Shown one piece after another: positions 1 through 64,000 of a DNA stretch of 64,000 bases. This DNA comes from Tautonia marina. GTDB lineage: Bacteria; Planctomycetota; Planctomycetia; Isosphaerales; Isosphaeraceae. Where the stretch lies: positions 1 through 64,000 of the forward strand of contig NZ_WEZF01000018.1 of the NCBI RefSeq assembly GCF_009177065.1. The letters are read 5' to 3'. The notes under the pieces were generated by a model. It was not told where the DNA came from. It did not search any database and was given only the letters and a program-made list of their open reading frames with translations. The position numbers were made by a program, and so were the translations under genes. Every line of letters starts with the position of its first letter. The first letter of the stretch is position 1.

Positions 1-464
1 GCGAGGGCCGATACAAGGTGTGACAAAGGAGGCATCGTGGCTGGTACACCGAGCGCTCTCACTCCGTCCTCAAGAGCGGTTGCCGGGTGGAAGGGCTCCA
101 GTTGGAGGATGCCTCTCGCCTTCGTCGCGCCCTGGCTACCTACGCCGTGGTTGCCTGGCGGTTGTTATGGCTGACATGCCGGGCCCGACAAGAGCCCGAG
201 GCCGCCTGTAACGCGGTGATCCCCGAAGCCTCGTGGCAGATCTTGCACCGAGCCGTCGAGCGATCCGAACCGCCGGAAAGGGCTCCCGGATTGAGAGGAG
301 CCGTTCGCCCATTGGCCAGGCTGGGAGGCTTCCTGGGACGCGCCCGCGACGCCGAGCCCGGGGTGACGACAATCTGGCGCGGCCTCCGCCGACTGGACGA
401 CCTGGCCCTCGGTTGGAATCTCGCCGAGCAAGCGTCGCGGGCAAGTCCCCCCACTTGTGGGTAA
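1..464 (+). pseudogene. IS4-family (Tn5-like) transposase remnant, C-terminal part
   Basis: Translating from base 24 gives the C-terminal part of a Tn5-type DDE transposase. It shows VLKSGCRVEGLQLEDA, then VVAWRLLWLTCRARQEPEA, then GGFLGRARDAEPGVTTIWRG, all recognisable blocks of that family. The reading frame has a TGA at bases 21-23 just upstream of this homology, and the window starts inside the gene, so the 5' part cannot be judged. The homology ends at a TAA near base 464, where a second, unrelated transposase remnant begins. I read this as an inactive fragment. The family assignment is by motif recall, not by a search. Confidence 0.7.
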
Positions 465-1017
465 TGGTGAGCGATTCGTGGGGAAGGTCAGCCGCGAGCG
501 TCGGCTGGAGCTGGCCACGGGCACCGCCTGGTGGTACCACCCCGGTTTCGCCCCCTTGCCGATCCGCTGGGTGCTCAGCCGCGATTCCGCGGGGAAGCTT
601 GAGCCGCGGGCCTGGTTCTCGACCGAGCCGGGGGACGCGGCGCCGGCGATCGTCGCCGACTTCGTCCGCCGCTGGCCGCTGGAGACGACCTTCGAGGAGG
701 CCCGCGCCCATCTCGGGGTCGAGACGCAGCAGCAATGGTCGGACCTGGCGATCGCTCGGGAGACGCCCTGCCTCTTCGGGCTGTACTCGCTGGTGGCGGC
801 GATCGGCGTGGCCCTGCACGACGAGGGCCGGTTGCCGATCCGGACGGCGTCGTGGTATCGCAAGGGCCAGGCGACATTCTCCGACGTGCTGGCGGCGGTC
901 CGGCGTCATTGCTGGGACGGACTGCACATTCGGATATCCTGTCGCGACCCCTCCTGTGTGGAAATCCCCGGGCCTCAACTGGACCGATTGCTGAATGCGG
1001 CCTTCTACTCACATTGA
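457..1017 (+). pseudogene. IS701-like DDE transposase remnant, C-terminal half
   Basis: The 186-residue open frame matches the C-terminal half of IS701-type transposases. It has WWYHPGFAPLPIRWVLSRD, FVRRWPLETTFEEARAHLGV with the catalytic-glutamate region, and ETQQQWSDLAIARETPCLFG. Full-length members are usually about 400 residues or more, so the N-terminal half with the first two catalytic aspartates is missing. It abuts the Tn5-like fragment, which implies one element inserted into or recombined with another. It ends at a TGA about 65 bp before the left end of the downstream IS5-family element. It is not expected to be functional. Confidence 0.75.
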
Positions 1018-1080
1018 CCCGCACAAAGTCGAGCAATTTTGAATCCATGGATTCGTGCAAAGTCAAGCTGTGACCATGGA

Positions 1081-2076
1081 TTGCTCTGTCGAAATCCTAT
1101 GCGGCGGCTGCCAGGAGCATGAGGTTATGGGTCAGGACCCGCAGCAGGATCTCCTTCTTCTGGTTGACCCACCGCCGGGCCCGCAGTGCCGAGCCCAGCA
1201 GCCGCTTGACCCGCGAGAACCCGCTCTCCACCTGCCATCGCTGGCCGTAGACGCGGCGGTGGTGCAACCGCCTCGGCTTGCGGCGGAACCGCTTGACCAT
1301 CTGGCGCCGGTACCTCGTCTTCGGCCACTTGCGGCCCGAGGTGCGCCGGTTTAGCGGGATGACCGTCGAGCGGATGCCCAGGCCCCGGCGGGCCAGCTCG
1401 TGGTTGTGCTCGGCGTCGAAGGCGCCGTCGCCCAGCAGCGTGTCGATCGGGCAATGTTTCGCGGCGGCTCGCACTGCCGGGCGGAACTGCGACGAGTCCT
1501 GGCTCGGCCCCCGCGAGACGTGGGCCGCGAGGAAGTAGTGGCTGCGGGCCTCCAGCACGGCAGTCAGCTTCGGCCAGGAGCGTTGCCTCCGCCGCTTGCC
1601 GGAGCGCTTGGACCGCCAGGAGAAGGAGCGGCTGACGTGCCGCGTCTCGTAGCCGGTGGCGTCGATCGCCGCCCGGGCCTTCGGTGGGATCAGGCCGCGG
1701 TCCCGCGCCGCGCGCTCCATCCGCGCCAGCAGGGCATCGACCCCCTATTATTGAGGAGCCGCTCGGCGGCCTTCTGCATCGTGGAGTGGTCGGGGACCTT
1801 GGTCAACCCGAGCGTGTCGCGCAGCTCGGCCCACTCGCGGAGCATCTGCTCCAGGCCGCGGTAGTCGGTCTCGAGGAACTCGTGCAGGGATAGTAGGGTG
1901 AAGTGTTGGTGCTGGGTGAAGTCGCGCCGGGAGTACTTCGAGGAGTAGGCCGGCACGGCCCCCCGGGCGGCTTCCAACGCCATGCGGGCCACCGCCAGGG
2001 GGGACTTGGACATGTGGCAGATTGTATTCATACATACACTACACCCCCATCGCCTCGAAGGTTTTCGACAGAGCAA
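1081..2076. mobile_element. IS5-family insertion sequence with terminal inverted repeats
   Basis: A single transposase, encoded on the minus strand, is bounded by inverted repeats. The left end at 1081-1094 reads TTGCTCTGTCGAAA and the complement of 2063-2076 reads the same, giving 14 bp without mismatch. The element is therefore close to 1.0 kb, normal for an IS5-family element. The right end lies only about 8 bp from the stop codon of the ASPIC/UnbV gene. I could not identify a convincing target-site duplication; a short CCATGGATT repeat occurs near the left end only. The two ends are complete, so this is the best-preserved IS in the window. Confidence 0.75.
1097..2031 (-). pseudogene. IS5-family transposase in two overlapping frames (frameshifted or programmed -1)
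   Basis: The N-terminal half starts at ATG 2031 (or ATG 2013) and includes FLETDYRGLEQMLREWAEL and LTKVPDHSTMQKAAERLL. It is in a different frame from the DDE half, which contains AAIDATGYETRHVSRSF, LLGDGAFDAEHNHELARRG and QRWQVESGFSRVKRLLG. The two frames overlap at about 1690-1743, and moving from the first to the second needs a -1 shift. A run of five G on the coding strand (1745-1741) sits at the junction and could allow slippage, but a simple one-base indel gives the same picture. All three catalytic acidic regions appear present across the two frames. The terminal inverted repeats just outside are intact, which favours a recently active element. Confidence 0.7.
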
Positions 2077-2083
2077 CCGACGA

Positions 2084-5000
2084 TCAGAATCCAGGAAGCG
2101 GAAACGCCTGAGGACTCCCTTCACGGAGGAGGTATCCTGAATCCACCTGAAGGTGGGAGAACCGGTCCTCATGCCCCGAAGGCCAGGTAACCTCGACCGA
2201 ATCCAATTGATCCACTCCGCCCAGGCCGAAGTGTAACCTTGGATCAGATGCGGATTGATAGCTCCCTCCACCGAACCGATACCCGACATGATCGCGACTC
2301 CTCGTCCGGAGCGTCACTCTGGCTCCGATGGCATCGCGATTCGATCGCGTCCCCTCTAGTTGAAATGTGACAAAATGGCCACCCTCGGTCTGATTCTGGA
2401 GATAAGCCAACGGTTGATCGTGCGAGAGCAAAACGAGATCGGTCCGACCGTCGTTGTCGAGGTCGCCGGCAGCGAGGCCCCTGCCAATGCGAGGGATCTG
2501 CCACGGACGGCCCGCGACAGCGCTGACATCGGTCAAACGGCCGGCTCGTCCGCCTTGCAGGAGCTGGGCTGGCATGGCGAAGGGGAACGTCGGACGGTAA
2601 TCGTTGACATGCCCGTTGGCGGTGGCCAGGTCGAGCCATCCGTCGTTGTCGGCATCGAGGCAGACGATCCCGAAGCCGAGCCATCGGCGGCTCGCGGATA
2701 ACAGACCGATGTCGGCCGAGCGATCGATGAACATCCCATCACCGAGGTTGTGGTAATAGGTGGTCCCCTCGCCGATGAAGTTCGTGACCGCCAAATCGGG
2801 CCGGCCGTCACCTTCGAAATCTCCGATCGCGATCCCCATCCCGGCCTGATATCCTCCCTCGGCGTTCCCGGCCAGGCCCGACTCGTGGGCGACCTCGTCG
2901 AATTGCATCGCGCCCAGGTTGCGATAGAAGAAGTTGGCGGTGGTGTCATTGGCCACATAGAGGTCAACCCGCCCGTCGCCGTCCAGGTCGGCGGCCACCA
3001 CTCCGAGCCCCCGGCCATCGAGGGCGGAGATCCCGGCCTCTTTCGTCACATCGACGAATCGGCCGCCATCATTGCGATAGAGTCGATCCGGTCGGGCCTC
3101 GAACTCGCGAGGGTCACAGTAGACCGGGTTGCCCGCCTGATTGGGGGGGCAAGGCCGAGGGTTTGACGAATCCCAGTCGAGGTAGTGACAGACATAGAGA
3201 TCCGGATCTCCATCCCCATCGAGATCCGCGAAGGCCGCGGAGGTGGGCCAGTCACGATCGCCCCCCAGACCTGCCCGATCCGTCACGTCGGAGAAGGTCC
3301 CATCTCCGTTGTTCCGGTAGAGGGCGTAACTCCGCCATCGGGTCACGAACAGGTCCGGGTGCCCATCGTTCTCATAATCAGCGACCGCGACTCCATGGCC
3401 GTATCCCTTCGCGAACCCGGAAATCCCGGCGGACTCGGTGACATCCTCGAAGGTCCCGTTGCCCCGGTTCCGGAACAGTTGGTCCCCTGAGCGGGTTCCA
3501 CCTGGCCCGGGCGGGAACGGTCCGCCCTGGACGACGTAGACATCGAACCAGCCGTCGCCGTCATAATCGATCAGTCCGAGGCCACCGCTCATGGTCTCGG
3601 GAAGTTGGCGGGCAGGGCTCTGGCCGTTGTCGAAGGAAAACTCAAGCCCGGCGGGACGAGTTGAGTCGACGAACGCGAGTTTTGTTTCGGGGCGGTCCTG
3701 CGAGCGGATCGCCCCGGGGGGGGGACTCTCGGCCTCCTTCCCAGCCAGAGTGAGTTCGCTCAGGAGTTGTTCGGGCGATCGGGGAGCTGAAGTCGCGTCG
3801 ACCGCGGCCATCTTGCGATCGATCCTGACGAGGGCCTGGTGAGCCCTTGAGTCGTCAGGTCGACGCTTGAGCATCAGTGTCCAGTACGCTTTCGCCTCGA
3901 AGATTCGGCCGAGTGACTCGGCCAGGTCCGCCAGCTTCGGGAGGTTGGCCTCGGGATTGCCCTCCCTGAGCAGGTTGCCGTAGCGATGGTGGTCCCGGTC
4001 GAGTTCAGCCTTGGCCCGGCGGAGTCCGGCGGCGCGATCCAGGTCACCTCGGATCACAGCCAGTTCGATCCGGCGTTCCAGGGCCGCGGACTCACTCGGT
4101 GCGGAAGCGATGAGGGCGTCCAGTGCCCGCGATTCTCGATCGAGACGGGTCTCCAGGTCCCCGAGGTTTGGATCTCGGGCGGCCAGCCAGGCGTCAAGCA
4201 TCAGGACCCGTTCCGGAGGAAAGACCTGAGACGTCAGATGCTCGAGGGCAAGGCGGGCCTCGTCTGGCCGGTCGGTCGCCATTGCCCAGTCGAGCCGGGC
4301 TCGCCAGGCCGCCGGGTCTCGTGGCCGACGATCGAGACAGGCCCTGATCCAGCGGTCCGCCTCCTCGAACTGGCCCGACCAGATCGCCAGGTTCGCCTTC
4401 CCGAGCCAGACCCGGTCGTCCTCGGGTGCCTTCGCCGCGGCCTGGTCGAGGACCCCTCTGACCATCTCGATCGGGACCGGATCGACGTCGAGGAGCCAGA
4501 GTTCGTGCAAGGTGCGGTACGGATCCGATGACCGGGCCCATTCCTCCCTGAGCACCTTCCTGAGCTCGTCGAATCGGCATTCGAACCGCAGGAGTCGGGC
4601 CAGCGACTGCCCCGCCTCAACGGCCTCTGGTCCGTCGGTCTGACGGACAATGTCGAGGAGTTCCTCGAGCTGCGCGAACCGACCCTCGTCGTGGTATTTC
4701 CGCAGCAGGACATCTCGGTGCTGAGCCGCCAGCGATGCGTAGGGTGACTCCGGGTCGATCCGGTTCCAGGCGATCATCGCAGGCCCGGGACGACCCGCCG
4801 CCTCCTCGCAGAGGCCGAGGTGATAGGCAACCTCGGACTCGGCCCCTCGGTGCCCGAGGAGCCGGACAAGTCGCTCGCGGGCTGGGGCAATCTGCCCAGA
4901 AGAGAACTCTGCCACCGCGCGAGAGAGCTCGACCTCGAACCGCCAGCCAACCGCGGCCCGGTACGCCCCCCAGCCGATCGCAAGCAGGCCGAGCCCCGCG

Positions 5001-5092
5001 ATGACGCAAGTCGGCCACTTCCGCCCCTTCCCCGGGTCCCGTTTCTGGGATTGCTTGCGCTTGCGGCGGTTAATTGGTTTCGACGCTCCCAT
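2084..5092 (-). CDS. TPR / FG-GAP (VCBS) repeat protein with C-terminal ASPIC/UnbV domain
   Basis: This 1002-residue protein starts with a basic stretch and one membrane segment (about residues 27-48), then a helical tetratricopeptide-like region to about residue 430. Seven FG-GAP/VCBS-type blade motifs follow, such as DYDGDGWFDVYVV, DLDGDGDPDLYVCHY and DADNDGWLDLATANG. Their Asp-rich loops suit calcium binding. The C-terminus is an ASPIC/UnbV domain (NRDAIGARVTL through VEVTWPSGHEDRF). This is the CRTAC1-like layout common in Planctomycetota. A periplasmic or surface location is inferred. It overlaps the upstream lipoprotein gene by 23 nt, which suggests co-transcription. Function is unknown; adhesion or polysaccharide interaction is only a guess. 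An IS5-family element lies immediately downstream. Confidence 0.9.
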   Translation of the reverse strand: MGASKPINRRKRKQSQKRDPGKGRKWPTCVIAGLGLLAIGWGAYRAAVGWRFEVELSRAVAEFSSGQIAPARERLVRLLGHRGAESEVAYHLGLCEEAAGRPGPAMIAWNRIDPESPYASLAAQHRDVLLRKYHDEGRFAQLEELLDIVRQTDGPEAVEAGQSLARLLRFECRFDELRKVLREEWARSSDPYRTLHELWLLDVDPVPIEMVRGVLDQAAAKAPEDDRVWLGKANLAIWSGQFEEADRWIRACLDRRPRDPAAWRARLDWAMATDRPDEARLALEHLTSQVFPPERVLMLDAWLAARDPNLGDLETRLDRESRALDALIASAPSESAALERRIELAVIRGDLDRAAGLRRAKAELDRDHHRYGNLLREGNPEANLPKLADLAESLGRIFEAKAYWTLMLKRRPDDSRAHQALVRIDRKMAAVDATSAPRSPEQLLSELTLAGKEAESPPPGAIRSQDRPETKLAFVDSTRPAGLEFSFDNGQSPARQLPETMSGGLGLIDYDGDGWFDVYVVQGGPFPPGPGGTRSGDQLFRNRGNGTFEDVTESAGISGFAKGYGHGVAVADYENDGHPDLFVTRWRSYALYRNNGDGTFSDVTDRAGLGGDRDWPTSAAFADLDGDGDPDLYVCHYLDWDSSNPRPCPPNQAGNPVYCDPREFEARPDRLYRNDGGRFVDVTKEAGISALDGRGLGVVAADLDGDGRVDLYVANDTTANFFYRNLGAMQFDEVAHESGLAGNAEGGYQAGMGIAIGDFEGDGRPDLAVTNFIGEGTTYYHNLGDGMFIDRSADIGLLSASRRWLGFGIVCLDADNDGWLDLATANGHVNDYRPTFPFAMPAQLLQGGRAGRLTDVSAVAGRPWQIPRIGRGLAAGDLDNDGRTDLVLLSHDQPLAYLQNQTEGGHFVTFQLEGTRSNRDAIGARVTLRTRSRDHVGYRFGGGSYQSASDPRLHFGLGGVDQLDSVEVTWPSGHEDRFSHLQVDSGYLLREGSPQAFPLPGF

Positions 5093-5627
5093 CTTCTTTG
5101 ATATTCAAATGAATGGTATTGGAACCGCGAGTCACCTCGACCACAATCCCGGAGGTGCTCGTGCTGGTCACCTGCTCGGGTACGAGCACGCGGAAGGACT
5201 TTCCATCCAGGCCGGAAACCGTGGCCTGTCCGCCCTTCGCGTTTTGCCGGATGGACTTCGACACGGCGGCGTCTTTCGCGGCCAGGTAGGCCAGTGGGTC
5301 CTCCTCAATATCGGGCATTGGCACGTCGACACTCGGGTTCTCATCGAGTCCGAGAATTCCAACCCGGTGGAACCCGACCACGGCGCCGTCCCCGGCCGAC
5401 TGGCTCGACATGATGAACGTGCCGTCGGGCATGATCGTGCCCACAGCCTGGGGGCCCGTCGTCCCCTTCGACTCGTCGGGCTCGAACATGACGGTCCCGT
5501 TCTTCAAGGGCTCTCCCTCCAGGGAGACTGTGCCACTCACCCGGGCAAGGTTCAACCCATTGCCTGGACCGCAGCTGGCCAATCCGATCAGAAAGGCCGC
5601 GATGGACAAGACCGTCAAGGAACGCAT
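5070..5627 (-). CDS. Small planctomycete lipoprotein, carboxypeptidase regulatory-like fold
   Basis: The protein has 185 residues and begins with a lipoprotein signal peptide ending in the lipobox LASC at about residues 16-19. Then comes a beta-rich domain with VSGTVSLEGEPLKNGTVMFEP, typical of the transthyretin/carboxypeptidase-regulatory-like domains abundant in planctomycetes. I chose ATG 5627 because the longer open frame adds 90 residues with no signal-like character, whereas this start gives a classic signal peptide. The C-terminus carries a conserved-looking ITGxV-type strand block and ends inside the start of the next gene. The DUF1559 gene lies upstream on the same strand. This pairing of a DUF1559 protein with a small lipoprotein is recurrent in planctomycete genomes. 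The molecular role is unknown. Confidence 0.85.
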   Translation of the reverse strand: MRSLTVLSIAAFLIGLASCGPGNGLNLARVSGTVSLEGEPLKNGTVMFEPDESKGTTGPQAVGTIMPDGTFIMSSQSAGDGAVVGFHRVGILGLDENPSVDVPMPDIEEDPLAYLAAKDAAVSKSIRQNAKGGQATVSGLDGKSFRVLVPEQVTSTSTSGIVVEVTRGSNTIHLNIKEDGSVETN

Positions 5628-5772
5628 CGGATGGGTCCTCACAAAGCTAAGTGATCGCTCAGGTGTCTTCAGGATTTCTCGATCACCGCCGAGGCGGCCG
5701 GCATGGTCTGGCCGTGCCGGCCACCTCGCGATGGCCGGCACGGCGACCGAGAACCATTGGCGAATCGGCCAA

Positions 5773-6819
5773 TTAATAGGCGTCAGCCGAGATGATCTCG
5801 CCCCTTCTTCGGGTCCCGAGCGCGTTGTAAATCCGGGGGTGGATCGTCTGCTTGACGAACTTGACCGACCCGTCAGCCATGGCGAAGTTCGCCCCACCCG
5901 GATGGAAGCTCTTGAATCCCCAGATGTAGAACTGGTTCCGGTAGCAGAACTTGGCCTGGGTGATATTCCCGAGGTAACTGATGCTGCAAACGGTGCCGTC
6001 GGTCGGGTCGACCTCGTTGTCCTTCAACGAGGTCATCCAGTTCAGCGGGACGTGAGTCCCAGCCCAGGCGCCATGCCCACTGGTCCAGGTCAGCTGACCA
6101 TTGAGGTTCGGCGAGTTCTCCCCGAGTAGGAACGTATTGCTGGTGCCGTCCCGGACGCTCGCGATGTTCGTGACCGCGCCGCTGCTGCAATCACCGAAGA
6201 TCCCCTGGAAGGTCCCATTACAGCCCCAGTATGAATCGAGGGGAGCACTTGACCAGACATCGAAGAGTGGATTCCCCGTCCTTGGGTCCCCCACGCTCGC
6301 AACATAGTTCGTCACAGACGTGGTATGGGGGCTGGCGAGGTTGGAGATGTTCACCCATCGTCGATCGTCGAACAGCCTGTTGGAGTCGTCCGTTGGGCAG
6401 AGGTAGCTCCCGATGATCGTTCGATAAACCGTCACGTGGGCCACACTCATGTTCTGACCGTTGTTGCCCAGCCTCCCGTCGGGCTGAATCCCCACGGTAC
6501 CACGGTCTGAGAAGTTGATCGCATTGAAGACGGCGCCTTGCTCCATCTGGGGCAGGATGAAGGTCGACCACGCCCACCACGACCCACCCCAGCCACCCGC
6601 TTCGCCAATCCGGTTGACCATCGAACCCGGAGGGAAACTCCCGACCGTGTCGTGATAATTATGCACGGCCAGGGCGATCTGCTTCAGGTTATTCGTGCAC
6701 TGGGCACGGCGGGCGGCCTCGCGGGCAGACTGCACCGCGGGGAGCAACAAGGCGATCAAAACCCCGATGATCGCGATCACGACCAGTAATTCGATCAGCG
6801 TGAATCCGCGTCGGCGCAT
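5773..6819 (-). CDS. DUF1559 protein with type IV pilin-like N-terminus
   Basis: The 348-residue product starts MRRRGFTLIELLVVIAI, a prepilin-type cleavage/methylation motif with the mature Phe after Gly, followed by one hydrophobic helix and AREAARRAQCTNNLKQIAL. The C-terminal HPGGANFAMADGSVKFV is the H-X9-DG motif that defines DUF1559 (also called SBP_bac_10). Length is normal. ATG 6819 is chosen because the longer frame adds 24 residues that would displace the prepilin signal from the N-terminus. DUF1559 proteins are massively expanded in planctomycetes and are thought to be secreted through a type II/IV-pilus-like route; individual functions are not known. Confidence 0.95.
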   Translation of the reverse strand: MRRRGFTLIELLVVIAIIGVLIALLLPAVQSAREAARRAQCTNNLKQIALAVHNYHDTVGSFPPGSMVNRIGEAGGWGGSWWAWSTFILPQMEQGAVFNAINFSDRGTVGIQPDGRLGNNGQNMSVAHVTVYRTIIGSYLCPTDDSNRLFDDRRWVNISNLASPHTTSVTNYVASVGDPRTGNPLFDVWSSAPLDSYWGCNGTFQGIFGDCSSGAVTNIASVRDGTSNTFLLGENSPNLNGQLTWTSGHGAWAGTHVPLNWMTSLKDNEVDPTDGTVCSISYLGNITQAKFCYRNQFYIWGFKSFHPGGANFAMADGSVKFVKQTIHPRIYNALGTRRRGEIISADAY

Positions 6820-7494
6820 GGAAAAGTTCCTTCCCAGTCTAAGAGGATGCCGATCTGCGAAAGGCACGAAAAGCCTCACCTCGACCATCAACAGATGCGT
6901 TACACAGAAGGAAACACCAGCCGTTTCCGGCCGCGATGGTCAAGTTCGGAATCAGGGCCACCGGCAAGAACGAGGGCAATCATTTTGACTTGTCTTCCGA
7001 ACTGAGCAATCGGTCTGCCTGGGATCATGTCGCCGATCGGGTTTCCATCGGTGCAGGCGTCTCCATCGACAGGACACGAGGCTCGGATTGACCTCGCCCG
7101 GGCCAAGGCGTCCCGATGTCTCATCTTGATGAAAGCGCATCGGATTGGCCTTTGGCGTGAGATCAAGTTAGAGCTCTAACCGATGATGTTTTCTGAAGCA
7201 AGAAGGAAGTTTGAATATTTGGTTTACGATTAGGCCTTCAATCTCTTTTGCCTCAATCGGCTTCAATCAATCTTGAAATTCCAGACAATCAGTGTTTCGC
7301 TGATCACAGAGCGGGGTCAGGCGTCTTACAAACTGCATGTGCATATTGTACGACTTGGCACTTATTCGAATCCTTGTCGGGCCTTCTCCCTGGGATGGGG
7401 CGATGGGTTACGATGATGACGCAGCGATCATCTTGAGGGTGCCATTCTCCTCGAGATCGACCGATCACCACCAGAAACCGGAGGGTGAGCATTC
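6820..7494. other. Divergent intergenic region
   Basis: This 675-bp gap separates the minus-strand DUF1559 gene from the plus-strand DUF1501 gene, so it must hold both promoters. Short open frames occur on both strands but none has recognisable family features. A TTAGAGCTCTAA palindrome lies near 7168-7179 and could be an operator. No RNA gene or IS was recognised. Confidence 0.5.
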
Positions 7495-8877
7495 ATGAAT
7501 TTCTGGAACAAGCCACTCCTGGGCCGTCGCCGCGTCCTTCAAGCAGGTGCGCTGCCATTTCTGGGACTGAGCCTGCCTCGCCTGCTGGCCTCCGAGGCAA
7601 TCCAGCAAAGCTCGGATCAGTCGTCGCCGGAAAAGTCGTGCATCTTCATCTTCCAATACGGCGGCCTCAGTCAGCTCGATTCCTGGGATCCCAAGCCGGA
7701 GGGACCCTCCGAAATTCGTGGTCCTTACAAGTCGATTCCCACAGCGGTTCCCGGCTTTTGGGTCGGCGAGTTGATGCCTCGCCTGGCTCAATTGGCGGAT
7801 CGATACTGCGTGATCCGTTCGATGAGCCACAATGTCCCGGTTCACGATGTCGCCAACTCGATGCTCTTGGCCGGGCAATCACTGCCAGCCCTCAATGCCC
7901 CCTCATTCGGATCGATTGTCTCAAAGCTCAGGCCAACCTCTGAGGGAGTGCCCTCCCACGTCTGGCTCCAGAAGTTCGGGGGTGGATCAATGCCACCGGA
8001 TTCGACCTATCTGACAGGCGGGTTTCTCGGGATGGCTCACGCCCCGATCCTCGTGGGGACCGGTCATGACGACAATCCGGCAAACCCCAACTTTCGGGTC
8101 GATGCATACGACTTGCCTGATGGGCTGTCGGTTGCTCGTGCTCGGGATCGGCTCGAATTGTTGCACCTCATGGAAGGCGAGAACCCTGACGGCGGCCCTG
8201 GGGATTCCCTGTCCCGATTCCGGGAGCGTGCCGTTGACCTGCTTGACGGTTCCAGGGCACGCAAGGCGTTCGACATCGACCGCGAACCCGCCGGGGTTCG
8301 TGACCGTTACGGTCGGCATCCGCTTGGACAGAATCTGTTGATGGCTCGACGTCTAGTCGAGGCGGGCGTTCGGATGGTCAATGTCGTCGGCTGGTGCGGC
8401 CTTGCACCCTCGGATAAATTCGTCAGCATCGAAACCTGGGACATGCATGGGAATGCCGGCATTGATATTTTCGGTGATGGTTGGAATGGGCTCGGCTGGG
8501 CGCTCCCGTGCTGCGATCAGGCTGTCTCGGCATTGATCGAGGACCTGGACCAGCGGGGATTACTCGACAGGACGCTGGTGGTCCTGGTCGGCGAATTCGG
8601 CCGTACCCCGCAGATCAGCCGAGGAGCCTCCGCCATCGGGCGCGACCACTGGGCGAAATGCTATTCGGCCATGCTTGCCGGCGCCGGGATCCGCGGCGGG
8701 CACGTCTACGGCCGCTCCGATCGCCAGGGGGCTTATGTGATGGACCGTCCCGTTAGCCCCGAGGACTTCGCGGCCACCCTCTTCCATGCCCTCGGGATTC
8801 CTCCCGACACCCCCATCCATCCCGACGGCTTTTCCGTCCGTGCCAGCTCGGGAACTCCGATCCTCGACCTCTTCTGA
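7495..8877 (+). CDS. DUF1501 family protein, sulfatase-like fold
   Basis: This 460-residue protein has a twin-arginine-like leader (RRRVLQAGALPFLGLSLPRLLA) and the DUF1501 signature blocks, including FIFQYGGLSQLDSWDPKPE near the N-terminus and VVLVGEFGRTPQISRG near the C-terminus. The family belongs to the alkaline-phosphatase/sulfatase-like superfamily, and most members are uncharacterised secreted proteins. Its gene lies about 100 bp upstream of a PSCyt cytochrome gene, the usual partner of DUF1501 genes in planctomycetes. The pair probably acts in the periplasm. The substrate is unknown. Confidence 0.92.
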   Translation: MNFWNKPLLGRRRVLQAGALPFLGLSLPRLLASEAIQQSSDQSSPEKSCIFIFQYGGLSQLDSWDPKPEGPSEIRGPYKSIPTAVPGFWVGELMPRLAQLADRYCVIRSMSHNVPVHDVANSMLLAGQSLPALNAPSFGSIVSKLRPTSEGVPSHVWLQKFGGGSMPPDSTYLTGGFLGMAHAPILVGTGHDDNPANPNFRVDAYDLPDGLSVARARDRLELLHLMEGENPDGGPGDSLSRFRERAVDLLDGSRARKAFDIDREPAGVRDRYGRHPLGQNLLMARRLVEAGVRMVNVVGWCGLAPSDKFVSIETWDMHGNAGIDIFGDGWNGLGWALPCCDQAVSALIEDLDQRGLLDRTLVVLVGEFGRTPQISRGASAIGRDHWAKCYSAMLAGAGIRGGHVYGRSDRQGAYVMDRPVSPEDFAATLFHALGIPPDTPIHPDGFSVRASSGTPILDLF

Positions 8878-8980
8878 AAAAGAAGAGCTGACTTGCACAG
8901 GACACATGAAACTGGGAAAACAATTGTTATGCATCGAGTGGCGTCGATCGACTAGCTCAACCTCATTGATGAGCATTCCC

Positions 8981-11560
8981 ATGAAATGTCGAATTCCTCG
9001 ACGCGGATCGTTCTGGTCCCTGCTAGTCCTGTTCGTCGTGCAAGCGACCTGGGCGGAAGACGTGGAGCTGCAGTTCGAACGGGATGTGGCTCCCATCGTG
9101 GAGGAGCATTGCCTGAAGTGTCATGGGACAGTCCAGCGCAAAGGGGGCCTGAGCCTGATCTCGGTTGCGACAATGCTCGAAGGGGGAGACAGCGGTCCAG
9201 CCCTCAGCCTGGAAGAACCTCACGAGAGCCTGATCCTGGAACAGATCGACCTGGGGACCATGCCCCCGGCGAATGCGGATCGACTGACCGACTCCGAGAT
9301 CGCCACATTGCGAGCCTGGATCCACGCCGGAGCCCCGACCGATGGTTCGAGAATTGCCTCGGCTTCGGACGAAACCGAGACGCCCATTCACTGGGCCTTC
9401 CGACCGCCGACCCGGCCCGACGTTCCACCCGTTGACGACCAGAGCAGGGTCCGTAATCCGATCGACGCCTTCTTGCTCAATCAACTCGAGTCGCGTGGGC
9501 TCGGGTTCACGAGTGAGGCTGATCGAATCACTCTGATCCGCCGGGCCACTTTCGATCTTTGGGGACTGCCACCATCGATCGAGGAAATCGACGACTTTCT
9601 CGGTGATCGCGAACCCGACGCATACGAGCGGCTGATCGACCGTCTGCTCGCGAGCCCTCGATACGGCGAACGTTGGGGGAGGCACTGGCTCGATGTGGCA
9701 GGCTATGCCGATTCGGAAGGGATTCTCGCGGCCGATCATGTGCGATCGGCGTCATGGAGATATCGAGACTGGGTGATCCAGGCAATCAATGACGACAAGC
9801 CCTACGATCAATTCCTGCGAGAGCAGATCGCCGGAGACGAGCTGGTCGACTACTGGGCGGCATACCAGTCCGGAGACACGTTGAGCCCGGAGGTCGTGGA
9901 TGCCCTGATCGCGACCGGTTTCCTCCGCAACGCCGGGGACACGAGCCGTCCCGACTTAGTGAATATCCAGGATGCACCGGGTTACTACTATCAGACACTT
10001 GATGACACGCTAACGATTGTTGCATCCTCAACCCTTGGCCTGACGCTCCAGTGCGCCAAGTGCCATACCCACAAGTATGACCCGATCACTCAGGCCGAGT
10101 ACTATCAGGTCCAGGCGGTCTTCATGAGCGGCTATCGCCCCTCCGAGTGGGTGCCTCAGGTCGAACGAAGACGACTCGAGGCGACTGCCGCGCAAGAAGC
10201 CGAGGCCGAGGCGCACAACGCCCGCATCGATGAGGCGATCGCCCGGCGCCGCGAGACCATCGCCAACCTGACGAAAGCCTTCGGCGAGCGGCGATTCGAG
10301 CAACGCCTCGCGAACTTGCCCGCACCGATCCGAGATGACGTTCGCGGCGCGTTTGCCGTCGGGGCCGAGGAGCGTGACGAGATTCAGCGTTATCTCTTCG
10401 GGAAGTTCGAGGCCGACTTGCGGCCGAACCCCGAGGCGCTTGCAGCCCTGATCGCTGAGGAGTCGCCCTGCGACCGCGACCTGATCGCATCGCTCGAAGC
10501 GTCGAACGCCGAGGACGAGGCACGACGGCAGACCTTCCCCGAAATCCGGGCATTCTATGATCTCCCCGGCGATCCTCAGACGCCGATCCTTCAGCGAGGA
10601 GACTATCGCCAGCCGGGTCCGATGGTCGGCCCCGGTGCCTTGCCCGCCCTGCTGGCTCCTGAACCGTTCGCATGGAGCCCCCCCGAAGCCGGGGCCCCCA
10701 CCAGCGGCCGTCGGCTCGCGTTCGCGGAATGGCTCACCCAACCGGATCATCCCCTGACTGCCCGCGTGCTCGTCAATCGACTCTGGCTTCATCACTTCGG
10801 CGAGGGAATCGTCTCCACACCCGAGAACTTCGGCGTGAAGGGAGCCTTTCCGAGTCATCCTGACTTGCTCGACTGGTTGGCCACGGAATTCATCGCACAA
10901 GGGGCATCGATGAAACAGATGCACCGGTTGATGATGACCTCGACTGCGTATCGCCAGTCGAGTTTCGACGACCCCGTTCGGCATTCCCGCGCCCGGAGCC
11001 TCGATCCCAAGAACAGCCTCCTCTGGCGGCAGAGACTTCGAAGGCTGGAGGCTGAGGCCCTGCGAGACTCCGTCTTGAAGGTGTCCGGCACCCTCAATCC
11101 GTCCATGGGAGGCCCTCCGGTGCCGGTCACCCGGTCGCCGGGAGGAGAAATCATCGCGCCGGAGAATGAGGAAGGTCGGCGTCGGTCGATCTATCTCCAG
11201 GTTCGCAGGAGCCAGCCATTGACCTTCTTACAGGTCTTCGATCAACCGGTGATGGAGACCAATTGCACCCAACGCTCGGTTTCCACCGTTTCCTCCCAGG
11301 CCTTGACCCTCCTCAATAGTGAATTTCTCGCCGGACGTGCGGAGTCCTTTGCACATCGAGTGCTCCGGGACGCGCCGGACGATCCGGTGGATCTCGCGTT
11401 CCGGCTGGCGTTCGGCCGCTCACCGACAAATCATGAGCACAAAATGATCGACTCCTACATTTCCGAACAGGTCCAAGTCCAGAACCGAGGGCGTGCCGAC
11501 GCGTTCGTGGATGTTTGCCAAATGCTCCTCAGCAGTAATGAGTTCGCGTACATCGACTGA
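8981..11560 (+). CDS. Planctomycete cytochrome C (PSCyt1-DUF1549-DUF1553)
   Basis: From ATG 8981 the product has 859 residues with a signal peptide (about residues 1-25). A PSCyt1 domain follows with the heme-binding CLKCH at residues 44-48 and a MPP-type axial-ligand loop. Then come DUF1549 (PSCyt2) with LIDRLLASPRYGERWGRHWL, a second CAKCH at about residues 355-360, and a C-terminal DUF1553 (PSD1) with HPLTARVLVNRLWLHHFGEG. The frame is open further upstream into the preceding gene, but only the 8969 and 8981 ATGs give a signal peptide. The protein is flanked by two DUF1501 genes on the same strand, probably one operon. A periplasmic redox role is inferred; the substrate is not known. Confidence 0.92.
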   Translation: MKCRIPRRGSFWSLLVLFVVQATWAEDVELQFERDVAPIVEEHCLKCHGTVQRKGGLSLISVATMLEGGDSGPALSLEEPHESLILEQIDLGTMPPANADRLTDSEIATLRAWIHAGAPTDGSRIASASDETETPIHWAFRPPTRPDVPPVDDQSRVRNPIDAFLLNQLESRGLGFTSEADRITLIRRATFDLWGLPPSIEEIDDFLGDREPDAYERLIDRLLASPRYGERWGRHWLDVAGYADSEGILAADHVRSASWRYRDWVIQAINDDKPYDQFLREQIAGDELVDYWAAYQSGDTLSPEVVDALIATGFLRNAGDTSRPDLVNIQDAPGYYYQTLDDTLTIVASSTLGLTLQCAKCHTHKYDPITQAEYYQVQAVFMSGYRPSEWVPQVERRRLEATAAQEAEAEAHNARIDEAIARRRETIANLTKAFGERRFEQRLANLPAPIRDDVRGAFAVGAEERDEIQRYLFGKFEADLRPNPEALAALIAEESPCDRDLIASLEASNAEDEARRQTFPEIRAFYDLPGDPQTPILQRGDYRQPGPMVGPGALPALLAPEPFAWSPPEAGAPTSGRRLAFAEWLTQPDHPLTARVLVNRLWLHHFGEGIVSTPENFGVKGAFPSHPDLLDWLATEFIAQGASMKQMHRLMMTSTAYRQSSFDDPVRHSRARSLDPKNSLLWRQRLRRLEAEALRDSVLKVSGTLNPSMGGPPVPVTRSPGGEIIAPENEEGRRRSIYLQVRRSQPLTFLQVFDQPVMETNCTQRSVSTVSSQALTLLNSEFLAGRAESFAHRVLRDAPDDPVDLAFRLAFGRSPTNHEHKMIDSYISEQVQVQNRGRADAFVDVCQMLLSSNEFAYID

Positions 11561-11581
11561 ACCCAACCGGAGGCCCGACCG

Positions 11582-13015
11582 ATGCCGAGTCACCCCTTCT
11601 CGTCCCTCGCAGGCCCCCCCGGAGTCTCGCGACGAGCGGTGCTTTCGAGGCTGGGAGGCAGTTTCGGCGGTCTGGCCCTGGCCGCGCTCCTGGGTGAAGC
11701 CCACGGTGAATCTCCGAGCAGCCCGTCGCGGTTTGACGTCTTGCCCCGGCCGCCTCATGCCCCGGCCAGAGCCAAGTCGGTCATTCAACTTTTCATGCAC
11801 GGCGGACCAAGTCACGTCGATCTGCTCGACCCCAAACCGATGCTGGCCAGGTATGACGGAAAGGCACCTCCCGACGAGGTCGCCGATCGGGAGAAAATCA
11901 CCGGCAATCTGCTCAAGAGCCCGTTCCGGTTCGCGAGGCACGGTCAGTCTGGCCTTCCGTTCTCCGAAACACTCCCGCGGATCGCCGAACACGCGGACGA
12001 CCTCGCCGTGATCCGCTCAATGTACACCGAGCACCGCAACCACGAACAAGCACTCTGGATGATGCACACGGGGCTGATCGTCTCGGGCCGTCCTAGCCTG
12101 GGCTCCTGGGTGACCTACGCCCTGGGAACCGAGAATCAGGACCTCCCCGCCTACGTCGTCCTGCCTGACCCAAAGGGGCTGCCAGTCGATGGGATCCGGA
12201 ATTGGTCAAGCGGCTGGCTCCCTCCAATCTATCAAGGGACCCCATTCCGATCCGAAGGGCTGCCGGTGCTGAACCTCCGGCCGAAGGACCCTCGCCCCGC
12301 CGAGGTCGATCAGGCCCGGCTTGCGTTGCTGGGCGCGTTGAACGACGAGCATAAACAGCGGCACCCCGGCGAGCTCGAGCTCGATGCCCGGATCGCCAGT
12401 TTCGAGCTGGCCGCTCGGATGCAGCTTTCTGCGACTGACGCGCTCAATCTGAACACCGAGTCGCCAGAAACCCGATCGCTCTACGGACTGGACAACCCGA
12501 TCACGCGGTCCTACGGGGCCCGATGCCTGATGGCCCGTCGATTGGTCGAACGCGGGGTCCGCTTCGTCCAGATCTTCATGAGCGGCCAGCCGTGGGACAC
12601 CCATACGAATAACGCGGCGAGCACGCGCGTCTGCTGCGATCAGACCGACACCCCCATCGCGGGGCTCCTCACCGATCTAAAACGAACCGGACTCCTTGAT
12701 CAGACCGTGGTGATCTGGGGAGGCGAATTCGGGCGGACCCCGGGCGCGCAAGGTCCCGATGGTCGTGATCATCACCCGTTCGGTTTCAGCGTCTGGCTCG
12801 CCGGGGGTGGCATCAAGGGGGGACAGAGCTACGGCTCGACCGACGAGTTCGGCTATCACGCCACGGTCGACCGGACAAGTGTCGCCGACCTGCACGCGAC
12901 GATCCTCCACCTGCTCGGCCTCGATTCCCAGCACCTGGTCTTCCCCCATAACGGACGCGACGAACGGCTCACGGATGTCTACCCAGCCAGGCCGATTCTG
13001 CCCCTCCTGGCGTAA
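11582..13015 (+). CDS. DUF1501 family protein, second copy of the cluster
   Basis: The 477-residue product has a twin-arginine-like leader with SRRAVLSRLGGSFGG at about residues 16-30. It shows DUF1501 blocks such as LFMHGGPSHVDLLDPKP and VVIWGGEFGRTPGAQGPDGRDH. It begins 21 bp after the PSCyt gene, so the two are almost certainly co-transcribed. It is more like the textbook PSCyt-partner DUF1501 protein than the upstream 7495 copy, which lacks the longer PDGRDHHP region. Its 3' end borders the decayed IS1595 element. Function is unknown; secreted or membrane-associated action is inferred. Confidence 0.93.
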   Translation: MPSHPFSSLAGPPGVSRRAVLSRLGGSFGGLALAALLGEAHGESPSSPSRFDVLPRPPHAPARAKSVIQLFMHGGPSHVDLLDPKPMLARYDGKAPPDEVADREKITGNLLKSPFRFARHGQSGLPFSETLPRIAEHADDLAVIRSMYTEHRNHEQALWMMHTGLIVSGRPSLGSWVTYALGTENQDLPAYVVLPDPKGLPVDGIRNWSSGWLPPIYQGTPFRSEGLPVLNLRPKDPRPAEVDQARLALLGALNDEHKQRHPGELELDARIASFELAARMQLSATDALNLNTESPETRSLYGLDNPITRSYGARCLMARRLVERGVRFVQIFMSGQPWDTHTNNAASTRVCCDQTDTPIAGLLTDLKRTGLLDQTVVIWGGEFGRTPGAQGPDGRDHHPFGFSVWLAGGGIKGGQSYGSTDEFGYHATVDRTSVADLHATILHLLGLDSQHLVFPHNGRDERLTDVYPARPILPLLA

Positions 13016-13039
13016 TCGATGATCGAAGCCTCCGACGCC

Positions 13040-14030
13040 TGTAGAAACCCGATCGAAATGTCAGGTTTGGCTCTTTCGGTGTTTTGGGGGGATGGCTCAA
13101 GGAGGAGCTCGATTAGGGCTCCGAGAAGCGCCTTACCTCGCCAGCGAACATGATGCGTGAACTCGAAGGAGCCCAGGTACAGCGGCAACTTCACCAGCGA
13201 GATCCCCCGATGCGGTCGCAGTCAGCTCCGCAGTAACGACCAGAAGCCTTCCATCGTATTGACGTGGACCTCGCAAAAGCCGTCCCCGTCTTCGTCCCGG
13301 GCGTACTCGCCGGCGGCATGGCAGACTGTGTGATGGGTGTAGCCCCATTTGGATAGTCGGTGGTAGATGTCGTACTCGGCGGTGGAGACCACGCTGCCCG
13401 GGGCGATCGTCGCCCGGATGAGGGGGGGCGATTGACCTCTGCCGGACGTCGCGCAGCATCCGGATCACAACCTCGCCCTTCCGCTGGATCACCCCGAAGA
13501 TCGGCGGCTTCTCCTTCGCCATCGTCCCCCGCCCACGCTCGCCGTTCTTCCGCCGACGTCGCCCGGTTCGCCCTTTTTTCTCACCGCTTCGGGATGGCCC
13601 TTGTGGCCGGCCACGACGTACACCTCGTTGCACTCGACTTCGCCCGAGAGCTTCGCATCGGGCTTTCGCCGGACGACACCCTCTTGCAGCAGGGTCGCCA
13701 TCCGCTGGACGTCGTCCGGGTCGAGGTCGAATTCCTGGGCGATCTGCTCGTTCGAGAGGTTCAACCCGAGAAAGTCGAGGACCAGAACCCAGGCCCGAAG
13801 CGGCTGGTGGTGGCCGACGAAGATCGAGTCGGTCGGGTCATCAAACCGGCGTCCGCAGGGCGGGCACTCGTAGCGGCGGCGTTGCGGCTCGGTATCGTCC
13901 TGGCCCTGCTTGACCACCCGGGCCGAATCGCAGCGCAGAGGGGGGAACGGACGCCGTCGGGCCAACGGAGGAGACGGACCATCTCGTAGCACTTGGCATC
14001 GTCGGTGATCCCCAGGATCTTGACGAGCAT
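13040..14030 (-). pseudogene. IS1595-family transposase remnant, multiply frameshifted
   Basis: Pieces of one transposase appear in order on the minus strand but in different frames. ATG 14030 starts ILGITDDAKCYEMVRLLRWP. A zinc-ribbon part (RRRYECPPCGRRFDDPTDS) and ECNEVYVVAGHKGHPEAVRK follow in a second frame. KEKPPIFGVIQRKGEVVIRM is in a third frame. Then VNTMEGFWSLLRS is interrupted by a TGA near 13228, before LPLYLGSFEFTHHVRWRGKA. At least three frame changes (near 13955, 13565 and 13440) and the nonsense codon make it inactive. The order zinc ribbon then ISXO2-like DDE core, ending with the VNxxExFWS motif, is typical of IS1595. Terminal repeats were not identified. Confidence 0.8.
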
Positions 14031-14205
14031 GGCGGGTATCCCCAGGCTACGGGGAAGCGGTCAGGGGGCTTCTCGGGCCTAATTGTAGGGGTAAAGTAGA
14101 ACCTTCGCACCCATCTCCCTGAAACACCGGATGGGCCTACCGAAAATGTCTGCATTCCCCTGATCTCAGATACAATCGCGTTGTTCTACCGGATTATCTA
14201 CCGGG

Positions 14206-14382
14206 TTCGCCCCCCAAATGACCGGAAAAACCTGAGAATGAACGCGACGGGACACTGGGACTTGCAAGAAATGGAAGCTTTCGTCAGATGAAGCCCCCAC
14301 GCGGCTTTCGGTGCTTCTCGGCCGGTTTGAGCCTTCGCTTCGGGTCCGTGAGGTCGGAGGTTCAAACCCTCTCGCCCCGACT
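14206..14382 (+). repeat. 176-bp repeat, copy 1, with tRNA-like 3' end (candidate RNA gene or attachment site)
   Basis: This unit is repeated in the same orientation at 28189-28364. The last 75 bp differ at only six positions. The 3' end reads like a tRNA T-arm plus acceptor strand: GGAGG-TTCAAAC-CCTCT followed by CGCCCCG. A matching 5' acceptor strand (CGGGGCG) was not found just upstream, so this is not an ordinary complete tRNA. The unit starts with TCGCCCC and ends with CTCGCCCC, giving a short direct repeat at its borders. A hairpin followed by T residues lies about 75 bp downstream. A transcribed structured RNA or an integrase attachment site derived from a tRNA end are both possible. 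Confidence 0.5.
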
Positions 14383-14458
14383 TTTCTTAAGTCCTTCCCG
14401 CCTCAGAGTTTAAAGGTCACTCTCTTGTGAGAATGTGCGGCCCTGAAGCTGACGTCTA

Positions 14459-14479
14459 AGCGCTACTGGTAGCGCTTTT
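14459..14479 (+). terminator. Candidate intrinsic terminator downstream of the tRNA-like repeat
   Basis: AGCGCTA, loop CTGG, TAGCGCT, then TTTT: a 7-bp perfect stem followed by a T run on the plus strand. It lies about 75 bp after the tRNA-like end and has no upstream coding gene on that strand, so it may terminate a transcript of the repeat. Confidence 0.45.
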
Positions 14480-14715
14480 GAGCCGCCAGAGATTGTGCGC
14501 AGCCGCCTTAATGCGGTCCCCTCCCAGACTACGCTCTCCTCAATTCGTGGGCCAGCCTGGGATTCGCATCTCGTCCTGAGTGCGTTTAGGGCCTCCTGAT
14601 CTGGTCCTCTCTTTGACCGGATACGCAGCATGCGACAATCGGTGCGAGCCTGAGGCTGGTTGAATGCGTTTCCCAGGATGCTTCCATCCAGGATTGCTCG
14701 CAGCGCCCACATCGC

Positions 14716-15075
14716 GTCCCCAAGTATCGCCATCTCAAGGCCCAGGACCTGGGATTGGTCGAGATCAACGGCAAGCGCATCTACCTTGGCCGCGACAAGA
14801 GCCCCGAGTCGCTCACCAGGTACCACCGCCTTGTCCAGGAATACCGCTCCCCGCCATCCGCCGTCCCGGATGAGTCAGGTGGCGATCCCTCCTCATCGGA
14901 GGCGATCAACGAACTGATCGCAGCCTACTGGCAGCAGCACGTCGTCGTCTATGAAATCAAGGACGGCCGATCAAGCACCGAGCAGGACCATATCGGCCAG
15001 GCCTCCGGTTTCTCCGATGGCTCTACGGCAACACCCCGCCCAAAGAGTTCGGCCTCAAAGCTCTGAGAACGAGTG
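14716..15075 (+). pseudogene. Tyrosine recombinase (integrase) N-terminal remnant
   Basis: The frame reads PKYRHLKAQDLGLVEINGK, then IYLGRDKSPESLTRYHRLVQ and INELIAAYWQQHVVVYEI. This is the N-terminal arm-type and core-binding region typical of planctomycete site-specific integrases. Near 15000 the frame changes, and the homology continues as LRFLRWLYGNTPPKEFGLKA up to about 15075. There the minus-strand IS5 remnant begins. The catalytic domain with the R-HxxR-Y residues is absent. The remnant lies about 330 bp from the tRNA-like repeat, the usual position of an integrase beside its attachment site. Confidence 0.65.
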
Positions 15076-15859
15076 CAAGAAGCACATCCGCGAGGGCTTG
15101 AGAGCTGGGATTATCATGGGAATCGACGCCAATCGTCTGATCGCCTCGCTGCTCTCGGTCGTCCGCTCGTAGTCCCGGGCCAGGCGGCGGTGCCGGACCA
15201 GCCAATCGAAGCTTCGCTCCACGACCCAGCGGCGAGGCAGCAACCGGAAGCCGCCTTGGCTGATCGGCTTGCGGCCCAGTTGCCGGTCTCACCCGCTGAC
15301 GGACCCCATCCAGTCGACGTCGGCCTTGTAGGCCCCTCGCCCCAGCCTCCTCCGCAGCCGGAGGAATCGGCACGGGGACTGCCGGAGCAGCGGCTGGAAC
15401 CTGTCGCAGTCCTGCACCCCGGTCAAGTACTCGACCACCGCGATTACCAACCCCAGGAAGTCGAGCAGGATGTGCTGCTTCCGCCCGGCGATCCACTTGC
15501 CGGCGTCGAAGCCTTTCTCACCCCCCTTCGACGGTCTTGACCGACTGGCTGTCGACGATCGCTGCCGAGGGGCTCATCTTGCGACCTTCAGAGCGGCAAA
15601 CACGGGTGCGAAGGACGTCGAGGCCCTGCTCCCAGGTGCCACCGAATCGCCACTGGAGATGGAAGGAAAAGACCGTGCCCCAGGGGAGCAGGTCGTGAGG
15701 CATGTACCGCCAGAAGGTGCAGGTCCTGCTCAGGTCGAGTAGAAGATGCCATTAGTGACCTCGCAGAGGCCGTCCGCCGTCGTGCTCTGGTGACACCAAC
15801 GGCTCGATGAGCCGCCATGACTCGTCGGTGAAGTCCGGGGGATAGACAGTTCGGCTCAT
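15055..15859 (-). pseudogene. IS5-family transposase remnant, frameshifted
   Basis: Starting at ATG 15859 the product opens as SRTVYPPDFTDESWRLIEP, the normal N-terminus of a short IS5-type transposase. Frameshifts follow. RYMPHDLLPWGTVFSFHLQW and SPSAAIVDSQSVKTVEGG are recognisable next. The end, LPRRWVVERSFDWLVRHRRL followed by DYERTTESSEA, is in a third frame. All expected blocks are present in order, so this is a nearly full-length but inactivated copy, about 0.8 kb. It has truncated the integrase remnant at its left border. It is unrelated at motif level to the intact IS5-family element at 1081-2076. Confidence 0.8.
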
Positions 15860-15925
15860 GGCAGACAACGAATCCGCGAATAACGCGCCGAAACGACGAC
15901 GCTCACACACGTTCTCGGAGGAGAT

Positions 15926-16381
15926 GTGGGCTTGACTCGAAAGACCGGTTCGGTGTACAAATTCTTTAAGTTCTTTTTGTATGGTGACTGCGGAGAGAGG
16001 TCAGTGGTTCGACCATCCAACGCGGAATGCTGCAGGCACTCGATTGTCGCAGACCTCGCGCTGGTTCTGTTTACTCTCTTCATGCCGGTCTGGGCCTCGC
16101 TCTCGCTGAATGCTCCCGTCGATGTGGACACCCATTCCGGGACGCTCGGCATCATTTCTGATGGCCACGGAATGTCTTTCGCTCCGGCCACCCCGGGCGG
16201 AGCATTTCTTCCTGCTGATGATTCGGCCTTCATCGAAGGGTCCGAGGAAGAGCATTCCGACCCATTCGTCGAGCTGATCTCCCCCGCCTTCAACGCAACG
16301 GACGGGCTTCACAAGGCTCGCTCCGGTCGGCTTCTGCACATCTCGCACTCGCGAACCGTTGCACTCCCGCTTCGTTGTTAA
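15926..16381 (+). CDS. Small hypothetical protein upstream of the efflux operon
   Basis: The open frame encodes 151 residues with a hydrophobic segment (DLALVLFTLFMPVWASLSL, about residues 43-61) that looks like a signal peptide or membrane anchor. A polar region with GTLGIISDGHGMSFAPATPGG and PADDSAFIEGSEEEHSDPF follows. The true start may be later than ATG 15926, because the first 40 residues are basic and unlike a leader. I do not recognise the family. It lies on the same strand as the RND genes, 316 bp before the adaptor start. It could be a genuine small exported protein, or an open frame by chance in GC-rich DNA. Confidence 0.4.
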   Translation: MGLTRKTGSVYKFFKFFLYGDCGERSVVRPSNAECCRHSIVADLALVLFTLFMPVWASLSLNAPVDVDTHSGTLGIISDGHGMSFAPATPGGAFLPADDSAFIEGSEEEHSDPFVELISPAFNATDGLHKARSGRLLHISHSRTVALPLRC

Positions 16382-16696
16382 CGGGCGGTCGCTACGGTCC
16401 TGCCGCGTTCGGACCCGTTGGCGAACTTCTCTCCACCGCTGCTGACGGCCGACCCAATCTTCCTTGATGCGCCGTCCCACGCGGACCGATCTGGCACGGC
16501 CGATTCACACGCCGTGGCTCGACCGCGATGACCTGGGAGAATGGGCGCCGTCGTGCAGTCGCTTACGCGGCGGGCGCAGACTCGGCTGATTCAGGACACC
16601 CGGGATCACGGTACGTCCTCGACGCCCCGGCCAGGTCCCCGCGTTTGGCGTGGGTCTGGTACCTTCGAGAGCTTTGTCGCACAAGGATCGCCAAGC

Positions 16697-17917
16697 ATGA
16701 ACGCGTTTGCTTTTGTCTGGAAACGGCCGATCACCCTGATCCTGCTGGTGTTCGGGCTGGTCTCGGGAGGACTCCTGGCTGCAGACCAGTTAGGCGTTGT
16801 TGATGTCGCCCCGGCTCTCAATAAGGCGGGCATCGAGATGACCACCCTGCTCGACAGGGTCAAAGGGATGGCCATGGCCGCTGCGTCCGAGGCCGAAGAG
16901 GAGCCCGAACACGAGCATCACACGATCGTGGTGACCAGCCCCGAAGTCATGGACGTCACCATCACCGAGCCCTATGTTTGCCAGATCCACTCTCGGCGGC
17001 ACATCGACGTCTGCGCGCTGGAGGGCGGGTATCTCCAGGAGATCCTGGTCAGCGAGGGTCAGACGGTGAAGAAGGGCGACCTGATGTTCAAGGTCCTCCC
17101 AACGCTCTACCAGGCGAAGCTCGAGGCCAAGGAGGCGGAGGCCCAGCTCGCAGAGTTGGAGTACATCAACACCAAAAACCTGGCCGACAAAAACGTCGTC
17201 TCCCAGAACGAGGTGAAGTTGCTCCAGGCCAAGCTGGCGCGGGCTCAGGCTGAAGCGGAGCTGGCCCGGGCAGAGTTGAATTTCACCAATGTCGTCGCGC
17301 CCTTCGACGGCATGGTTGATCGCCTGCACAGTTTCCAGGGCAGTTTGATCACCGAGGGAGAGGTTCTCACAACGCTGTCCGACAACAGCGTGATGTGGGT
17401 CTATTTTAACGTACCAGAGGCCCGCTACCTCGAATACATGGCCGACCAAGGCCAGGAGAAAAGGGAGGATCAAATCGAACTTCGACTGGCCAACGGCAAG
17501 TTGTTCTCGCAGATTGGCACGATTGGCGCGATCGAGGCCAATTTCAACAACGAGACCGGCAACATTGCATTCCGGGCGGACTTTCCCAACCCGGAGGGAC
17601 TGCTCCGGCATGGCCAGACGGGCACGGTGCTGATCAGCCGGGTCCACAAGGACGCCGTGGTCATTCCACAGCGGGCGACCTTCGAGCTGCTCGACAAGCG
17701 ATACGTCTTCGTCATCGACGAGGAGGGCATCGTGCACCAGCGTCTGATCTCTTTCGAGCACGAGAAGGAAGACATCTTCCTCATTGAGAACGGCCTGACC
17801 GCGTCCGATCGGATCGTCCTCGAAGGGGTCCGAGAGGTCCGCGACGGTGAGGAGGTCGAGTTCGAATATCAGGAGCCGAGCGAAGTCCTCGCGCACCAGA
17901 AATTCCACGCGGAATAA
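16697..17917 (+). CDS. RND efflux periplasmic adaptor (membrane fusion protein)
   Basis: This 406-residue protein has an N-terminal membrane anchor (about residues 7-27), an acidic/His segment (EEEPEHEHH), and the classic HlyD-type order. A lipoyl half (VCALEGGYLQEILVSEGQTV) is followed by a coiled-coil hairpin (about residues 150-205, with ALKLEAKEAEAQLAEL-like heptads). The second lipoyl half (NVVAPFDGMVDRLHSFQGS) and the beta-barrel with LRHGQTGTVLI come next. ATG 16697 is chosen because it follows an AAGGA-type ribosome site and starts just before the hydrophobic anchor. It is the first gene of a tripartite system; the pump gene starts 58 bp downstream. It bridges the pump to the outer-membrane channel. 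Confidence 0.93.
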   Translation: MNAFAFVWKRPITLILLVFGLVSGGLLAADQLGVVDVAPALNKAGIEMTTLLDRVKGMAMAAASEAEEEPEHEHHTIVVTSPEVMDVTITEPYVCQIHSRRHIDVCALEGGYLQEILVSEGQTVKKGDLMFKVLPTLYQAKLEAKEAEAQLAELEYINTKNLADKNVVSQNEVKLLQAKLARAQAEAELARAELNFTNVVAPFDGMVDRLHSFQGSLITEGEVLTTLSDNSVMWVYFNVPEARYLEYMADQGQEKREDQIELRLANGKLFSQIGTIGAIEANFNNETGNIAFRADFPNPEGLLRHGQTGTVLISRVHKDAVVIPQRATFELLDKRYVFVIDEEGIVHQRLISFEHEKEDIFLIENGLTASDRIVLEGVREVRDGEEVEFEYQEPSEVLAHQKFHAE

Positions 17918-17975
17918 CCATCCGTTCCCTTCGCCTTACCTCCCCCACTCCCGCCGACAGCAGGCACATCAGGCC

Positions 17976-20900
17976 ATGTTTACAAAAATCCTCTATCGGC
18001 CGGCACTGGCGATCGTAATCTCCATCATCCTGCTCTTCCTCGGGGTGTTGGGGATCGAAACACTGCCGGTGGCGCAGTTCCCGTCGGTCGCACCGCCGAC
18101 GGTAATGGTGACGATCTCATACCCCGGCGCGAGCGCCAACGTCCTGGTCGACTCGGTCCTGATCCCGTTGGAGCAGTCGATCAACGGCGTGCAGAACATG
18201 CGGTACATGACGTCGTCGGCCACCAGCGCGGGCGAGGCGGCGATCACGGTCTATTTCGAGCCGGGCACGGACCCGAACATCAACGTCGTGAACGTGCAGA
18301 ACCGGGTCAACATCGTGCTGTTCCAGCTTCCGCCGCTCGTCGTGCGTGAGGGAATCCTCGTCAGCCAGGTCGTGCCGAGCATGCTGACGTATGTGAACCT
18401 CTACAGTAAAGATCCCAATGCCGATCAGAAGGAGCTCTTCAACTTCGCCAACGTCTACGTCATGCCGAGACTCAAGCGGATCCCCGGCATGGGCATCCCC
18501 CGGAACCTCGGCAACCGCATCTTCGCGATGCGGGTCTGGCTCGATCCCGACCGGATGCGTGCTTACAGCATCTCCACCGAGGAGATCATGAAGGCCTTGG
18601 CGGAACAGAGCATCATCGGTTCCCCCGGGCGGTTGGGTCAGGCGACCGGCAAGACGTCGCAGTCGAAGGAGTACGTCCTGACCTACGTCGGCCGCTACAA
18701 CGAGGCTGACCAGTATGAGAACATCATCCTAAGGTCCAACCCCGACGGCGAGATCCTAAGGCTCCGGGACGTGGCCGAGGTCGAGCTAGGGCCCCAGTTC
18801 TTCGATATTTACTCGGATATTGACGGGTACCCCGCGGCGTCCATCATTCTCAAACAGGCGCCCGGCTCCAACGCCGCCGAGGTGATCGAGGCCATCAAGG
18901 AGGAGCTCGAGGCGATCAAGGCCGAGTCGTTCCCGCCCGGCATGGACTACGAACTGGCCTACGACGTCTCCAAGTTTCTTGACGCGTCGATTGAGAAGGT
19001 ACTGCATACGCTGATCGAGGCGTTTATCCTGGTTTCACTGGTCGTCTTCATGTTTCTTGGGGATCTGCGATCGACGCTGATCCCGACCCTCGCGGTGCCG
19101 GTGTCTTTGATCGGAACCTTCTTTGTCCTTCAAGTGTTGGGCCTGTCGATCAACCTGATTACCCTGTTCGCCATGGTCCTGGCGATCGGCGTCGTGGTGG
19201 ACGACGCCATCGTGGTGGTCGAAGCGGTGCACGCCAAAATGGCTGATAAGCACCTGGCACCGTACGCGGCGACCATGGAGGTGCTCCACGAGATCAGCGG
19301 CGCGATCATCGCCATCACCCTGGTGATGACGGCCGTCTTCGTCCCGGTGACGTTCATCCCCGGGCCGGTCGGGCAATTCTACCGCCAGTTCGGCATCACG
19401 ATGGCCACCTCGATCGTTCTCTCCGGCCTGGTTGCTCTCACGCTGACGCCCGTGCTCTGCGCGATGATCCTCAAGCCCCACTCCCACGGGGACGGCCACG
19501 CCGAAGGCCAGGGACACGCCAACGGCAATGGGCACGAGGGTGCGGAGAAGGAGAAGCGGGGACTCGGGAAGATTCTGCTTTTTGCGATCGGTGGGTTATT
19601 GGTCCTGGGAGGGGTGACCTACCTGGCGTACGAGCTCTGGGGACCGATCGGCTTTGGGCTGATCCTGTTGCCTTTGGTGCGGAAGCCGTTCGACCGCGCC
19701 GTCGAGAAGATCACGGGAGGCTACGCGGCCATCCTGCGACGGATCGCATCGCGACGGATTCTGACTCTGCTCGTCGTCGGGGGCTTTGCCGCCGGCATCG
19801 TGGGGGTCAACACGGAGCTGCCGACCGGCTTCATCCCGGGCGAGGACCAGGGCATCATCTACGCCGTCCTTCAGACCCCCCCGGGCTCGACCCTGGAATA
19901 CACCAACGCCAAGTCACGCGAGTTGGAGGAAATCGCCAAGGAGGTCCCGGAGGTCACCTCCGTGACTTCGCTGGCCGGCTACGAGGTTCTGACCGAGGGC
20001 CGCGGCTCGAACGCGGGCACGTGCATTATCAACCTAAAAAACTGGGACGAGCGCGAGCGAACCGCGCGCGAGATCATTGAAGAGCTGGAGGAACGCTGCC
20101 AGCGGATGAGCAACGTGCGACTCGAGTTCTTCGAACCGCCTGCGGTACCCGGCTTCGGCTCGGCCGGCGGCATCTCGTTGCTCGTTCTCGACAAGACCAA
20201 CTCCAACGACTATCAACGCCTTGGCGAGGTGACCGAGCAGTTCATGGCCGCTCTGCAGGAACGTCCTGAGTTATCGAACCTTTTCACCTTCTACGCGGCC
20301 AACTACCCACAGTACGAGCTGAAGATCGACAACGACGTGGCCATGCAGAAGGGTGTGTCGATCAAGACCGCGATGGACAACTTGAATATTCTTATCGGTA
20401 GCACGTGGGAGCAAGGGTTCATTCGCTTCAACCAGTTCTTTAAGGTCTTCGTTCAGGCGAAGCCGGAGTTCCGGCGGTATCCTGAGGACCTGGGAAACCT
20501 GTTTGTCAGCAACGACAAGGGGGAGATGGTCCCCTACTCCTCGTTCATGACACTGGAGAAGAAGCAGGGGCTGAACGAGATCACCCGGTTCAACCTCTAC
20601 ACCTCCGCCCCGATTCAGTGCGCTCCCGCCCCCGGATTCAGCAGCGGGCAGGCCATTCAGGCCATTACCAAGGTGGCCGAGGAGACACTACCCAACGGGT
20701 TCGACATCGACTGGGCGGGGCTCTCCTACGACGAGTCGAGGAAGGGGAACGAGTCGATCTACATCTTCCTGATCGTTGTGGCGTTCGTGTACCTCGTGCT
20801 GGTGGGCCAGTATGAGAGCTTCATTCTGCCCCTGGCGGTGATCCTGTCGCTGCCGATCGGGATCTTCGGCTCATTCTTCTTCCTGGAGCTCATGGGCCTG

Positions 20901-21338
20901 GCCAACGACGTCTACGCCCAGATCGGGTTGATCATGCTGGTCGGGCTGCTGGGCAAGAACGCGATTCTCATCGTCGAGTTCGCCGTGCAACGGCGTGAGG
21001 AGGGCCAGTCGATCCTCGACGCGGCAGTTGAGGCGGGCAAGTTACGGTTCCGGCCGATCCTGATGACTTCATTCGCCTTCATCGCCGGGCTGATCCCACT
21101 GGTGGTCGCCACCGGTGCCGGAGCGATCGGGAACCGGACGATCGGCACCACGGGGGCAGGTGGAATGCTGATCGGCACCCTGGTCGGCGTCCTGGTGATC
21201 CCCGGTCTGTACTTCCTCTTCGGCAAGCTCGCCGATGGCCGTAGCCTCCTTCAGGACGAGGTGTCCGGACCGGTCACCGAAGTCTTCGAGTATCCAGCCG
21301 GTATCCGACCGGGTCAGGACGAGTCGCACCGGGAGTGA
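17976..21338 (+). CDS. RND efflux transporter, HAE1 (AcrB-like) family
   Basis: With 1120 residues this is a full-length hydrophobe/amphiphile efflux pump. It begins MFTKILYRPALAIVISI and has LPVAQFPSVAPPTVMVTISY. The transmembrane-4 acidic pair is in AIGVVVDDAIVVVEAVH, and the last transmembrane block has GLLGKNAILIVEFAVQRREE. ATG 17976 is chosen because the longer frame overlaps the adaptor gene and lacks pump homology. An unusual hydrophilic His/Gly/Asn-rich insertion (about residues 501-530, with HGDGHAEGQGHANGNGHEG) lies in the central cytoplasmic loop between the two repeats. Proton-driven export from the inner membrane and periplasm is known for the family; the substrate is unknown. 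Confidence 0.95.
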   Translation: MFTKILYRPALAIVISIILLFLGVLGIETLPVAQFPSVAPPTVMVTISYPGASANVLVDSVLIPLEQSINGVQNMRYMTSSATSAGEAAITVYFEPGTDPNINVVNVQNRVNIVLFQLPPLVVREGILVSQVVPSMLTYVNLYSKDPNADQKELFNFANVYVMPRLKRIPGMGIPRNLGNRIFAMRVWLDPDRMRAYSISTEEIMKALAEQSIIGSPGRLGQATGKTSQSKEYVLTYVGRYNEADQYENIILRSNPDGEILRLRDVAEVELGPQFFDIYSDIDGYPAASIILKQAPGSNAAEVIEAIKEELEAIKAESFPPGMDYELAYDVSKFLDASIEKVLHTLIEAFILVSLVVFMFLGDLRSTLIPTLAVPVSLIGTFFVLQVLGLSINLITLFAMVLAIGVVVDDAIVVVEAVHAKMADKHLAPYAATMEVLHEISGAIIAITLVMTAVFVPVTFIPGPVGQFYRQFGITMATSIVLSGLVALTLTPVLCAMILKPHSHGDGHAEGQGHANGNGHEGAEKEKRGLGKILLFAIGGLLVLGGVTYLAYELWGPIGFGLILLPLVRKPFDRAVEKITGGYAAILRRIASRRILTLLVVGGFAAGIVGVNTELPTGFIPGEDQGIIYAVLQTPPGSTLEYTNAKSRELEEIAKEVPEVTSVTSLAGYEVLTEGRGSNAGTCIINLKNWDERERTAREIIEELEERCQRMSNVRLEFFEPPAVPGFGSAGGISLLVLDKTNSNDYQRLGEVTEQFMAALQERPELSNLFTFYAANYPQYELKIDNDVAMQKGVSIKTAMDNLNILIGSTWEQGFIRFNQFFKVFVQAKPEFRRYPEDLGNLFVSNDKGEMVPYSSFMTLEKKQGLNEITRFNLYTSAPIQCAPAPGFSSGQAIQAITKVAEETLPNGFDIDWAGLSYDESRKGNESIYIFLIVVAFVYLVLVGQYESFILPLAVILSLPIGIFGSFFFLELMGLANDVYAQIGLIMLVGLLGKNAILIVEFAVQRREEGQSILDAAVEAGKLRFRPILMTSFAFIAGLIPLVVATGAGAIGNRTIGTTGAGGMLIGTLVGVLVIPGLYFLFGKLADGRSLLQDEVSGPVTEVFEYPAGIRPGQDESHRE

Positions 21339-21380
21339 TCGGCTCGCGGAGGGTGGCTCAGGCCGCCCCAGCGCCCAGAG

Positions 21381-21409
21381 ACAGGCCCGGACAACCCGTC
21401 CGGGCCTGT
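21381..21409. terminator. Strong hairpin between the pump and outer-membrane channel genes
   Basis: ACAGGCCCGGAC, loop AACCC, GTCCGGGCCTGT: a perfect 12-bp GC-rich stem starting 43 bp after the pump stop, followed by TGTTGTCT. It may end or attenuate the adaptor-pump transcript, leaving the channel gene partly under its own promoter in the remaining ~300 bp before 21716. That remaining stretch holds nothing else recognised. Confidence 0.6.
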
Positions 21410-21715
21410 TGTCTGCGCCGACATCAGGAGCCCGCGATCCGGGTGGAGCGTCCCGGGAGACGTCGAACGAATGTCGGTTTCGTTTGGCGGTCGCAATCCG
21501 CGCAATCCTTCAAACCACGATTTCCAGACAATTCGGCTCTCAAGGTGCAATCCGGAGAAACCGATCAAAGAATATCATAGGCCTTCTCGTGTCCCACGCA
21601 GCCCGTCGACTGGACCAGGATACCCCAGAACAAACCAGACGTGAGCAGGGACGCTGATGCTACGGGTCGCTCGGTAGGATCGCCGGCGATCGCTCACCCT
21701 TCAGGGACGAGTCTG

Positions 21716-23569
21716 ATGACCCTCTCGGCGAGATTCTCGAACGCGAGGAACGGGGTGCGCCCCATCGCGCAGTCGATTGCCTGCGGCATCCTCCTGCTCG
21801 CACTTCCGGCCTGCGGCATCCCACCTCGACGCGAAGCGGAGCCACCGCCGCCCCTGCCGGACAGCTTCGTCGGGGTCACCAGCCCGACGAACTCGTCCGA
21901 CCTCGGGACCGCGGAGTTCTATCAGGACCCGGTTCTTCTGAGCCTGATCGACCAGGCCATGATGAACAATCGGGAACTGAAGATCCTGAACGAGGAGGTC
22001 CAGCTCGCCAGCACCGAGATTCTGGCACGCTCCGGGGCCTACCTCCCCTTCCTGACTGCCGGACCCACGGTGGGACTGGAGCGGTTCAGCGATCGCACGC
22101 TTGAGGGGGCCGCCATCGACATCGATCCCTTTGTTTTCGAACCCGAGAAATTCTTCAAGAATCCTCACGCTTACTATTTCGTCGGCACGAACTTTACCTG
22201 GCAGCTCGATATTTACCGGCAGCTTCGCAACGCCCGAGACGCGGCGGCCCAGCGATACGTCGCGGCCATCGAGCGACGGAACTCCTTCCAGATTGGCCTC
22301 GTCGCCGAGATCGCCGAGAACTACTACCGGCTGATGGCGTACGACAAGCGACTTGAGAACCTGAATCAGATTAATGCGTTCCTGGAGCAAAGCCTCCAGG
22401 TCGCCGAGGCCAGGAAGGAGGCCGCCCGGGACACCGAGCTGGCGGTTCTGCGGTTTGAAGCCGAACTCCGTCGGAACCAGAGCGAGCTGCTGGTTCTCTC
22501 CCAGGACATCATCGAGACTGAGAACCGCATCAACCTCCTCACTTACCGCTTCCCACAGCCGGTCGGGCGCGACTCCACGAACTTCTTCGACCTGTACATT
22601 AACACGGTCAATGTCGGCGTGCCCTCGGAGCTGCTTCAGAATCGGCCCGACATCCGCCAGGCTGAGCGCCAGCTGGTTGCTGCCGGGCTCGACGTTCAGG
22701 TCGCTCAAGCCGAATTTTACCCCCAGCTCATCCTCGACGCCGGCGTCGGTTGGGAGTCCTTCAACATGGCCGGCCTGTTCTCGCCGACAGCGGTGGCCGG
22801 CAATCTCATGGCCGGCTTCGTCGGTCCGCTGGTCAATCGAAGGGCGATCAAAGCCGACTACCTCGCCAACAATGCCCGGCAGCTCCAGGCCATTTACGAC
22901 TACCAGCGGACCATCCTTCAGGCCTTCACCGAGGTCGTCAACCGCCTGACCGAGGTGCAAAACTACTCCCAGAGCGTCGAGATCAGGAAGCAGCAGATGA
23001 CCGCGCTCGAGTCTGCGGTCGACGTCGCCAACCAGCTCTTCCAGTTCGCCCGTACTGAGTACCTCGACGTGCTGACCGCCCAACGCGACCTGCGGGACGC
23101 CAGGACGGCCCTGATCGACACGAAGGAGTTGCAGCTAACCGCCATTATCCGCGCCTACCAGGCACTGGGCGGTGGTGCCCTGCTTTCGGTCTCTGATCGG
23201 GAAGAAATGCTCCACCCGATCCCCCTCGTGCACGAGGCCCTCAGCGACGACGATTTCTGGAAGCTTTCGCAGACTCACTACGGCTCGGGCAAATATTTCA
23301 GAGCCCTTCGGGCGTCTCTTGAGCGAATCCTTCCCTACCGCGATCGTGCCTTCGTCACAGAGCCGCTCCCGATGTCCTCTGGCGATTCGCCCGTCCCGAT
23401 CCTGCTTGAGGGGGCCCCCGAGACCAACCCGGTGGTCATCCCTGATTCGACGCCCGATGATACCTCCGAGCTTCCCCCTGATCTGCCCACCATCCCGCCG
23501 CCCCCGGCCGAGCTGGGCCCGTTTGCCCCGATGGGAACCCTCATGGATTCGAGCATCATCGCAGAATAG
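21716..23569 (+). CDS. Outer-membrane efflux lipoprotein (TolC/NodT family)
   Basis: The 617-residue product has a lipoprotein leader with lipobox LPAC (about residues 33-36) and two outer-membrane-efflux repeats. NRELKILNEEVQLASTEILA, SELLQNRPDIRQAERQLVAA and AQAEFYPQLILDAGVGWESF are standard blocks of NodT-like RND channels. ATG 21716 follows an AGGGACGAG ribosome site. The C-terminus extends about 130 residues beyond the usual family end and finishes in a Pro/Asp-rich tail that is probably disordered. It completes the tripartite pump with the two genes upstream. Lipid anchoring at the outer membrane is inferred from the lipobox. Confidence 0.92.
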   Translation: MTLSARFSNARNGVRPIAQSIACGILLLALPACGIPPRREAEPPPPLPDSFVGVTSPTNSSDLGTAEFYQDPVLLSLIDQAMMNNRELKILNEEVQLASTEILARSGAYLPFLTAGPTVGLERFSDRTLEGAAIDIDPFVFEPEKFFKNPHAYYFVGTNFTWQLDIYRQLRNARDAAAQRYVAAIERRNSFQIGLVAEIAENYYRLMAYDKRLENLNQINAFLEQSLQVAEARKEAARDTELAVLRFEAELRRNQSELLVLSQDIIETENRINLLTYRFPQPVGRDSTNFFDLYINTVNVGVPSELLQNRPDIRQAERQLVAAGLDVQVAQAEFYPQLILDAGVGWESFNMAGLFSPTAVAGNLMAGFVGPLVNRRAIKADYLANNARQLQAIYDYQRTILQAFTEVVNRLTEVQNYSQSVEIRKQQMTALESAVDVANQLFQFARTEYLDVLTAQRDLRDARTALIDTKELQLTAIIRAYQALGGGALLSVSDREEMLHPIPLVHEALSDDDFWKLSQTHYGSGKYFRALRASLERILPYRDRAFVTEPLPMSSGDSPVPILLEGAPETNPVVIPDSTPDDTSELPPDLPTIPPPPAELGPFAPMGTLMDSSIIAE

Positions 23570-23659
23570 GTCGGGGCCGCCGGCTCGACGTCGCAGTCCT
23601 CCACGTCGATAAGCTCCTCCTTCTGGAAACGTCTGGCTGAGCTTTCAACGAACGCGTTC

Positions 23660-23702
23660 GACCAAGCCCCTATTTGGCGGCTAAGCCGATAGGGGTTTGG
23701 TC
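23660..23702. terminator. Hairpin after the efflux operon
   Basis: GACCAAGCCCCTAT pairs with ATAGGGGTTTGGTC (one G-T position), with a loop that itself contains CGGC-TAA-GCCG. It starts 90 bp after the channel gene stop. No clear T run follows, so it is a candidate terminator, or the end of the adjoining ISAs1 remnant. Confidence 0.45.
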
Positions 23703-23815
23703 AAGACAGCGACCTGCCCGAGACGTAGGAGTACAGGACGCGAGAGACAGCCCAGGGCCGCGAGGAGTCGTAACCAATCCGCAATCGCCGGTTCCGGAGG
23801 ACCTACCTGGCCTCA

Positions 23816-24170
23816 CGGAGGGGAAGGGCTGAAGCCAATCGGTCTGGCGACGTCGTCCCGAGTGCGGTCCCGTGGGAAGACAATTGAGGTCCGTTGTTCT
23901 CTCAACGACTTGGAACGAGATGTCAAGGAATTCGCCCGCGGTGTGCAAGGCCAATCGAGTATTGAGAAGGGATTTCACTGAATGATTGGCATAGCCTTCC
24001 GCGAAGACGAGGCTCGGACTGACGAGCGGAACTTGCGCGAAAACCTCGCATGGCTCGATCGGTTTGAGTTGTCGCTGCTGAATCAGCACTCCTCACGCCA
24101 GAGCGTGTAGATGAAACGGCTCAGTTGCGGATGGATCGCCCCTTTCTTCCGAAAAAACACGAACACATAA
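23816..24170 (+). pseudogene. ISAs1-family transposase remnant, C-terminal part
   Basis: The plus strand reads GLKPIGLATSSRVRSRGKTI, then LERDVKEFARGVQGQSSIEK, then a TGA near 23979. The homology continues in frame with IAFREDEARTDERNLRENLA and RFELSLLNQHSSRQSV before another stop and MKRLSCGWI. These match the C-terminal blocks of ISAs1 transposases (the RAVRGHWGIEN...LHWVLDVxFREDxxR and NLLxxxx...SVxxKRxxxGW patterns). The catalytic core upstream is missing and two stops interrupt it. It lies between the efflux operon and korAB. Confidence 0.65.
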
Positions 24171-24574
24171 AGAAATTTTTTATTTCACAACATCATTACA
24201 TCCGCTTCCAAAGGACGCTAGGCCGTACAGGCTTCATGCCAGATTCGGGCCAACTGAACGTGGATTCCGTGCCCAACAGCTCGTTCTGCCAGAGATTCTA
24301 ATCGATTTCTGAGAAAGATTCGCCAGCCCAGGTTTCGACGCTGATCCTTCTGGGGTATTGCCACGAATTCCGCATCGGGGATTGCAGAACGATGAGAGAT
24401 TTGCTGCACTGAAAAGAGGGGTTAGGGGTATGATCGGCCCGGAGAATGAGTCCCAAGCGTTCCGGGCGCGTCCGCGAGGGCGTTACACATCAAAGAGGGG
24501 TCCCCGCTCGCGGACGTGCGGCCGTCGTGCCCGCTTCGATAACGCACAGTCGGACCATTCCTGCGAGGCACCAG
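24171..24574. other. Upstream region of korAB
   Basis: About 400 bp without a recognised gene. It opens with an AT-rich patch (about 24155-24195) that contrasts with the surrounding GC-rich DNA and is a plausible promoter region for korA. The korA frame stays open upstream of ATG 24575, but the extra residues are Arg/Pro-rich and unlike the family. GAGG 8 bp before 24575 supports that start. Confidence 0.5.
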
Positions 24575-26536
24575 ATGACGACCTCGGTTCAATCGCAACC
24601 CGAGATGGGTGGCGTTGCGGACGCGCGCGGTTCGGTCAACGACCTGGCAATTCGGGTCGGGACGGTCAACGGCTCAGGGAGCCAGTCGGCGAACCTCGTG
24701 CTGGTGCGGGCCCTGTTCGCGATGGGCATCCCCTGCGCGGCGAAGAACGTGTTCCCCTCGAACATCGAGGGGTTGCCGACCTGGTTCCACATCCGGGCCT
24801 GCGAGAAGGGGTACATCGGCAACCACCCGGACCCTCAGGTGCTCGTCTGCATGAACGAGCAGACGGCCGCCGACGACGTGTCCCAGCTCTGTTCCGGAGG
24901 CGTGTGCATTTATCGAGATGATTTCAAGGAGGGCATCGGCGGGCTCCGCGACGATGTTCGGTTCGTCCCGGTGCCGTTCGCGAAGCTCGTTGGCGAAGCG
25001 TACCCGCCGGACAAGTCGGACCCGGGATACCGCGAAAAGCTCCGCAAGGTCATCAACATGGTGTACGTCGGCGTGGTCGCCGGTGGGACCGGGATCGAGA
25101 TGGACGCCGTGCGAGCGGCGATCCGGCAGCAATTCCCCGGTCGCAAGGCAAAGGCCGCCGAGATCAACATCGCCGCGGCCGAGGCCGGCTACGCGTGGGT
25201 CATGGAGAATCTGCCAGAGGGCCTGCCGTACCGGGTCGAGCGGATGGACGGCACCGCGGGCAAGATCCTCGTTGAGGGCAACCAGGCCGCTGCGCTGGGC
25301 GCGGTCTTCGGTGGGGCGACCGTCCTCAGTTGGTACCCGATCACGCCCTCCAGCAGCCTGGCCGAGTATGCCGAGGCTTACCTCAAGAAGTACCGGACCA
25401 ACCCCGACGGCACTCGCAACTTCACCGTCGTGCAGGCCGAGGACGAGCTGGCGGCCATCGGCATGGGTGTCGGCGCCGGCTGGGCCGGGGCCCGGTCAAT
25501 CACTGCGACCAGCGGGCCAGGCATCTCGTTGATGGCCGAGTTCGTCGGCCTGGCGTACTTCGCCGAGATCCCCGTGGTCATCGTCGATGTCCAGCGCATG
25601 GGGCCATCCACCGGCCTACCGACCCGCACCAGCCAGGGCGACATCCTCGCGATGCATACGCTCGGTCATGGCGACGGCCGACACATCGTGCTCATCCCCG
25701 CCTCGCCGGCCGAGTGCTTCGCGATGACGGCCGAGGCACTCGACCTGGCCGCCGAGTTCCAGACGCCGGTGTTCGTCGCTACCGACCTCGACCTCGGCAT
25801 GAACCTCTGGATGAGCGACCCGTTCGAGTACCCCGAAAAGCCCATCCGGCGCGGCAAGGTCCTCGACGCCGAGGCGCTGGAGGCCCACATCCAGGAGTTC
25901 GGCAGCTTCGGCCGCTATCGGGACGTCGACGGCGACGGCGTCTGCTACCGCACCCTGCCCGGCACCGAGCACCCCCTGGCGGCATACTTCACCCGCGGCA
26001 CCGGCCACAACGAGAAGTCTGGCTACAGCGAGCGGCCCGAGGACTGGCGGGCAAATCTCGACCGGCTCACGCGCAAGCTGGAGTCCGCCCGCGCCTCGTT
26101 GCCGAAGCCGGTCATCGAGGCCGATCCCGACGCCCACGTGGGCCTGATCGCCTACGGTTCAAGCCACTGGGCGGCCGTCGAGGCCCGTGACCTGTTGCGC
26201 GAGCAGGGGATCCCCACCGGCTACTGCCGGCTGCGAGCCCTGCCGATCGACAACACTCTCGGCCCCGGCTTCGTCGAGAAGTACGACCGCGTCTACGTGG
26301 TCGACCAGAACCGCGACGGCCAGGTCAATAGCCTGCTGCGGATGACGCTGGTCGGCGGTCTCGACGCCCGGCTGATCTCCGTGACCCACTCCAACGGTAC
26401 ACCGATCGCCGCCGCCGACATCGCCGGGCCGATTACCAACTGGGAGCGTTCCTTCCACCACGACGGATCGCTCACCACGCCCTCTCAGCCCCCCAGTGAG
26501 CCCCGCTCCGACGGGCCGGTCGTCTCGACCGAGTAG
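24575..26536 (+). CDS. korA: 2-oxoacid:ferredoxin oxidoreductase subunit alpha (gamma-alpha fusion)
   Basis: This 653-residue KorA-type protein has an N-terminal gamma domain (about residues 20-225, with NGSGSQSANLVLVRALFAMG). An alpha domain with the pyrimidine-binding block follows (TVLSWYPITPSSSLAEYAEA, then VVQAEDELAAIGMGVGAGWA), and then the C-terminal domain with VYVVDQNRDGQVNSLLRM. With KorB it forms the enzyme that oxidatively decarboxylates a 2-oxoacid, most often 2-oxoglutarate, to an acyl-CoA while reducing ferredoxin. KorB follows 78 bp downstream. The gamma-alpha fusion and lack of separate delta (ferredoxin) and gamma genes fit the two-subunit type. The exact substrate cannot be fixed from sequence alone. 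Confidence 0.9.
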   Translation: MTTSVQSQPEMGGVADARGSVNDLAIRVGTVNGSGSQSANLVLVRALFAMGIPCAAKNVFPSNIEGLPTWFHIRACEKGYIGNHPDPQVLVCMNEQTAADDVSQLCSGGVCIYRDDFKEGIGGLRDDVRFVPVPFAKLVGEAYPPDKSDPGYREKLRKVINMVYVGVVAGGTGIEMDAVRAAIRQQFPGRKAKAAEINIAAAEAGYAWVMENLPEGLPYRVERMDGTAGKILVEGNQAAALGAVFGGATVLSWYPITPSSSLAEYAEAYLKKYRTNPDGTRNFTVVQAEDELAAIGMGVGAGWAGARSITATSGPGISLMAEFVGLAYFAEIPVVIVDVQRMGPSTGLPTRTSQGDILAMHTLGHGDGRHIVLIPASPAECFAMTAEALDLAAEFQTPVFVATDLDLGMNLWMSDPFEYPEKPIRRGKVLDAEALEAHIQEFGSFGRYRDVDGDGVCYRTLPGTEHPLAAYFTRGTGHNEKSGYSERPEDWRANLDRLTRKLESARASLPKPVIEADPDAHVGLIAYGSSHWAAVEARDLLREQGIPTGYCRLRALPIDNTLGPGFVEKYDRVYVVDQNRDGQVNSLLRMTLVGGLDARLISVTHSNGTPIAAADIAGPITNWERSFHHDGSLTTPSQPPSEPRSDGPVVSTE

Positions 26537-26614
26537 GCAGATTACCTCCGCCTGTTCTCGGTCTTCTGTGATCTGGAATTCGTCAGCAGCCATCCTTCGG
26601 GGGTTTCAAGGATC

Positions 26615-27670
26615 ATGTCGAAAGCTGAAGCAACCATCGAGGTCCGATCCAACGGCCACACCCTGAGCCTGCCGATCGTGGCGTTCCAGGGTTCACCGTC
26701 GACCCTGTGCAAGGGATGTGGGCACAACAGCATCACCAGCAGATTGATCGACGTGGCAAAGGCTGTCGGGTTGAACCCTTACACCACGGTCAAGCTCAGC
26801 GGCATCGGATGTTCGAGCAAGACGCCGGCCTATTTCCTCAACTACAGCCACGGGTTCAACGCCCTGCACGGCCGCATGCCCAGCGTGGCCACCGGCGCCT
26901 TGCTGGCCAACCACCGTCTGACGATCATCGGCATCAGCGGCGACGGCGATACGGCCAACATCGGTCTCGGCCAGTTCAAGCACGCCTGTCGTCGGAACTT
27001 GCCGATACTCTACATCGTTGAGAACAACGGCTGCTACGGCCTGACCAAGGGCCAGTTCTCCGCCACCGCCGACCTCCACGCCAGGCTCCGTCGCGCCAGC
27101 GGCGAGGAGAACCCGGCCGCCCCCTTCGACCTGTGCCTGGAGGCCATCGTCGGTGGCGCGTCGTTCGTCGCCCGCTCCTTCGCCGGCGACAAGAAGCAGC
27201 TTGACTCGCTCCTCAAGGCGGCCCTGGCTCACAAGGGATTGGCCTTCCTGGACATCATCAGTCCTTGCGTGACCTTCAACGACTTCCCTGAGTCGACCAA
27301 GAGCTGGACCTGGGGACGTGAGCACAACGAGCCGCTCCAGGAGATCGGCTTCGTCCCCCGGCTACCCGAGATCGAGGTCGAGCAGCAGGCTGGCCAGCTC
27401 ACGAAGGTCCAGCTCCACGACGGATCGACCATCACGCTGCGAGCCCTTCGGGAGGACCACCACGACGTCCGCAGCCGAGCCTCGGCGATGGACCTGATCC
27501 TCAGCAGCCAGGAGCGCAACGAGTTCCTCACCGGGCTGCTCTACGTCGCGCCGGAGAAGCCCGATTTCCTCGACACGCTCGGCATGACCGACACGCCCCT
27601 CGCCCACCTCCCCGACGAAGCCCTCCGCCCCAGTCCAGAGGCCCTGGCCGACGCGATGGAAGCATTTTGA
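26615..27670 (+). CDS. korB: 2-oxoacid:ferredoxin oxidoreductase subunit beta
   Basis: The 351-residue beta subunit binds thiamine diphosphate and a 4Fe-4S cluster. It has TLCKGCGHNSI (the first cluster cysteines), LSGIGCSSKTPAYF, and the ThDP motif GDGDTANIGLGQFKHACRR...NNGCYGLTKGQ. A later cysteine (IISPCVTFND) is the usual fourth ligand region. The start follows AAGGATC. It partners the KorA protein encoded directly upstream. The reaction supplies reduced ferredoxin and acyl-CoA, acting in the cytoplasm in the oxidative or reductive TCA steps. Confidence 0.92.
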   Translation: MSKAEATIEVRSNGHTLSLPIVAFQGSPSTLCKGCGHNSITSRLIDVAKAVGLNPYTTVKLSGIGCSSKTPAYFLNYSHGFNALHGRMPSVATGALLANHRLTIIGISGDGDTANIGLGQFKHACRRNLPILYIVENNGCYGLTKGQFSATADLHARLRRASGEENPAAPFDLCLEAIVGGASFVARSFAGDKKQLDSLLKAALAHKGLAFLDIISPCVTFNDFPESTKSWTWGREHNEPLQEIGFVPRLPEIEVEQQAGQLTKVQLHDGSTITLRALREDHHDVRSRASAMDLILSSQERNEFLTGLLYVAPEKPDFLDTLGMTDTPLAHLPDEALRPSPEALADAMEAF

Positions 27671-28188
27671 TCGCCTGTTCCCCAGGAAGGTTGGACCCGT
27701 CACTCACGAGTGCCATCGCTCACCCTGAACGAGGGATCGTGCGGGGCAGAACAGACAACGGGAGGCTTGAAACCGTTCGATGGAGCCCCATCTTGACCAA
27801 TCCGTTCAGGGCGGTTTGGTCGGAACGAGGACTGAACCAATTCGGGGCCGCCTGAGTACGTGAAGATGACGATAGGCCCGGGCACACCGGATGATCCTCA
27901 GGAGGATTGCCACCGGCTGTCCATCGGCAGCCGATTCGAATCGTCCGACATCAGTCACCGTAAGGAGAGCGCTGGTCAGAATCGCCAGAACCGAAGCCTC
28001 CTTGGTGAAATCCTCGAACATGCCATGATCCGAATTGCCCCTGATCATCGACGGATGAGAACCTGGACGTCTCTGGTCCAGCCTGCCAGAAGAGCATCCA
28101 CGATTTGAAACACTGGCAACCTAGCGCAAACAGGCACAATCAAATACAGTTACAAATAACATTATCCTCTGCCGAATAGTCTCACTCG
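27671..28188. other. Intergenic region between korB and the second tRNA-like repeat
   Basis: About 520 bp with no recognisable gene. Only short open frames occur, none with family motifs. The last ~60 bp (28125-28180) are AT-rich. I see no strong terminator directly after korB. Confidence 0.5.
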
Positions 28189-28364
28189 CTCGCCCCCTGA
28201 ATGACCGGGAAAACCTGGTAATGGGGGTAACGAGACACGGAACTCGTAAGAAATGCAAGCTTTCGAAAAGCGAAATCCCCAGCTGACTCTCGGTGCTTCT
28301 TGGCCGGTTTGAGCCTTCGCTTCGAGTCCGTGAGGCCGGAGGTTCAATTCCTCTCGCCCCAACT
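28189..28364 (+). repeat. 176-bp repeat, copy 2, with tRNA-like 3' end
   Basis: Homologue of 14206-14382 in the same orientation. Conserved blocks are ATGACCGG-AAAACCTG, AAGAAATG-AAGCTTTCG, and an almost identical 3' part (TCGGTGCTTCT-GGCCGGTT, then GAGCCTTCGCTTCG, then GTCCGTGAGG). The T-arm-like end is GGAGG-TTCAATT-CCTCT followed by CGCCCCA. Substitutions relative to copy 1 in the T-arm fall in the loop, leaving the stem unchanged. It also begins (TCGCCCC) and ends (CTCGCCCC) with the short direct repeat. A minus-strand frame across it reads GARGIEPP, a false protein signature that recurs wherever such T-arm sequences are translated backwards. Confidence 0.5.
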
Positions 28365-29266
28365 CTGGTGAGCAATCGGCATACGACGAGCTGAGTGCCC
28401 TCCTGGATATTCTGTACAGAGAGACTCCAGAGACTTTCGGGATGATTTCTTTCGCTTCGAAAGTGGCTCAAGCCCCTGCCTGAAAGGTTTGAGATCTATC
28501 GCGATTACGTCCAGCCCTACCGGAGGAGGCACCAGAGCTTGCCCACCGGGACAGGGGGTTCGCGGCTTTGCCAATAAATGATGAGGTGGCGAGGGCCGCC
28601 CCGGCACGGGCTCTTGCAGAGGATGCTTGAGATCCTCAAGCTGTGCCAGGCAGACCGAGCAAGGCGAAGCAGACCGCTTGCTCGTGCCACGAAGTTATGA
28701 ATGAGAGTTGCTGGGCCGAGGAGTCGTGGCCTGAGACGCCCGAGTGGTTGTCCAACACCCTCACGGTAAACGGTGTCGTCGCCTGGGTAAAGCGGACGAA
28801 CCGAACCCCCCGAGAGGACCCGGCCAAGGCCGCGCTGATCTTGGTGGGATCACGATCCTCGCCGATCTTTATGGATCGTAAGACGGCCAACTATACCGAG
28901 GGCATGCCCCTCCCCTCGTGAATGCCACCGATGCAAACACACTTCTTTTCAATTAAAAAACATTTTGGTCTTTACTTCATCCTCAAGCCGCCTCCAGGAG
29001 TGCGCTGGAAATGGGATTTGCCATCCCTTAATCCGTTGAGATGCGACCAACGCAGGCTGGACCTAGACATCATTCGGGCAGGGCGATAGGCTAATGTTAG
29101 CCAGTGATTTAACATCGTTTCTGCTTCGATGACGCCGCATCTTCGATTCCAGAAAAGGTTCGTGAGTCGGTGAGAGGTTTCCTTCACGATGCGGTCTGTG
29201 GCCCCGAGACCAATTCCAATTCGGTTGCACCCACTGCCGCCACGAGCCTGACGTGAGCGTACCGAC
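28365..29266. other. 900-bp region without a confident gene
   Basis: The region contains weak open frames, for example a 92-codon plus-strand frame at 28643-28921. A short segment near 28487-28580 reads YRDYVQPYRRRHQSL in one frame and may be the tail of a lost transposase. No family could be assigned. A GAGCAAG/CTTGCTC inverted repeat lies near 28657-28683. AT-rich DNA at 28940-28980 precedes the second PSCyt-DUF1501 operon and may hold its promoter. Confidence 0.4.
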
Positions 29267-32200
29267 ATGCCCGGCTCCCACAAGCGACGTGTTCACGGAC
29301 TCTCTCTGCTTCTGGCCGCCTGCGCCTGTACGATCTCGGCCCGAGCCGCGTCAGACAGTCCTACCTATAACCGAGACGTACGGCCGATCCTCTCGGAGCA
29401 TTGCTTTTCCTGTCACGGCCCAGACCCGGAGAGCCGCAAAGCGGACCTCCGCCTTGACACTTTCGAGGCCGCGACAGCCGATCGGGGAGGCTTCGCAGCG
29501 CTGATACCGGGTGATCCCGAACTGAGCGAACTGGTCTACCGCATTGAGTCGGATGACGAACTTGACGTCATGCCGCCGCCGGAGTCACACAAGCCCCTCA
29601 CCGCCGACCAGAAGCAACTCATTCGAGCGTGGGTTGCCGATGGAGCCGAGTACGAGCCGCACTGGTCGTTCGTCCCTCCGCAACGAGCTGACATTCCCGA
29701 GATCGAACCAGGTCAGAAAGACATCCATCCGATCGACGCATTCGTACGCCGTCGGCTCCGCCAGGAGGGCCTGGACCTCGCCCCGGCGGCACCACCGCAT
29801 ACCCTGATGCGACGTCTCTCCTTCGACCTCACGGGGCTCCCCCCCGCGCCAGAAGAGGTCGAGACGTTCACCGCCGACCCGTCGGCGGAAACCTATCGGG
29901 AGATGGTCGACCGCCTTCTGGAATCGCCCCATCACGCCGAGCGGATGGCCATGTGGTGGCTCGACGCAGCCCGATACGCGGACACCGACGGCTTCCAGCA
30001 GGATGCCCTTCGGGACAACTGGCCCTGGCGAGACTGGGTTGTTGACGCATTCCGGCGAAACGTGCCCTTCGATCAGTTTACGATCGAGCAGTTTGCCGGC
30101 GATTTGCTGCCCGATGCCTCGCCTGAGCAGGTTCTGGCTACTGCGTTTCACCGCAACCACATGACCAACGGTGAGGGGGGGCGTGATCCCGAGGAGTCTC
30201 GGATCGACTACGTCATCGACCGGGTCAACACCACCGGGACAGTCTGGCTCGGTATGACCCTCGGTTGTGCCCAATGCCACACGCACAAGTTCGACCCAAT
30301 CTCGCATGCAGATTATTATGAACTGTTTGCGTTCTTTAATAGCGTTGACGAGGACGGTCGGGCCGGAAAAGCCGCGAAGCCGTACCTAACCTATGAGTCT
30401 CCTTATGCAGACCGTGCCCTTCGCGAGGCGGAGCAAACCGTTGACGAACGGCGGGAGGGGGAAATCCTGGCCCGGCAGGATGCTCGGCGCGGGTTTGAGG
30501 ACTGGCTTACGGATCAGATCAAGCGAGTTGACAAGGGCTTCTTCAGGCCATGGCACACGCTTCAGCCAACGTTGCTGGAGTCGGTCGAGGGTACCGGACT
30601 GACCCAAGGAGACGACGGGATCATCCAGGCGGGCGGACCGAACCCAACGCAGGACGACTACAAAGTGATTGGCTCCCCTGCCCTCGACCGCATCACCGGC
30701 ATCCGGCTCGAAGTTCTCCCGGATCCCGAGCGCGATCCGATCGGCCTGTCACGGGGACAGAGTGGCGAGTTCATCCTCACCGATGTGAAGTTACAGGTCC
30801 GCCGTCGGGGACGGTCGCAGATTCGGCCCGTCTCGATCTCAGGAGCCGTCGCCGACGCCGAACGCGAGGTCAAGGGACGCGATTACGGCCGAGTCCTTGA
30901 CACCCTCGACGACGACCCACGCAACGGCTGGACGACCGGCTCGGAGGGGCTCGACCAACCTCACCGGGCCATCTTTGCGTTGGAAGAACCGCTCACGCTG
31001 GAGGACGACGAAGAACTGATCTTCGTCATGCTCCATCGATCCACGCAAGGCGATGCCAACATTGCACGCTTCCGTATCTCTGTCACTGACCAACCGGGCG
31101 TCGCCGTCCAATCACTCGACCCGATGCCTCTCGAACGCCTCGCCGCGGCACAAGTAGAAACCATCAGAGCCATCTCCCCCGAATTGCAGGAAGCGCTCTT
31201 CGAGCAGTATCTCATCGACCACCCCGACTATCAGCGGGAGCGGGCGAAGCTCGACCTCGCCCAGCGGCAGCTTGAGGAAATCCGCAAGGCCTCCGGTCCT
31301 GTCGAGGTGATGGTCCTGGCAGATCGGGAAACACCCCGCACAACCCATGTGTTGGAGCGTGGGGTCTGGGACCAGAAGGGAGAGACCGTGGTCCCAGCGG
31401 TCCCAGAAGCAATCGCGCCCCGTCCCCCGGATCAGACCCGGTCCCGGCTCGATCTGGCCGAATGGCTGGTGGCACGCGACAACCCGCTGACAGCCCGGGT
31501 GGTTGTCAATCACCTTTGGCAGATCTGCTTTGGGGAGGGCTTGGTCCGTACGCCTGAGGACTTCGGGGCTCAAGGTGAGCTACCGACACACCCCGAACTG
31601 CTCGACTGGCTCGCCGTCGAGTTGATGGACCACGATTGGGACCTGCGTCATCTCCTCCGACTGATCGTCACCAGCGACACCTATCGCCAGTCCAGCCAGT
31701 TCCGCGAAGAGCTTCAGGAACGGGATCCCGAGAACCGCTTCCTGGCCCGAGCACCCCGATTCCGTCTTCCTAGCTGGATGATCCGAGATGCGGCCCTCCG
31801 GTCCAGCGGCCTGCTCAATCCTGCGCTTGGTGGTCCTCCGGTTCGGCCGTACCAGCCCGAGGGGGTCTGGGAAGAGATGTTCATGGGTCGGCTCTCCTAC
31901 GAACCCAGCCAGGGACCGGCCCAGTATCGGCGCACCCTCTACGCCTTCTGGAGACGTTCGGCAGCTCCGACATTCCTCTTCGACAGCGCCCAGCGTCGGG
32001 TCTGTGAAGTGAAACCGCGCCGAACCAACACACCGTTACATGCGCTGACCTTGCTCAATGACCAAGGCATCCTTGAGGCCTCCGCCGAGTTGGCACGGGT
32101 CGTGATGACCGAATGCGAAGATGTCGAAGAACGCCTCGACCTCATGTTCACTCGGGTCCTCTCACGGCCGGCAACGCCACCTGAGATGACGGTCCTTCTC

Positions 32201-32377
32201 CGCGAATTCGAGCGAGCCTCACGACACTACACACAATCGCCCGACGATACCGTCAACCTGCTCGAAGGTCTGGGTCAGCCTGGGGAGAGCTCAGCCGGTC
32301 CCGACCACGAACGCGCCGCCTACACCGTCGTCGCCAGCATGGTCTTCAATCTGGACGAGGCGATCTCCCGTGAATGA
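29267..32377 (+). CDS. Planctomycete cytochrome C (PSCyt1-DUF1549-DUF1553), second locus
   Basis: The 1036-residue product has a signal peptide (about residues 1-28) and PSCyt1 with CFSCH at residues 46-50 and the MPPPESHKPL ligand loop. DUF1549 follows with MVDRLLESPHHAERMAMWWL and a second CAQCH at about residues 331-336. Next is a carbohydrate-binding-like insertion of about 200 residues (roughly 440-610), absent in the 8981 copy. DUF1553 with NPLTARVVVNHLWQICFGEG comes last. The stop overlaps the start of the DUF1501 gene by 8 nt, so translation is coupled. A periplasmic redox role is inferred. The insertion may confer substrate binding. Confidence 0.92.
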   Translation: MPGSHKRRVHGLSLLLAACACTISARAASDSPTYNRDVRPILSEHCFSCHGPDPESRKADLRLDTFEAATADRGGFAALIPGDPELSELVYRIESDDELDVMPPPESHKPLTADQKQLIRAWVADGAEYEPHWSFVPPQRADIPEIEPGQKDIHPIDAFVRRRLRQEGLDLAPAAPPHTLMRRLSFDLTGLPPAPEEVETFTADPSAETYREMVDRLLESPHHAERMAMWWLDAARYADTDGFQQDALRDNWPWRDWVVDAFRRNVPFDQFTIEQFAGDLLPDASPEQVLATAFHRNHMTNGEGGRDPEESRIDYVIDRVNTTGTVWLGMTLGCAQCHTHKFDPISHADYYELFAFFNSVDEDGRAGKAAKPYLTYESPYADRALREAEQTVDERREGEILARQDARRGFEDWLTDQIKRVDKGFFRPWHTLQPTLLESVEGTGLTQGDDGIIQAGGPNPTQDDYKVIGSPALDRITGIRLEVLPDPERDPIGLSRGQSGEFILTDVKLQVRRRGRSQIRPVSISGAVADAEREVKGRDYGRVLDTLDDDPRNGWTTGSEGLDQPHRAIFALEEPLTLEDDEELIFVMLHRSTQGDANIARFRISVTDQPGVAVQSLDPMPLERLAAAQVETIRAISPELQEALFEQYLIDHPDYQRERAKLDLAQRQLEEIRKASGPVEVMVLADRETPRTTHVLERGVWDQKGETVVPAVPEAIAPRPPDQTRSRLDLAEWLVARDNPLTARVVVNHLWQICFGEGLVRTPEDFGAQGELPTHPELLDWLAVELMDHDWDLRHLLRLIVTSDTYRQSSQFREELQERDPENRFLARAPRFRLPSWMIRDAALRSSGLLNPALGGPPVRPYQPEGVWEEMFMGRLSYEPSQGPAQYRRTLYAFWRRSAAPTFLFDSAQRRVCEVKPRRTNTPLHALTLLNDQGILEASAELARVVMTECEDVEERLDLMFTRVLSRPATPPEMTVLLREFERASRHYTQSPDDTVNLLEGLGQPGESSAGPDHERAAYTVVASMVFNLDEAISRE

Positions 32378-33848
32378 GTTCCCCGACCTCCATTGTGATT
32401 CGGCTTTTGCAACGCGAATTGCGATCTCCCGCCGCTACTTCCTGGGCCGCTGCACCGGCGCTAGCCTGGGAGCGATGGCCTTGGGCTTGATGGAAGCGGC
32501 CTCGGCGGCTCGGGAGGGAGCGAACGCACCGCTCGGACTGCCAGGCCTTCCCCATTTCCCACCTCGGGCGAAGCACGTAATCTTCCTGACACAGTCAGGC
32601 GGCCCCTCTCAGATCGAGCTGTTCGATCACAAGCCCGGCCTCCAGGAATGGGCCGGCAAGGAATTGCCCGACAGCGTTCGCCAGGGTCAGCGTGTCACCA
32701 CGATGACGGCCAACCAGAAGCAGTTGATCATGCCTTCCCGGACCCGCTTCGCTCGCCACGGCGAGAGCGGCGCGACGATTGGGGAATGGCTTCCTCACCT
32801 CACTGAGGTGGTTGACGACCTCTGCTTCGTCAAGTCGATGGTCACCGATCAGATCAACCACGCCCCGGCCATGACCAAGTTCCTGACCGGGCACCAGCTT
32901 CCAGGTCGGCCGAGTATCGGCGGCTGGACCAGCTACGGACTCGGCAGTGAGAACCGCGATCTGCCGGATTATCTCGTCCTTATCTCCCGGATGCAGCGAC
33001 CGAGCGACCAGCCGCTGTATGACCACTACTGGGGGAGCGGGTTCTTGCCGTCGCGCTACCAGGGGGTCAAGCTGCGCAACGCCCGCGATCCGGTCCTCTA
33101 CCTCCGAGACCCCGAGGGGATGCCCCGGCACGTCCGGCGGGGGATGCTCGACGGGCTCGGCGAGTTGAACCGACTGCATCTGGACGAGACCGGCGACCCT
33201 GAAATCGCCACTCGAATTCAGCAGTACGAGATGGCCTGGCAGATGCAGTCGAGCGTTCCGGAACTGAGCGACCTCAGCGACGAGCCGGAAGAAACCTTCG
33301 AACTGTACGGCCCCGACTCACGCAGGGCAGGGACCTACGCGGCCAACTGCATTCTCGCCCGTCGCCTGGTCGAACGCGGTGTGCGATTCGTCCAGCTTTT
33401 CCACCCCGACTGGGACCACCACAGCCGCTTGAACTCCTGGTGCACCGCTCGGTGCCGTGACACCGATCAGGCCAGCGCCGCTTTGGTGAAGGACCTGAAG
33501 CGCCGCGGGTTGCTCGACGAGACTCTTGTCGTCTGGGGAGGCGAGTTCGGCCGAGGCGTCGCCGGTCAGGGTCAGTGGGATAGCCTCGAAGCTGGTCGCG
33601 ATCATCATCCTCGCTGCTTCACCGTCTGGCTTGCCGGCGGCGGCATCAAGGCCGGACTGACGCACGGCGCGACCGACGACTTCAGCTTCAATGTCGTCGA
33701 AGACCCCGTCCACGTCCGTGACCTCCACGCCACCATCCTCCACCTGCTAGGCATCGACCACGATCGCTTCACCTACCGGTACCAGGGGCTGGACTTCAAG
33801 CTCACCGGAGTTGAGCATGCAAAGGTCGTGAAGGCGATTCTGGCGTAA
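32370..33848 (+). CDS. DUF1501 family protein, partner of the 29267 cytochrome
   Basis: The 492-residue protein has a twin-arginine leader (SRRYFLGRCTGASLGAMALG, residues 20-39) and DUF1501 blocks FLTQSGGPSQIELFDHKPGL and VVWGGEFGRGVAGQGQWDS. GRDHHPRCFTVWLAGGGIKA follows near the C-terminus. Length is normal for the family. The gene overlaps the preceding PSCyt gene by 8 nt and is followed 69 bp later by a secreted esterase gene on the same strand, which suggests one operon. Export through the Tat route is inferred; the substrate is unknown. Confidence 0.94.
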   Translation: MNEFPDLHCDSAFATRIAISRRYFLGRCTGASLGAMALGLMEAASAAREGANAPLGLPGLPHFPPRAKHVIFLTQSGGPSQIELFDHKPGLQEWAGKELPDSVRQGQRVTTMTANQKQLIMPSRTRFARHGESGATIGEWLPHLTEVVDDLCFVKSMVTDQINHAPAMTKFLTGHQLPGRPSIGGWTSYGLGSENRDLPDYLVLISRMQRPSDQPLYDHYWGSGFLPSRYQGVKLRNARDPVLYLRDPEGMPRHVRRGMLDGLGELNRLHLDETGDPEIATRIQQYEMAWQMQSSVPELSDLSDEPEETFELYGPDSRRAGTYAANCILARRLVERGVRFVQLFHPDWDHHSRLNSWCTARCRDTDQASAALVKDLKRRGLLDETLVVWGGEFGRGVAGQGQWDSLEAGRDHHPRCFTVWLAGGGIKAGLTHGATDDFSFNVVEDPVHVRDLHATILHLLGIDHDRFTYRYQGLDFKLTGVEHAKVVKAILA

Positions 33849-33917
33849 CCCAAACGCCGTCGCCAGCACGAACCAAGACATCTCAAGTCCAACCCTTTCC
33901 GGTCAAGGTCCATTCAC

Positions 33918-34796
33918 ATGAACGCAAGATTGATCGCGGGCTGCTTGCCCCTTCTATTGCTCCCCTGCCTGATAACCACTGCACAGGAGGTGACACGCGA
34001 TGTTCCGTACGTGCAGAACGGTCACGAACGACATGTCCTCGACATCTACACCCCCGAAGCCGAACGCGACACGGCCCTTCCGGTGATCGTCTGGGTGCAT
34101 GGCGGCGGGTGGCAGGTCGGCGACAAGAGCGACGTCGCCCTCAAGCCCAAGGTCTTGACCGAGCGGGGATTCGTCTTCGTCTCCACCAACTATCGCCTGC
34201 TCCCCGACGTGGACATGGAAACGCTCATGGGCGATGTCGCCAAGGCAATTGGCTGGGTGCATCGGAACATCGCCGAGTACGGGGGTGATCCCGATCGGAT
34301 CGTCGTCGGCGGGCACTCCGCGGGCGCTCAGGTCGCGGCACTCCTGTGTACCAACGAGCGATACCTTGAGGCAGAGGACGTTCCCTTCGATGTCCTCGAA
34401 GGCTGCATTCCCGTCGACGGCGACACCTACGACATCCCCAAAATCATCATGACCGCCGAGCTACGCCAGGCTCTGTACGGCGGTGAGATGTTCACCTTCG
34501 GCCATCGTCAGAAGTTCGGTAACGACCCGAAGAAGCATGTTGATTTTTCAGCGGTGACTCATGTGGTCCGGGACAAGGGAATCCCGCCGTTCCTGATCCT
34601 CTACTTCCCCGGCAATCCCGAAACCAGAGCCCAGGCGCAGTGCCTTGAAACCGCGCTGAAGGAGGCCGACATCCCCGTCACGTCCTTCGGAAAAAGTGAC
34701 AGCAACCACAGCCGCCTGAATAACGATCTCGGAATCCCCGAAGACCCTGCCACGCAAGCGCTTTACACCTTCCTCGACACGCATGTGAAGCGCTGA
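33918..34796 (+). CDS. Secreted alpha/beta hydrolase (esterase/lipase-like)
   Basis: This 292-residue protein has a signal peptide ending near residue 22. It then shows an HSL-type alpha/beta hydrolase core: the oxyanion HGGGW at residues 61-65, the nucleophile elbow GGHSAGA with Ser134, and a C-terminal His in [10 protein letters not shown]. The family includes carboxylesterases and acylaminopeptidase-like enzymes. It follows the PSCyt-DUF1501 pair on the same strand and may deacylate the substrate those proteins process. It converges with the kinase gene at 34864, with a 67-bp gap lacking a clear hairpin. Confidence 0.88.
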
Positions 34797-34863
34797 CGGC
34801 TCCCGATCGGGCATGTCCCACGAACACAATCGGTTCGCGGATCGGCCTCTGCTCCGGCCAGAT

Positions 34864-37809
34864 TCAGTCTTTGCGGACTGGGTTCTGGGCAATTGCTCCC
34901 GGAGCGAGGCCGGAACGTTCTAGCCGTGCGCGGCGATCGGCCACCATCGCCTGATACGCCCCCGAACTGGGCGCACGCCGTGACGCCTCCTCGGCCGCCT
35001 CGACAGAACGTCGTAGCGCGTCTCCCAACGCGTGCTCATCAACCGGCTCATGCTGCCAATGATTCTTGGCCACCTGGGTCCAGTACTCGCTGATCACAGC
35101 GAAATAATCCGGTTCATCCCTTGCCTCGGCAGGGATGGCCTCCAATGCCTTCCCGCACCAGGCGACAATCCTCTCCGAATCGCCGACGCACTCCGCAACT
35201 CGACACACAAACGCAAAATCGAGAATCTGCTTGATGTCGACGAGTGTCAGGTTTTCTGTCGGAGGAAGACGCTCGATCGACGTTATGCACAGACTGAAAA
35301 GAGCGGCAATCCGGTCACGCTGGGCATCGGTTTGCGCGTGAGCCCGGGCTTGTGATAGACCACTCAGTACAGCAGATCGCTGATCGATTGTAAGATCACG
35401 CTCATCAAGGATTTTTTGAATCCGATCCAAACAGTCCTGGAACGTCGGCTGCGGTATAGTCTGATGGGTAAGGATTCGCCCGAGTGAGCTGAACGTACCA
35501 ATGTAGAAGGGATCGTATCCGGGCTCCGGTTCGGGAAACCGACCTCGTCGAACGTCGATCGACGTCATCAGTCGGTCGAGAGCGTCCGTCGCCTCATCCA
35601 ACCTGCCCAAGTCGAGCAAGGAAAGAATCATCAATGTCAAGGTGTGGTGAAGTGTCCCGACGACATCGGGATTGCCGGGCGATTCATCGGCTTCGCGTTC
35701 AAACAAAGGAAGGCAAGGCCCCAGCAGCGTGACAATCTCGGCGGCGGTCCGCAGGTGCCTTCGATTTTCGTCTTGATCGCCCGCCAGCTCGATCCCGTAG
35801 AACATGCTCGTGGCCAGCGAGTATCGGTCCCTGAGATTGATGCCTTCTCTTACCAGACGACGACGAATCGCAAGCTCTGCATCGATATCTCCCAGATTCT
35901 GGTAGACGTTCGCCAGGTGGGCCAACGTGTTGTGGTCGTCAGGAGCAGTCTCAAGATGCCCCTCCAGCATCACCTTGGCTTCGATCAGCACTTGGCGACC
36001 GGACTCGTCGCCGCAGGCAATCAGATGAGGCCCAATGATCGTTCGTTCCATGGCAGCACGGCGTTGGTTCAACGTAAGAGGCCGGTCGCCAGGCGGGCCA
36101 TCGCAGAGCTCAAGCGATCGTTTAAGGACCCGGATCGCTTCGGGGAATTCTTGCAGTTTAATGAGCATCTGACCATGCCATTGATACAAGGAGGCTGTAT
36201 CATGGCGCAAGTTGTCGTCCGGGACATGAGCAAGTGCGGCGTCAAGGGTCTCTGAACCCTCTCGGAAAAGGCGAGCTGCTTGTGTCGGCCGCCCCTCGTG
36301 GGCTCTGCGATAGCCGAGTTGATAGACCATCTGGCTCATGGTCCGGAGAAGATCCAGATCATTCGGCCGACTGCGAAGCAGTTCGCGGCAGGCGGGCAGT
36401 GCAGCTTCGAGCTCGTCAAGCGACTCCTCACCCCGAGGTATGCTTGGGTTGTCGGCCCTGCTTACAATCGCAAGTAACCGGCCGGCGGCCTGAAACATCT
36501 GCTCGGCTTGCTGGCGATTGGACTCGGCCTCGGCCCGGCGTCGCTCGGCTTCGCGAGAGCGTTCGAGCGCCAGACTCTCATTGGCGGCAGCCTCGGAGCG
36601 TGCCGCCTCCGCGCGTCCGAGCAAGACCAGCGACGTGGCGCTGGTGAGTGCCAGCCCCATCATCAACGCCGATCCCACCGGATGCCGACGAACGAACCGC
36701 GACGACCGTCGCACCGGCCCCATCGGTCGGGCGAGGATGGTCCGGCCTTCGAGGAATGAATCGAGGTCGTCGGCCAGGGCTTCGGCCGTTGCATAGCGAC
36801 GATGCGGGTCTCGTTCGAGACACTTCAGAGCAATCGTCTCCAGGTCTCTCGGGAGTTTCCTGACGATGCTCCGAGGCAGGGTCGCGCTCCCTTCCAGCAC
36901 CCGGGCCAGTGTCTCCTGAGGAGATGCCTCCTGAAACGGCGGCCGACCGACCAGTAAGCAGTAAAGAATTGCCCCCAGCGCATAAATATCCGCAAATGTC
37001 TCGCTCTTCGCTCCGCTCCCCTGGACCAGTTCGGGGGCCATGTATTCGGGAGTCCCGATCCCGGCAAGGGTCAGCGATCGGGCCGATTCGCCGATCGGCC
37101 GAGCCAGGCCGAAATCCGCGACCTTGGGCCACCAGGCCGAAGTCGGAGCATCGCTCGGCGAATCGATCAGAATGTTCCCTGGTTTCAAGTCGCGGTGAAT
37201 CAAGCCCCGAAGGTGCATATGATGCACCACCCGCGCGACCCGACCGAGCAATCGGGCCGCGTCCCGGAAGGGCATCAACGGTTTGTTGCGTAGGCGATTG
37301 GCGAGGGATCCCCCTGCCACGTACTCCATCACCAGATAGGGATATCCGTCGGTCATCCCCACGTCGTACACCTGCACGGCGTCGGGGTGCCGGACCTGAG
37401 CCGCGGCCCGAGCCTCGGCCAGGCACCAGGCGCGCCATCTCGGGTCGGCCAGGGGACCGCCGGGAAGAACCTTGATCGCCACTTCGCGGTGCATCGCGGT
37501 CTGCCAGGCCTTGAAGACGGTCCCCATCCCGCCCCGGCCTAGCCGGTCGCCCATCACAAACCCTTCGATCTTCGGTGCCAGTCCTACCGGTTCGGCACTG
37601 GTCGCCGCCAGCCCAAAGAACGCAGACGCGTTGTCCGGAAATGCCGTGCCGACGGCCTTCTGCGCCACTCCCTCCATCTGCTCCAGGCAGTTCAGACACT
37701 CCAGAATGTGCAACTGGATGGCGTGAAGTCGTGAATCGACCTGAATCAGATCATCCGGAGCTCTCAGAAACTGGTCGATCTCGGCGGAGGTCGGGCAGGA
37801 CTGGCTCAT
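34864..37809 (-). CDS. Membrane Ser/Thr protein kinase with N-terminal anti-sigma-like Zn motif and TPR-like region
   Basis: This 981-residue protein starts with a short helical domain carrying H34-x3-C38-x2-C41, the spacing of the zinc anti-sigma (ZAS) motif. A Hanks-type kinase domain follows (about residues 83-355): GRGGMGTVFKAW loop, K113, HRDLKPGN with D207, DFG at 232-234, and GTPEYMAPE. A membrane segment lies at about 378-397, then a coiled coil and helical TPR-like repeats to the end. The gene overlaps the ECF sigma gene by 4 nt (ATGA), so translation is coupled. A role in controlling that sigma factor by binding, phosphorylation or both is inferred. All kinase catalytic residues look intact. 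Confidence 0.9.
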   Translation of the reverse strand: MSQSCPTSAEIDQFLRAPDDLIQVDSRLHAIQLHILECLNCLEQMEGVAQKAVGTAFPDNASAFFGLAATSAEPVGLAPKIEGFVMGDRLGRGGMGTVFKAWQTAMHREVAIKVLPGGPLADPRWRAWCLAEARAAAQVRHPDAVQVYDVGMTDGYPYLVMEYVAGGSLANRLRNKPLMPFRDAARLLGRVARVVHHMHLRGLIHRDLKPGNILIDSPSDAPTSAWWPKVADFGLARPIGESARSLTLAGIGTPEYMAPELVQGSGAKSETFADIYALGAILYCLLVGRPPFQEASPQETLARVLEGSATLPRSIVRKLPRDLETIALKCLERDPHRRYATAEALADDLDSFLEGRTILARPMGPVRRSSRFVRRHPVGSALMMGLALTSATSLVLLGRAEAARSEAAANESLALERSREAERRRAEAESNRQQAEQMFQAAGRLLAIVSRADNPSIPRGEESLDELEAALPACRELLRSRPNDLDLLRTMSQMVYQLGYRRAHEGRPTQAARLFREGSETLDAALAHVPDDNLRHDTASLYQWHGQMLIKLQEFPEAIRVLKRSLELCDGPPGDRPLTLNQRRAAMERTIIGPHLIACGDESGRQVLIEAKVMLEGHLETAPDDHNTLAHLANVYQNLGDIDAELAIRRRLVREGINLRDRYSLATSMFYGIELAGDQDENRRHLRTAAEIVTLLGPCLPLFEREADESPGNPDVVGTLHHTLTLMILSLLDLGRLDEATDALDRLMTSIDVRRGRFPEPEPGYDPFYIGTFSSLGRILTHQTIPQPTFQDCLDRIQKILDERDLTIDQRSAVLSGLSQARAHAQTDAQRDRIAALFSLCITSIERLPPTENLTLVDIKQILDFAFVCRVAECVGDSERIVAWCGKALEAIPAEARDEPDYFAVISEYWTQVAKNHWQHEPVDEHALGDALRRSVEAAEEASRRAPSSGAYQAMVADRRARLERSGLAPGAIAQNPVRKD

Positions 37810-38480
37810 TGTTCGTCCCCTGAGTCATCCATCTCGTCCCAAATCTGCCTAAGCATGGCGAGCACGCGTGCTCTGGCTGCTCGAACCGCGCCAGGTGTCT
37901 TGCCCAGGGCCAGCGCGGCCTCGGCCGGTGATCGGCCCTCGATCTGCACCAGCCAGAACGCCTCCCAGGTGTCCCGGCCGAACCGCTCTCGGGCCAGTGC
38001 CTGAGCGCGGGCGATGCGATCGCGAAGCACCCGCCAGGAATGCGGCACGTCCCGCTCGTCTCCCTGATCCTCATCGAGAGATTGGGGATCAACGACTGGC
38101 CAGGCCCATTGCGTCGGGTCGACGGCCATCATCTTCGTCCCCGCCGCCTGAGCGTCCTGGTCACGTTCCCAGAAGTTCAGAATCGTGCTTCGCGTCAGCG
38201 TTCTTAACCAGCCTCGGAACGATTTCGAAGGATCATAGGCAAAGCGCTCTATCGTTCTCGCGAGCCGGATCAGGACCCGCTGGACGATTTCTTCGGTCTC
38301 CGCCTCTCTCAAACCATGCCTTCGGCACTCGTCACGAACGACGGGAAGGCACCACTTCACAAACTCATTCCAGGCCTGAAGATCGGACCAGACCCGAACG
38401 CGCAACAGCAGGCTGGGTCTGGTCCTCGGCTCAGACTTCGGCTCGTCCGACCTCGACGATCCCGGAGACATGTCTGCCAT
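37806..38480 (-). CDS. ECF-type RNA polymerase sigma factor, kinase-associated
   Basis: The 224-residue protein has a sigma-70 region 2 (EIVQRVLIRLARTIERFAYD, then SFRGWLRTLTRSTILNFWER) and a region 4 helix-turn-helix (RSPAEAALALGKTPGAVRAA). ATG 38480 is chosen because it follows GAGGGTGGCGAG. The open frame extends a further 164 codons upstream, but that part has no sigma homology. A long acidic linker separates the two regions, as in planctomycete ECF groups associated with Ser/Thr kinases. Its stop overlaps the kinase start, making sigma and kinase one coupled unit. Target promoters are unknown; the adjacent divergent surface protein is a candidate. Confidence 0.9.
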   Translation of the reverse strand: MADMSPGSSRSDEPKSEPRTRPSLLLRVRVWSDLQAWNEFVKWCLPVVRDECRRHGLREAETEEIVQRVLIRLARTIERFAYDPSKSFRGWLRTLTRSTILNFWERDQDAQAAGTKMMAVDPTQWAWPVVDPQSLDEDQGDERDVPHSWRVLRDRIARAQALARERFGRDTWEAFWLVQIEGRSPAEAALALGKTPGAVRAARARVLAMLRQIWDEMDDSGDEQ

Positions 38481-38870
38481 CTCGCCACCCTCGCGTGCGC
38501 GTTTGGTGTACTGATCAATGACAGGGACTCTGCACGGGCTCATGCTCCGATGTTGCAACGAGCATACGCCCCTGCGCGTTCTCGGTCCAGCCGTTTCATC
38601 ACCTTTTGCGCATCTTTGATTCGCGCAAAGTTGGTCCGATCGCCGTTTGCGCCGACGGTCGGAGATGAGGCAGCCGCTTCCTTCATCACGCTCAAATCGT
38701 TCTCCAATTCGATGAGCTCCGAGTCGTGTTCGACCACACGTTGCCAACCGTTCAACCTGACCGTTCCACGCGATGATCCGTAGCGTCGTGCCTTCCCCTT
38801 CGAGGCATCGCACGGACGTTTCGTTCTCCCGAGAACGACTGCCCCCCAGCTTTCTTGAGGACCCCACTCG
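38481..38870. other. Divergent promoter region between ECF sigma and surface protein
   Basis: About 390 bp between divergent genes. Open frames crossing it are without family features. It must contain the promoters for both genes, so any site recognised by the adjacent ECF sigma would be expected here. I did not identify a clear -35/-10 pair by eye. Confidence 0.5.
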
Positions 38871-41800
38871 ATGCTCCCGATCCTCCCCCGATCGTCCATG
38901 CCTCAGGCTTCCGCCGGTCGTCGGCTCCCACTCGATCCATCTCGATCGGCACGCCGACGTGTAGCCTTGCAACCCTACCTCGAAGGGTTGGAGCGCAGGG
39001 AGTTACTCACGGACGTTTCGGGCCCTATAGTCACCGACCGCACCTACACCGACCCAAGCGATCCGATTGTCTTTGTTGGAGACACTCGGATTGAGCAGGG
39101 GGCCACACTGACGATCGGTCCAGGAGTTCCGGTCACAATCAATCGCGGGGCCACGCTGACCGTCAACATTGGGGAGTTCGTCGTCGACAACAGTGGAACA
39201 TTCCGGCTTGAGGGTCCGAGGGTCGGCGACTCACGGTACGGGAGAATCGTCGTCGCGGCCAACGGCGTGATGAACGTGACCGGCACCACCATCACGGACA
39301 GCGGCTCCGATATTGCTTCCATCGACGTCCAGAGCGGCGGACGGTTGCGGGCCAGCAACAGCACGATCGACCTGGGCCAAATCATCCTCCGCAATGGCAG
39401 CCGGCTCGACGAAGGCGACCTGGTCGGCAACCGCATCGACTCCTCCCTGAGCATCAATGCCACCGACCTGCACAAGCTCGACGACAACCGACGCTTCCAG
39501 GACATCAACATCAACCCGGGCGGGCTCGGAGCGGGGCAGGCTGCCGAACTCTCCCTCAGGGGCACAGAAACCACGGAATATCTGCGATATACGTTTGGTG
39601 GTTCGTTCGTCATCGATACCGGGGCAGCCTTGACGGTTCGCCCAATGGTCGATGTCCTGATCCAACGTGGTTCGACACTAACCGTCGGTGGGACGCTGTC
39701 CGTCGATCAGGCCAAAACCATCCGGCTTGAGGGTCCGAGGGTCGGCGACTCACGGTACGGGAGAATCGTCGTCGCGGCCAACGGCGTGATGAACGTGACC
39801 GGCACCACCATCACGGACAGCGGCTCCGATATTGCTTCCATCGACGTCCAGAGCGGCGGACGGTTGCGGGCCAGCAACAGCACGATCGACCTGGGCCAAA
39901 TCATCCTCCGCAATGGCAGCCGGCTCGACGAAGGCGACCTGGTCGGCAACCGCATCGACTCCCCCCTAAGCATCAACGCCACCGACCTGCACAAGCTCGA
40001 CGACAACCGACGCTTCCAGGACATCAACATCAACCCGGGCGAATTGCAGTCTGGAGAGGCCGTTGAACTGCGGACGATTGGGACTGAGTCCATCAACGAA
40101 TTGCGGTTTGTGTTTCCGGGGAATTTTTTGATCGGGAATGGTGCGTCGTTGGCTGTCCGGCCAAGCGTTTCGGTCCTGCTTCGTCGCGGTTCGACCCTCA
40201 CTGTGGGCGGGACGCTCTCGGTCGACAATGGTGGGCCGTTCCAGTTTGAAGGGCCAAGGGTGGGCGACTCAAGGTACGGGATCATCGTCGTCGCGGCCGA
40301 CGGCCTGATGGATGTGACGAAAACGTCCCTCTCCGGCTCCACTTCGACCCTCATCCGTGTCCAAGAGGACGGCAGCCTGAGTGCCACCGGAAGCACGTTC
40401 GACGTGTCTCGTCTCGTCCTGGAGGATGGATCGACGGCCTCTCTGCTCTCCAGTTTTCTCAATCATCGACTTGAGGTCCATAGTGGGGCCAACATCGACA
40501 TTACCGGAAATAGCATCGACGTCACGAACGCTGCAGAAGTCTTCGCCATCGGTGACCCATCCACCGAAATCGACATGCGGTTCAACTACTGGGGGACCTC
40601 CGTAACCTCTCAAATTGAGGACAAGATTACTCATCGACCTGATAACGATCCCTCCACTCGGCCGCGTGTGATTTATCAACCATTCCTTTCCAACGCAGAA
40701 GACCCGAGCCCTGGTGTACTCGTCCTGCCTCGGTCCGGCCTCATCACGACTCCCGTCAAGACAGCGACGTTCAGCGTTCGTCTTGAGAGCCAGCCAACAG
40801 AACCGGTCACCATCAACCTGAGCAGCTCAAACCCGTCGATCGGTAATCCGAATGTCGAATCGCTCCTTTTTACCCCCGAGAACTGGAACACTCCCCAGGT
40901 CGTGACGATTGAGAGCACCTCGGAAGATGAAGCCGATTACTCGATCATCACCTCGGCGGCAATCAGTGAGGACGATCTCTACGACGGGCGCATCGTGGCC
41001 GATGTGCTGGTGAGGAATCTCGGCTCCTCGACCTCCAATGTCAGCGTCGAGTCGGATGCCATCGTGGAAATCAACGAGTCGGGCGAACAAGGCTCCTTCG
41101 ACATCCGACTGATTCGGCGGCCGACCGCTCCAGTGACGATCACCCTCACCAGTTCGAACCCGGACGAAGGGGAACTCTCGCAATCGTCCATCACCTTTAA
41201 CACCGACGACTGGGCCACCCCTCGTACGATCACGGTCACGGGCAAGCCTGACTATCAACGCGACGGCGACACCACGTACACGATCAATGGGAGCACCTCC
41301 AGCAACGATCGCATGTTCGACGGCTGGCCGTTTCCGGAGGTCACGGTTGTCAACCGGGACATCGACACCGCTGAGGTGCTCGTGGACAGACCTTCGAACC
41401 TGTCGACCACCGAGGCCGGGGGCACAGCTCAGTTCTCCGTCCGGCTCAGTTCGCGGCCGACGGCGCCGGTCACGGTGAATTTCTCCAGCTCCGACCCGTC
41501 GGAAGGGAACCCCGTCCAACCGTCCCTGACTTTCACGGCAGCGAACTGGTCCACCCCGCAAACCGTGACCGTCCGGGGTGCCGATGACGACAACGCCGAC
41601 GGCAACATCTCCTACACCATCCGCGGCATCGCCACCAGCGACGACCCGAACTTCGATGGGGTCGAGGTGGCCGAATTCCCGGTCGTCAACGTCGACAACA
41701 ATTCCTTCGCGATTCTTGCATCGCCCACCTCGAATCTGTCCACAACCGAGGCAGGTGGCACAGCTCGATTCTCCGTCCGGCTCGGGGCCAGGCCCAGCGC

Positions 41801-43547
41801 CCCGGTGACGGTCGATTTCACCAGCTCCAACACGTCGGAAGGCGTGCTGCCGCAATCGTCTCTCACCTTCACCGAGACGAACTGGTCCATCCCCCAGGAG
41901 ATCACGGTCCGGGGCGTCGACGACGATGTCGCCGATTTCAACATCGTCTACCAGATTTCCGGCCTCGCCCGTAGCACCGACCCTGACTTCGACGGACTCG
42001 CGATGCCGGCCGTTTCAATTGCGAATGTGAATAACGACACAGCCGGCGTCACTGTTTCGCAATCGAACCTGGCCATCAACCGGGTGCCGGGGCCGAACCA
42101 CTCGGGCACCTTCACCGTCGCGCTCAACTCGCAACCGATCGGCAATGTGACGTTTGCGATATCCTCTGAGAATTCGTCCCAGGCCGAAGTTGATGTCAGT
42201 TCCATCACCTTCACCACAGCCAACTGGAACGTCCCGCGCACCGTGACCGTCACCGGTGTCTATGATGGAACACCTGCCAATCCGGCACCGTTCCCGGTGG
42301 TCGTGGAAGTCTCCTCGTCGAACGATCCGAACTACCCGGTCGGCACCCGTGAAACCGTTCAGGTCACCGAATCTCGACAGCAAATCGAGGTCGAAGGGGA
42401 CTACGACGGCGACGGTCGGGCCGACCTGGCCCTGTATCACTTCGACGAGGACCGGGGGGTCGGTGTCTTCTCGATCCGCCGCTCCTCCGACGGCCAGACC
42501 CAACAGATCGACCTCGCCGACATCGGACGCAACTCCGTGCCGATCTCCGGCGACTTCGACGGCGACGGCATCACCGACGTCGCCGTGAGTGACCCTTACG
42601 CCATCGTCGGCGATGGTTCCGTGCCGAATGCCACGGGCTGGGTTTTCTTGCTCTCAGGGAGCAACAACAATCGGCGAGATTTCCGATTTGGAGCCCCCGG
42701 CACGCTCGACCGCCCCGCTCCGGCCGACTTCGACGGCGACGGCATTACCGACATCGCGACCTTCCGCGCCAGCAGCGATCTCACCCCTGGGGCCGCCGAG
42801 TGGTTCATCCTTCCCTCAGGAGGGGGATCCGCGTTCCGAGTGGCGTTCGGTGCACCGGGCGGCCTGGACCTGCCCGCCCCGGCCGACCTCGACGGCGACC
42901 GTCGGGCCGACATTGTCACATTCCGCCCCGAACGGACCGCAGAGGACATCGCCAATGGAGTACCCGATGCCGCACAGTGGTTCGTCCTCCCCTCCAGCCT
43001 CAATGACCTGGAGTTCAGCAAGCGAGACGGGGCTTTCGGCTATACATTCGGTGCCTCGGGCAATGCGGACCAGCCCTCAGTCGCCGACTTCAACAACGAC
43101 GGCCGCGCCGACATCGTCGCTTTCCGATCAGTCAGCGACCTCGCCCCCGGCTTCGCCCAGTGGTTCACCTTGCCCTCATCGGGCGGTCCGACAACGTTCG
43201 CGAATGGTTTCCAGGTGACCTATGGCTCTGCCGGCGAGATCGCCGCTGTCGCTGATTACGACGGCTACGGCCGGCCCAGTTACACGGTCTTCAATTCCCT
43301 GACGGGGGACTGGACCATCGACGCGGCCAACACCAACGGCCAACCTTTCGGGAATCCCCGAACCGTCCGTTTCGACCCGACGGGACAACGTGGGGTTCCC
43401 GTGCTTAGCCCCTTGTGGTTCCGCATTGAGGCGACACGGGGAGAGGAAACTGCCAGCGCGATTGCAAGCGCTCGGCACTCAAACCGCCTTCAACTGCTTC
43501 CATCGCTGGTTGATCAACTATTATCCGATCTCGCCGCAGACTCCTGA
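38871..43547 (+). CDS. Giant surface/extracellular repeat protein (beta-helix-like repeats, Calx-beta-like repeats, FG-GAP)
   Basis: The 1558-residue protein has the planctomycete N-terminal secretion motif LEGLERRELLT (about residues 37-47). Three parallel-beta-helix-like modules follow; the first two carry a 107-residue block that is almost identical (39202-39522 and 39721-40041). Next are about five Calx-beta-like repeats, each with a STTEAGGTAQFSVRL-type opening and VTV...SLTFTxxNWSTPQTVTV core. The C-terminal part has FG-GAP/VCBS motifs (DYDGDGRADLALYHF, DFDGDGITDIATF, DLDGDRRADIVTF, DFNNDGRADIVAF). It ends in a short polar tail. A cell-surface or secreted adhesive role is inferred from domain type. 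It is divergent from the ECF sigma gene. Confidence 0.9.
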   Translation: MLPILPRSSMPQASAGRRLPLDPSRSARRRVALQPYLEGLERRELLTDVSGPIVTDRTYTDPSDPIVFVGDTRIEQGATLTIGPGVPVTINRGATLTVNIGEFVVDNSGTFRLEGPRVGDSRYGRIVVAANGVMNVTGTTITDSGSDIASIDVQSGGRLRASNSTIDLGQIILRNGSRLDEGDLVGNRIDSSLSINATDLHKLDDNRRFQDININPGGLGAGQAAELSLRGTETTEYLRYTFGGSFVIDTGAALTVRPMVDVLIQRGSTLTVGGTLSVDQAKTIRLEGPRVGDSRYGRIVVAANGVMNVTGTTITDSGSDIASIDVQSGGRLRASNSTIDLGQIILRNGSRLDEGDLVGNRIDSPLSINATDLHKLDDNRRFQDININPGELQSGEAVELRTIGTESINELRFVFPGNFLIGNGASLAVRPSVSVLLRRGSTLTVGGTLSVDNGGPFQFEGPRVGDSRYGIIVVAADGLMDVTKTSLSGSTSTLIRVQEDGSLSATGSTFDVSRLVLEDGSTASLLSSFLNHRLEVHSGANIDITGNSIDVTNAAEVFAIGDPSTEIDMRFNYWGTSVTSQIEDKITHRPDNDPSTRPRVIYQPFLSNAEDPSPGVLVLPRSGLITTPVKTATFSVRLESQPTEPVTINLSSSNPSIGNPNVESLLFTPENWNTPQVVTIESTSEDEADYSIITSAAISEDDLYDGRIVADVLVRNLGSSTSNVSVESDAIVEINESGEQGSFDIRLIRRPTAPVTITLTSSNPDEGELSQSSITFNTDDWATPRTITVTGKPDYQRDGDTTYTINGSTSSNDRMFDGWPFPEVTVVNRDIDTAEVLVDRPSNLSTTEAGGTAQFSVRLSSRPTAPVTVNFSSSDPSEGNPVQPSLTFTAANWSTPQTVTVRGADDDNADGNISYTIRGIATSDDPNFDGVEVAEFPVVNVDNNSFAILASPTSNLSTTEAGGTARFSVRLGARPSAPVTVDFTSSNTSEGVLPQSSLTFTETNWSIPQEITVRGVDDDVADFNIVYQISGLARSTDPDFDGLAMPAVSIANVNNDTAGVTVSQSNLAINRVPGPNHSGTFTVALNSQPIGNVTFAISSENSSQAEVDVSSITFTTANWNVPRTVTVTGVYDGTPANPAPFPVVVEVSSSNDPNYPVGTRETVQVTESRQQIEVEGDYDGDGRADLALYHFDEDRGVGVFSIRRSSDGQTQQIDLADIGRNSVPISGDFDGDGITDVAVSDPYAIVGDGSVPNATGWVFLLSGSNNNRRDFRFGAPGTLDRPAPADFDGDGITDIATFRASSDLTPGAAEWFILPSGGGSAFRVAFGAPGGLDLPAPADLDGDRRADIVTFRPERTAEDIANGVPDAAQWFVLPSSLNDLEFSKRDGAFGYTFGASGNADQPSVADFNNDGRADIVAFRSVSDLAPGFAQWFTLPSSGGPTTFANGFQVTYGSAGEIAAVADYDGYGRPSYTVFNSLTGDWTIDAANTNGQPFGNPRTVRFDPTGQRGVPVLSPLWFRIEATRGEETASAIASARHSNRLQLLPSLVDQLLSDLAADS
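39202..40041 (+). repeat. Near-identical internal tandem repeat in the surface protein gene
   Basis: Two 321-bp blocks (39202-39522 and 39721-40041, offset 519 bp or 173 codons) differ at only about three positions, all silent or conservative. The DNA between them has diverged. A third, diverged module follows at about 40240-40560. Such high identity at DNA level points to recent duplication or gene conversion, with the potential for length variation. Confidence 0.85.
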
Positions 43548-43562
43548 GCAAAGCTGTCGAGA

Positions 43563-43593
43563 GACCGACCAGCAAGTTTCTTGCTGGTCGGTC
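43563..43593. terminator. Bidirectional terminator hairpin between convergent genes
   Basis: GACCGACCAGCAAG, loop TTT, CTTGCTGGTCGGTC: a perfect 14-bp stem placed 15 bp after the surface-protein stop and 25 bp after the kinase-trehalase stop on the other strand. It probably terminates both. Confidence 0.75.
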
Positions 43594-43617
43594 GCCAAAG
43601 ATGGTTGAGAGTCCGCA

Positions 43618-46263
43618 TCACCTCGCTCCCTCTCCCCTACCCTCTGGGTGCACGCCAACCCCTGCCCAATGGGACGAACGAAGAAGGAGGTGCTCGTTCT
43701 CTCGTTCGATCAGTTGACCATAGAGTTCCAGGAACACCGCGTTCGTCCAGGCGAAGCCCGATTCGTTCGTGGTGTCGCCAAATCGAATGTCAAGGTCCGA
43801 TTCCCGGCGAACCACGTCGTATTTCTCAAAGGTTGCCCGATGCTCGGCGAACTCGTCGAGCACCATCGAGAGAAACGCGACGCAGATCCGGTCAGCCACC
43901 TCATGGTGACCATAGCGCCGCAATCCTTGAACCGCGATCAGGTGCATTGGCGCCCAGCCGATCGGAGCATCCCACTGGCTACCACTCTCATTGGTACTGG
44001 TTTGCAACCCGCCGGGCCGTTCAAAAAGGTGCAAATTTGCCACAACCCGATCGGCCTGACCTGCGTCAGCAAGCCCGGCCCAGAGTGGATAGAAAGTCGT
44101 CACGAAGGGATATCGTCCCAGCTTTTTTTCGACGAACTGATAATCATAGTACAACCCATCTTCTTCGTCCCACATCAGTTCGTTCATGGTCGACTGCCTC
44201 TGTTTCGCACGACCAATCCAGCCCGCCGCAGCTTCTTTGCGATCGAGTATTATCAGGATTTCGCCCAAATCCGACTCCATCACGAACAACAACGCATTGA
44301 GACAAACCGGGTTGTAATTCACGACCTCAACCCCGAACGGACCGAATCGATCCGTCGGGTTGAAGCCCGATTCTCGCATGGAGCGATCGCCCTGATAGAA
44401 CCGCGAAGTTAACTCTCCGTTCTGGAAGTAGGCTTGGACATCGTATTCCCTGACAAGATATTTCTCGAAGTATTCGGAAACACGATCGTAATGTGTCCTG
44501 CCGAGCCGATCCCGTTCCTTCGAGATCACCTCGGGCGCCGGCCCCCAACCTGCATCGTAATAGCGCGAGAGGCCCGTATCCGACACCAGATGCGGCGCTT
44601 CGGTCCAGTAGCGGTGATACGCTTCAATTCTGGGAACGGATTCCTCCAGCCAGGCCCGAGCCCTGGTGGGATCCCGACGTGAAAACTCGTCGTAGACTCC
44701 GAGAATCATCCGAGTGAGAAACGGCGGCTGGGAACGTGTTAGATAATCGGTATGATTGGCGTTTAGAATCTTACCGTAGTGATCGATCTCGTAGAGGAAA
44801 TTGTCGACCATCTCCTTGGCCAGATGAACGTTGCCGGAGCGGAGAAGGCCAAGCTGAATGAAGTAGCTATCCCATCCATACATCTCCTGAAACCGCCCGC
44901 CAGGAGCAATGTAGGCATGGGGAAGGAAGAGTGGACCAGGCTTCTGGGCCACTTCTGATGGAATCGGACGAGGAGCAGCCTGACTGGTCCGTCTCAAGGT
45001 ATTCCATCCACGATCGATCTCAAGAATCAGCGAACGCAACTCCGAACGTCGCCGAATCTGCTCCATCCGATCGACCAGTTGGCCTTGCACAACCACCGCG
45101 GCTCCCGCCACGAGACTGAGCGATGCAAATCCGAGGATCAATCCAAGGGCCGCCGCCGAAGGCCGACGGCGGGCCCACCGCCAGGCTTTGACCCAGGGTC
45201 CAACTGGTCGGGCCTGGATGGGAAGACCGGATCGCCAGCGAACCAGGTCCGCAGCCAACTCCTCTGCCGAGTCGTAACGATTGGCCGGATCTTTCTCCAG
45301 GCATTTCAGGCAAATCGTCTCCAGGTCACGATCCACTCGCCCGTTGATTCGACTCGGAGGCTTGGGTGGTTCTTCCCGGACCATTGACAGCGTCTCGAGC
45401 ACCGTAGAGCCACAAAAGGGCGGCCCTCCGGTGAGTAACGCATACAGGATGACTCCGAGTCCGTACACATCGGTCGCCGTGGTCACAGCTCCACGATCAC
45501 CCGACGCCTGCTCCGGAGCCATGTACGGCGGTGAACCACAAATATCTCCCGATCGGGTCAGGTCCGAGGCGTCCTCGATTCGCTTTGCCAGACCGAAGTC
45601 GGTGATATGCGGTTGCCCGTTCCCATCAAGCAGAATATTCGACGGCTTGAGATCGCGGTGCAAAATCCCGCGTCGGTGGGCATACTCCACAGCTCTGGCG
45701 ATCGTGATCATCAGTTCGGCGGCGGCCTGAGGATCGTCTCGAAATTGAGATAAACGCTCGGCCAGATCTCCCCCACGGAGTAGCCTCATGCTGAAATAAG
45801 GATTCCCTTCGTACTCTCCGATTTCATAAATCGGGACAATGTTCGGATGATCAAGTCCAGCAATGACCTCAGCTTCGGTCCGAAATCGCAAGAGTTCCGA
45901 TTCGGATGCAGGACTCCCAGATCGGATCAACTTCAACGCAACCAACCGCCCCAGACTGAGTTGACGAGCCTCGTGCACGATTCCCATACCGCCTCGGCCG
46001 AGGAGGTCAAGTAACTCATAGTCGCCGAAACGTTGCTCCGGATGAACTTGACTCTCTTCCCTTTGAGTCGGCTCCTTGAAATCGCCAGCGACCTCATCGG
46101 CAGTCCATGAGCACGTTTCCTCCCCATCTCCGTCAGATCCAACCCGATCCGACAGGGTATCATCGAGGAGAACCTGCCTGACCACACAGGAGGGGCAAAG
46201 AGGACCAAGAGCATCGGATGAGAGAATCGCCCCACACCGGGGGCAAGGCACGTGCGGAATCAT
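43618..46263 (-). CDS. Membrane Ser/Thr kinase fused to a GH37 trehalase-like domain
   Basis: This 881-residue protein has three parts. A zinc-ribbon (C7, C10, C23, C26) precedes a Hanks-type kinase domain (about residues 80-345): [11 protein letters not shown] loop, K111, HRDLKPSN with D204, DFG at 222-224, and [11 protein letters not shown] membrane helix follows (about 371-392). The last 440 residues are a trehalase-type (GH37) domain with both trehalase signatures, [14 protein letters not shown] (454-467) and [10 protein letters not shown] (763-772), and EKYD at 813-816, where the catalytic base is expected. In the block that holds the catalytic acid of E. coli trehalase (ESGWDFSSRW), this protein reads [10 protein letters not shown], so Asn635 replaces Asp. 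The trehalase part is predicted outside the cytoplasmic membrane. It may be a trehalose sensor rather than an enzyme. Confidence 0.88.
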
Positions 46264-46633
46264 TCATCATGCTCCCTGCGGCCATCGAGAGGCCCTCTTT
46301 GAGAAGAAGACCCGAGAGAACAAGACCCGAAGGCGCGTCGAGCTTACAGCGAGGACCAGGAATTGCTAAAAAACGAACACAATCAAGAGAGCTTGAATCT
46401 CCTCAACATCCCGCAACAGGTGATCGGAATTCTTGACCCCAGAGACGGGGATTCTCGAGTGAGTTCGGTGTTTGCGCGAACTCAAACAACCGACTCAACA
46501 CCATAAACATTCTCGCAAAATTTACGATGAGCATAAAACCGGCTTTCATGATCGACTTCTACTCTCCGATAGCACATACATGTCCAGCGACTCCAGCGAT
46601 GAACCTGAACTGAACCAAATTCAACGAGAGCAT
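46264..46633. other. Region between atpG and the kinase-trehalase gene
   Basis: About 370 bp with no gene, relatively AT-rich in its centre. It holds the kinase-trehalase promoter and the end of the atp operon. A GAGTTCG...CGAACTC inverted repeat (46461-46467 with 46477-46483) is a candidate terminator for the atp transcript. Confidence 0.5.
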
Positions 46634-47527
46634 CTACTTATCTTGTTTGGTAGAGAGCGCTTCGAATCCTGCCGCGACATCAAGCAATTCCTCAGTAATC
46701 GCAAGCTGACGGCGCTGCTGGTAAAGCATGGTGAGTTCGACAATACGTTCTTCGATATTTCGCTCGGCCCCCTGCATCGATGCGAGTCGGCTCGCGTTTT
46801 CGCTGGCCAAGGACTCGGCGAAGGCTCGATAGAGCGAGACAAACAAATACTCATGAACAAGCGAGGAAAAGAGGCGGTCCCGGTTCATGGTAAACATAGG
46901 AACCTGATTCGTCGGCCATTTCCGTTCCTGCAACGTATGAAGCCAATGGTCATCAATGGGCAAAAGATGCGTTGTGCGAGGACGATACGAGGCTCCAGAA
47001 TGGTGCTCCGCATAGAACAGCAACACCTGATCGATTTGCCATTCGTCTCGCCAGCGGTCAATTCTCAGAAGAAGATCCTGTACAGCGGGTGTGATCCCGG
47101 AAGTTGAGCCAGGAACCGATGCGGTCCCTTCGAGCGGTTGCCCTGCATCTTCGAGCCGCCCTGCGATGCGATGACCGACAGCGAAAAGTGCTCGTCCTTC
47201 ACGATCGACTCCAGAGGCATCCATTTCGTCGATCGCATGACGGGCCACGTCGTCGTTGAGTTGGCCGCACATCCCTTGATCCGATCCGAAGACAACCGCC
47301 CCGAGGTTTCGACGGGGGGCATTGCGCGTCACGACCCGTGATCGCGGAACTTGCCGAAGCACAATTTGCAAACCCATCTCGACCGCTCGACGATACTGAT
47401 CGAGCGAACGTTCCGCCTCCTCATACTGACGAATATTCACGACCGCAAGTGCTTTCATTGTCTTGACAACCGAGTATAGATCTTCCGCGGTCGCCAGTTT
47501 GTGCTTCAGGATCTCGGTTGTCTGCAT
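46634..47527 (-). CDS. atpG: N-ATPase F1 subunit gamma
   Basis: This 297-residue gamma subunit forms the central rotor shaft of the ATPase. It has the N-terminal helix with LYSVVKTMKALAVVNIRQYE, the Rossmann part with VVFGSDQGMCGQLND, and the C-terminal helix with SLYRAFAESLASENASRLAS followed by AERNIEERIVEL. Length is within the family range. It is the last gene of the operon and starts 3 bp after the atpA stop, so translation is coupled. Sequence is more divergent than housekeeping F-ATPase gamma, as expected of N-ATPases. Confidence 0.93.
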   Translation of the reverse strand: MQTTEILKHKLATAEDLYSVVKTMKALAVVNIRQYEEAERSLDQYRRAVEMGLQIVLRQVPRSRVVTRNAPRRNLGAVVFGSDQGMCGQLNDDVARHAIDEMDASGVDREGRALFAVGHRIAGRLEDAGQPLEGTASVPGSTSGITPAVQDLLLRIDRWRDEWQIDQVLLFYAEHHSGASYRPRTTHLLPIDDHWLHTLQERKWPTNQVPMFTMNRDRLFSSLVHEYLFVSLYRAFAESLASENASRLASMQGAERNIEERIVELTMLYQQRRQLAITEELLDVAAGFEALSTKQDK

Positions 47528-47530
47528 CTG

Positions 47531-49150
47531 CTAACCCCTGGCTTGATCGTGCTCGGAGTCGTCCAGGTTTCGGTGTTCAGCCTGCGAGGCGTGATCGTCG
47601 AACTCGGATTGAGGACTCGCCAATCGATGCCTCTCGATCACCGTTCGAGCAACTTCAACGATGGCATGCCGATCGACCTCTTCCAGTGGTTTCCCCGACT
47701 GAATTCGCTCACATACCTCAGGCAATTGCGCTGTAACGGCCTCTCGGACACGTGCTTCCAGTACCATGACACGCTCGACTGGAACCTTGTCAAACAGGCC
47801 ATGATTAATCGCAACAAGCGCGGCGAGTTGCTGAGGGACTGGCAACGGATCGTACTGGGCCTGTTTCAGGACCTCTCGGACCCGACGACCCCGTTCGAGC
47901 GACCTGCGTGTTTCTTCTTCAAGCCGGGTTCCGAATCGTGCAAACGCCTCCAACTCCTGGAATTGGGAGTACGCGAGTTTCAAATCGCCCGCGACCGCCC
48001 GGTACGCCGGCAACTGAGTCTTCCCTCCCACGCGAGACACCGATCGCCCAACCTCGATCGCCGGAAGAATTCCTTTGCGGAACAGGTCTGGCGAAAGGTA
48101 AATCTGCCCATCGGTGATCGAGATCAGGTTCGTGGGGATGTATGCTGAGAGGTTCTGTGCCTCGGTCTCAACGATCGGCAGTGTCGTCAGCGAACCCCCT
48201 CCTAGCTCGTCGTTGAGGTGGGTCGACCGCTCGAGCAATCGAGAATGAATATAGAAAATATCGCCTGGAAATGCTTCACGTCCTGGTGGGCGTCGCAGCA
48301 AGAGTGACAACTCGCGATACGCCCAGGCGTGCCGAGTCAGATCATCCAGGACCACCAACACGTCTCGACCTCGATCTCTGAAGAATTCTCCCATGCTCAT
48401 TGCCGCATAGGGCGTTACAAACTGCAAGCCAGGAGGATCTTTCTCGGAAGTGGCGACGACAATGGTTTTCTCTCGAATTCCGAAGGTTTCAAGGTCGTCC
48501 ACAAGCTTTGCGACCGCCGACATCCGCTGGCCAATCGCACAGTAGACGCAAAGTACCTCCGTATCGCGCTGATGAATCATCGCGTCGAGTGCAATGGCCG
48601 TCTTGCCAGTCTGCCGATCACCAAGAATCAGCTCCCGCTGACCCCGCCCAACAGGAATCAGCGCATCCACAACCTTTAAACCTGTTTGGAGCGGTACTTT
48701 CACAGGGGCCCGATCCATGATTCCAGGAGCTGGCCGCTCGATCGGCAACCGCTCCCGGGTTTTCAGCGGAGCCCCCTCGTCAAGTGGACGTCCCACCGCG
48801 TCGACAACCCTTCCCAGCAACGACGCTCCGACCGGGACATCGAGCACCCGCCCCGTTCGTCGCACCTCAGCTCCTGCCGACAAACCCGTGCTGTCATCGA
48901 GGAGGACGATGCCGACTTCCTCAGGATCGAGGTTGAACGCCATCCCGAGAGCGTTCCCGGGGAACCGAATGACTTCTCGAGCCCGAACTTCCGCAAGACC
49001 GCTGGCCCGGGCAACACCTCTCCCGACAAACGTCACACACCCGACCGCTTCAACGACCGGCTCCACCCGGTACGCTTGTACGGTACGATCCACCACATCG
49101 AATGTCTCTTCAAGGATCCCGAGGAGTCGTCCGTTCGCATCCCATTCCAT
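47531..49150 (-). CDS. atpA: N-ATPase F1 subunit alpha
   Basis: The 539-residue alpha subunit carries the non-catalytic nucleotide site, with Walker [16 protein letters not shown] and the family blocks [17 protein letters not shown] and [23 protein letters not shown] 49150 is preceded by GGCGGAATC rather than a strong ribosome site. An in-frame extension upstream exists without obvious homology. A 126-bp gap separates it from atpF, the largest gap within this operon. It forms the hexamer with AtpD around the gamma shaft. Confidence 0.94.
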
Positions 49151-49276
49151 CTGATTCCGCCCTGTTTCGTTGAGGCGTTGACGTCGATGATCCCTCGGTT
49201 CTGGAGAATCACTCGTGAGATTCTCGATCGTGCAGGTTTCTCGATCGCTCAGACTCCTCCCGACTTCTCGACGCTC

Positions 49277-50128
49277 TCAATGTGCCTCCGAGTCGGAGAT
49301 CTCATGACGGATCGCACTCGACAGTTCTTCCAGCAATTCATTGAGATAGTCGAAGATGTCCCAGGCCAATTTTCGACCATCGGCATTCAACTCAAACCCG
49401 CAGATAAGGCTCGGATCGGTCTCAAATCGCAAATCGAACTCACCTCCGAGGTCATTACGGAGACGTTCGGAAATTGAGGCTCGCTGGTGATCAGGGAATT
49501 CGAAGGCACTTCGAAGAATCGGTCTGTGGTTCGGGTTCCGGAGCGACTCCCGAAGTCCGTCTCGATGACCTCGATCCAGCATTTCCAGCTGTCTGAAAAA
49601 CGTCTTCAGAACCTGCTGTTCCAGATCGGCATCCGCCAGGTCAACAAGCGCTCGCCTGGCTATCGAGCAGGTACCTTCCGCTGCTCGCCGCCGGAGTTCT
49701 GCGAGAAACGCCTCCTGATCCTGTCGGAGTGCGTTGCGCCATTGCAATCGCATCTGTTCGACTTCGTCGCGAGCCTCGTCGATCAATTCCTCACGACGCC
49801 GACCGGCCTTCTTTTTGGCCTCGTCCAGAATTTCGTCTCCACGCTCGTTAAGCTCCCGAAGTCGTTGCCGGTAATGGTCTGCCTCATCCTTGGCCTCCTG
49901 CTGGCGCTGCTCCGCCTCATCCCACCGCGAGGCGATCTGCTCCTGACGCCGCTCCATTGCCTTGATGATTCGTCCATAGAGAAAGTGCCGGAGGAGGAAC
50001 ACCAGGATGAGAAAGTTGACGATCTGAGCAACGACGGTGAACCAGTGAACGAGTTCACCGTTCGATCCCGACGGCGCCGCATCGCGACCGGAAGCCTGGG
50101 CGAGAACCCAGAGGCACTCGATCAGCAC
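49277..50128 (-). CDS. atpF: N-ATPase F0 subunit b with C-terminal delta-like part
   Basis: The 283-residue protein has one N-terminal membrane helix (VAQIVNFLILVFLLRHFLYG, about residues 33-52) and a long charged coiled coil to about residue 150, as in subunit b. Its C-terminal 120 residues (including LRSAFEFPDHQRASISERLR and GFELNADGRKLAWDIFDYL) resemble the C-terminal part of subunit delta. The operon has no separate atpH, so this protein probably supplies both stalk functions, a known trait of N-ATPases. It starts 3 bp after the atpE stop. Confidence 0.9.
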   Translation of the reverse strand: MLIECLWVLAQASGRDAAPSGSNGELVHWFTVVAQIVNFLILVFLLRHFLYGRIIKAMERRQEQIASRWDEAEQRQQEAKDEADHYRQRLRELNERGDEILDEAKKKAGRRREELIDEARDEVEQMRLQWRNALRQDQEAFLAELRRRAAEGTCSIARRALVDLADADLEQQVLKTFFRQLEMLDRGHRDGLRESLRNPNHRPILRSAFEFPDHQRASISERLRNDLGGEFDLRFETDPSLICGFELNADGRKLAWDIFDYLNELLEELSSAIRHEISDSEAH

Positions 50129-50131
50129 GGA

Positions 50132-50416
50132 TCACCCCCCCCCGCCCGTCTGTTGCGTGAAGTAATCCCAAAACGGGTTTGCGAAAATCAGAATCATCGA
50201 CACAACAAAACAGTAAATCGCGGTTGATTCAATCATTGCGAGCCCCACAAAGAGGGTTCGAGTGATCGTATTACTTTCATCCGGCTGCTGAGCGAGCGCC
50301 GAGAGAGCCGATGCCACGGCTCGGCCCTCACCGAGCGCGGGGCCGATCGCCCCCAGTCCGATTGTCAATCCTGCCGTAAAGATCGAGATCATCCCGATCA
50401 ATCCAAGATTATCCAT
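50132..50416 (-). CDS. atpE: N-ATPase F0 subunit c (rotor ring)
   Basis: The 94-residue protein has two membrane helices joined by a polar loop (ALAQQPDESNT). Helix 2 carries E63-S64-T65 and Tyr68, matching the E65-S66-T67-Y70 sodium-ligand pattern of Ilyobacter tartaricus. In helix 1 the position equivalent to Gln32 is Glu30 (GEG), giving two carboxylates per subunit, a feature reported for N-ATPases. Ion specificity cannot be settled by sequence alone, since double-carboxylate rings may bind H+ or Na+. The start overlaps the atpB stop by 8 nt. Confidence 0.93.
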   Translation of the reverse strand: MDNLGLIGMISIFTAGLTIGLGAIGPALGEGRAVASALSALAQQPDESNTITRTLFVGLAMIESTAIYCFVVSMILIFANPFWDYFTQQTGGGG

Positions 50417-51197
50417 GGTCCTTCAATCCTTCATGTCCCTGGGAGAGTTTCTGGTCATGCCCTTGCTTCTCATTCTGAACAATTAAGCGATACTCCTGGA
50501 CCTCCTCCTCCCGGACTCTGCTCGCAGAGGCAATATAGACCATCGCCAGCACCGCGAAGATGTAGGCCTGGATCACTCCAGTCAAGAGCCCGAGCACGTG
50601 CATGAGGACCGGAAAGATGAGCGGGGCCACGGCCATCAGGATTGCCACGATTTTGGTGCCGCTCATGACGTTTCCAAACAATCGCACAGCGAGCGCAAGC
50701 GTCCGAGACAGTTCACCGATCAGCGTAAACGGTAGCATCAACGGCGTCGGCCGGACAAAGTTTTTGAGATATCCCAATATGCCATCGTTGGCGATACTGT
50801 AAATCGGAACGGCGAAGAAGACACAAATCGCCAGGGCGGCGGTCGTTGAAAGAGAAGCCGTGGGTGCGACATAAACAAACCCGGGAACGATATTCAGCAG
50901 GTTCGAAACCAAGATGAAGAGAAACAGTGTGCCGATGAACGGCAAATATCGCTCCGGCCTTTGCTGAGTGATCTCGGCAATCTCACCCCGAATGCCATCG
51001 ACAATCACTTCTAGGAGATTCTGCCATCGAGAGATCTTCGGCCCTGTCGAAAGGCTTCGCGTCACCAGCCACGAACAAAAGACCAGAACGATCATCACCA
51101 CCCAGGTATATACCAGGGTGGCATTGACTGTTACAAATCGCCACTGCCAGAAGACAACCTCATCCGGGCTAATCTGCTTGAGATCCATCAGGTCCAC
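50409..51197 (-). CDS. atpB: N-ATPase F0 subunit a
   Basis: This 262-residue membrane protein forms the ion channel beside the c ring. It has about five to six hydrophobic helices, with the essential-arginine helix ELSRTLALAVRLFGNVMSGT and the QAYIFAVLAMVYIASA helix near the C-terminus. It starts 12 bp after the atpR stop and overlaps atpE by 8 nt. The C-terminal 30-residue charged tail (VREEEVQEYRLIVQNEKQG) is longer than in E. coli subunit a. Confidence 0.93.
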   Translation of the reverse strand: MDLMDLKQISPDEVVFWQWRFVTVNATLVYTWVVMIVLVFCSWLVTRSLSTGPKISRWQNLLEVIVDGIRGEIAEITQQRPERYLPFIGTLFLFILVSNLLNIVPGFVYVAPTASLSTTAALAICVFFAVPIYSIANDGILGYLKNFVRPTPLMLPFTLIGELSRTLALAVRLFGNVMSGTKIVAILMAVAPLIFPVLMHVLGLLTGVIQAYIFAVLAMVYIASASRVREEEVQEYRLIVQNEKQGHDQKLSQGHEGLKDHG

Positions 51198-51209
51198 GAT
51201 CCATTCTCC

Positions 51210-51512
51210 TCATCCCATTCGAGCCGGAACCCGATCAGGCCCCCAACGACGGATCATGACAGTCCGCACAGCAAGCAGGCCGACGAGACAGGCTGCAAGT
51301 CGTTCCCAGTGCCCGCCCATCACTACGAAGATCAACGGGAGACAGATCCCCAGTCTTCCGACAAAGCTGCCCAGCAGCAGTAACCCAGGCCGTCGGCTCG
51401 TCGGGAGTCGCCTTACCGTGAGCCAGAGGCCGCCGAACGCGATAGCGCCGATCAAGCCTCCGGCGGTGAAGGCGAGGATCAGGGGGACAACTGTCTCAGG
51501 ATCGAGGATCAC
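51210..51512 (-). CDS. atpR: N-ATPase accessory subunit AtpR, GTG start
   Basis: The product of 100 residues has three hydrophobic helices (VVPLILAFTAGGLIGAIAFG, then LLLLGSFVGRLGICLPLIFV, then a short third helix). Conserved Arg residues after helix 1 and in helix 2 (VGRLG) are typical of AtpR, a subunit diagnostic of N-ATPases. I choose GTG 51512 because AAGGAGA lies 6 nt upstream and GTG overlaps the antiporter stop as GTGA. ATG 51545 is also open but lies inside the antiporter gene. AtpR is thought to interact with the c ring or subunit a; its role is not fully known. Confidence 0.85.
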   Translation of the reverse strand: MILDPETVVPLILAFTAGGLIGAIAFGGLWLTVRRLPTSRRPGLLLLGSFVGRLGICLPLIFVVMGGHWERLAACLVGLLAVRTVMIRRWGPDRVPARMG

Positions 51513-53008
51513 GAAAAGTCTCCTTGCACTTTCGGCCTGAGCCATTGCCTCAGGAGTGGACGGAGCGAGAGGGGGGCGATCAGGCAGGTCCCCAGTACGA
51601 CAAGGACCATTGCCGAGAAAACCTCCGGTGGCACAACGTCGGAGCCCATCGCCCGCCCGCGCTCCACGATGACCATGGCGATCTCGGCGCGGGGCACCAT
51701 ACCAATCCCCAGCAGCAGCGAAGTCCTCCAGTCGGTTGACAACAGGGCCGGGACAGCGGTGCCGGCGACCTTCCCCACCACAGCAGCCACCAGCAGGAAC
51801 GTCCCAGGGCCGAGTGCCGACAAGAGCGCAGAGGGATCAATACTCAGACCGATACCGATAAAAAAGAACGGACTGAACAGGTCGTAGAGCGAGCTGAACG
51901 ATGCATCGATCTGCACCATCTCCGGGTCCCGACTGAAGACCAGGCCGGCAAAGAAAGCGCCGATCGCGATCGAGAAGCCCATGAACCCCGCGAGGGCTGC
52001 GATGACGAATCCCACCCCAACCACCAGTAGCATCGGGTCTGGCATCGGCTCGAGTTGGCGGAACCATCGGGTCATGCGTTCCTCGAGTCTCCTGGTGAAT
52101 ACGTAGCAGAATCCCAGGAACAAGGCGAAGAGGAAGGCGAACCGGCCCAGCGTCTTCAATAAGGTGGCAATGGGGAAGCCATCCCTCGGGCCAGCAGGCA
52201 AGAGGTTGAACAACGCGACCATCGCAACCCCGAAGAGGGCCGCGAGCGCAGCAACCCCGATCGCCACGGCTGCAATCCGCAACATCGGCTCTGGCAATCG
52301 CTCGTCAGTCCTGAACCACCTCCCCATCGGTCGCCGAAGCTCCCGAAAAATCAAGGAGCCGAAGAGCAAGATCGCCGCCGCGAGAAACACGGGGAAGACC
52401 AGCGTGTCGAGGTGCATCGACTCCTGGCTCACCTCTGCCGGAGGGGCCGACCCGGTCATGGCCGGGAGGAGCGCAAAGAGCACGGCCATCAGGAGTACGC
52501 CAGAGACGTCGTCGAGTTCGGCCACGTCAATCAGCCACTGTCCAGTCGATGTGTCGAGTGCGCCGGCCTCCTGCCAGACCGCAACCGAAACACCCACGCT
52601 CGTCGCCGTAAGCGCGGTGGCGATCACCAGGCTGGCGATCGTCCCCAGATCGAGCAACCAGTAAGCCGTGACGAAACCAAGCAGACCACTGATGCCGACA
52701 TTGCCGATCCAGGTGCGGGCGGCGGGCCCGATCTGGCTGATCAGCCCCGGCAGGTTACTCTCCAGACCGACCCGAAAAAGAAGGGCAATCAGTCCCAGAT
52801 CGGCGAGAAGACGAAACGTGGTGTATCCAGACTCGGAGAGAAGCTCCCAGCGGGCATCGCAGAGTCTCAGGAGGAATCCCAGAACGATCGAGCCGATTAG
52901 CGCCGGCACCCCAAGCCGCCGCAATCCCGACTTGCTCAGGATCGACAGGACGATCGCCACTCCGACGAGCAGCACCAGCCAGACCATCTCACCGGACGCC
53001 TCACTCAT
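51509..53008 (-). CDS. CPA2-type cation:proton antiporter embedded in the N-ATPase operon
   Basis: The 499-residue protein has 11-13 predicted membrane helices typical of CPA2 (Kef/NapA-like) Na+(K+)/H+ antiporters. It includes the acidic pair in LIDVAELDDVSGVLLMAVLF, an ADLGLIALLFRVGLE block, and AEIAMVIVERGRAMGSDVVP near the C-terminus. No C-terminal TrkA-N domain is present, which argues against a Kef K+ efflux channel. ATG 53008 overlaps the atpQ stop as ATGA, and its own stop overlaps the atpR start as GTGA. It is therefore translated as a part of the ATPase operon. The substrate cation is inferred from context to be Na+. Confidence 0.88.
   Translation of the reverse strand: MSEASGEMVWLVLLVGVAIVLSILSKSGLRRLGVPALIGSIVLGFLLRLCDARWELLSESGYTTFRLLADLGLIALLFRVGLESNLPGLISQIGPAARTWIGNVGISGLLGFVTAYWLLDLGTIASLVIATALTATSVGVSVAVWQEAGALDTSTGQWLIDVAELDDVSGVLLMAVLFALLPAMTGSAPPAEVSQESMHLDTLVFPVFLAAAILLFGSLIFRELRRPMGRWFRTDERLPEPMLRIAAVAIGVAALAALFGVAMVALFNLLPAGPRDGFPIATLLKTLGRFAFLFALFLGFCYVFTRRLEERMTRWFRQLEPMPDPMLLVVGVGFVIAALAGFMGFSIAIGAFFAGLVFSRDPEMVQIDASFSSLYDLFSPFFFIGIGLSIDPSALLSALGPGTFLLVAAVVGKVAGTAVPALLSTDWRTSLLLGIGMVPRAEIAMVIVERGRAMGSDVVPPEVFSAMVLVVLGTCLIAPLSLRPLLRQWLRPKVQGDFS
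51519..51525 (-). promoter_or_regulatory. Ribosome-binding site that sets the atpR GTG start
   Basis: AAGGAGA on the minus strand, 6 nt before GTG 51512, inside the 3' end of the antiporter gene. It supports the GTG start over the upstream ATG at 51545. Confidence 0.75.
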
Positions 53009-53308
53009 ATGCGGCTCTCCCGCTTCACCCAGAACCAGGCGTTGAGGCAACCCACGATAATACCGATTCCCAGGCCGGTCAGGGTCCAGGAGATCGTGTC
53101 GGATCGTCTGGTGTCAAGCAACACACCGATTGCCACACCGACCAGCGTCGGAATCGCCACCGACCAGCCCACCAGCCCGAACATTCCCAGCCCATACCAG
53201 AGGCTATAAGATTTGCCCTCACGGGCACGAGCTTTGCGCTCCGCCTTGCGACGGACGATGTCCTCAAGTGGCTCAGGCTGCTTCTGAAGATCTTGCGAGG
53301 CTCGATGG

Positions 53309-53319
<11 letters not shown>
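53005..53319 (-). CDS. atpQ: N-ATPase accessory subunit AtpQ (AtpI/AtpZ-like)
   Basis: From GTG 53319 the product has about 104 residues: a charged N-terminus (EDIVRRKAERKARAREGKSY) and two hydrophobic helices (GMFGLVGWSVAIPTLVGVAI and TLTGLGIGIIVGCLNAWFWV). This layout is that of AtpQ/AtpI proteins, thought to assist c-ring assembly. GTG 53319 is preferred over ATG 53361 because the extra 14 residues merely translate the atpC 3' end in another frame, and GGAG lies about 10 nt upstream of the GTG. The stop overlaps the antiporter start (ATGA). Confidence 0.82.
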
Positions 53320-55870
<2,551 letters not shown>

Positions 55871-56027
55871 CGCAACGATGCTCGACAAGGCTTCCGGCGA
55901 GGTCGTGCAATAAGCCGACCTCGCTCGGCGTCCGCCTCGTGATGATCTCGCGAGAGCATCGCCAGACGCGGCACGCCCCCGCCCGAGTTCCCGGGCGGAT
56001 CGACCTGATCCGATCCCCCGCTCGCTC

Positions 56028-57818
56028 ATGAGGAGTGCCTCGACGATGACCGTGTGCCTCACCTGGATTGTCCTCGGAGCCCTGGCCGTTGCACCTGCTC
56101 CTGCTCAGGCACAGGAGCACGCTGACGCCGCCTTGGAATCACTGTTCCAGGACTATCTCGACGCCTGGTTCGCCGATGAACCGCTCATGGCAACCCGCCT
56201 GGGCGATCATCGCTTCGACGATCGGCTCGAAGACCTGTCGGCCGAGTCCAGGGCCGGATGGGTCGAGCGTGACCGTCGGTTCCTCGCCGAATTGCCCGAG
56301 CGTGTCGATTACGACGCCCTCAGCCGCGACGGTCAGATCGACTACGAGATCTTCCGCCATCACCTGGAATACACCCTCTGGCTGTCCGAACACTTCAAGC
56401 CCTTCGAGAACGACCCGAGGACCTACGTCGGCTACACCACCGAGGGGGTTTACCTGCTGCTCACGCAGTCCACCCTTCCGGCAGCCGAGAACCTGTCCAA
56501 CGCCATCGAGCGGATCAAGGCTGTCCCTCGGATCGTCGAGACGGCCAAGGCCACCCTCTCCGATGCGCCTCGGGTCAAGGTCGAGACGGCCATCCTTCAG
56601 ACTCAGGGAGCCATTGCCTTCTACACCGACGACGTCTTTCTGTTCGCCAACCGTCCCCGAGACGAGGGAGTCCTGGCCGAAGTCGCCGCCGAGGCCGCCG
56701 AGGCGTTGCAAGACTATCTCGATTTCCTCACCAATGAGCTCTTGCCGAAGGCCGGCGACGACTGGCGGATCGGCCCCGACCTGTTTGCCGAAAAGGTGGC
56801 TCGGGAGCTGAATTCCGGGCTGACCGCCGCCGAGGTCCTGGCTGAGGCCACGGCCGAAGCCGAGCGGGTCGAGCAAGAGATGGCCGTCATCGCCCGACAA
56901 CTTTGGTGGGAGATGTTCCCGAACACCCCCGTACCTCCGGACGACCCGGAAGGGCGTCGAACGCTGATCCGAAAGGTTCTTGATCAGATCGGCCGGGAAC
57001 ACGGCTCTCCCGACACGCTCGTCTCCGACGCGAAAGCCACCGTCGCTTCCATCAAAACGTTCATCAACGATCGCAACATTCTTCAACTTCCGGAACCGGA
57101 TCGTTGCGAAATCATCGAGATGCCTGAATTTATGCGAGGCAACTCGGTCGCCTATCTTAACCCCGCCCCTCCGCTCGACCCCGAGAGCCGTAGCGAATAC
57201 GCCATCAGCCCGCCGCCAAGCGACTGGGACGAGGAGCGCGTCGCAAGCTTCCTCCGGGAGTACAACGCCCGGATGCTCCAGATCCTCACGATCCACGAAG
57301 CCTACCCGGGCCACTACGTCCAGCTCGAATACTCGAACCGCTGCCCGTCGTTGATCCGTCGAGTCCTTTCCTCGGGCACCTTCGCGGAAGGCTGGGCCGT
57401 GTACACCGAACGGATGATGCTTGACGAGGGCTTCGGACTTGGCGACCCGAAGCTGCGCATGCAACAACTCAAATTTTATTTACGAGCCGTCGTCAATGCG
57501 ATCCTCGACCACGAGATGCACGCCCACTCCATGACCGACGAGCAGGCCATGAGCTTGCTCATGGACCGTGCCTTCCAGACCGAAGGGGAAGCCGCCGGCA
57601 AGGTCATCCGATCCAAGCAGTCGTCGGCGCAGCTCTCCACCTACTTTGTCGGTCGTGTCGCCTTTCACCGCCTCCGCCAGGCCATTCAGCGCGAGCAGGG
57701 AGACGCCTTCGACCTCGCTCGCTTTCACGAGGCCACCCTCTCCCACGGCACCTTGCCGGTTAAGTATCTCCCGGAACTGGTCCGCCGATCGCTTGAAATG
57801 GGGGCGGTTGCCGAGTGA
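56028..57818 (+). CDS. DUF885 family protein, putative secreted metallopeptidase
   Basis: The 596-residue protein has a signal peptide (AQAQ end at about residue 29) and the DUF885 layout: an all-helical body with the metal motif HEAYPGH in the C-terminal third, and FAEGWAVYTERMMLDEGFG, the downstream Glu-containing block. This fold is related to M3/M32-type peptidases. An alternative start at ATG 56046 follows GAGGAG and is possible; ATG 56028 gives a more basic leader. The gene converges with the RdgC gene, with a strong hairpin between. Peptidase activity is inferred, not shown. Confidence 0.9.
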   Translation: MRSASTMTVCLTWIVLGALAVAPAPAQAQEHADAALESLFQDYLDAWFADEPLMATRLGDHRFDDRLEDLSAESRAGWVERDRRFLAELPERVDYDALSRDGQIDYEIFRHHLEYTLWLSEHFKPFENDPRTYVGYTTEGVYLLLTQSTLPAAENLSNAIERIKAVPRIVETAKATLSDAPRVKVETAILQTQGAIAFYTDDVFLFANRPRDEGVLAEVAAEAAEALQDYLDFLTNELLPKAGDDWRIGPDLFAEKVARELNSGLTAAEVLAEATAEAERVEQEMAVIARQLWWEMFPNTPVPPDDPEGRRTLIRKVLDQIGREHGSPDTLVSDAKATVASIKTFINDRNILQLPEPDRCEIIEMPEFMRGNSVAYLNPAPPLDPESRSEYAISPPPSDWDEERVASFLREYNARMLQILTIHEAYPGHYVQLEYSNRCPSLIRRVLSSGTFAEGWAVYTERMMLDEGFGLGDPKLRMQQLKFYLRAVVNAILDHEMHAHSMTDEQAMSLLMDRAFQTEGEAAGKVIRSKQSSAQLSTYFVGRVAFHRLRQAIQREQGDAFDLARFHEATLSHGTLPVKYLPELVRRSLEMGAVAE

Positions 57819-57932
57819 GCCGTGACCTGTACAGCCCAAATCCAAAAATTAGATCACACTTTCACAAGCTCAATAAACGACATGAACCAAACGAACTTCT
57901 GAGCGTTTTTCGATTAAGAATTCCATAATTCA

Positions 57933-57972
57933 GCACGCCCTGCTCGGGCCAATAGACCCGAGCAGGGCGTGC
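57933..57972. terminator. Perfect 16-bp hairpin between convergent genes
   Basis: GCACGCCCTGCTCGGG, loop of eight bases, CCCGAGCAGGGCGTGC. It lies 115 bp after the DUF885 stop and 70 bp after the rdgC stop on the opposite strand. A TTCGATTAAGAATT stretch adjoins on one side. It probably ends both transcripts. Confidence 0.75.
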
Positions 57973-58042
57973 GTATTGCCGTTGACCGTCATCACCGATC
58001 CAAGACGCGATCGTCGGCGCGGATTGTCCCGAATCCAAAGAA

Positions 58043-59209
58043 TCAGGCTGCGCGGAGCCAGTCCCGGATTCGGCCCAGCTCGCCGTTCCAGGAAGAGTCG
58101 AGACGACGGCGGACATAGCAGCCGTAAAGCAAGTCGAGCGACTCGGTCAGGTGCCGAAGCAGGTCGATCCGGCCGTCGATCGCCTCACGACCGGAGACGC
58201 CGTCCTCCTTGGGCAAGGCGGCGCCGGAGACGGCCATCGTTTCGGCCTGGATCGTCAGTTCGTAGGTCGCCCCCTGGCGTTCGAGCAAGAGACCGGCCTT
58301 GCGGGGCAGCTTGCCCGATTGCAAAGCGCGAAGGGCCTCGGGCATCCGGGTCGGACCTTCGTACGAGAGGCTATCGCGGCCCGTCTCGCCTCGGGGGCAG
58401 TCGAGTTGCAGGGTCTTGGAGATCATGACCGAGCATTCCGAGCCGTCGGCCAAGGTCAGCACGTCCCCTTCGTTCTGGAGCGTGTGCCAGAGCCAGAGGA
58501 GGAACTCGTTACCCCAGTAGTCTCGGCTCGTCGGGTCGGCCTCGGCCCAGGCGATCGAGGAATAGAGCGCCGAGTCGCCATCGCCGAACAGGGCAAGCGG
58601 GGCAGAGTCATAAAGCGCGTCGCCGTGGCCCATCTCGGCGGCGATCGACGCGGCCAGCACCCCGGCGGTCACCGGTTCGAGTGTTCGGTCAAACGTCTCG
58701 CGGAACAAGGGGAGCAGGCGGTCGAGCACGGCGTTGGACGTGGCACCGGCATACAACGTGTTGGTCCGGGCGTCCCAGAGAATCGGGTGCATCTTCCGGC
58801 GCCGGTAGCGGCCGTCGGCGGCCTCGGCCTCGGCTCGGACCTTGGCGGCTTCCTTGGCCTCCTCCCGCTGAGCCTTAGTGGGTCGGCCGCTGGCATTCTG
58901 GGCGGCACGAGCATCCAGCTCAATCTGAGTGTAGGCCTTCAGCAGGTCGCCGGGAATCTTGTCGGCGTCGATCCTCATGCCCAGGTGCAGGGCATCGTTA
59001 ATCGAATTCTTGCCCAGCTCGAAGGTCATGTCGAGCACATGGTTTCCGCCCGACCAGCCGAAATGCACCCCGTCAGTTGGGTCGGCCTCGCCGTGTCGGC
59101 CGATGGCGTGGTTCGCCGCCTTTTCCAGGAATTCCTCGTCGAACGGCAAGGGTGACTCGCCGCTGACCCGGAACCGCACATAGCTGACGCGCCCGTTCAG
59201 GAAGCCCAT
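58043..59209 (-). CDS. rdgC: RdgC-family recombination-associated protein
   Basis: The 388-residue product opens MGFLNGRVSYVRFRVSG, an RdgC-type start, and has the mixed alpha/beta body with ARAAQNASGRPTKAQREEAK (a conserved basic segment) and an Asp/Glu-rich central part. RdgC binds DNA as a ring-like dimer and modulates RecA in proteobacteria. Planctomycete homologues are less studied. ATG 59209 is chosen because it follows GGAGGAG 10 nt upstream; the frame extends 58 codons further without homology. No recombination genes lie nearby. Confidence 0.78.
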   Translation of the reverse strand: MGFLNGRVSYVRFRVSGESPLPFDEEFLEKAANHAIGRHGEADPTDGVHFGWSGGNHVLDMTFELGKNSINDALHLGMRIDADKIPGDLLKAYTQIELDARAAQNASGRPTKAQREEAKEAAKVRAEAEAADGRYRRRKMHPILWDARTNTLYAGATSNAVLDRLLPLFRETFDRTLEPVTAGVLAASIAAEMGHGDALYDSAPLALFGDGDSALYSSIAWAEADPTSRDYWGNEFLLWLWHTLQNEGDVLTLADGSECSVMISKTLQLDCPRGETGRDSLSYEGPTRMPEALRALQSGKLPRKAGLLLERQGATYELTIQAETMAVSGAALPKEDGVSGREAIDGRIDLLRHLTESLDLLYGCYVRRRLDSSWNGELGRIRDWLRAA

Positions 59210-59437
59210 GGGTCGGCGCTCCTCCGAGAGACCAGGCCCCCGAGGCGACCATCGCCGAGCGGGGACAAAAGACCATCCTGTCGCCGAACCATCATCGGCC
59301 GCGCCGACCGATCCTCCGAACCAAGCCGGGCGATCGTGAGACGCCGAAGGGCCGCTCGTACCGATCGACCTTGCTTTGGCCAACAGGGCAATCTCTGCGG
59401 CCTGCGAAGCTGTTTCCGGGACCGCAGGTCGCGGTCC

Positions 59438-62400
59438 TCAGGGTTCGACCCCGATACCCATCCCGTCCCACGACGCTTCCAGGCGGTCGAGTTGCCAAAG
59501 GCGCAGAGCGTGCTCCCCTTCGACCGCGACGGCCAGCGATCGGCCGTCGGGAGCGAAGTCGAGGTCCCGAATCCCCCCACTTGCCAGGCCGAGAGTGGCC
59601 ACATGCCGGAGCCTCGGGGCGTCGATCCGCCAGAGCCGAACGGCCCGATCAAACCCTCCCGAGGCCAGGGATCGGCCATCCGGAGCGATCGCTAGACACG
59701 TGACACCTCCAGGATGAGCGTCCTCGACCGCCCGGAACGGAACCCCGTCGGGAAGCGGAATCGTCATGAGCGACCCGCCTGAGGTTCCTGAGACAACCAG
59801 GCCGCCCTCCGGCCGAAGCGCCAGGGCCAGGATGGGACCATTTGCGTGGTCCCATTGCCGAATCAGGACCAGCTCACCCGCTTCGAGCCGAAGCAGGCGG
59901 GTCAGGCCGTCACGTCCCCCGGCCACAATCCAGGGCTCGGCCTGGGTCAGACTGGGAAGCCGGAGCATTCCCCGGACAATCTCCGCCCCCCGATCGCGCC
60001 AACCAACCAGCATTTCGTGGCGATCCAGATCCCAGCACCCAATCTCCGTCTGATCATCGAACAGTGCCCAGATCCGCCGGCCGTCTGCAGAATACTCCAA
60101 CGTCGAAGGCAGCCTCAGGCTGATTCGCTCCGGAGGCTTCTCCGTGCCGATCTCCCAGAGAAAGACACCGGCCCCTGCCCCACAGAATGCCACGGAATCT
60201 CCTTCTGGAGCCACGGCCATTCCCAGGGGTCCGCCATCCTTCGCACCTTCGGTCGGGAGATCAATCCCGGCAAGCCGCTCCGATCCCTTGAGACTCCACA
60301 AATCGACCCTCACCAGATCGTCCGATCGGCCGAGCCGAGCCAGGGCCTGGCCACCCGGAACGAAGCCCAGGGCCTCGACCTCCGTTTCATCGAGGCCAAC
60401 CGCCTCATACGCCGGGTGATGCGTCAATTCCACCCGAGTCGCCCTGCCCTTGCCGGTCGCGACCATCCAGTCCCCGTCCGGAGCGAAGGCCACGTCGATC
60501 AGGCTGTATCCGGTTCCCTCGGCCTCGTGGATGGAACCGACCATCTGCCCCGTATTGGCGTCCCAGAACTTGATCCGCCGATCGTCATCGTGTGAGCTGG
60601 CACTGACCAGCAGCGAGCCGGACGGGTGGAAGTTCAACCCGCTGAGCCCGTGGCGATGAGCGGCCGACACCAGCTCCGGGTCGGTCAGACGACGAACCAC
60701 CTTCAAGCGATCACTCGAAACCAGGGTGATTGCTTCGAATCCTCCGGCGGCAATCATCCGGCCATCCGGGCTCCAGGCCAGCCGATTGGTCCCGACCTCC
60801 GGCCCTTGCTCGACCGACTCCAGCGTCTCCGGGTTGTGCCGATGTAACCGACTTCCCACCACACTCGCCAGGGCCCCCGATCGACCAATCGCCAGCGTTC
60901 GCACCGGCCCATCGCCGTGGAACTCGGCCACCGGAGCCTCGGGAGCACGTCGGGGAGCATCAAGGTCCCAGCGACGAAGCACCCCGTCGTCTCCGCAGGT
61001 GACGATCGACGGAGCGTCCCCTCCGGACGCAAAGGCCAATCCAAGCACATCCCCCTCGTGAGCCGACCAGACCTGTCGGTAAGGATCGTCCTGGTCAAGG
61101 TCCCAGGCATGCACCCGACCACTTCGCGTTCCGACGGCCAGCCAACGCCCCTCGGCATCGAAGGTCATCTTCCGAACTCCGTCTTGCCCCCCGTCACGAA
61201 TCTGATCTTTCAACGACGCCGGAAAGGAGAACCGGCGACGGATCATCCCGCTCGGCCAATCGACCAGCACCACAGAGCAGACCAGGAACCCCTGCGCCTT
61301 GAACTCCCCCAGCGCGAGGGTTTGCCCATCAGGAGCGAAGGCGAGGCAGCTTGGATTCAGGCCGGGCAACAGGTCGTCGGCGGCTTTGAAATCGAACGTG
61401 GCAAGGCGTCCGGCGGCGATGCTCCGGAGCAAGGCGGCCCCCTCCTCGTCTCCTTGCGGACGAAGCTCGGCGGCCTCGGCCAGTTCGACGCTTGCCTGCC
61501 AGGTCCATCCGGGCCTGGGGGTTGCCGACCGCTGGCGGAGGCGGTCGAACAGGGCGTAATACCGTTGCAATCGCTCGGCCTCGCGCGCTGCCTGAGCGTC
61601 TCGATCGGCCTCTCGGGCCGCGGCCAGCGCCACCCCCCGATCAAGCCTCGCCTGCTGACGATCCAGCAAGACCTGCGCGATGAACCCCAGACTTCCCAGC
61701 GCCACGACCAGGGCCGCCAGGATCCCGGCCACCCAGTTCTGATGCCGTCTTGACCAACGACCGAGGCGGATCCCCCACGGATCACGACGGGCCGAGACCG
61801 GCTCATCGGCCAGCCAGCGTTCCAGGTCATCGGCCAGGGCACGGGCCGTCGGGTAGCGGTCCGACGGCTCGAAGGCCATCGCCTTTGCACAGATCGCGTC
61901 CAAAGACGGGTCGATCGACCGATCTCGGGACCGAGGCGAAACCACATCGCCCGCCTTCACCCGCTCCAGGATCTCCTTCGGCTCCGTCCCCTCGATGGGA
62001 GGATACCCGGTCAAGAGGGTGGAAAGCGTTGCTCCCAGACTATACACATCACTCGCCGGCCCGATCCGATCGGGATCACCGATCGCCTGTTCCGGAGCCA
62101 TGAAGTGGGGCGTGCCTACGGCCACGCCGGGCACGGTCTGTTCGGTCGACCCCGACCCTCCTCCAAACAAGGCACTGGGCGGAGGACCGATGGCGACAGT
62201 GGCGTCGATCCCGGTCGATTCCGATGCGACAACCCGCGCCTCGCCCTCCTCCACCCCGAGGTCGTCGAGCGCCCGGGCCAGGCCCCAGTCAACCACGAGG
62301 GTCTCTCCGTGCGGCCCGAGCAAGATATTCGAAGGTTTCAGGTCACGATGGATCACCCCCCGACTGTGCGCGTAATCCACGGCATCGCACACCGCCAGAA

Positions 62401-63163
62401 ATCGGACAATCAACTTTCGCAGGCGCAAGGCCCGGTTTCTCGGAGACCGGGGCCGCCCCTCGCTCCGGTGAAACCGCTCGATCGCATCACGGAGCGACTC
62501 GCCCCGAACAAACCGCATCGTGTAGTAAGGACGGCCATCCTCATGCCGCCCCAGCGCGTAGACCGGCACGATCCCCGGATGCTCCAGATTGCCCGTGATC
62601 CTCGCCTCAAGCAGAAATCGGGTCCGACTGGACAGGTCATCGGCGTATTGAGCCTGAATTTCCTTCAACGCCACGTCCCGATCCAGTTCCGTATCGTACG
62701 CGACATGGACCTCTCCCAGCCCTCCCCTGGCATGCAACCGAATAACCCGAAACCGGCCATCGCCAAGAGCCTTTGCCGAACGCTCCTCCTTGCGGATGCC
62801 CAAGCCTCCCGGAATCACGGTACCGTCCGGGTCAAGAGTCGCAGGCTCTAAATCAATCACATACGAACATGGATCGCCTTGATCCGTTCCCGAGGCTTCT
62901 TCGCTGGTCACGGTCGAGAGTGCTCGGAGACTCTGCCTCGGATCGTTCCCATGTTGCGAAAGATGCAAACGCATCAATTGCTCAACCGCGGCTTTTTTCT
63001 GCGCATCGAGCGAACCGAGGTCGTCAAGCACCTCGGCAATAAACCGGGAACGGTCGGTCGCCCACTGCTTGAGCGCCGCGTCCAGCTCTGAGATTGAGAT
63101 CAAGCCCGACCGCGCGGCAAGCGTAGCGAACAGAAGCGATCGGTCATCATCGGCGATCGACAT
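59438..63163 (-). CDS. Membrane Ser/Thr protein kinase with WD40 repeats
   Basis: From ATG 63163 the product has 1241 residues. An N-terminal helical domain (residues 1-80) precedes a Hanks-type kinase (about 138-530): loop HARGGLGEVHVAYD, K167, HRDLKPSN with D274, DWG at 292-294 in place of DFG, and GTPHFMAPEQ. A membrane helix follows (about 545-565), a short coiled coil, and then a WD40 beta-propeller with repeats such as GRVHAWDLDQ, DGVLRRWDLD, RIKFWDANTG and RAVRLWRIDA. The kinase is cytoplasmic and the propeller outside, by inference. A DWG motif is common in planctomycete kinases and does not imply inactivity. Substrates are unknown. Confidence 0.9.
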   Translation of the reverse strand: MSIADDDRSLLFATLAARSGLISISELDAALKQWATDRSRFIAEVLDDLGSLDAQKKAAVEQLMRLHLSQHGNDPRQSLRALSTVTSEEASGTDQGDPCSYVIDLEPATLDPDGTVIPGGLGIRKEERSAKALGDGRFRVIRLHARGGLGEVHVAYDTELDRDVALKEIQAQYADDLSSRTRFLLEARITGNLEHPGIVPVYALGRHEDGRPYYTMRFVRGESLRDAIERFHRSEGRPRSPRNRALRLRKLIVRFLAVCDAVDYAHSRGVIHRDLKPSNILLGPHGETLVVDWGLARALDDLGVEEGEARVVASESTGIDATVAIGPPPSALFGGGSGSTEQTVPGVAVGTPHFMAPEQAIGDPDRIGPASDVYSLGATLSTLLTGYPPIEGTEPKEILERVKAGDVVSPRSRDRSIDPSLDAICAKAMAFEPSDRYPTARALADDLERWLADEPVSARRDPWGIRLGRWSRRHQNWVAGILAALVVALGSLGFIAQVLLDRQQARLDRGVALAAAREADRDAQAAREAERLQRYYALFDRLRQRSATPRPGWTWQASVELAEAAELRPQGDEEGAALLRSIAAGRLATFDFKAADDLLPGLNPSCLAFAPDGQTLALGEFKAQGFLVCSVVLVDWPSGMIRRRFSFPASLKDQIRDGGQDGVRKMTFDAEGRWLAVGTRSGRVHAWDLDQDDPYRQVWSAHEGDVLGLAFASGGDAPSIVTCGDDGVLRRWDLDAPRRAPEAPVAEFHGDGPVRTLAIGRSGALASVVGSRLHRHNPETLESVEQGPEVGTNRLAWSPDGRMIAAGGFEAITLVSSDRLKVVRRLTDPELVSAAHRHGLSGLNFHPSGSLLVSASSHDDDRRIKFWDANTGQMVGSIHEAEGTGYSLIDVAFAPDGDWMVATGKGRATRVELTHHPAYEAVGLDETEVEALGFVPGGQALARLGRSDDLVRVDLWSLKGSERLAGIDLPTEGAKDGGPLGMAVAPEGDSVAFCGAGAGVFLWEIGTEKPPERISLRLPSTLEYSADGRRIWALFDDQTEIGCWDLDRHEMLVGWRDRGAEIVRGMLRLPSLTQAEPWIVAGGRDGLTRLLRLEAGELVLIRQWDHANGPILALALRPEGGLVVSGTSGGSLMTIPLPDGVPFRAVEDAHPGGVTCLAIAPDGRSLASGGFDRAVRLWRIDAPRLRHVATLGLASGGIRDLDFAPDGRSLAVAVEGEHALRLWQLDRLEASWDGMGIGVEP

Positions 63164-63420
63164 GGATGAGCCGGGGTCCGGGACTGCCGCTCGCGGAGGA
63201 GCGATCGACCGATCTTGAAGACTCGGACACGCCAGCGAACCGCAACCGCGCCCTGCAGACAATTTCCGTCGCTGGACGCCACGCGATTCTCGATGATAGT
63301 CTATCATCCCAGAACAGATGATTCGAGTTGACGAAGCCGATCCTGGCCGGCGTTGTGGGTCGGAGGGGGCGGCCTCGTCGCCTCAAGGGCCGGTCTCATC
63401 AAGGCCGGACACAAACTCCG

Positions 63421-64000
63421 ATGGTTCAGATTCAATTGCCGGATGGTTCCGTTAAGGACTTTTCCGAAGGCGTCCGTCCCCGAGAAGTCGCGGCTTCGAT
63501 CGGTAAACGGCTGGCCGACGCCGCCATTGCCGCCGTCGCCAACGGTACGATCGTTGACCTCGATCGCCCGCTGGAGGTCACGACCGAGGGACCAGTCTCC
63601 TTCCGGGTCTTGACTCCGAAAGATCCCGAAGCGCTCGACGTTCTGCGCCACTCGACGGCGCACGTGATGGCCCGCGCCATTCTCCGCATCTTCCCCGGGG
63701 CCCGGCTCGCCTTCGGCCCGACAACCACGAACGGCTTCTACTACGACATCGACCTGCCCGATTCCCGGACCATCTCCGAGGACGACTTCGAGGCCATCGA
63801 AGCCGAGATGCGGACGATCATCCAGCAGGCCGAGCCCTTCGAGCGCTTCACCCTGCCCGTTCCCGATGCCCGGCAATTCTGCGAAGACCTCGGCCAGCAG
63901 TTGAAGGTCGAGCACATCGATCAGGAATTGCACTCCTACGGCACCCTCTCCTTCTACCGCCAGGGAGAGTTCGTTGACCTCTGCCGGGGGCCTCATATCC
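63421..64000 (+). CDS. thrS: Threonyl-tRNA synthetase, N-terminal part (cut by window end)
   Basis: Starting at ATG 63421, the frame is open to the window end (193 codons). It encodes the TGS domain ([17 protein letters not shown] and [16 protein letters not shown]), then the editing/SAD domain with [11 protein letters not shown] (the HxxxH metal site) and [24 protein letters not shown], just before the window end, is the conserved cysteine block. The enzyme charges tRNA-Thr. About 440 more residues, including the catalytic core, lie beyond the window. No T-box leader was seen in the ~110 bp upstream. Confidence 0.95.

Follow-up and report, generated by a model that had tools for sequence, protein, structure and literature searches.

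How is an ECF sigma factor held in check when its gene is joined to that of a Ser/Thr kinase, and could the kinase itself be the anti-sigma factor? The question arises from a minus-strand gene pair in a 64,000-nucleotide stretch of Tautonia marina DNA (hereafter the window). With good support from sequence comparison, we infer that the kinase is itself the anti-sigma factor, and that its N-terminus likely binds zinc and binds and inhibits the sigma factor encoded upstream.

Organization of the sigma-kinase locus

The upstream gene (37806..38480, minus strand, as are all features below) encodes a protein of 224 aa that is, by its profile matches, an ECF sigma factor with only regions 2 and 4. 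PF04542 exceeds its cut-off (42.4 bits), TIGR02937 scores 56.7 bits against a cut-off of 42.9, and PF08281 falls slightly under its own. We took ATG 38480 as the start because the homologue at locus L072 likewise begins MAD there; the mechanical open reading frame extends to TTG 38972. The sigma stop and the kinase start overlap by 4 nt in an ATGA at 37806..37809, confirming the overlap given in the preliminary description, and the two genes are probably translationally coupled. A start allowing the identical 4-nt overlap is present in 22 of 80 same-strand pairs, among the matches listed, in which the kinase lies downstream of the sigma gene.

The kinase gene (34864..37809) begins with ATG and encodes 981 aa. 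An N-terminal zinc anti-sigma-like domain (ZAS, or class I ASD; 37651..37797, residues 5–53) is followed by a protein kinase domain (36769..37551, residues 87–347; PF00069, 170 bits), a transmembrane helix predicted from a hydropathy peak (36610..36678, residues about 378–400) and a TPR-like C-terminal region (34867..36609). This last region is a predicted extracytoplasmic sensor by inferred topology, with weak TPR matches to sub-threshold Pfam families at residues of about 537–579 and 610–643. The motifs VAIK (110), HRDLKPGN (205), DFG (232), and APE (258) identify the protein by its residues as a Hanks-type Ser/Thr kinase with its catalytic Lys, HRD Asp, and DFG intact. Pseudokinases had been suggested by a regular expression, which left 22 of 97 clade-linked kinases without HRDxKPxN, yet in the alignment the catalytic K, D, K, and N together with DFG are present in all 97 among the matches listed.

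The kinase N-terminus belongs with zinc anti-sigma domains

Ahead of the kinase domain, H34 (37710–37708), C38 (37698–37696), and C41 (37689–37687) form the motif Hx3Cx2C with the residues first reported for it. C5 (37797–37795) was missing from that ligand list and is probably the fourth ligand of the window domain; a Cys occurs 22–30 residues upstream of the motif His in 97 of 98 family domains. Selection of the sequences makes the three ligand columns of alignments A2 and A5 invariant, and these columns were left out of the evidence.

Sequence profiles show homology between the domain and class I zinc anti-sigma domains, and the earlier ZAS-type assignment stands. Searched against the PDB, a profile of 98 kinase N-termini found six sequences with E values of 1e-4 or less: DdvA (4e-8), a CHAT-domain protein sharing the N-terminus of DdvA (4.2e-7), RslA (3hug; 3.4e-6), ChrR twice (1.3e-5 and 1.4e-5), and RsiW (8.8e-5). 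Pfam zf-HC2 matches 84 of the 98 N-termini at E ≤ 0.1, and in NCBIfam at E ≤ 0.01, 39 of 72 members match RsrA, 32 the general anti-sigma model, and 13 ChrR. The window genome holds nine zf-HC2 matches at E ≤ 1, five beside ECF sigma genes and four in ZAS-class kinases; hhalign aligned the family with five genes of this genome that match zf-HC2 and lie next to ordinary ECF genes, at a probability of 96.6% (E 6e-10).

The window domain is a divergent member of the family. Its N-terminus alone matched no Pfam or NCBIfam model, but a profile built without it and its nearest relatives still detects it (17.4 bits, E 1.4e-5 in a search of 61 sequences). In zinc-form class I domains, Hx3Cx2C spans helices 2 and 3, and helix 4 is reported to bind sigma region 2 (PMC7406223). 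The structure model of the window domain has predicted helices at residues 8–16, 19–24, 26–37, and 39–53, with the motif spanning helix 2 (26–37) and helix 3 (39–53), and after residue 53 only a low-confidence helix at 61–66. The model of another member, L239, has helices at 9–16, 22–34, 36–48, and 54–75, again with the motif across helices 2 and 3. With the L239 model, 18 of the best 19 Foldseek rows were anti-sigma factors, none at a significant score (E ≥ 0.7), and with the window domain model Foldseek returned no match.

ZAS kinases accompany one ECF clade

Relatives of the window sigma factor were gathered by sigma similarity alone from 45 genomes of the family Isosphaeraceae, giving at least 110 sigma loci (110 among the matches listed), seven of them without a kinase and six with a kinase at least 1200 bp away. 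This clade is almost always encoded beside a kinase with a zinc anti-sigma-type N-terminus: Hx3Cx2C is present in 95 of 97 kinases within 1200 bp of a clade sigma gene, and in 100 of 103 when any distance is allowed, both among the matches listed. The three ligands are thus retained in orthologues, a check proposed when the locus was first described. By contrast, of 56 other kinases in the window genome (1 of 62 kinase places, which had no locus, was left out) only one has the motif, and there it belongs to a zinc ribbon. The difference rules out a chance motif (Fisher p about 5e-38 for the matches listed, a value that ignores relatedness).

Within the window genome, the motif is found in 4 of 4 kinases adjoining clade sigmas and 0 of 17 adjoining other ECFs (p 1.7e-4). 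It is not a general trait of planctomycete ECF-linked kinases, as, of the 20 sigma-kinase pairs on the same strand in this genome, 17 are without it. The clade profile detects the sigmas of nine of those 17 pairs at only 19–42 bits; in the phylum sample, sigmas that neighbor a ZAS kinase score 163–243 bits. Among the matches listed, the kinase lies downstream of the sigma gene in 80 cases, divergent in 16, and convergent in one, and in other families the sigma gene is downstream of the kinase; the link is therefore not one frozen operon.

The exceptions are few. The motif is missing from 2 of 97 kinases beside clade sigmas among the matches listed and from 5 of 27 in a named set that partly shares genomes with the family set. 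In the phylum sample, a clade sigma was not found for 2 of 17 ZAS kinases, and for one more it lies 5.2 kb distant. A separate zinc-domain gene was considered as the partner at loci lacking a kinase. Among the seven listed loci without a detected kinase, one (L141) has an adjacent zinc-domain open reading frame, and two (L151 and L092) have zinc-domain profile matches; all three may be cut or broken genes. The ZAS-kinase architecture is phylum-wide, heavily duplicated, and tied to one ECF clade, and so broader than initially supposed.

The sigma factors retain an acidic region 2.2

The window sigma factor keeps an acidic region 2.2 (REAETEEIVQ) and does not show the ECF43 hallmark, replacement of the acidic DAED of this region by S/T. 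Among the matches listed, 97 sigmas have a motif-bearing kinase within 1300 bp; 78 of them hold both checked acidic positions and 95 the second. Clade sigmas, unlike EcfP, should therefore bind RNA polymerase without phosphorylation, and would need an inhibitor. ECF43-type activation as the sole control is disfavored by the same motif.

Sigma and zinc-domain distances are modestly correlated (r 0.34), and the correlation of 0.145 that is left with the kinase domain held constant exceeds all 500 shuffles. The sigma-kinase domain correlation is stronger (r 0.50; 0.41 with the zinc domain held constant), and the signal is too weak for coevolution to serve as proof of contact between sigma and zinc domain.

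A model for the switch and its alternatives

The kinase is probably an anti-sigma factor that is anchored in the membrane and contains an inserted Hanks kinase; it would hold the sigma factor until signal-triggered phosphorylation frees it. The kinase would have been inserted between the sigma-binding domain and the membrane helix of an anti-sigma factor. The N-terminal zinc domain (C5, H34, C38, C41) would bind the sigma factor and keep it at the membrane, and the TPR-like outer domain beyond the single membrane helix would receive a signal that activates the kinase. The kinase would then phosphorylate either the sigma it holds or its own anti-sigma domain or linker, which is plausibly the step that releases the sigma.

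The zinc domain might instead serve for docking only, recruiting the sigma factor to a kinase whose phosphorylation activates it, as with PknT/EcfP and PknS/EcfK. ECF43 kinases are reported to switch on their sigmas in this way (PMC8999054), the catalytic residues are conserved throughout the clade-linked kinases, and among the matches listed all 109 letters aligned with sigma T20 are identical, with four further positions at least 75% Ser/Thr. We nevertheless regard docking as unlikely. The Thr/Ser at sigma positions 20–23 may do no more than cap a helix, those relatives of the zinc domain with solved structures are anti-sigma factors, and the acidic 2.2 residues that clade sigmas keep are absent from EcfP.

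Less likely still is a metal or redox switch, in which the zinc domain responds to oxidants or metals and regulates the kinase, the sigma being a kinase substrate or a mere neighbor. Zinc anti-sigma factors that lose zinc under oxidative stress are known from reports on such proteins; RsrA has the largest NCBIfam count among family members, and the upstream Cys is conserved as a probable fourth ligand. Against this, the domain tracks the sigma clade rather than kinases generally, and in membrane anti-sigma factors such as RsiW the zinc may have a structural role, according to PMC7406223. We give the least credence to a kinase output unrelated to the sigma factor, with the domain sequestering sigma, release by proteolysis or conformational change, and other targets for the kinase. 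Regulated proteolysis is a common release route for membrane anti-sigma factors, and some ZAS kinases have no sigma gene close by; however, by its residues the kinase is catalytically intact in every listed pair, and phosphorylation-driven release from an anti-sigma factor has been reported in trans with PknB.

Returning to the membrane-anchored anti-sigma kinase, its extension to a Planctomycetota-wide, heavily duplicated class of one-protein switches, each joining receptor, kinase, and anti-sigma factor and freeing its sigma in cis, is a tentative proposal that we rate slightly below an even chance. If true, it would explain the control of kinase-linked ECFs with an acidic 2.2 motif: such groups outside ECF43 are described as keeping this motif and perhaps acting in a different, uncharacterized way (PMC8999054). 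For a large class in Planctomycetota, an anti-sigma domain in the kinase would offer a specific answer that can be tested, with the brake on these sigmas lying in the kinase, and circuits that run from receptor to sigma through a single protein would have a natural template in a ZAS kinase.

Comparison with known systems

No description of a zinc anti-sigma/kinase fusion was found in the searchable literature, which excluded the main ECF reclassification (NAR 2021); an earlier mention is possible there, in Jogler 2012, in the Nat Microbiol 2020 sigma-phosphorylation paper, or in Mahajan 2020. The main text of the ASDI survey (PMC7406223) has the word "kinase" twice, neither time for a fusion of an anti-sigma domain with a kinase.

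By profile, RsiW, ChrR, RsrA, RslA, and DdvA carry the same domain as ZAS kinases. Class I factors and ZAS kinases share Hx3Cx2C across helices 2 and 3, an upstream Cys, and a gene beside an ECF sigma gene, but in ZAS kinases the domain precedes a catalytically intact Hanks kinase. EcfP/PknT of Vibrio parahaemolyticus and EcfK/PknS of Xanthomonas citri are likewise reported as an ECF sigma beside a transmembrane Ser/Thr kinase. According to PMC8999054, the acidic 2.2 motif is typically missing from ECF43 sigmas, which carry a phosphorylated threonine in place of the acidic positions and are activated by phosphorylation, whereas window-clade sigmas keep the motif and ZAS kinases, unlike ECF43 kinases, carry an anti-sigma domain. 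The planctomycete groups ECF59, ECF61, ECF62, and ECF217, predicted to be kinase-regulated and compared here by their descriptions, also place an ECF beside an STPK and are reported to retain the acidic motif, as groups outside ECF43 do (PMC8999054); those descriptions name no anti-sigma domain in the kinases. The zinc anti-sigma factors of Mycobacterium tuberculosis reported to be phosphorylated by PknB likewise exemplify kinase-controlled sigma release, but in that species the kinase and the anti-sigma factor are two distinct proteins, whereas ZAS kinases hold both in one polypeptide.

Organization of the window locus

The ECF sigma gene of the window (37806-38480, minus strand, 224 aa) and the gene for a 981-aa kinase protein (34864-37809, minus strand) share a 4-nt overlap, as the preliminary description had claimed; its sequence is ATGA. 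In the 981-aa protein, a short N-terminal domain containing C5, H34, C38, and C41 precedes a Hanks kinase domain (residues 87-347) whose catalytic residues are intact; a single hydrophobic helix follows at ~378-400, and the C-terminal region beyond it matches TPR families weakly. No separate anti-sigma gene adjoins the pair at this locus. An esterase-like gene (33918-34796) is convergent to the pair, and a gene for a 1558-aa FG-GAP protein (38871-43547, plus strand) lies directly upstream of the sigma gene and divergent from it. This protein has repeated stretches besides its FG-GAP repeats and is a candidate target of the sigma factor.

Other kinases are also encoded in the window. A Hanks kinase-trehalase fusion (43618-46263, minus strand; PF00069 at 82-334, PF01204 at 401-847) has two CxxC pairs at its N-terminus, and its gene adjoins an ATP synthase gamma-type gene (46634-47527). 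At 59438-63996 (minus strand), the gene for a 1289-aa WD40 kinase is overlapped by 4 nt, in the manner of the sigma-kinase overlap, by a 230-aa gene (63304-63996) without a Pfam match.

The motif follows one sigma clade

We examined 61 of 62 kinase places in the window's genome (7.07 Mb, 80 contigs). For 20 kinases an ECF gene lies ≤2 kb upstream on the same strand, and Hx3Cx2C occurs in three of them; it also occurs in three of the remaining 41, on contigs C26, C24, and C20. The C20 pattern was rejected as belonging to a zinc ribbon. The C26 kinase has a sigma gene next door in convergent orientation, and the C24 kinase has one 5.2 kb away. The five real motif kinases pair exactly with the five sigmas of this genome matched by the window's sigma at E ≤ 1e-12, and the motif is present in 4/4 adjacent pairs of this clade versus 0/17 other pairs (p 1.7e-4). 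The C24 kinase and clade sigma (G000:C24:10500-27000), convergent on one contig, are possibly a split pair.

Relatives of the sigma were then gathered by sigma alone, ignoring kinases, from 45 Isosphaeraceae genomes, 32 of which gave a match. Among the matches listed, 110 loci were read, and 97 had a kinase domain ≤1200 bp from the sigma. Hx3Cx2C, whose conservation the preliminary description had named as a check on its anti-sigma-like reading, was kept in 95 of these 97 kinases, the exceptions being those of loci L174 and L176. Motif-bearing pairs with a spacing of at most 1300 bp number 97 and are drawn from 29 genomes. The kinase lies downstream of the sigma in 80 cases, divergent in 16, and convergent in one. 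The catalytic residues of the kinase (K, D, K, N, and DFG) are retained in 97 of 97. Of 98 domains, 97 also have a Cys upstream of the motif, most often at a distance of 24 or 25 residues from the His (29 in the window domain), which gives a probable C-H-C-C ligand set. At one further locus (L141), which has no kinase, a 119-aa zinc anti-sigma-like ORF (4525-4882, plus strand) adjoins a clade sigma; this ORF is either a stand-alone form or a truncated gene.

Identity of the zinc domain

A profile of 98 domain members matched DdvA, a CHAT protein sharing the DdvA N-terminus, RslA, ChrR (two), and RsiW in the PDB (E 4e-8 to 9e-5), besides one unrelated row at E 0.61. Pfam zf-HC2 matched 84 of the 98 members, and the NCBIfam models matched by more than one were RsrA, a general anti-sigma model, ChrR, and an anti-sigma-E family. 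With hhalign, the domain reached a probability of 96.6 percent against five zf-HC2-matching genes adjoining ordinary ECF sigmas in the window's genome. The window's own copy is divergent, with no Pfam match, and scores E 1.4e-5 against a profile built without it. In its AlphaFold2 model the motif spans helices 2 and 3, and Foldseek returned no match. The model of a member with a longer linker has a fourth helix, and 18 of its 19 top Foldseek rows were anti-sigma factors, but the best E was 0.7.

Distribution beyond the family

Across the phylum, a profile of the domain had matches in 222 of 246 genomes. The best 30 loci comprised 17 kinases and 13 proteins without a detected kinase, with an ECF sigma in the 1.5-kb flanks of 10/17 and 11/13, respectively. 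Wider stretches around the other seven kinase loci revealed a clade sigma directly downstream in four and 5.2 kb away in one (C24, described earlier); none was found in two.

In a named set of 28 loci from Isosphaeraceae, Gemmataceae, Planctomycetaceae, and others, with genomes partly shared with the family set, the motif was present at 22 of the 27 loci that have a kinase. It was absent from L237, L241, L242, L246, and L247, although the profile still matched L241. Read by eye, L246 (a Gemmataceae MAG; 4359-7245, plus strand) is an open frame whose single polypeptide would combine sigma region 2 and a kinase with membrane-like helices and a sensor-like stretch, and would lack the zinc domain. 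If this fusion is real, a sigma tied to its own kinase might dispense with a docking domain. L240, L242, and L244, two of them with kinases, are planctomycetal ECF loci from MAG contigs that bear the name Candidatus Kuenenia stuttgartiensis, possibly a binning error.

Proposed mechanism and comparison with known systems

The component parts are already known. The conserved, sigma-specific combination was not found in the open-access literature searched and may have been remarked on elsewhere; no mention of a kinase fusion was found in the main text of a survey of ~11,000 anti-sigma domains (PMC7406223). As described in that survey, class I anti-sigma domains bind ECF sigmas by contacting region 4 with helix 1 and region 2 with helix 4.

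According to section 3.4 of PMC8999054, ECF43 sigmas typically lack the acidic region 2.2 motif and are turned on by phosphorylation there. The clade sigmas mostly keep the acidic residues (both positions in 78/97, the second in 95/97; E and E in the window sigma). Clade sigmas should therefore be active in the unbound state and require an inhibitor, a role the N-terminal zinc domain would fill. Among possible phosphorylation targets, the sigma residue T20 is invariant but could be a helix cap. Sigma and zinc domain distances correlate (partial r 0.145, above 500 shuffles), which is compatible with co-inheritance of the pair but gives the zinc domain no special place in it. Every pair has an intact kinase, which makes phosphorylation the likely release step, paralleling mycobacterial anti-sigma factors, for which phosphorylation in trans by PknB is reported to bring about release.

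Follow-up and report, generated by a model that had tools for sequence, protein, structure and literature searches.

Planctomycetes contain, to our knowledge, dozens to hundreds of receptor-like Ser/Thr kinases, the ligands of which are almost all unknown. Among the single-pass kinases of this group periplasmic accessory domains are common and indeed the rule; architectures resembling each other may have emerged more than once (PMC11032199). In the transmembrane regulator RsgI6, a GH10 domain has kept its capacity for binding although its activity is very low (PMC4711584). Glycosidase domains thus do get recruited as sensors. Trehalases of family GH37 are inverting enzymes, in which the place of the catalytic acid is set by geometry. 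In TreA from E. coli, Asp312 has been named as the general acid (PMC7411730). PDB entry 7eaw is, according to its title, the acid mutant D380A of the Arabidopsis trehalase crystallised with trehalose, indicating that a GH37 protein lacking its acid is able to hold the sugar.

Here, we describe a gene from Tautonia marina that joins a Ser/Thr kinase to a GH37 domain with a replaced catalytic acid. It resides in a stretch of 64,000 nucleotides (contig NZ_WEZF01000018.1, positions 1 to 64,000), hereafter referred to as the window, and has the following layout:

43618..46263, minus strand: kinase-GH37 fusion gene, 881 aa, with a zinc-ribbon-like N-terminus, a Ser/Thr kinase, one membrane helix and a GH37 trehalase-like domain
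46186..46254, minus strand: zinc-ribbon-like CxxC...CxxC, residues 4-26 (PF13248, E=0.01, a weak match below the Pfam cut-off)
45262..46020, minus strand: Hanks-type kinase domain, residues 82-334 (PF00069, Pkinase, 6.5e-51)
45088..45156, minus strand: single transmembrane helix, about residues 370-392 (hydropathy scan)
43723..45063, minus strand: GH37 trehalase domain, residues 401-847 (PF01204, Trehalase, 7.3e-103)

The 881 codons form a single, uninterrupted open reading frame without internal stop. The fusion scores far beyond chance and has an orthologue in a second genome of the genus. All kinase motifs are intact, i.e. the ATP-binding lysine K111 (ALK, 109-111), the catalytic loop H202-R203-D204 (HRD) and D222-F223-G224 (DFG), as is typical of Hanks-type Ser/Thr kinases and in agreement with the initial annotation, which had pointed out K111, D204 and DFG. 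The one membrane helix that it had listed was recovered as well: in a simple hydropathy scan, residues 370-392 or thereabouts make up the sole strongly hydrophobic stretch, which lies between the kinase and the outer domain as in receptor kinases. It is directly preceded by the basic sequence RWARRRP, so that, following the positive-inside rule, the GH37 part would be placed outside the membrane. Membership of this part in the GH37 family and fold is evident from the significant domain match together with both trehalase signatures (14 residues at 454-467 and ten at 763-772); these signatures and an EKYD motif (813-816) are found exactly where they had been assigned. When compared with solved GH37 proteins by phmmer, the domain matched Nth1 with 4e-68 and TreA with 6e-52.

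The N-terminal module consisting of zinc-ribbon-like start, kinase and helix is common in the T. marina genome, in which the kinase half finds about 70 matches. Such numbers are usual for planctomycetes. A paralogue with 48% identity in the same genome bears WD40-type repeats instead and shares the zinc-ribbon-like CxxC motif. By sequence comparison, the kinase architecture would be one known in planctomycetes, with the GH37 sensor domain as the new part. Further kinase genes are present in the window, namely one for a WD40-repeat Ser/Thr kinase of 1289 aa (59438-63307, minus strand), the kinase domain of which is matched in two stretches, and one for a Ser/Thr kinase of 981 aa that immediately follows a gene with sigma-70 region 2 (ECF-like) (34864-37809 and 37806-38972, both minus strand), an apparent sigma-kinase pair.

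Three sites in the GH37 domain deserve closer inspection:

44746..44754, minus strand: His504-Thr505-Asp506, where the GH37-invariant Arg and Tyr (TreA R199, Y201) are replaced in both fusions (alignment)
44359..44361, minus strand: Asn635, codon AAC, at the GH37 catalytic acid position (TreA D312, Nth1 D478; alignment with E. coli TreA and yeast Nth1)
43825..43827, minus strand: Glu813 at the GH37 catalytic base position (TreA E496), retained (alignment)

Asn635 is the last residue of the sequence ESGFN (631-635), and Glu813 is the first of EKYD. The initial annotation had placed Asn635 at the catalytic acid, and it does land on TreA D312 and Nth1 D478 in the alignment. An aspartate is found at this position in all 22 other true GH37 proteins aligned (13 in a first alignment and nine further planctomycete proteins from a wider profile search), including the sister sequence from Granulicella, whereas both fusion proteins have Asn. 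In both fusion genomes this Asn is encoded by AAC; the Granulicella sequence has GAC. Of two residues that an active GH37 enzyme needs, the general acid is therefore missing and the general base is present. Overall, the fusions keep 35 of 39 GH37-invariant columns. The four lost ones are V453A, R504H, Y506D and the catalytic acid; the replacements yielding H504 and D506 go beyond the initial annotation. The losses fall mainly on the catalytic acid and on one conserved loop beside the substrate-binding Asn, which reads NANRTY in other GH37 proteins versus NANHTD or NANHSD in the fusions. Residues corresponding to TreA R152, W159, N196, R205, E279 and E496 and to Nth1 R473 are all kept. Among them are R457, N501, R510, E578 and R630 (TreA R152, N196, R205, E279 and Nth1 R473, respectively), which we take to be substrate contacts on the basis of general knowledge of TreA and Nth1. 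The position of TreA R277 is occupied by Ala, and the Nth1-like group also lacks Arg there. A distant, only partly matching GH37/MGH1-like protein from another Planctomycetota genome (L039 in G183) has ESGRN at the acid and WECY at the base; the acid may have been lost there independently.

The initial annotation had also suggested comparing a predicted structure with TreA. An AlphaFold2 model of the GH37 domain, built with three homologues only, has a mean pLDDT of 55.9 and superimposes on TreA with Z 24.8 and an rmsd of 4.0 over 327 aligned residues. At this low confidence the match confirms the fold only; the active-site loops have pLDDT values below 50, which makes this part of the model too poor to judge D506 or D638 as a substitute acid.

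A search for homologues combining both domains returned a single orthologue, in one of the three other Tautonia genomes (G003). It has 928 aa, is continuous and carries the same ESGFN with Asn at the position of residue 635. The remaining two genomes of the genus (94% and 99% complete) are free of GH37 and hence of the fusion, and no further fusion came up in overlapping sets of genomes from the family (45), the class (397) and the phylum (392). On plasmids none was evident, one Gemmatirosa match made up of two joined pieces with 33% identity having been left out; the scan of genome contigs gave three distant standalone GH37 proteins and no fusion, and scans of viral contigs gave no kinase-GH37 fusion either. 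In T. marina no second GH37 was found in the genome, so that the fusion is its only one. Among proteins that are not fused, the closest are a standalone GH37 protein encoded on a plasmid of Granulicella tundricola (WP_013572912.1, 42.8% identity) and a protein of a distant Planctomycetota genome (43% identity). A maximum-likelihood tree places both fusions as sister to the Granulicella protein (support 96/94), adjoining the group of yeast Nth1. As the sister sequence has the acid Asp, the change to Asn arose in the lineage of the fusion.

Between the two species the trehalase domain is 77% identical, and a block of 23 residues is the same in both fusion proteins. The dN/dS ratios between the two genes (Nei-Gojobori; values are rough as dS is near or above 1) amount to 0.113 and 0.111 for kinase and trehalase domain, respectively. 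They are higher in the N-terminal leader (0.33), the membrane helix (0.36) and the C-terminal tail (0.62). The trehalase domain is thus constrained equally with the kinase, and pseudogene decay of this half of the gene is rejected on this ground. An acid-less GH37 domain held as tightly as an intact kinase points to a role that needs its shape.

Relevant features in the surroundings of the gene, which may or may not belong to the same unit, are:

46634..55335, minus strand: N-type (alternate F1F0) ATPase gene cluster with genes for gamma, alpha, b, c, a, a CPA2 antiporter and beta, upstream of the fusion gene
1909-3153 of L084 (contig C37 of G003): gene for a TreT-like trehalose synthase, following that for N-ATPase gamma after 56 bp

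The ATPase cluster is transcribed in the same direction as the fusion gene, the start of which is separated from the gamma gene by 370 bp. Subunits gamma, alpha, b and a score above the cut-off of the NCBIfam 'alternate F1F0' models; subunit c is encoded at 50132-50416. The gene for the CPA2-type cation:proton antiporter (51509-53050, minus strand) is inserted between those for beta and the small subunits. In Aphanothece an N-type ATPase has been connected with salt stress, although that of Burkholderia is proton-selective (PMC5376962). On the other side, the fusion gene is faced in both species by a convergent gene, at 38871-43547 (plus strand) in the window, for an FG-GAP repeat protein of 1558 aa, which contains internal blocks that are nearly identical. 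Promoter and terminator scans of the locus gave scores no better than shuffled sequence, and Rfam elements were absent from the 64-kb window. The fusion gene and the ATPase cluster are alike in their G+C content (0.57, 0.58), which is below that of the window (0.615).

In two of the four genomes of the genus N-type gamma and the fusion occur together, and the other two have neither. The gamma subunit of G003 is an 80% identical orthologue, while in the two genomes devoid of the fusion the only gamma found is 24-25% identical and presumably that of the ordinary ATP synthase. The TreT-like protein of G003 resembles solved TreT-type structures (E values of 2e-100 and 2e-95) and matches the NCBIfam TreT model with 2.4e-103, below the strict cut-off that this model sets for Thermococcales. 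Its contig ends 66 bp past the gene, and another contig carries the fusion gene at a distance of about 250 bp from its start. It is possible that the two genes adjoin each other, the link being broken by the contig ends. The T. marina genome itself lacks TreT, with generic GT4 matches only, and the trehalose-6-phosphate synthase OtsA (PF00982) was not found in it; it encodes a TreS-maltokinase fusion and GlgE.

Taken together, we are inclined, with slightly better than even confidence, to regard the protein as a receptor kinase that senses trehalose or a related alpha-glucoside through its GH37 domain without hydrolysing it and that acts in osmotic or salt adaptation. For topology, loss of activity, ligand and signalling we infer the following scheme. 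The protein would be a single-pass membrane receptor Ser/Thr kinase with its N-terminal kinase in the cytoplasm and the C-terminal GH37 domain outside the inner membrane, where the latter would serve as a ligand-binding sensor rather than as a trehalase. With Asn in place of the general acid, cleavage of the glycosidic bond should be blocked or very slow, and the pocket may still hold trehalose or a closely related alpha-glucoside. Binding of the ligand could then shift the arrangement of the helix or of a dimer and thereby change kinase activity, and signalling might help the cell to adapt to osmotic or salt conditions, in concert with the N-type ATPase encoded nearby and the trehalose-handling enzymes TreT or TreS. 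The retained pocket and the nearby trehalose and ion-pump genes favour trehalose as the ligand. A narrower version, in which a dead trehalase has become a trehalose receptor that couples the level of this osmolyte to a salt-adaptation locus comprising N-type ATPase and TreT, is proposed here only tentatively, and we would not expect it to hold in all its parts.

The changes to H504 and D506 make another glucoside possible. The site may have been reshaped for a different glucoside, a glucosylglycerol-type osmolyte or the end of a glycan. Such a ligand is suggested by the replacement, in both copies, of two invariant residues of the NANRTY loop besides the acid, and by the Ala at the position of TreA R277, where the Nth1-like group has no Arg either. 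We consider it rather unlikely, because most substrate-contact residues are retained and a trehalose synthase gene lies near the counterpart locus in the sister species. It is less probable still that the outer domain has remained an enzyme, either with D506 or D638 giving the proton or with a reaction other than plain hydrolysis, which would make the protein a membrane-anchored trehalase joined to a kinase. The base E813 and most of the pocket have been preserved, a new Asp506 is present in an active-site loop of both copies, and the protein is the only GH37 of T. marina. Yet the acid Asp occurs in every other true GH37 protein compared, its place is geometrically fixed in an inverting enzyme, and the change to Asn has become fixed in two species.

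The loss of the catalytic acid and of two more invariant residues in the active-site region could also mean that the domain no longer binds sugar and is a structural or protein-interaction module, or that it is decaying. The preservation of pocket residues in both species and a dN/dS as low as that of the kinase leave this interpretation with little probability. Least of all do we believe in an artefact, i.e. an assembly or frame error joining a kinase gene to a trehalase gene. The genome is a draft of 80 contigs, but the reading frame is continuous and stop-free, and an independent genome contains the same continuous fusion next to the same convergent gene. A frame error, which the initial annotation had named as a way in which its reading could fall, is contradicted by these findings, and an error in sequencing or assembly is made unlikely by the orthologue.

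In accordance with what the initial annotation had presumed, the open-access literature searched contained no relevant report of a trehalase-kinase fusion or a pseudo-trehalase, and no described precedent for a GH37 sensor on a kinase. With the GH37 trehalases of the Nth1-like and Granulicella-like group (Nth1, PDB 5m4a; WP_013572912.1) the fusion shares the fold, both signatures, the base Glu and most contact residues; it differs by the Asn at the acid, by His and Asp instead of Arg and Tyr in the loop and by its placement behind a kinase and a membrane helix. With planctomycete receptor-like Ser/Thr kinases (zinc ribbon, kinase, helix, and WD40, TPR or other domains) it has the same N-terminal module in common, but a GH37 fold takes the place of C-terminal WD40, TPR, sulfatase-modifying or DUF1080 domains. 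The outer domain stems from a family of narrow substrate range whose active site is well mapped, and it is precisely the ligand-destroying residue that has been lost, which provides a concrete and testable ligand hypothesis for one planctomycete kinase. The engineered Arabidopsis variant D380A (PDB 7eaw) likewise is a GH37 protein without its acid; it has Ala instead of Asn and no kinase. The closest functional precedent is RsgI6 from Clostridium thermocellum, a single-pass signalling protein with an outer domain that is derived from a glycosidase, binds and hardly cleaves; binding by the fusion is predicted. The two are not homologous: RsgI6 is an anti-sigma factor with a GH10 domain for polysaccharide, while the fusion is a kinase with a GH37 domain for what we propose to be a disaccharide. 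If our interpretation is true, the fusion would clearly exemplify the conversion of an enzyme into a sensor, in parallel to RsgI6.
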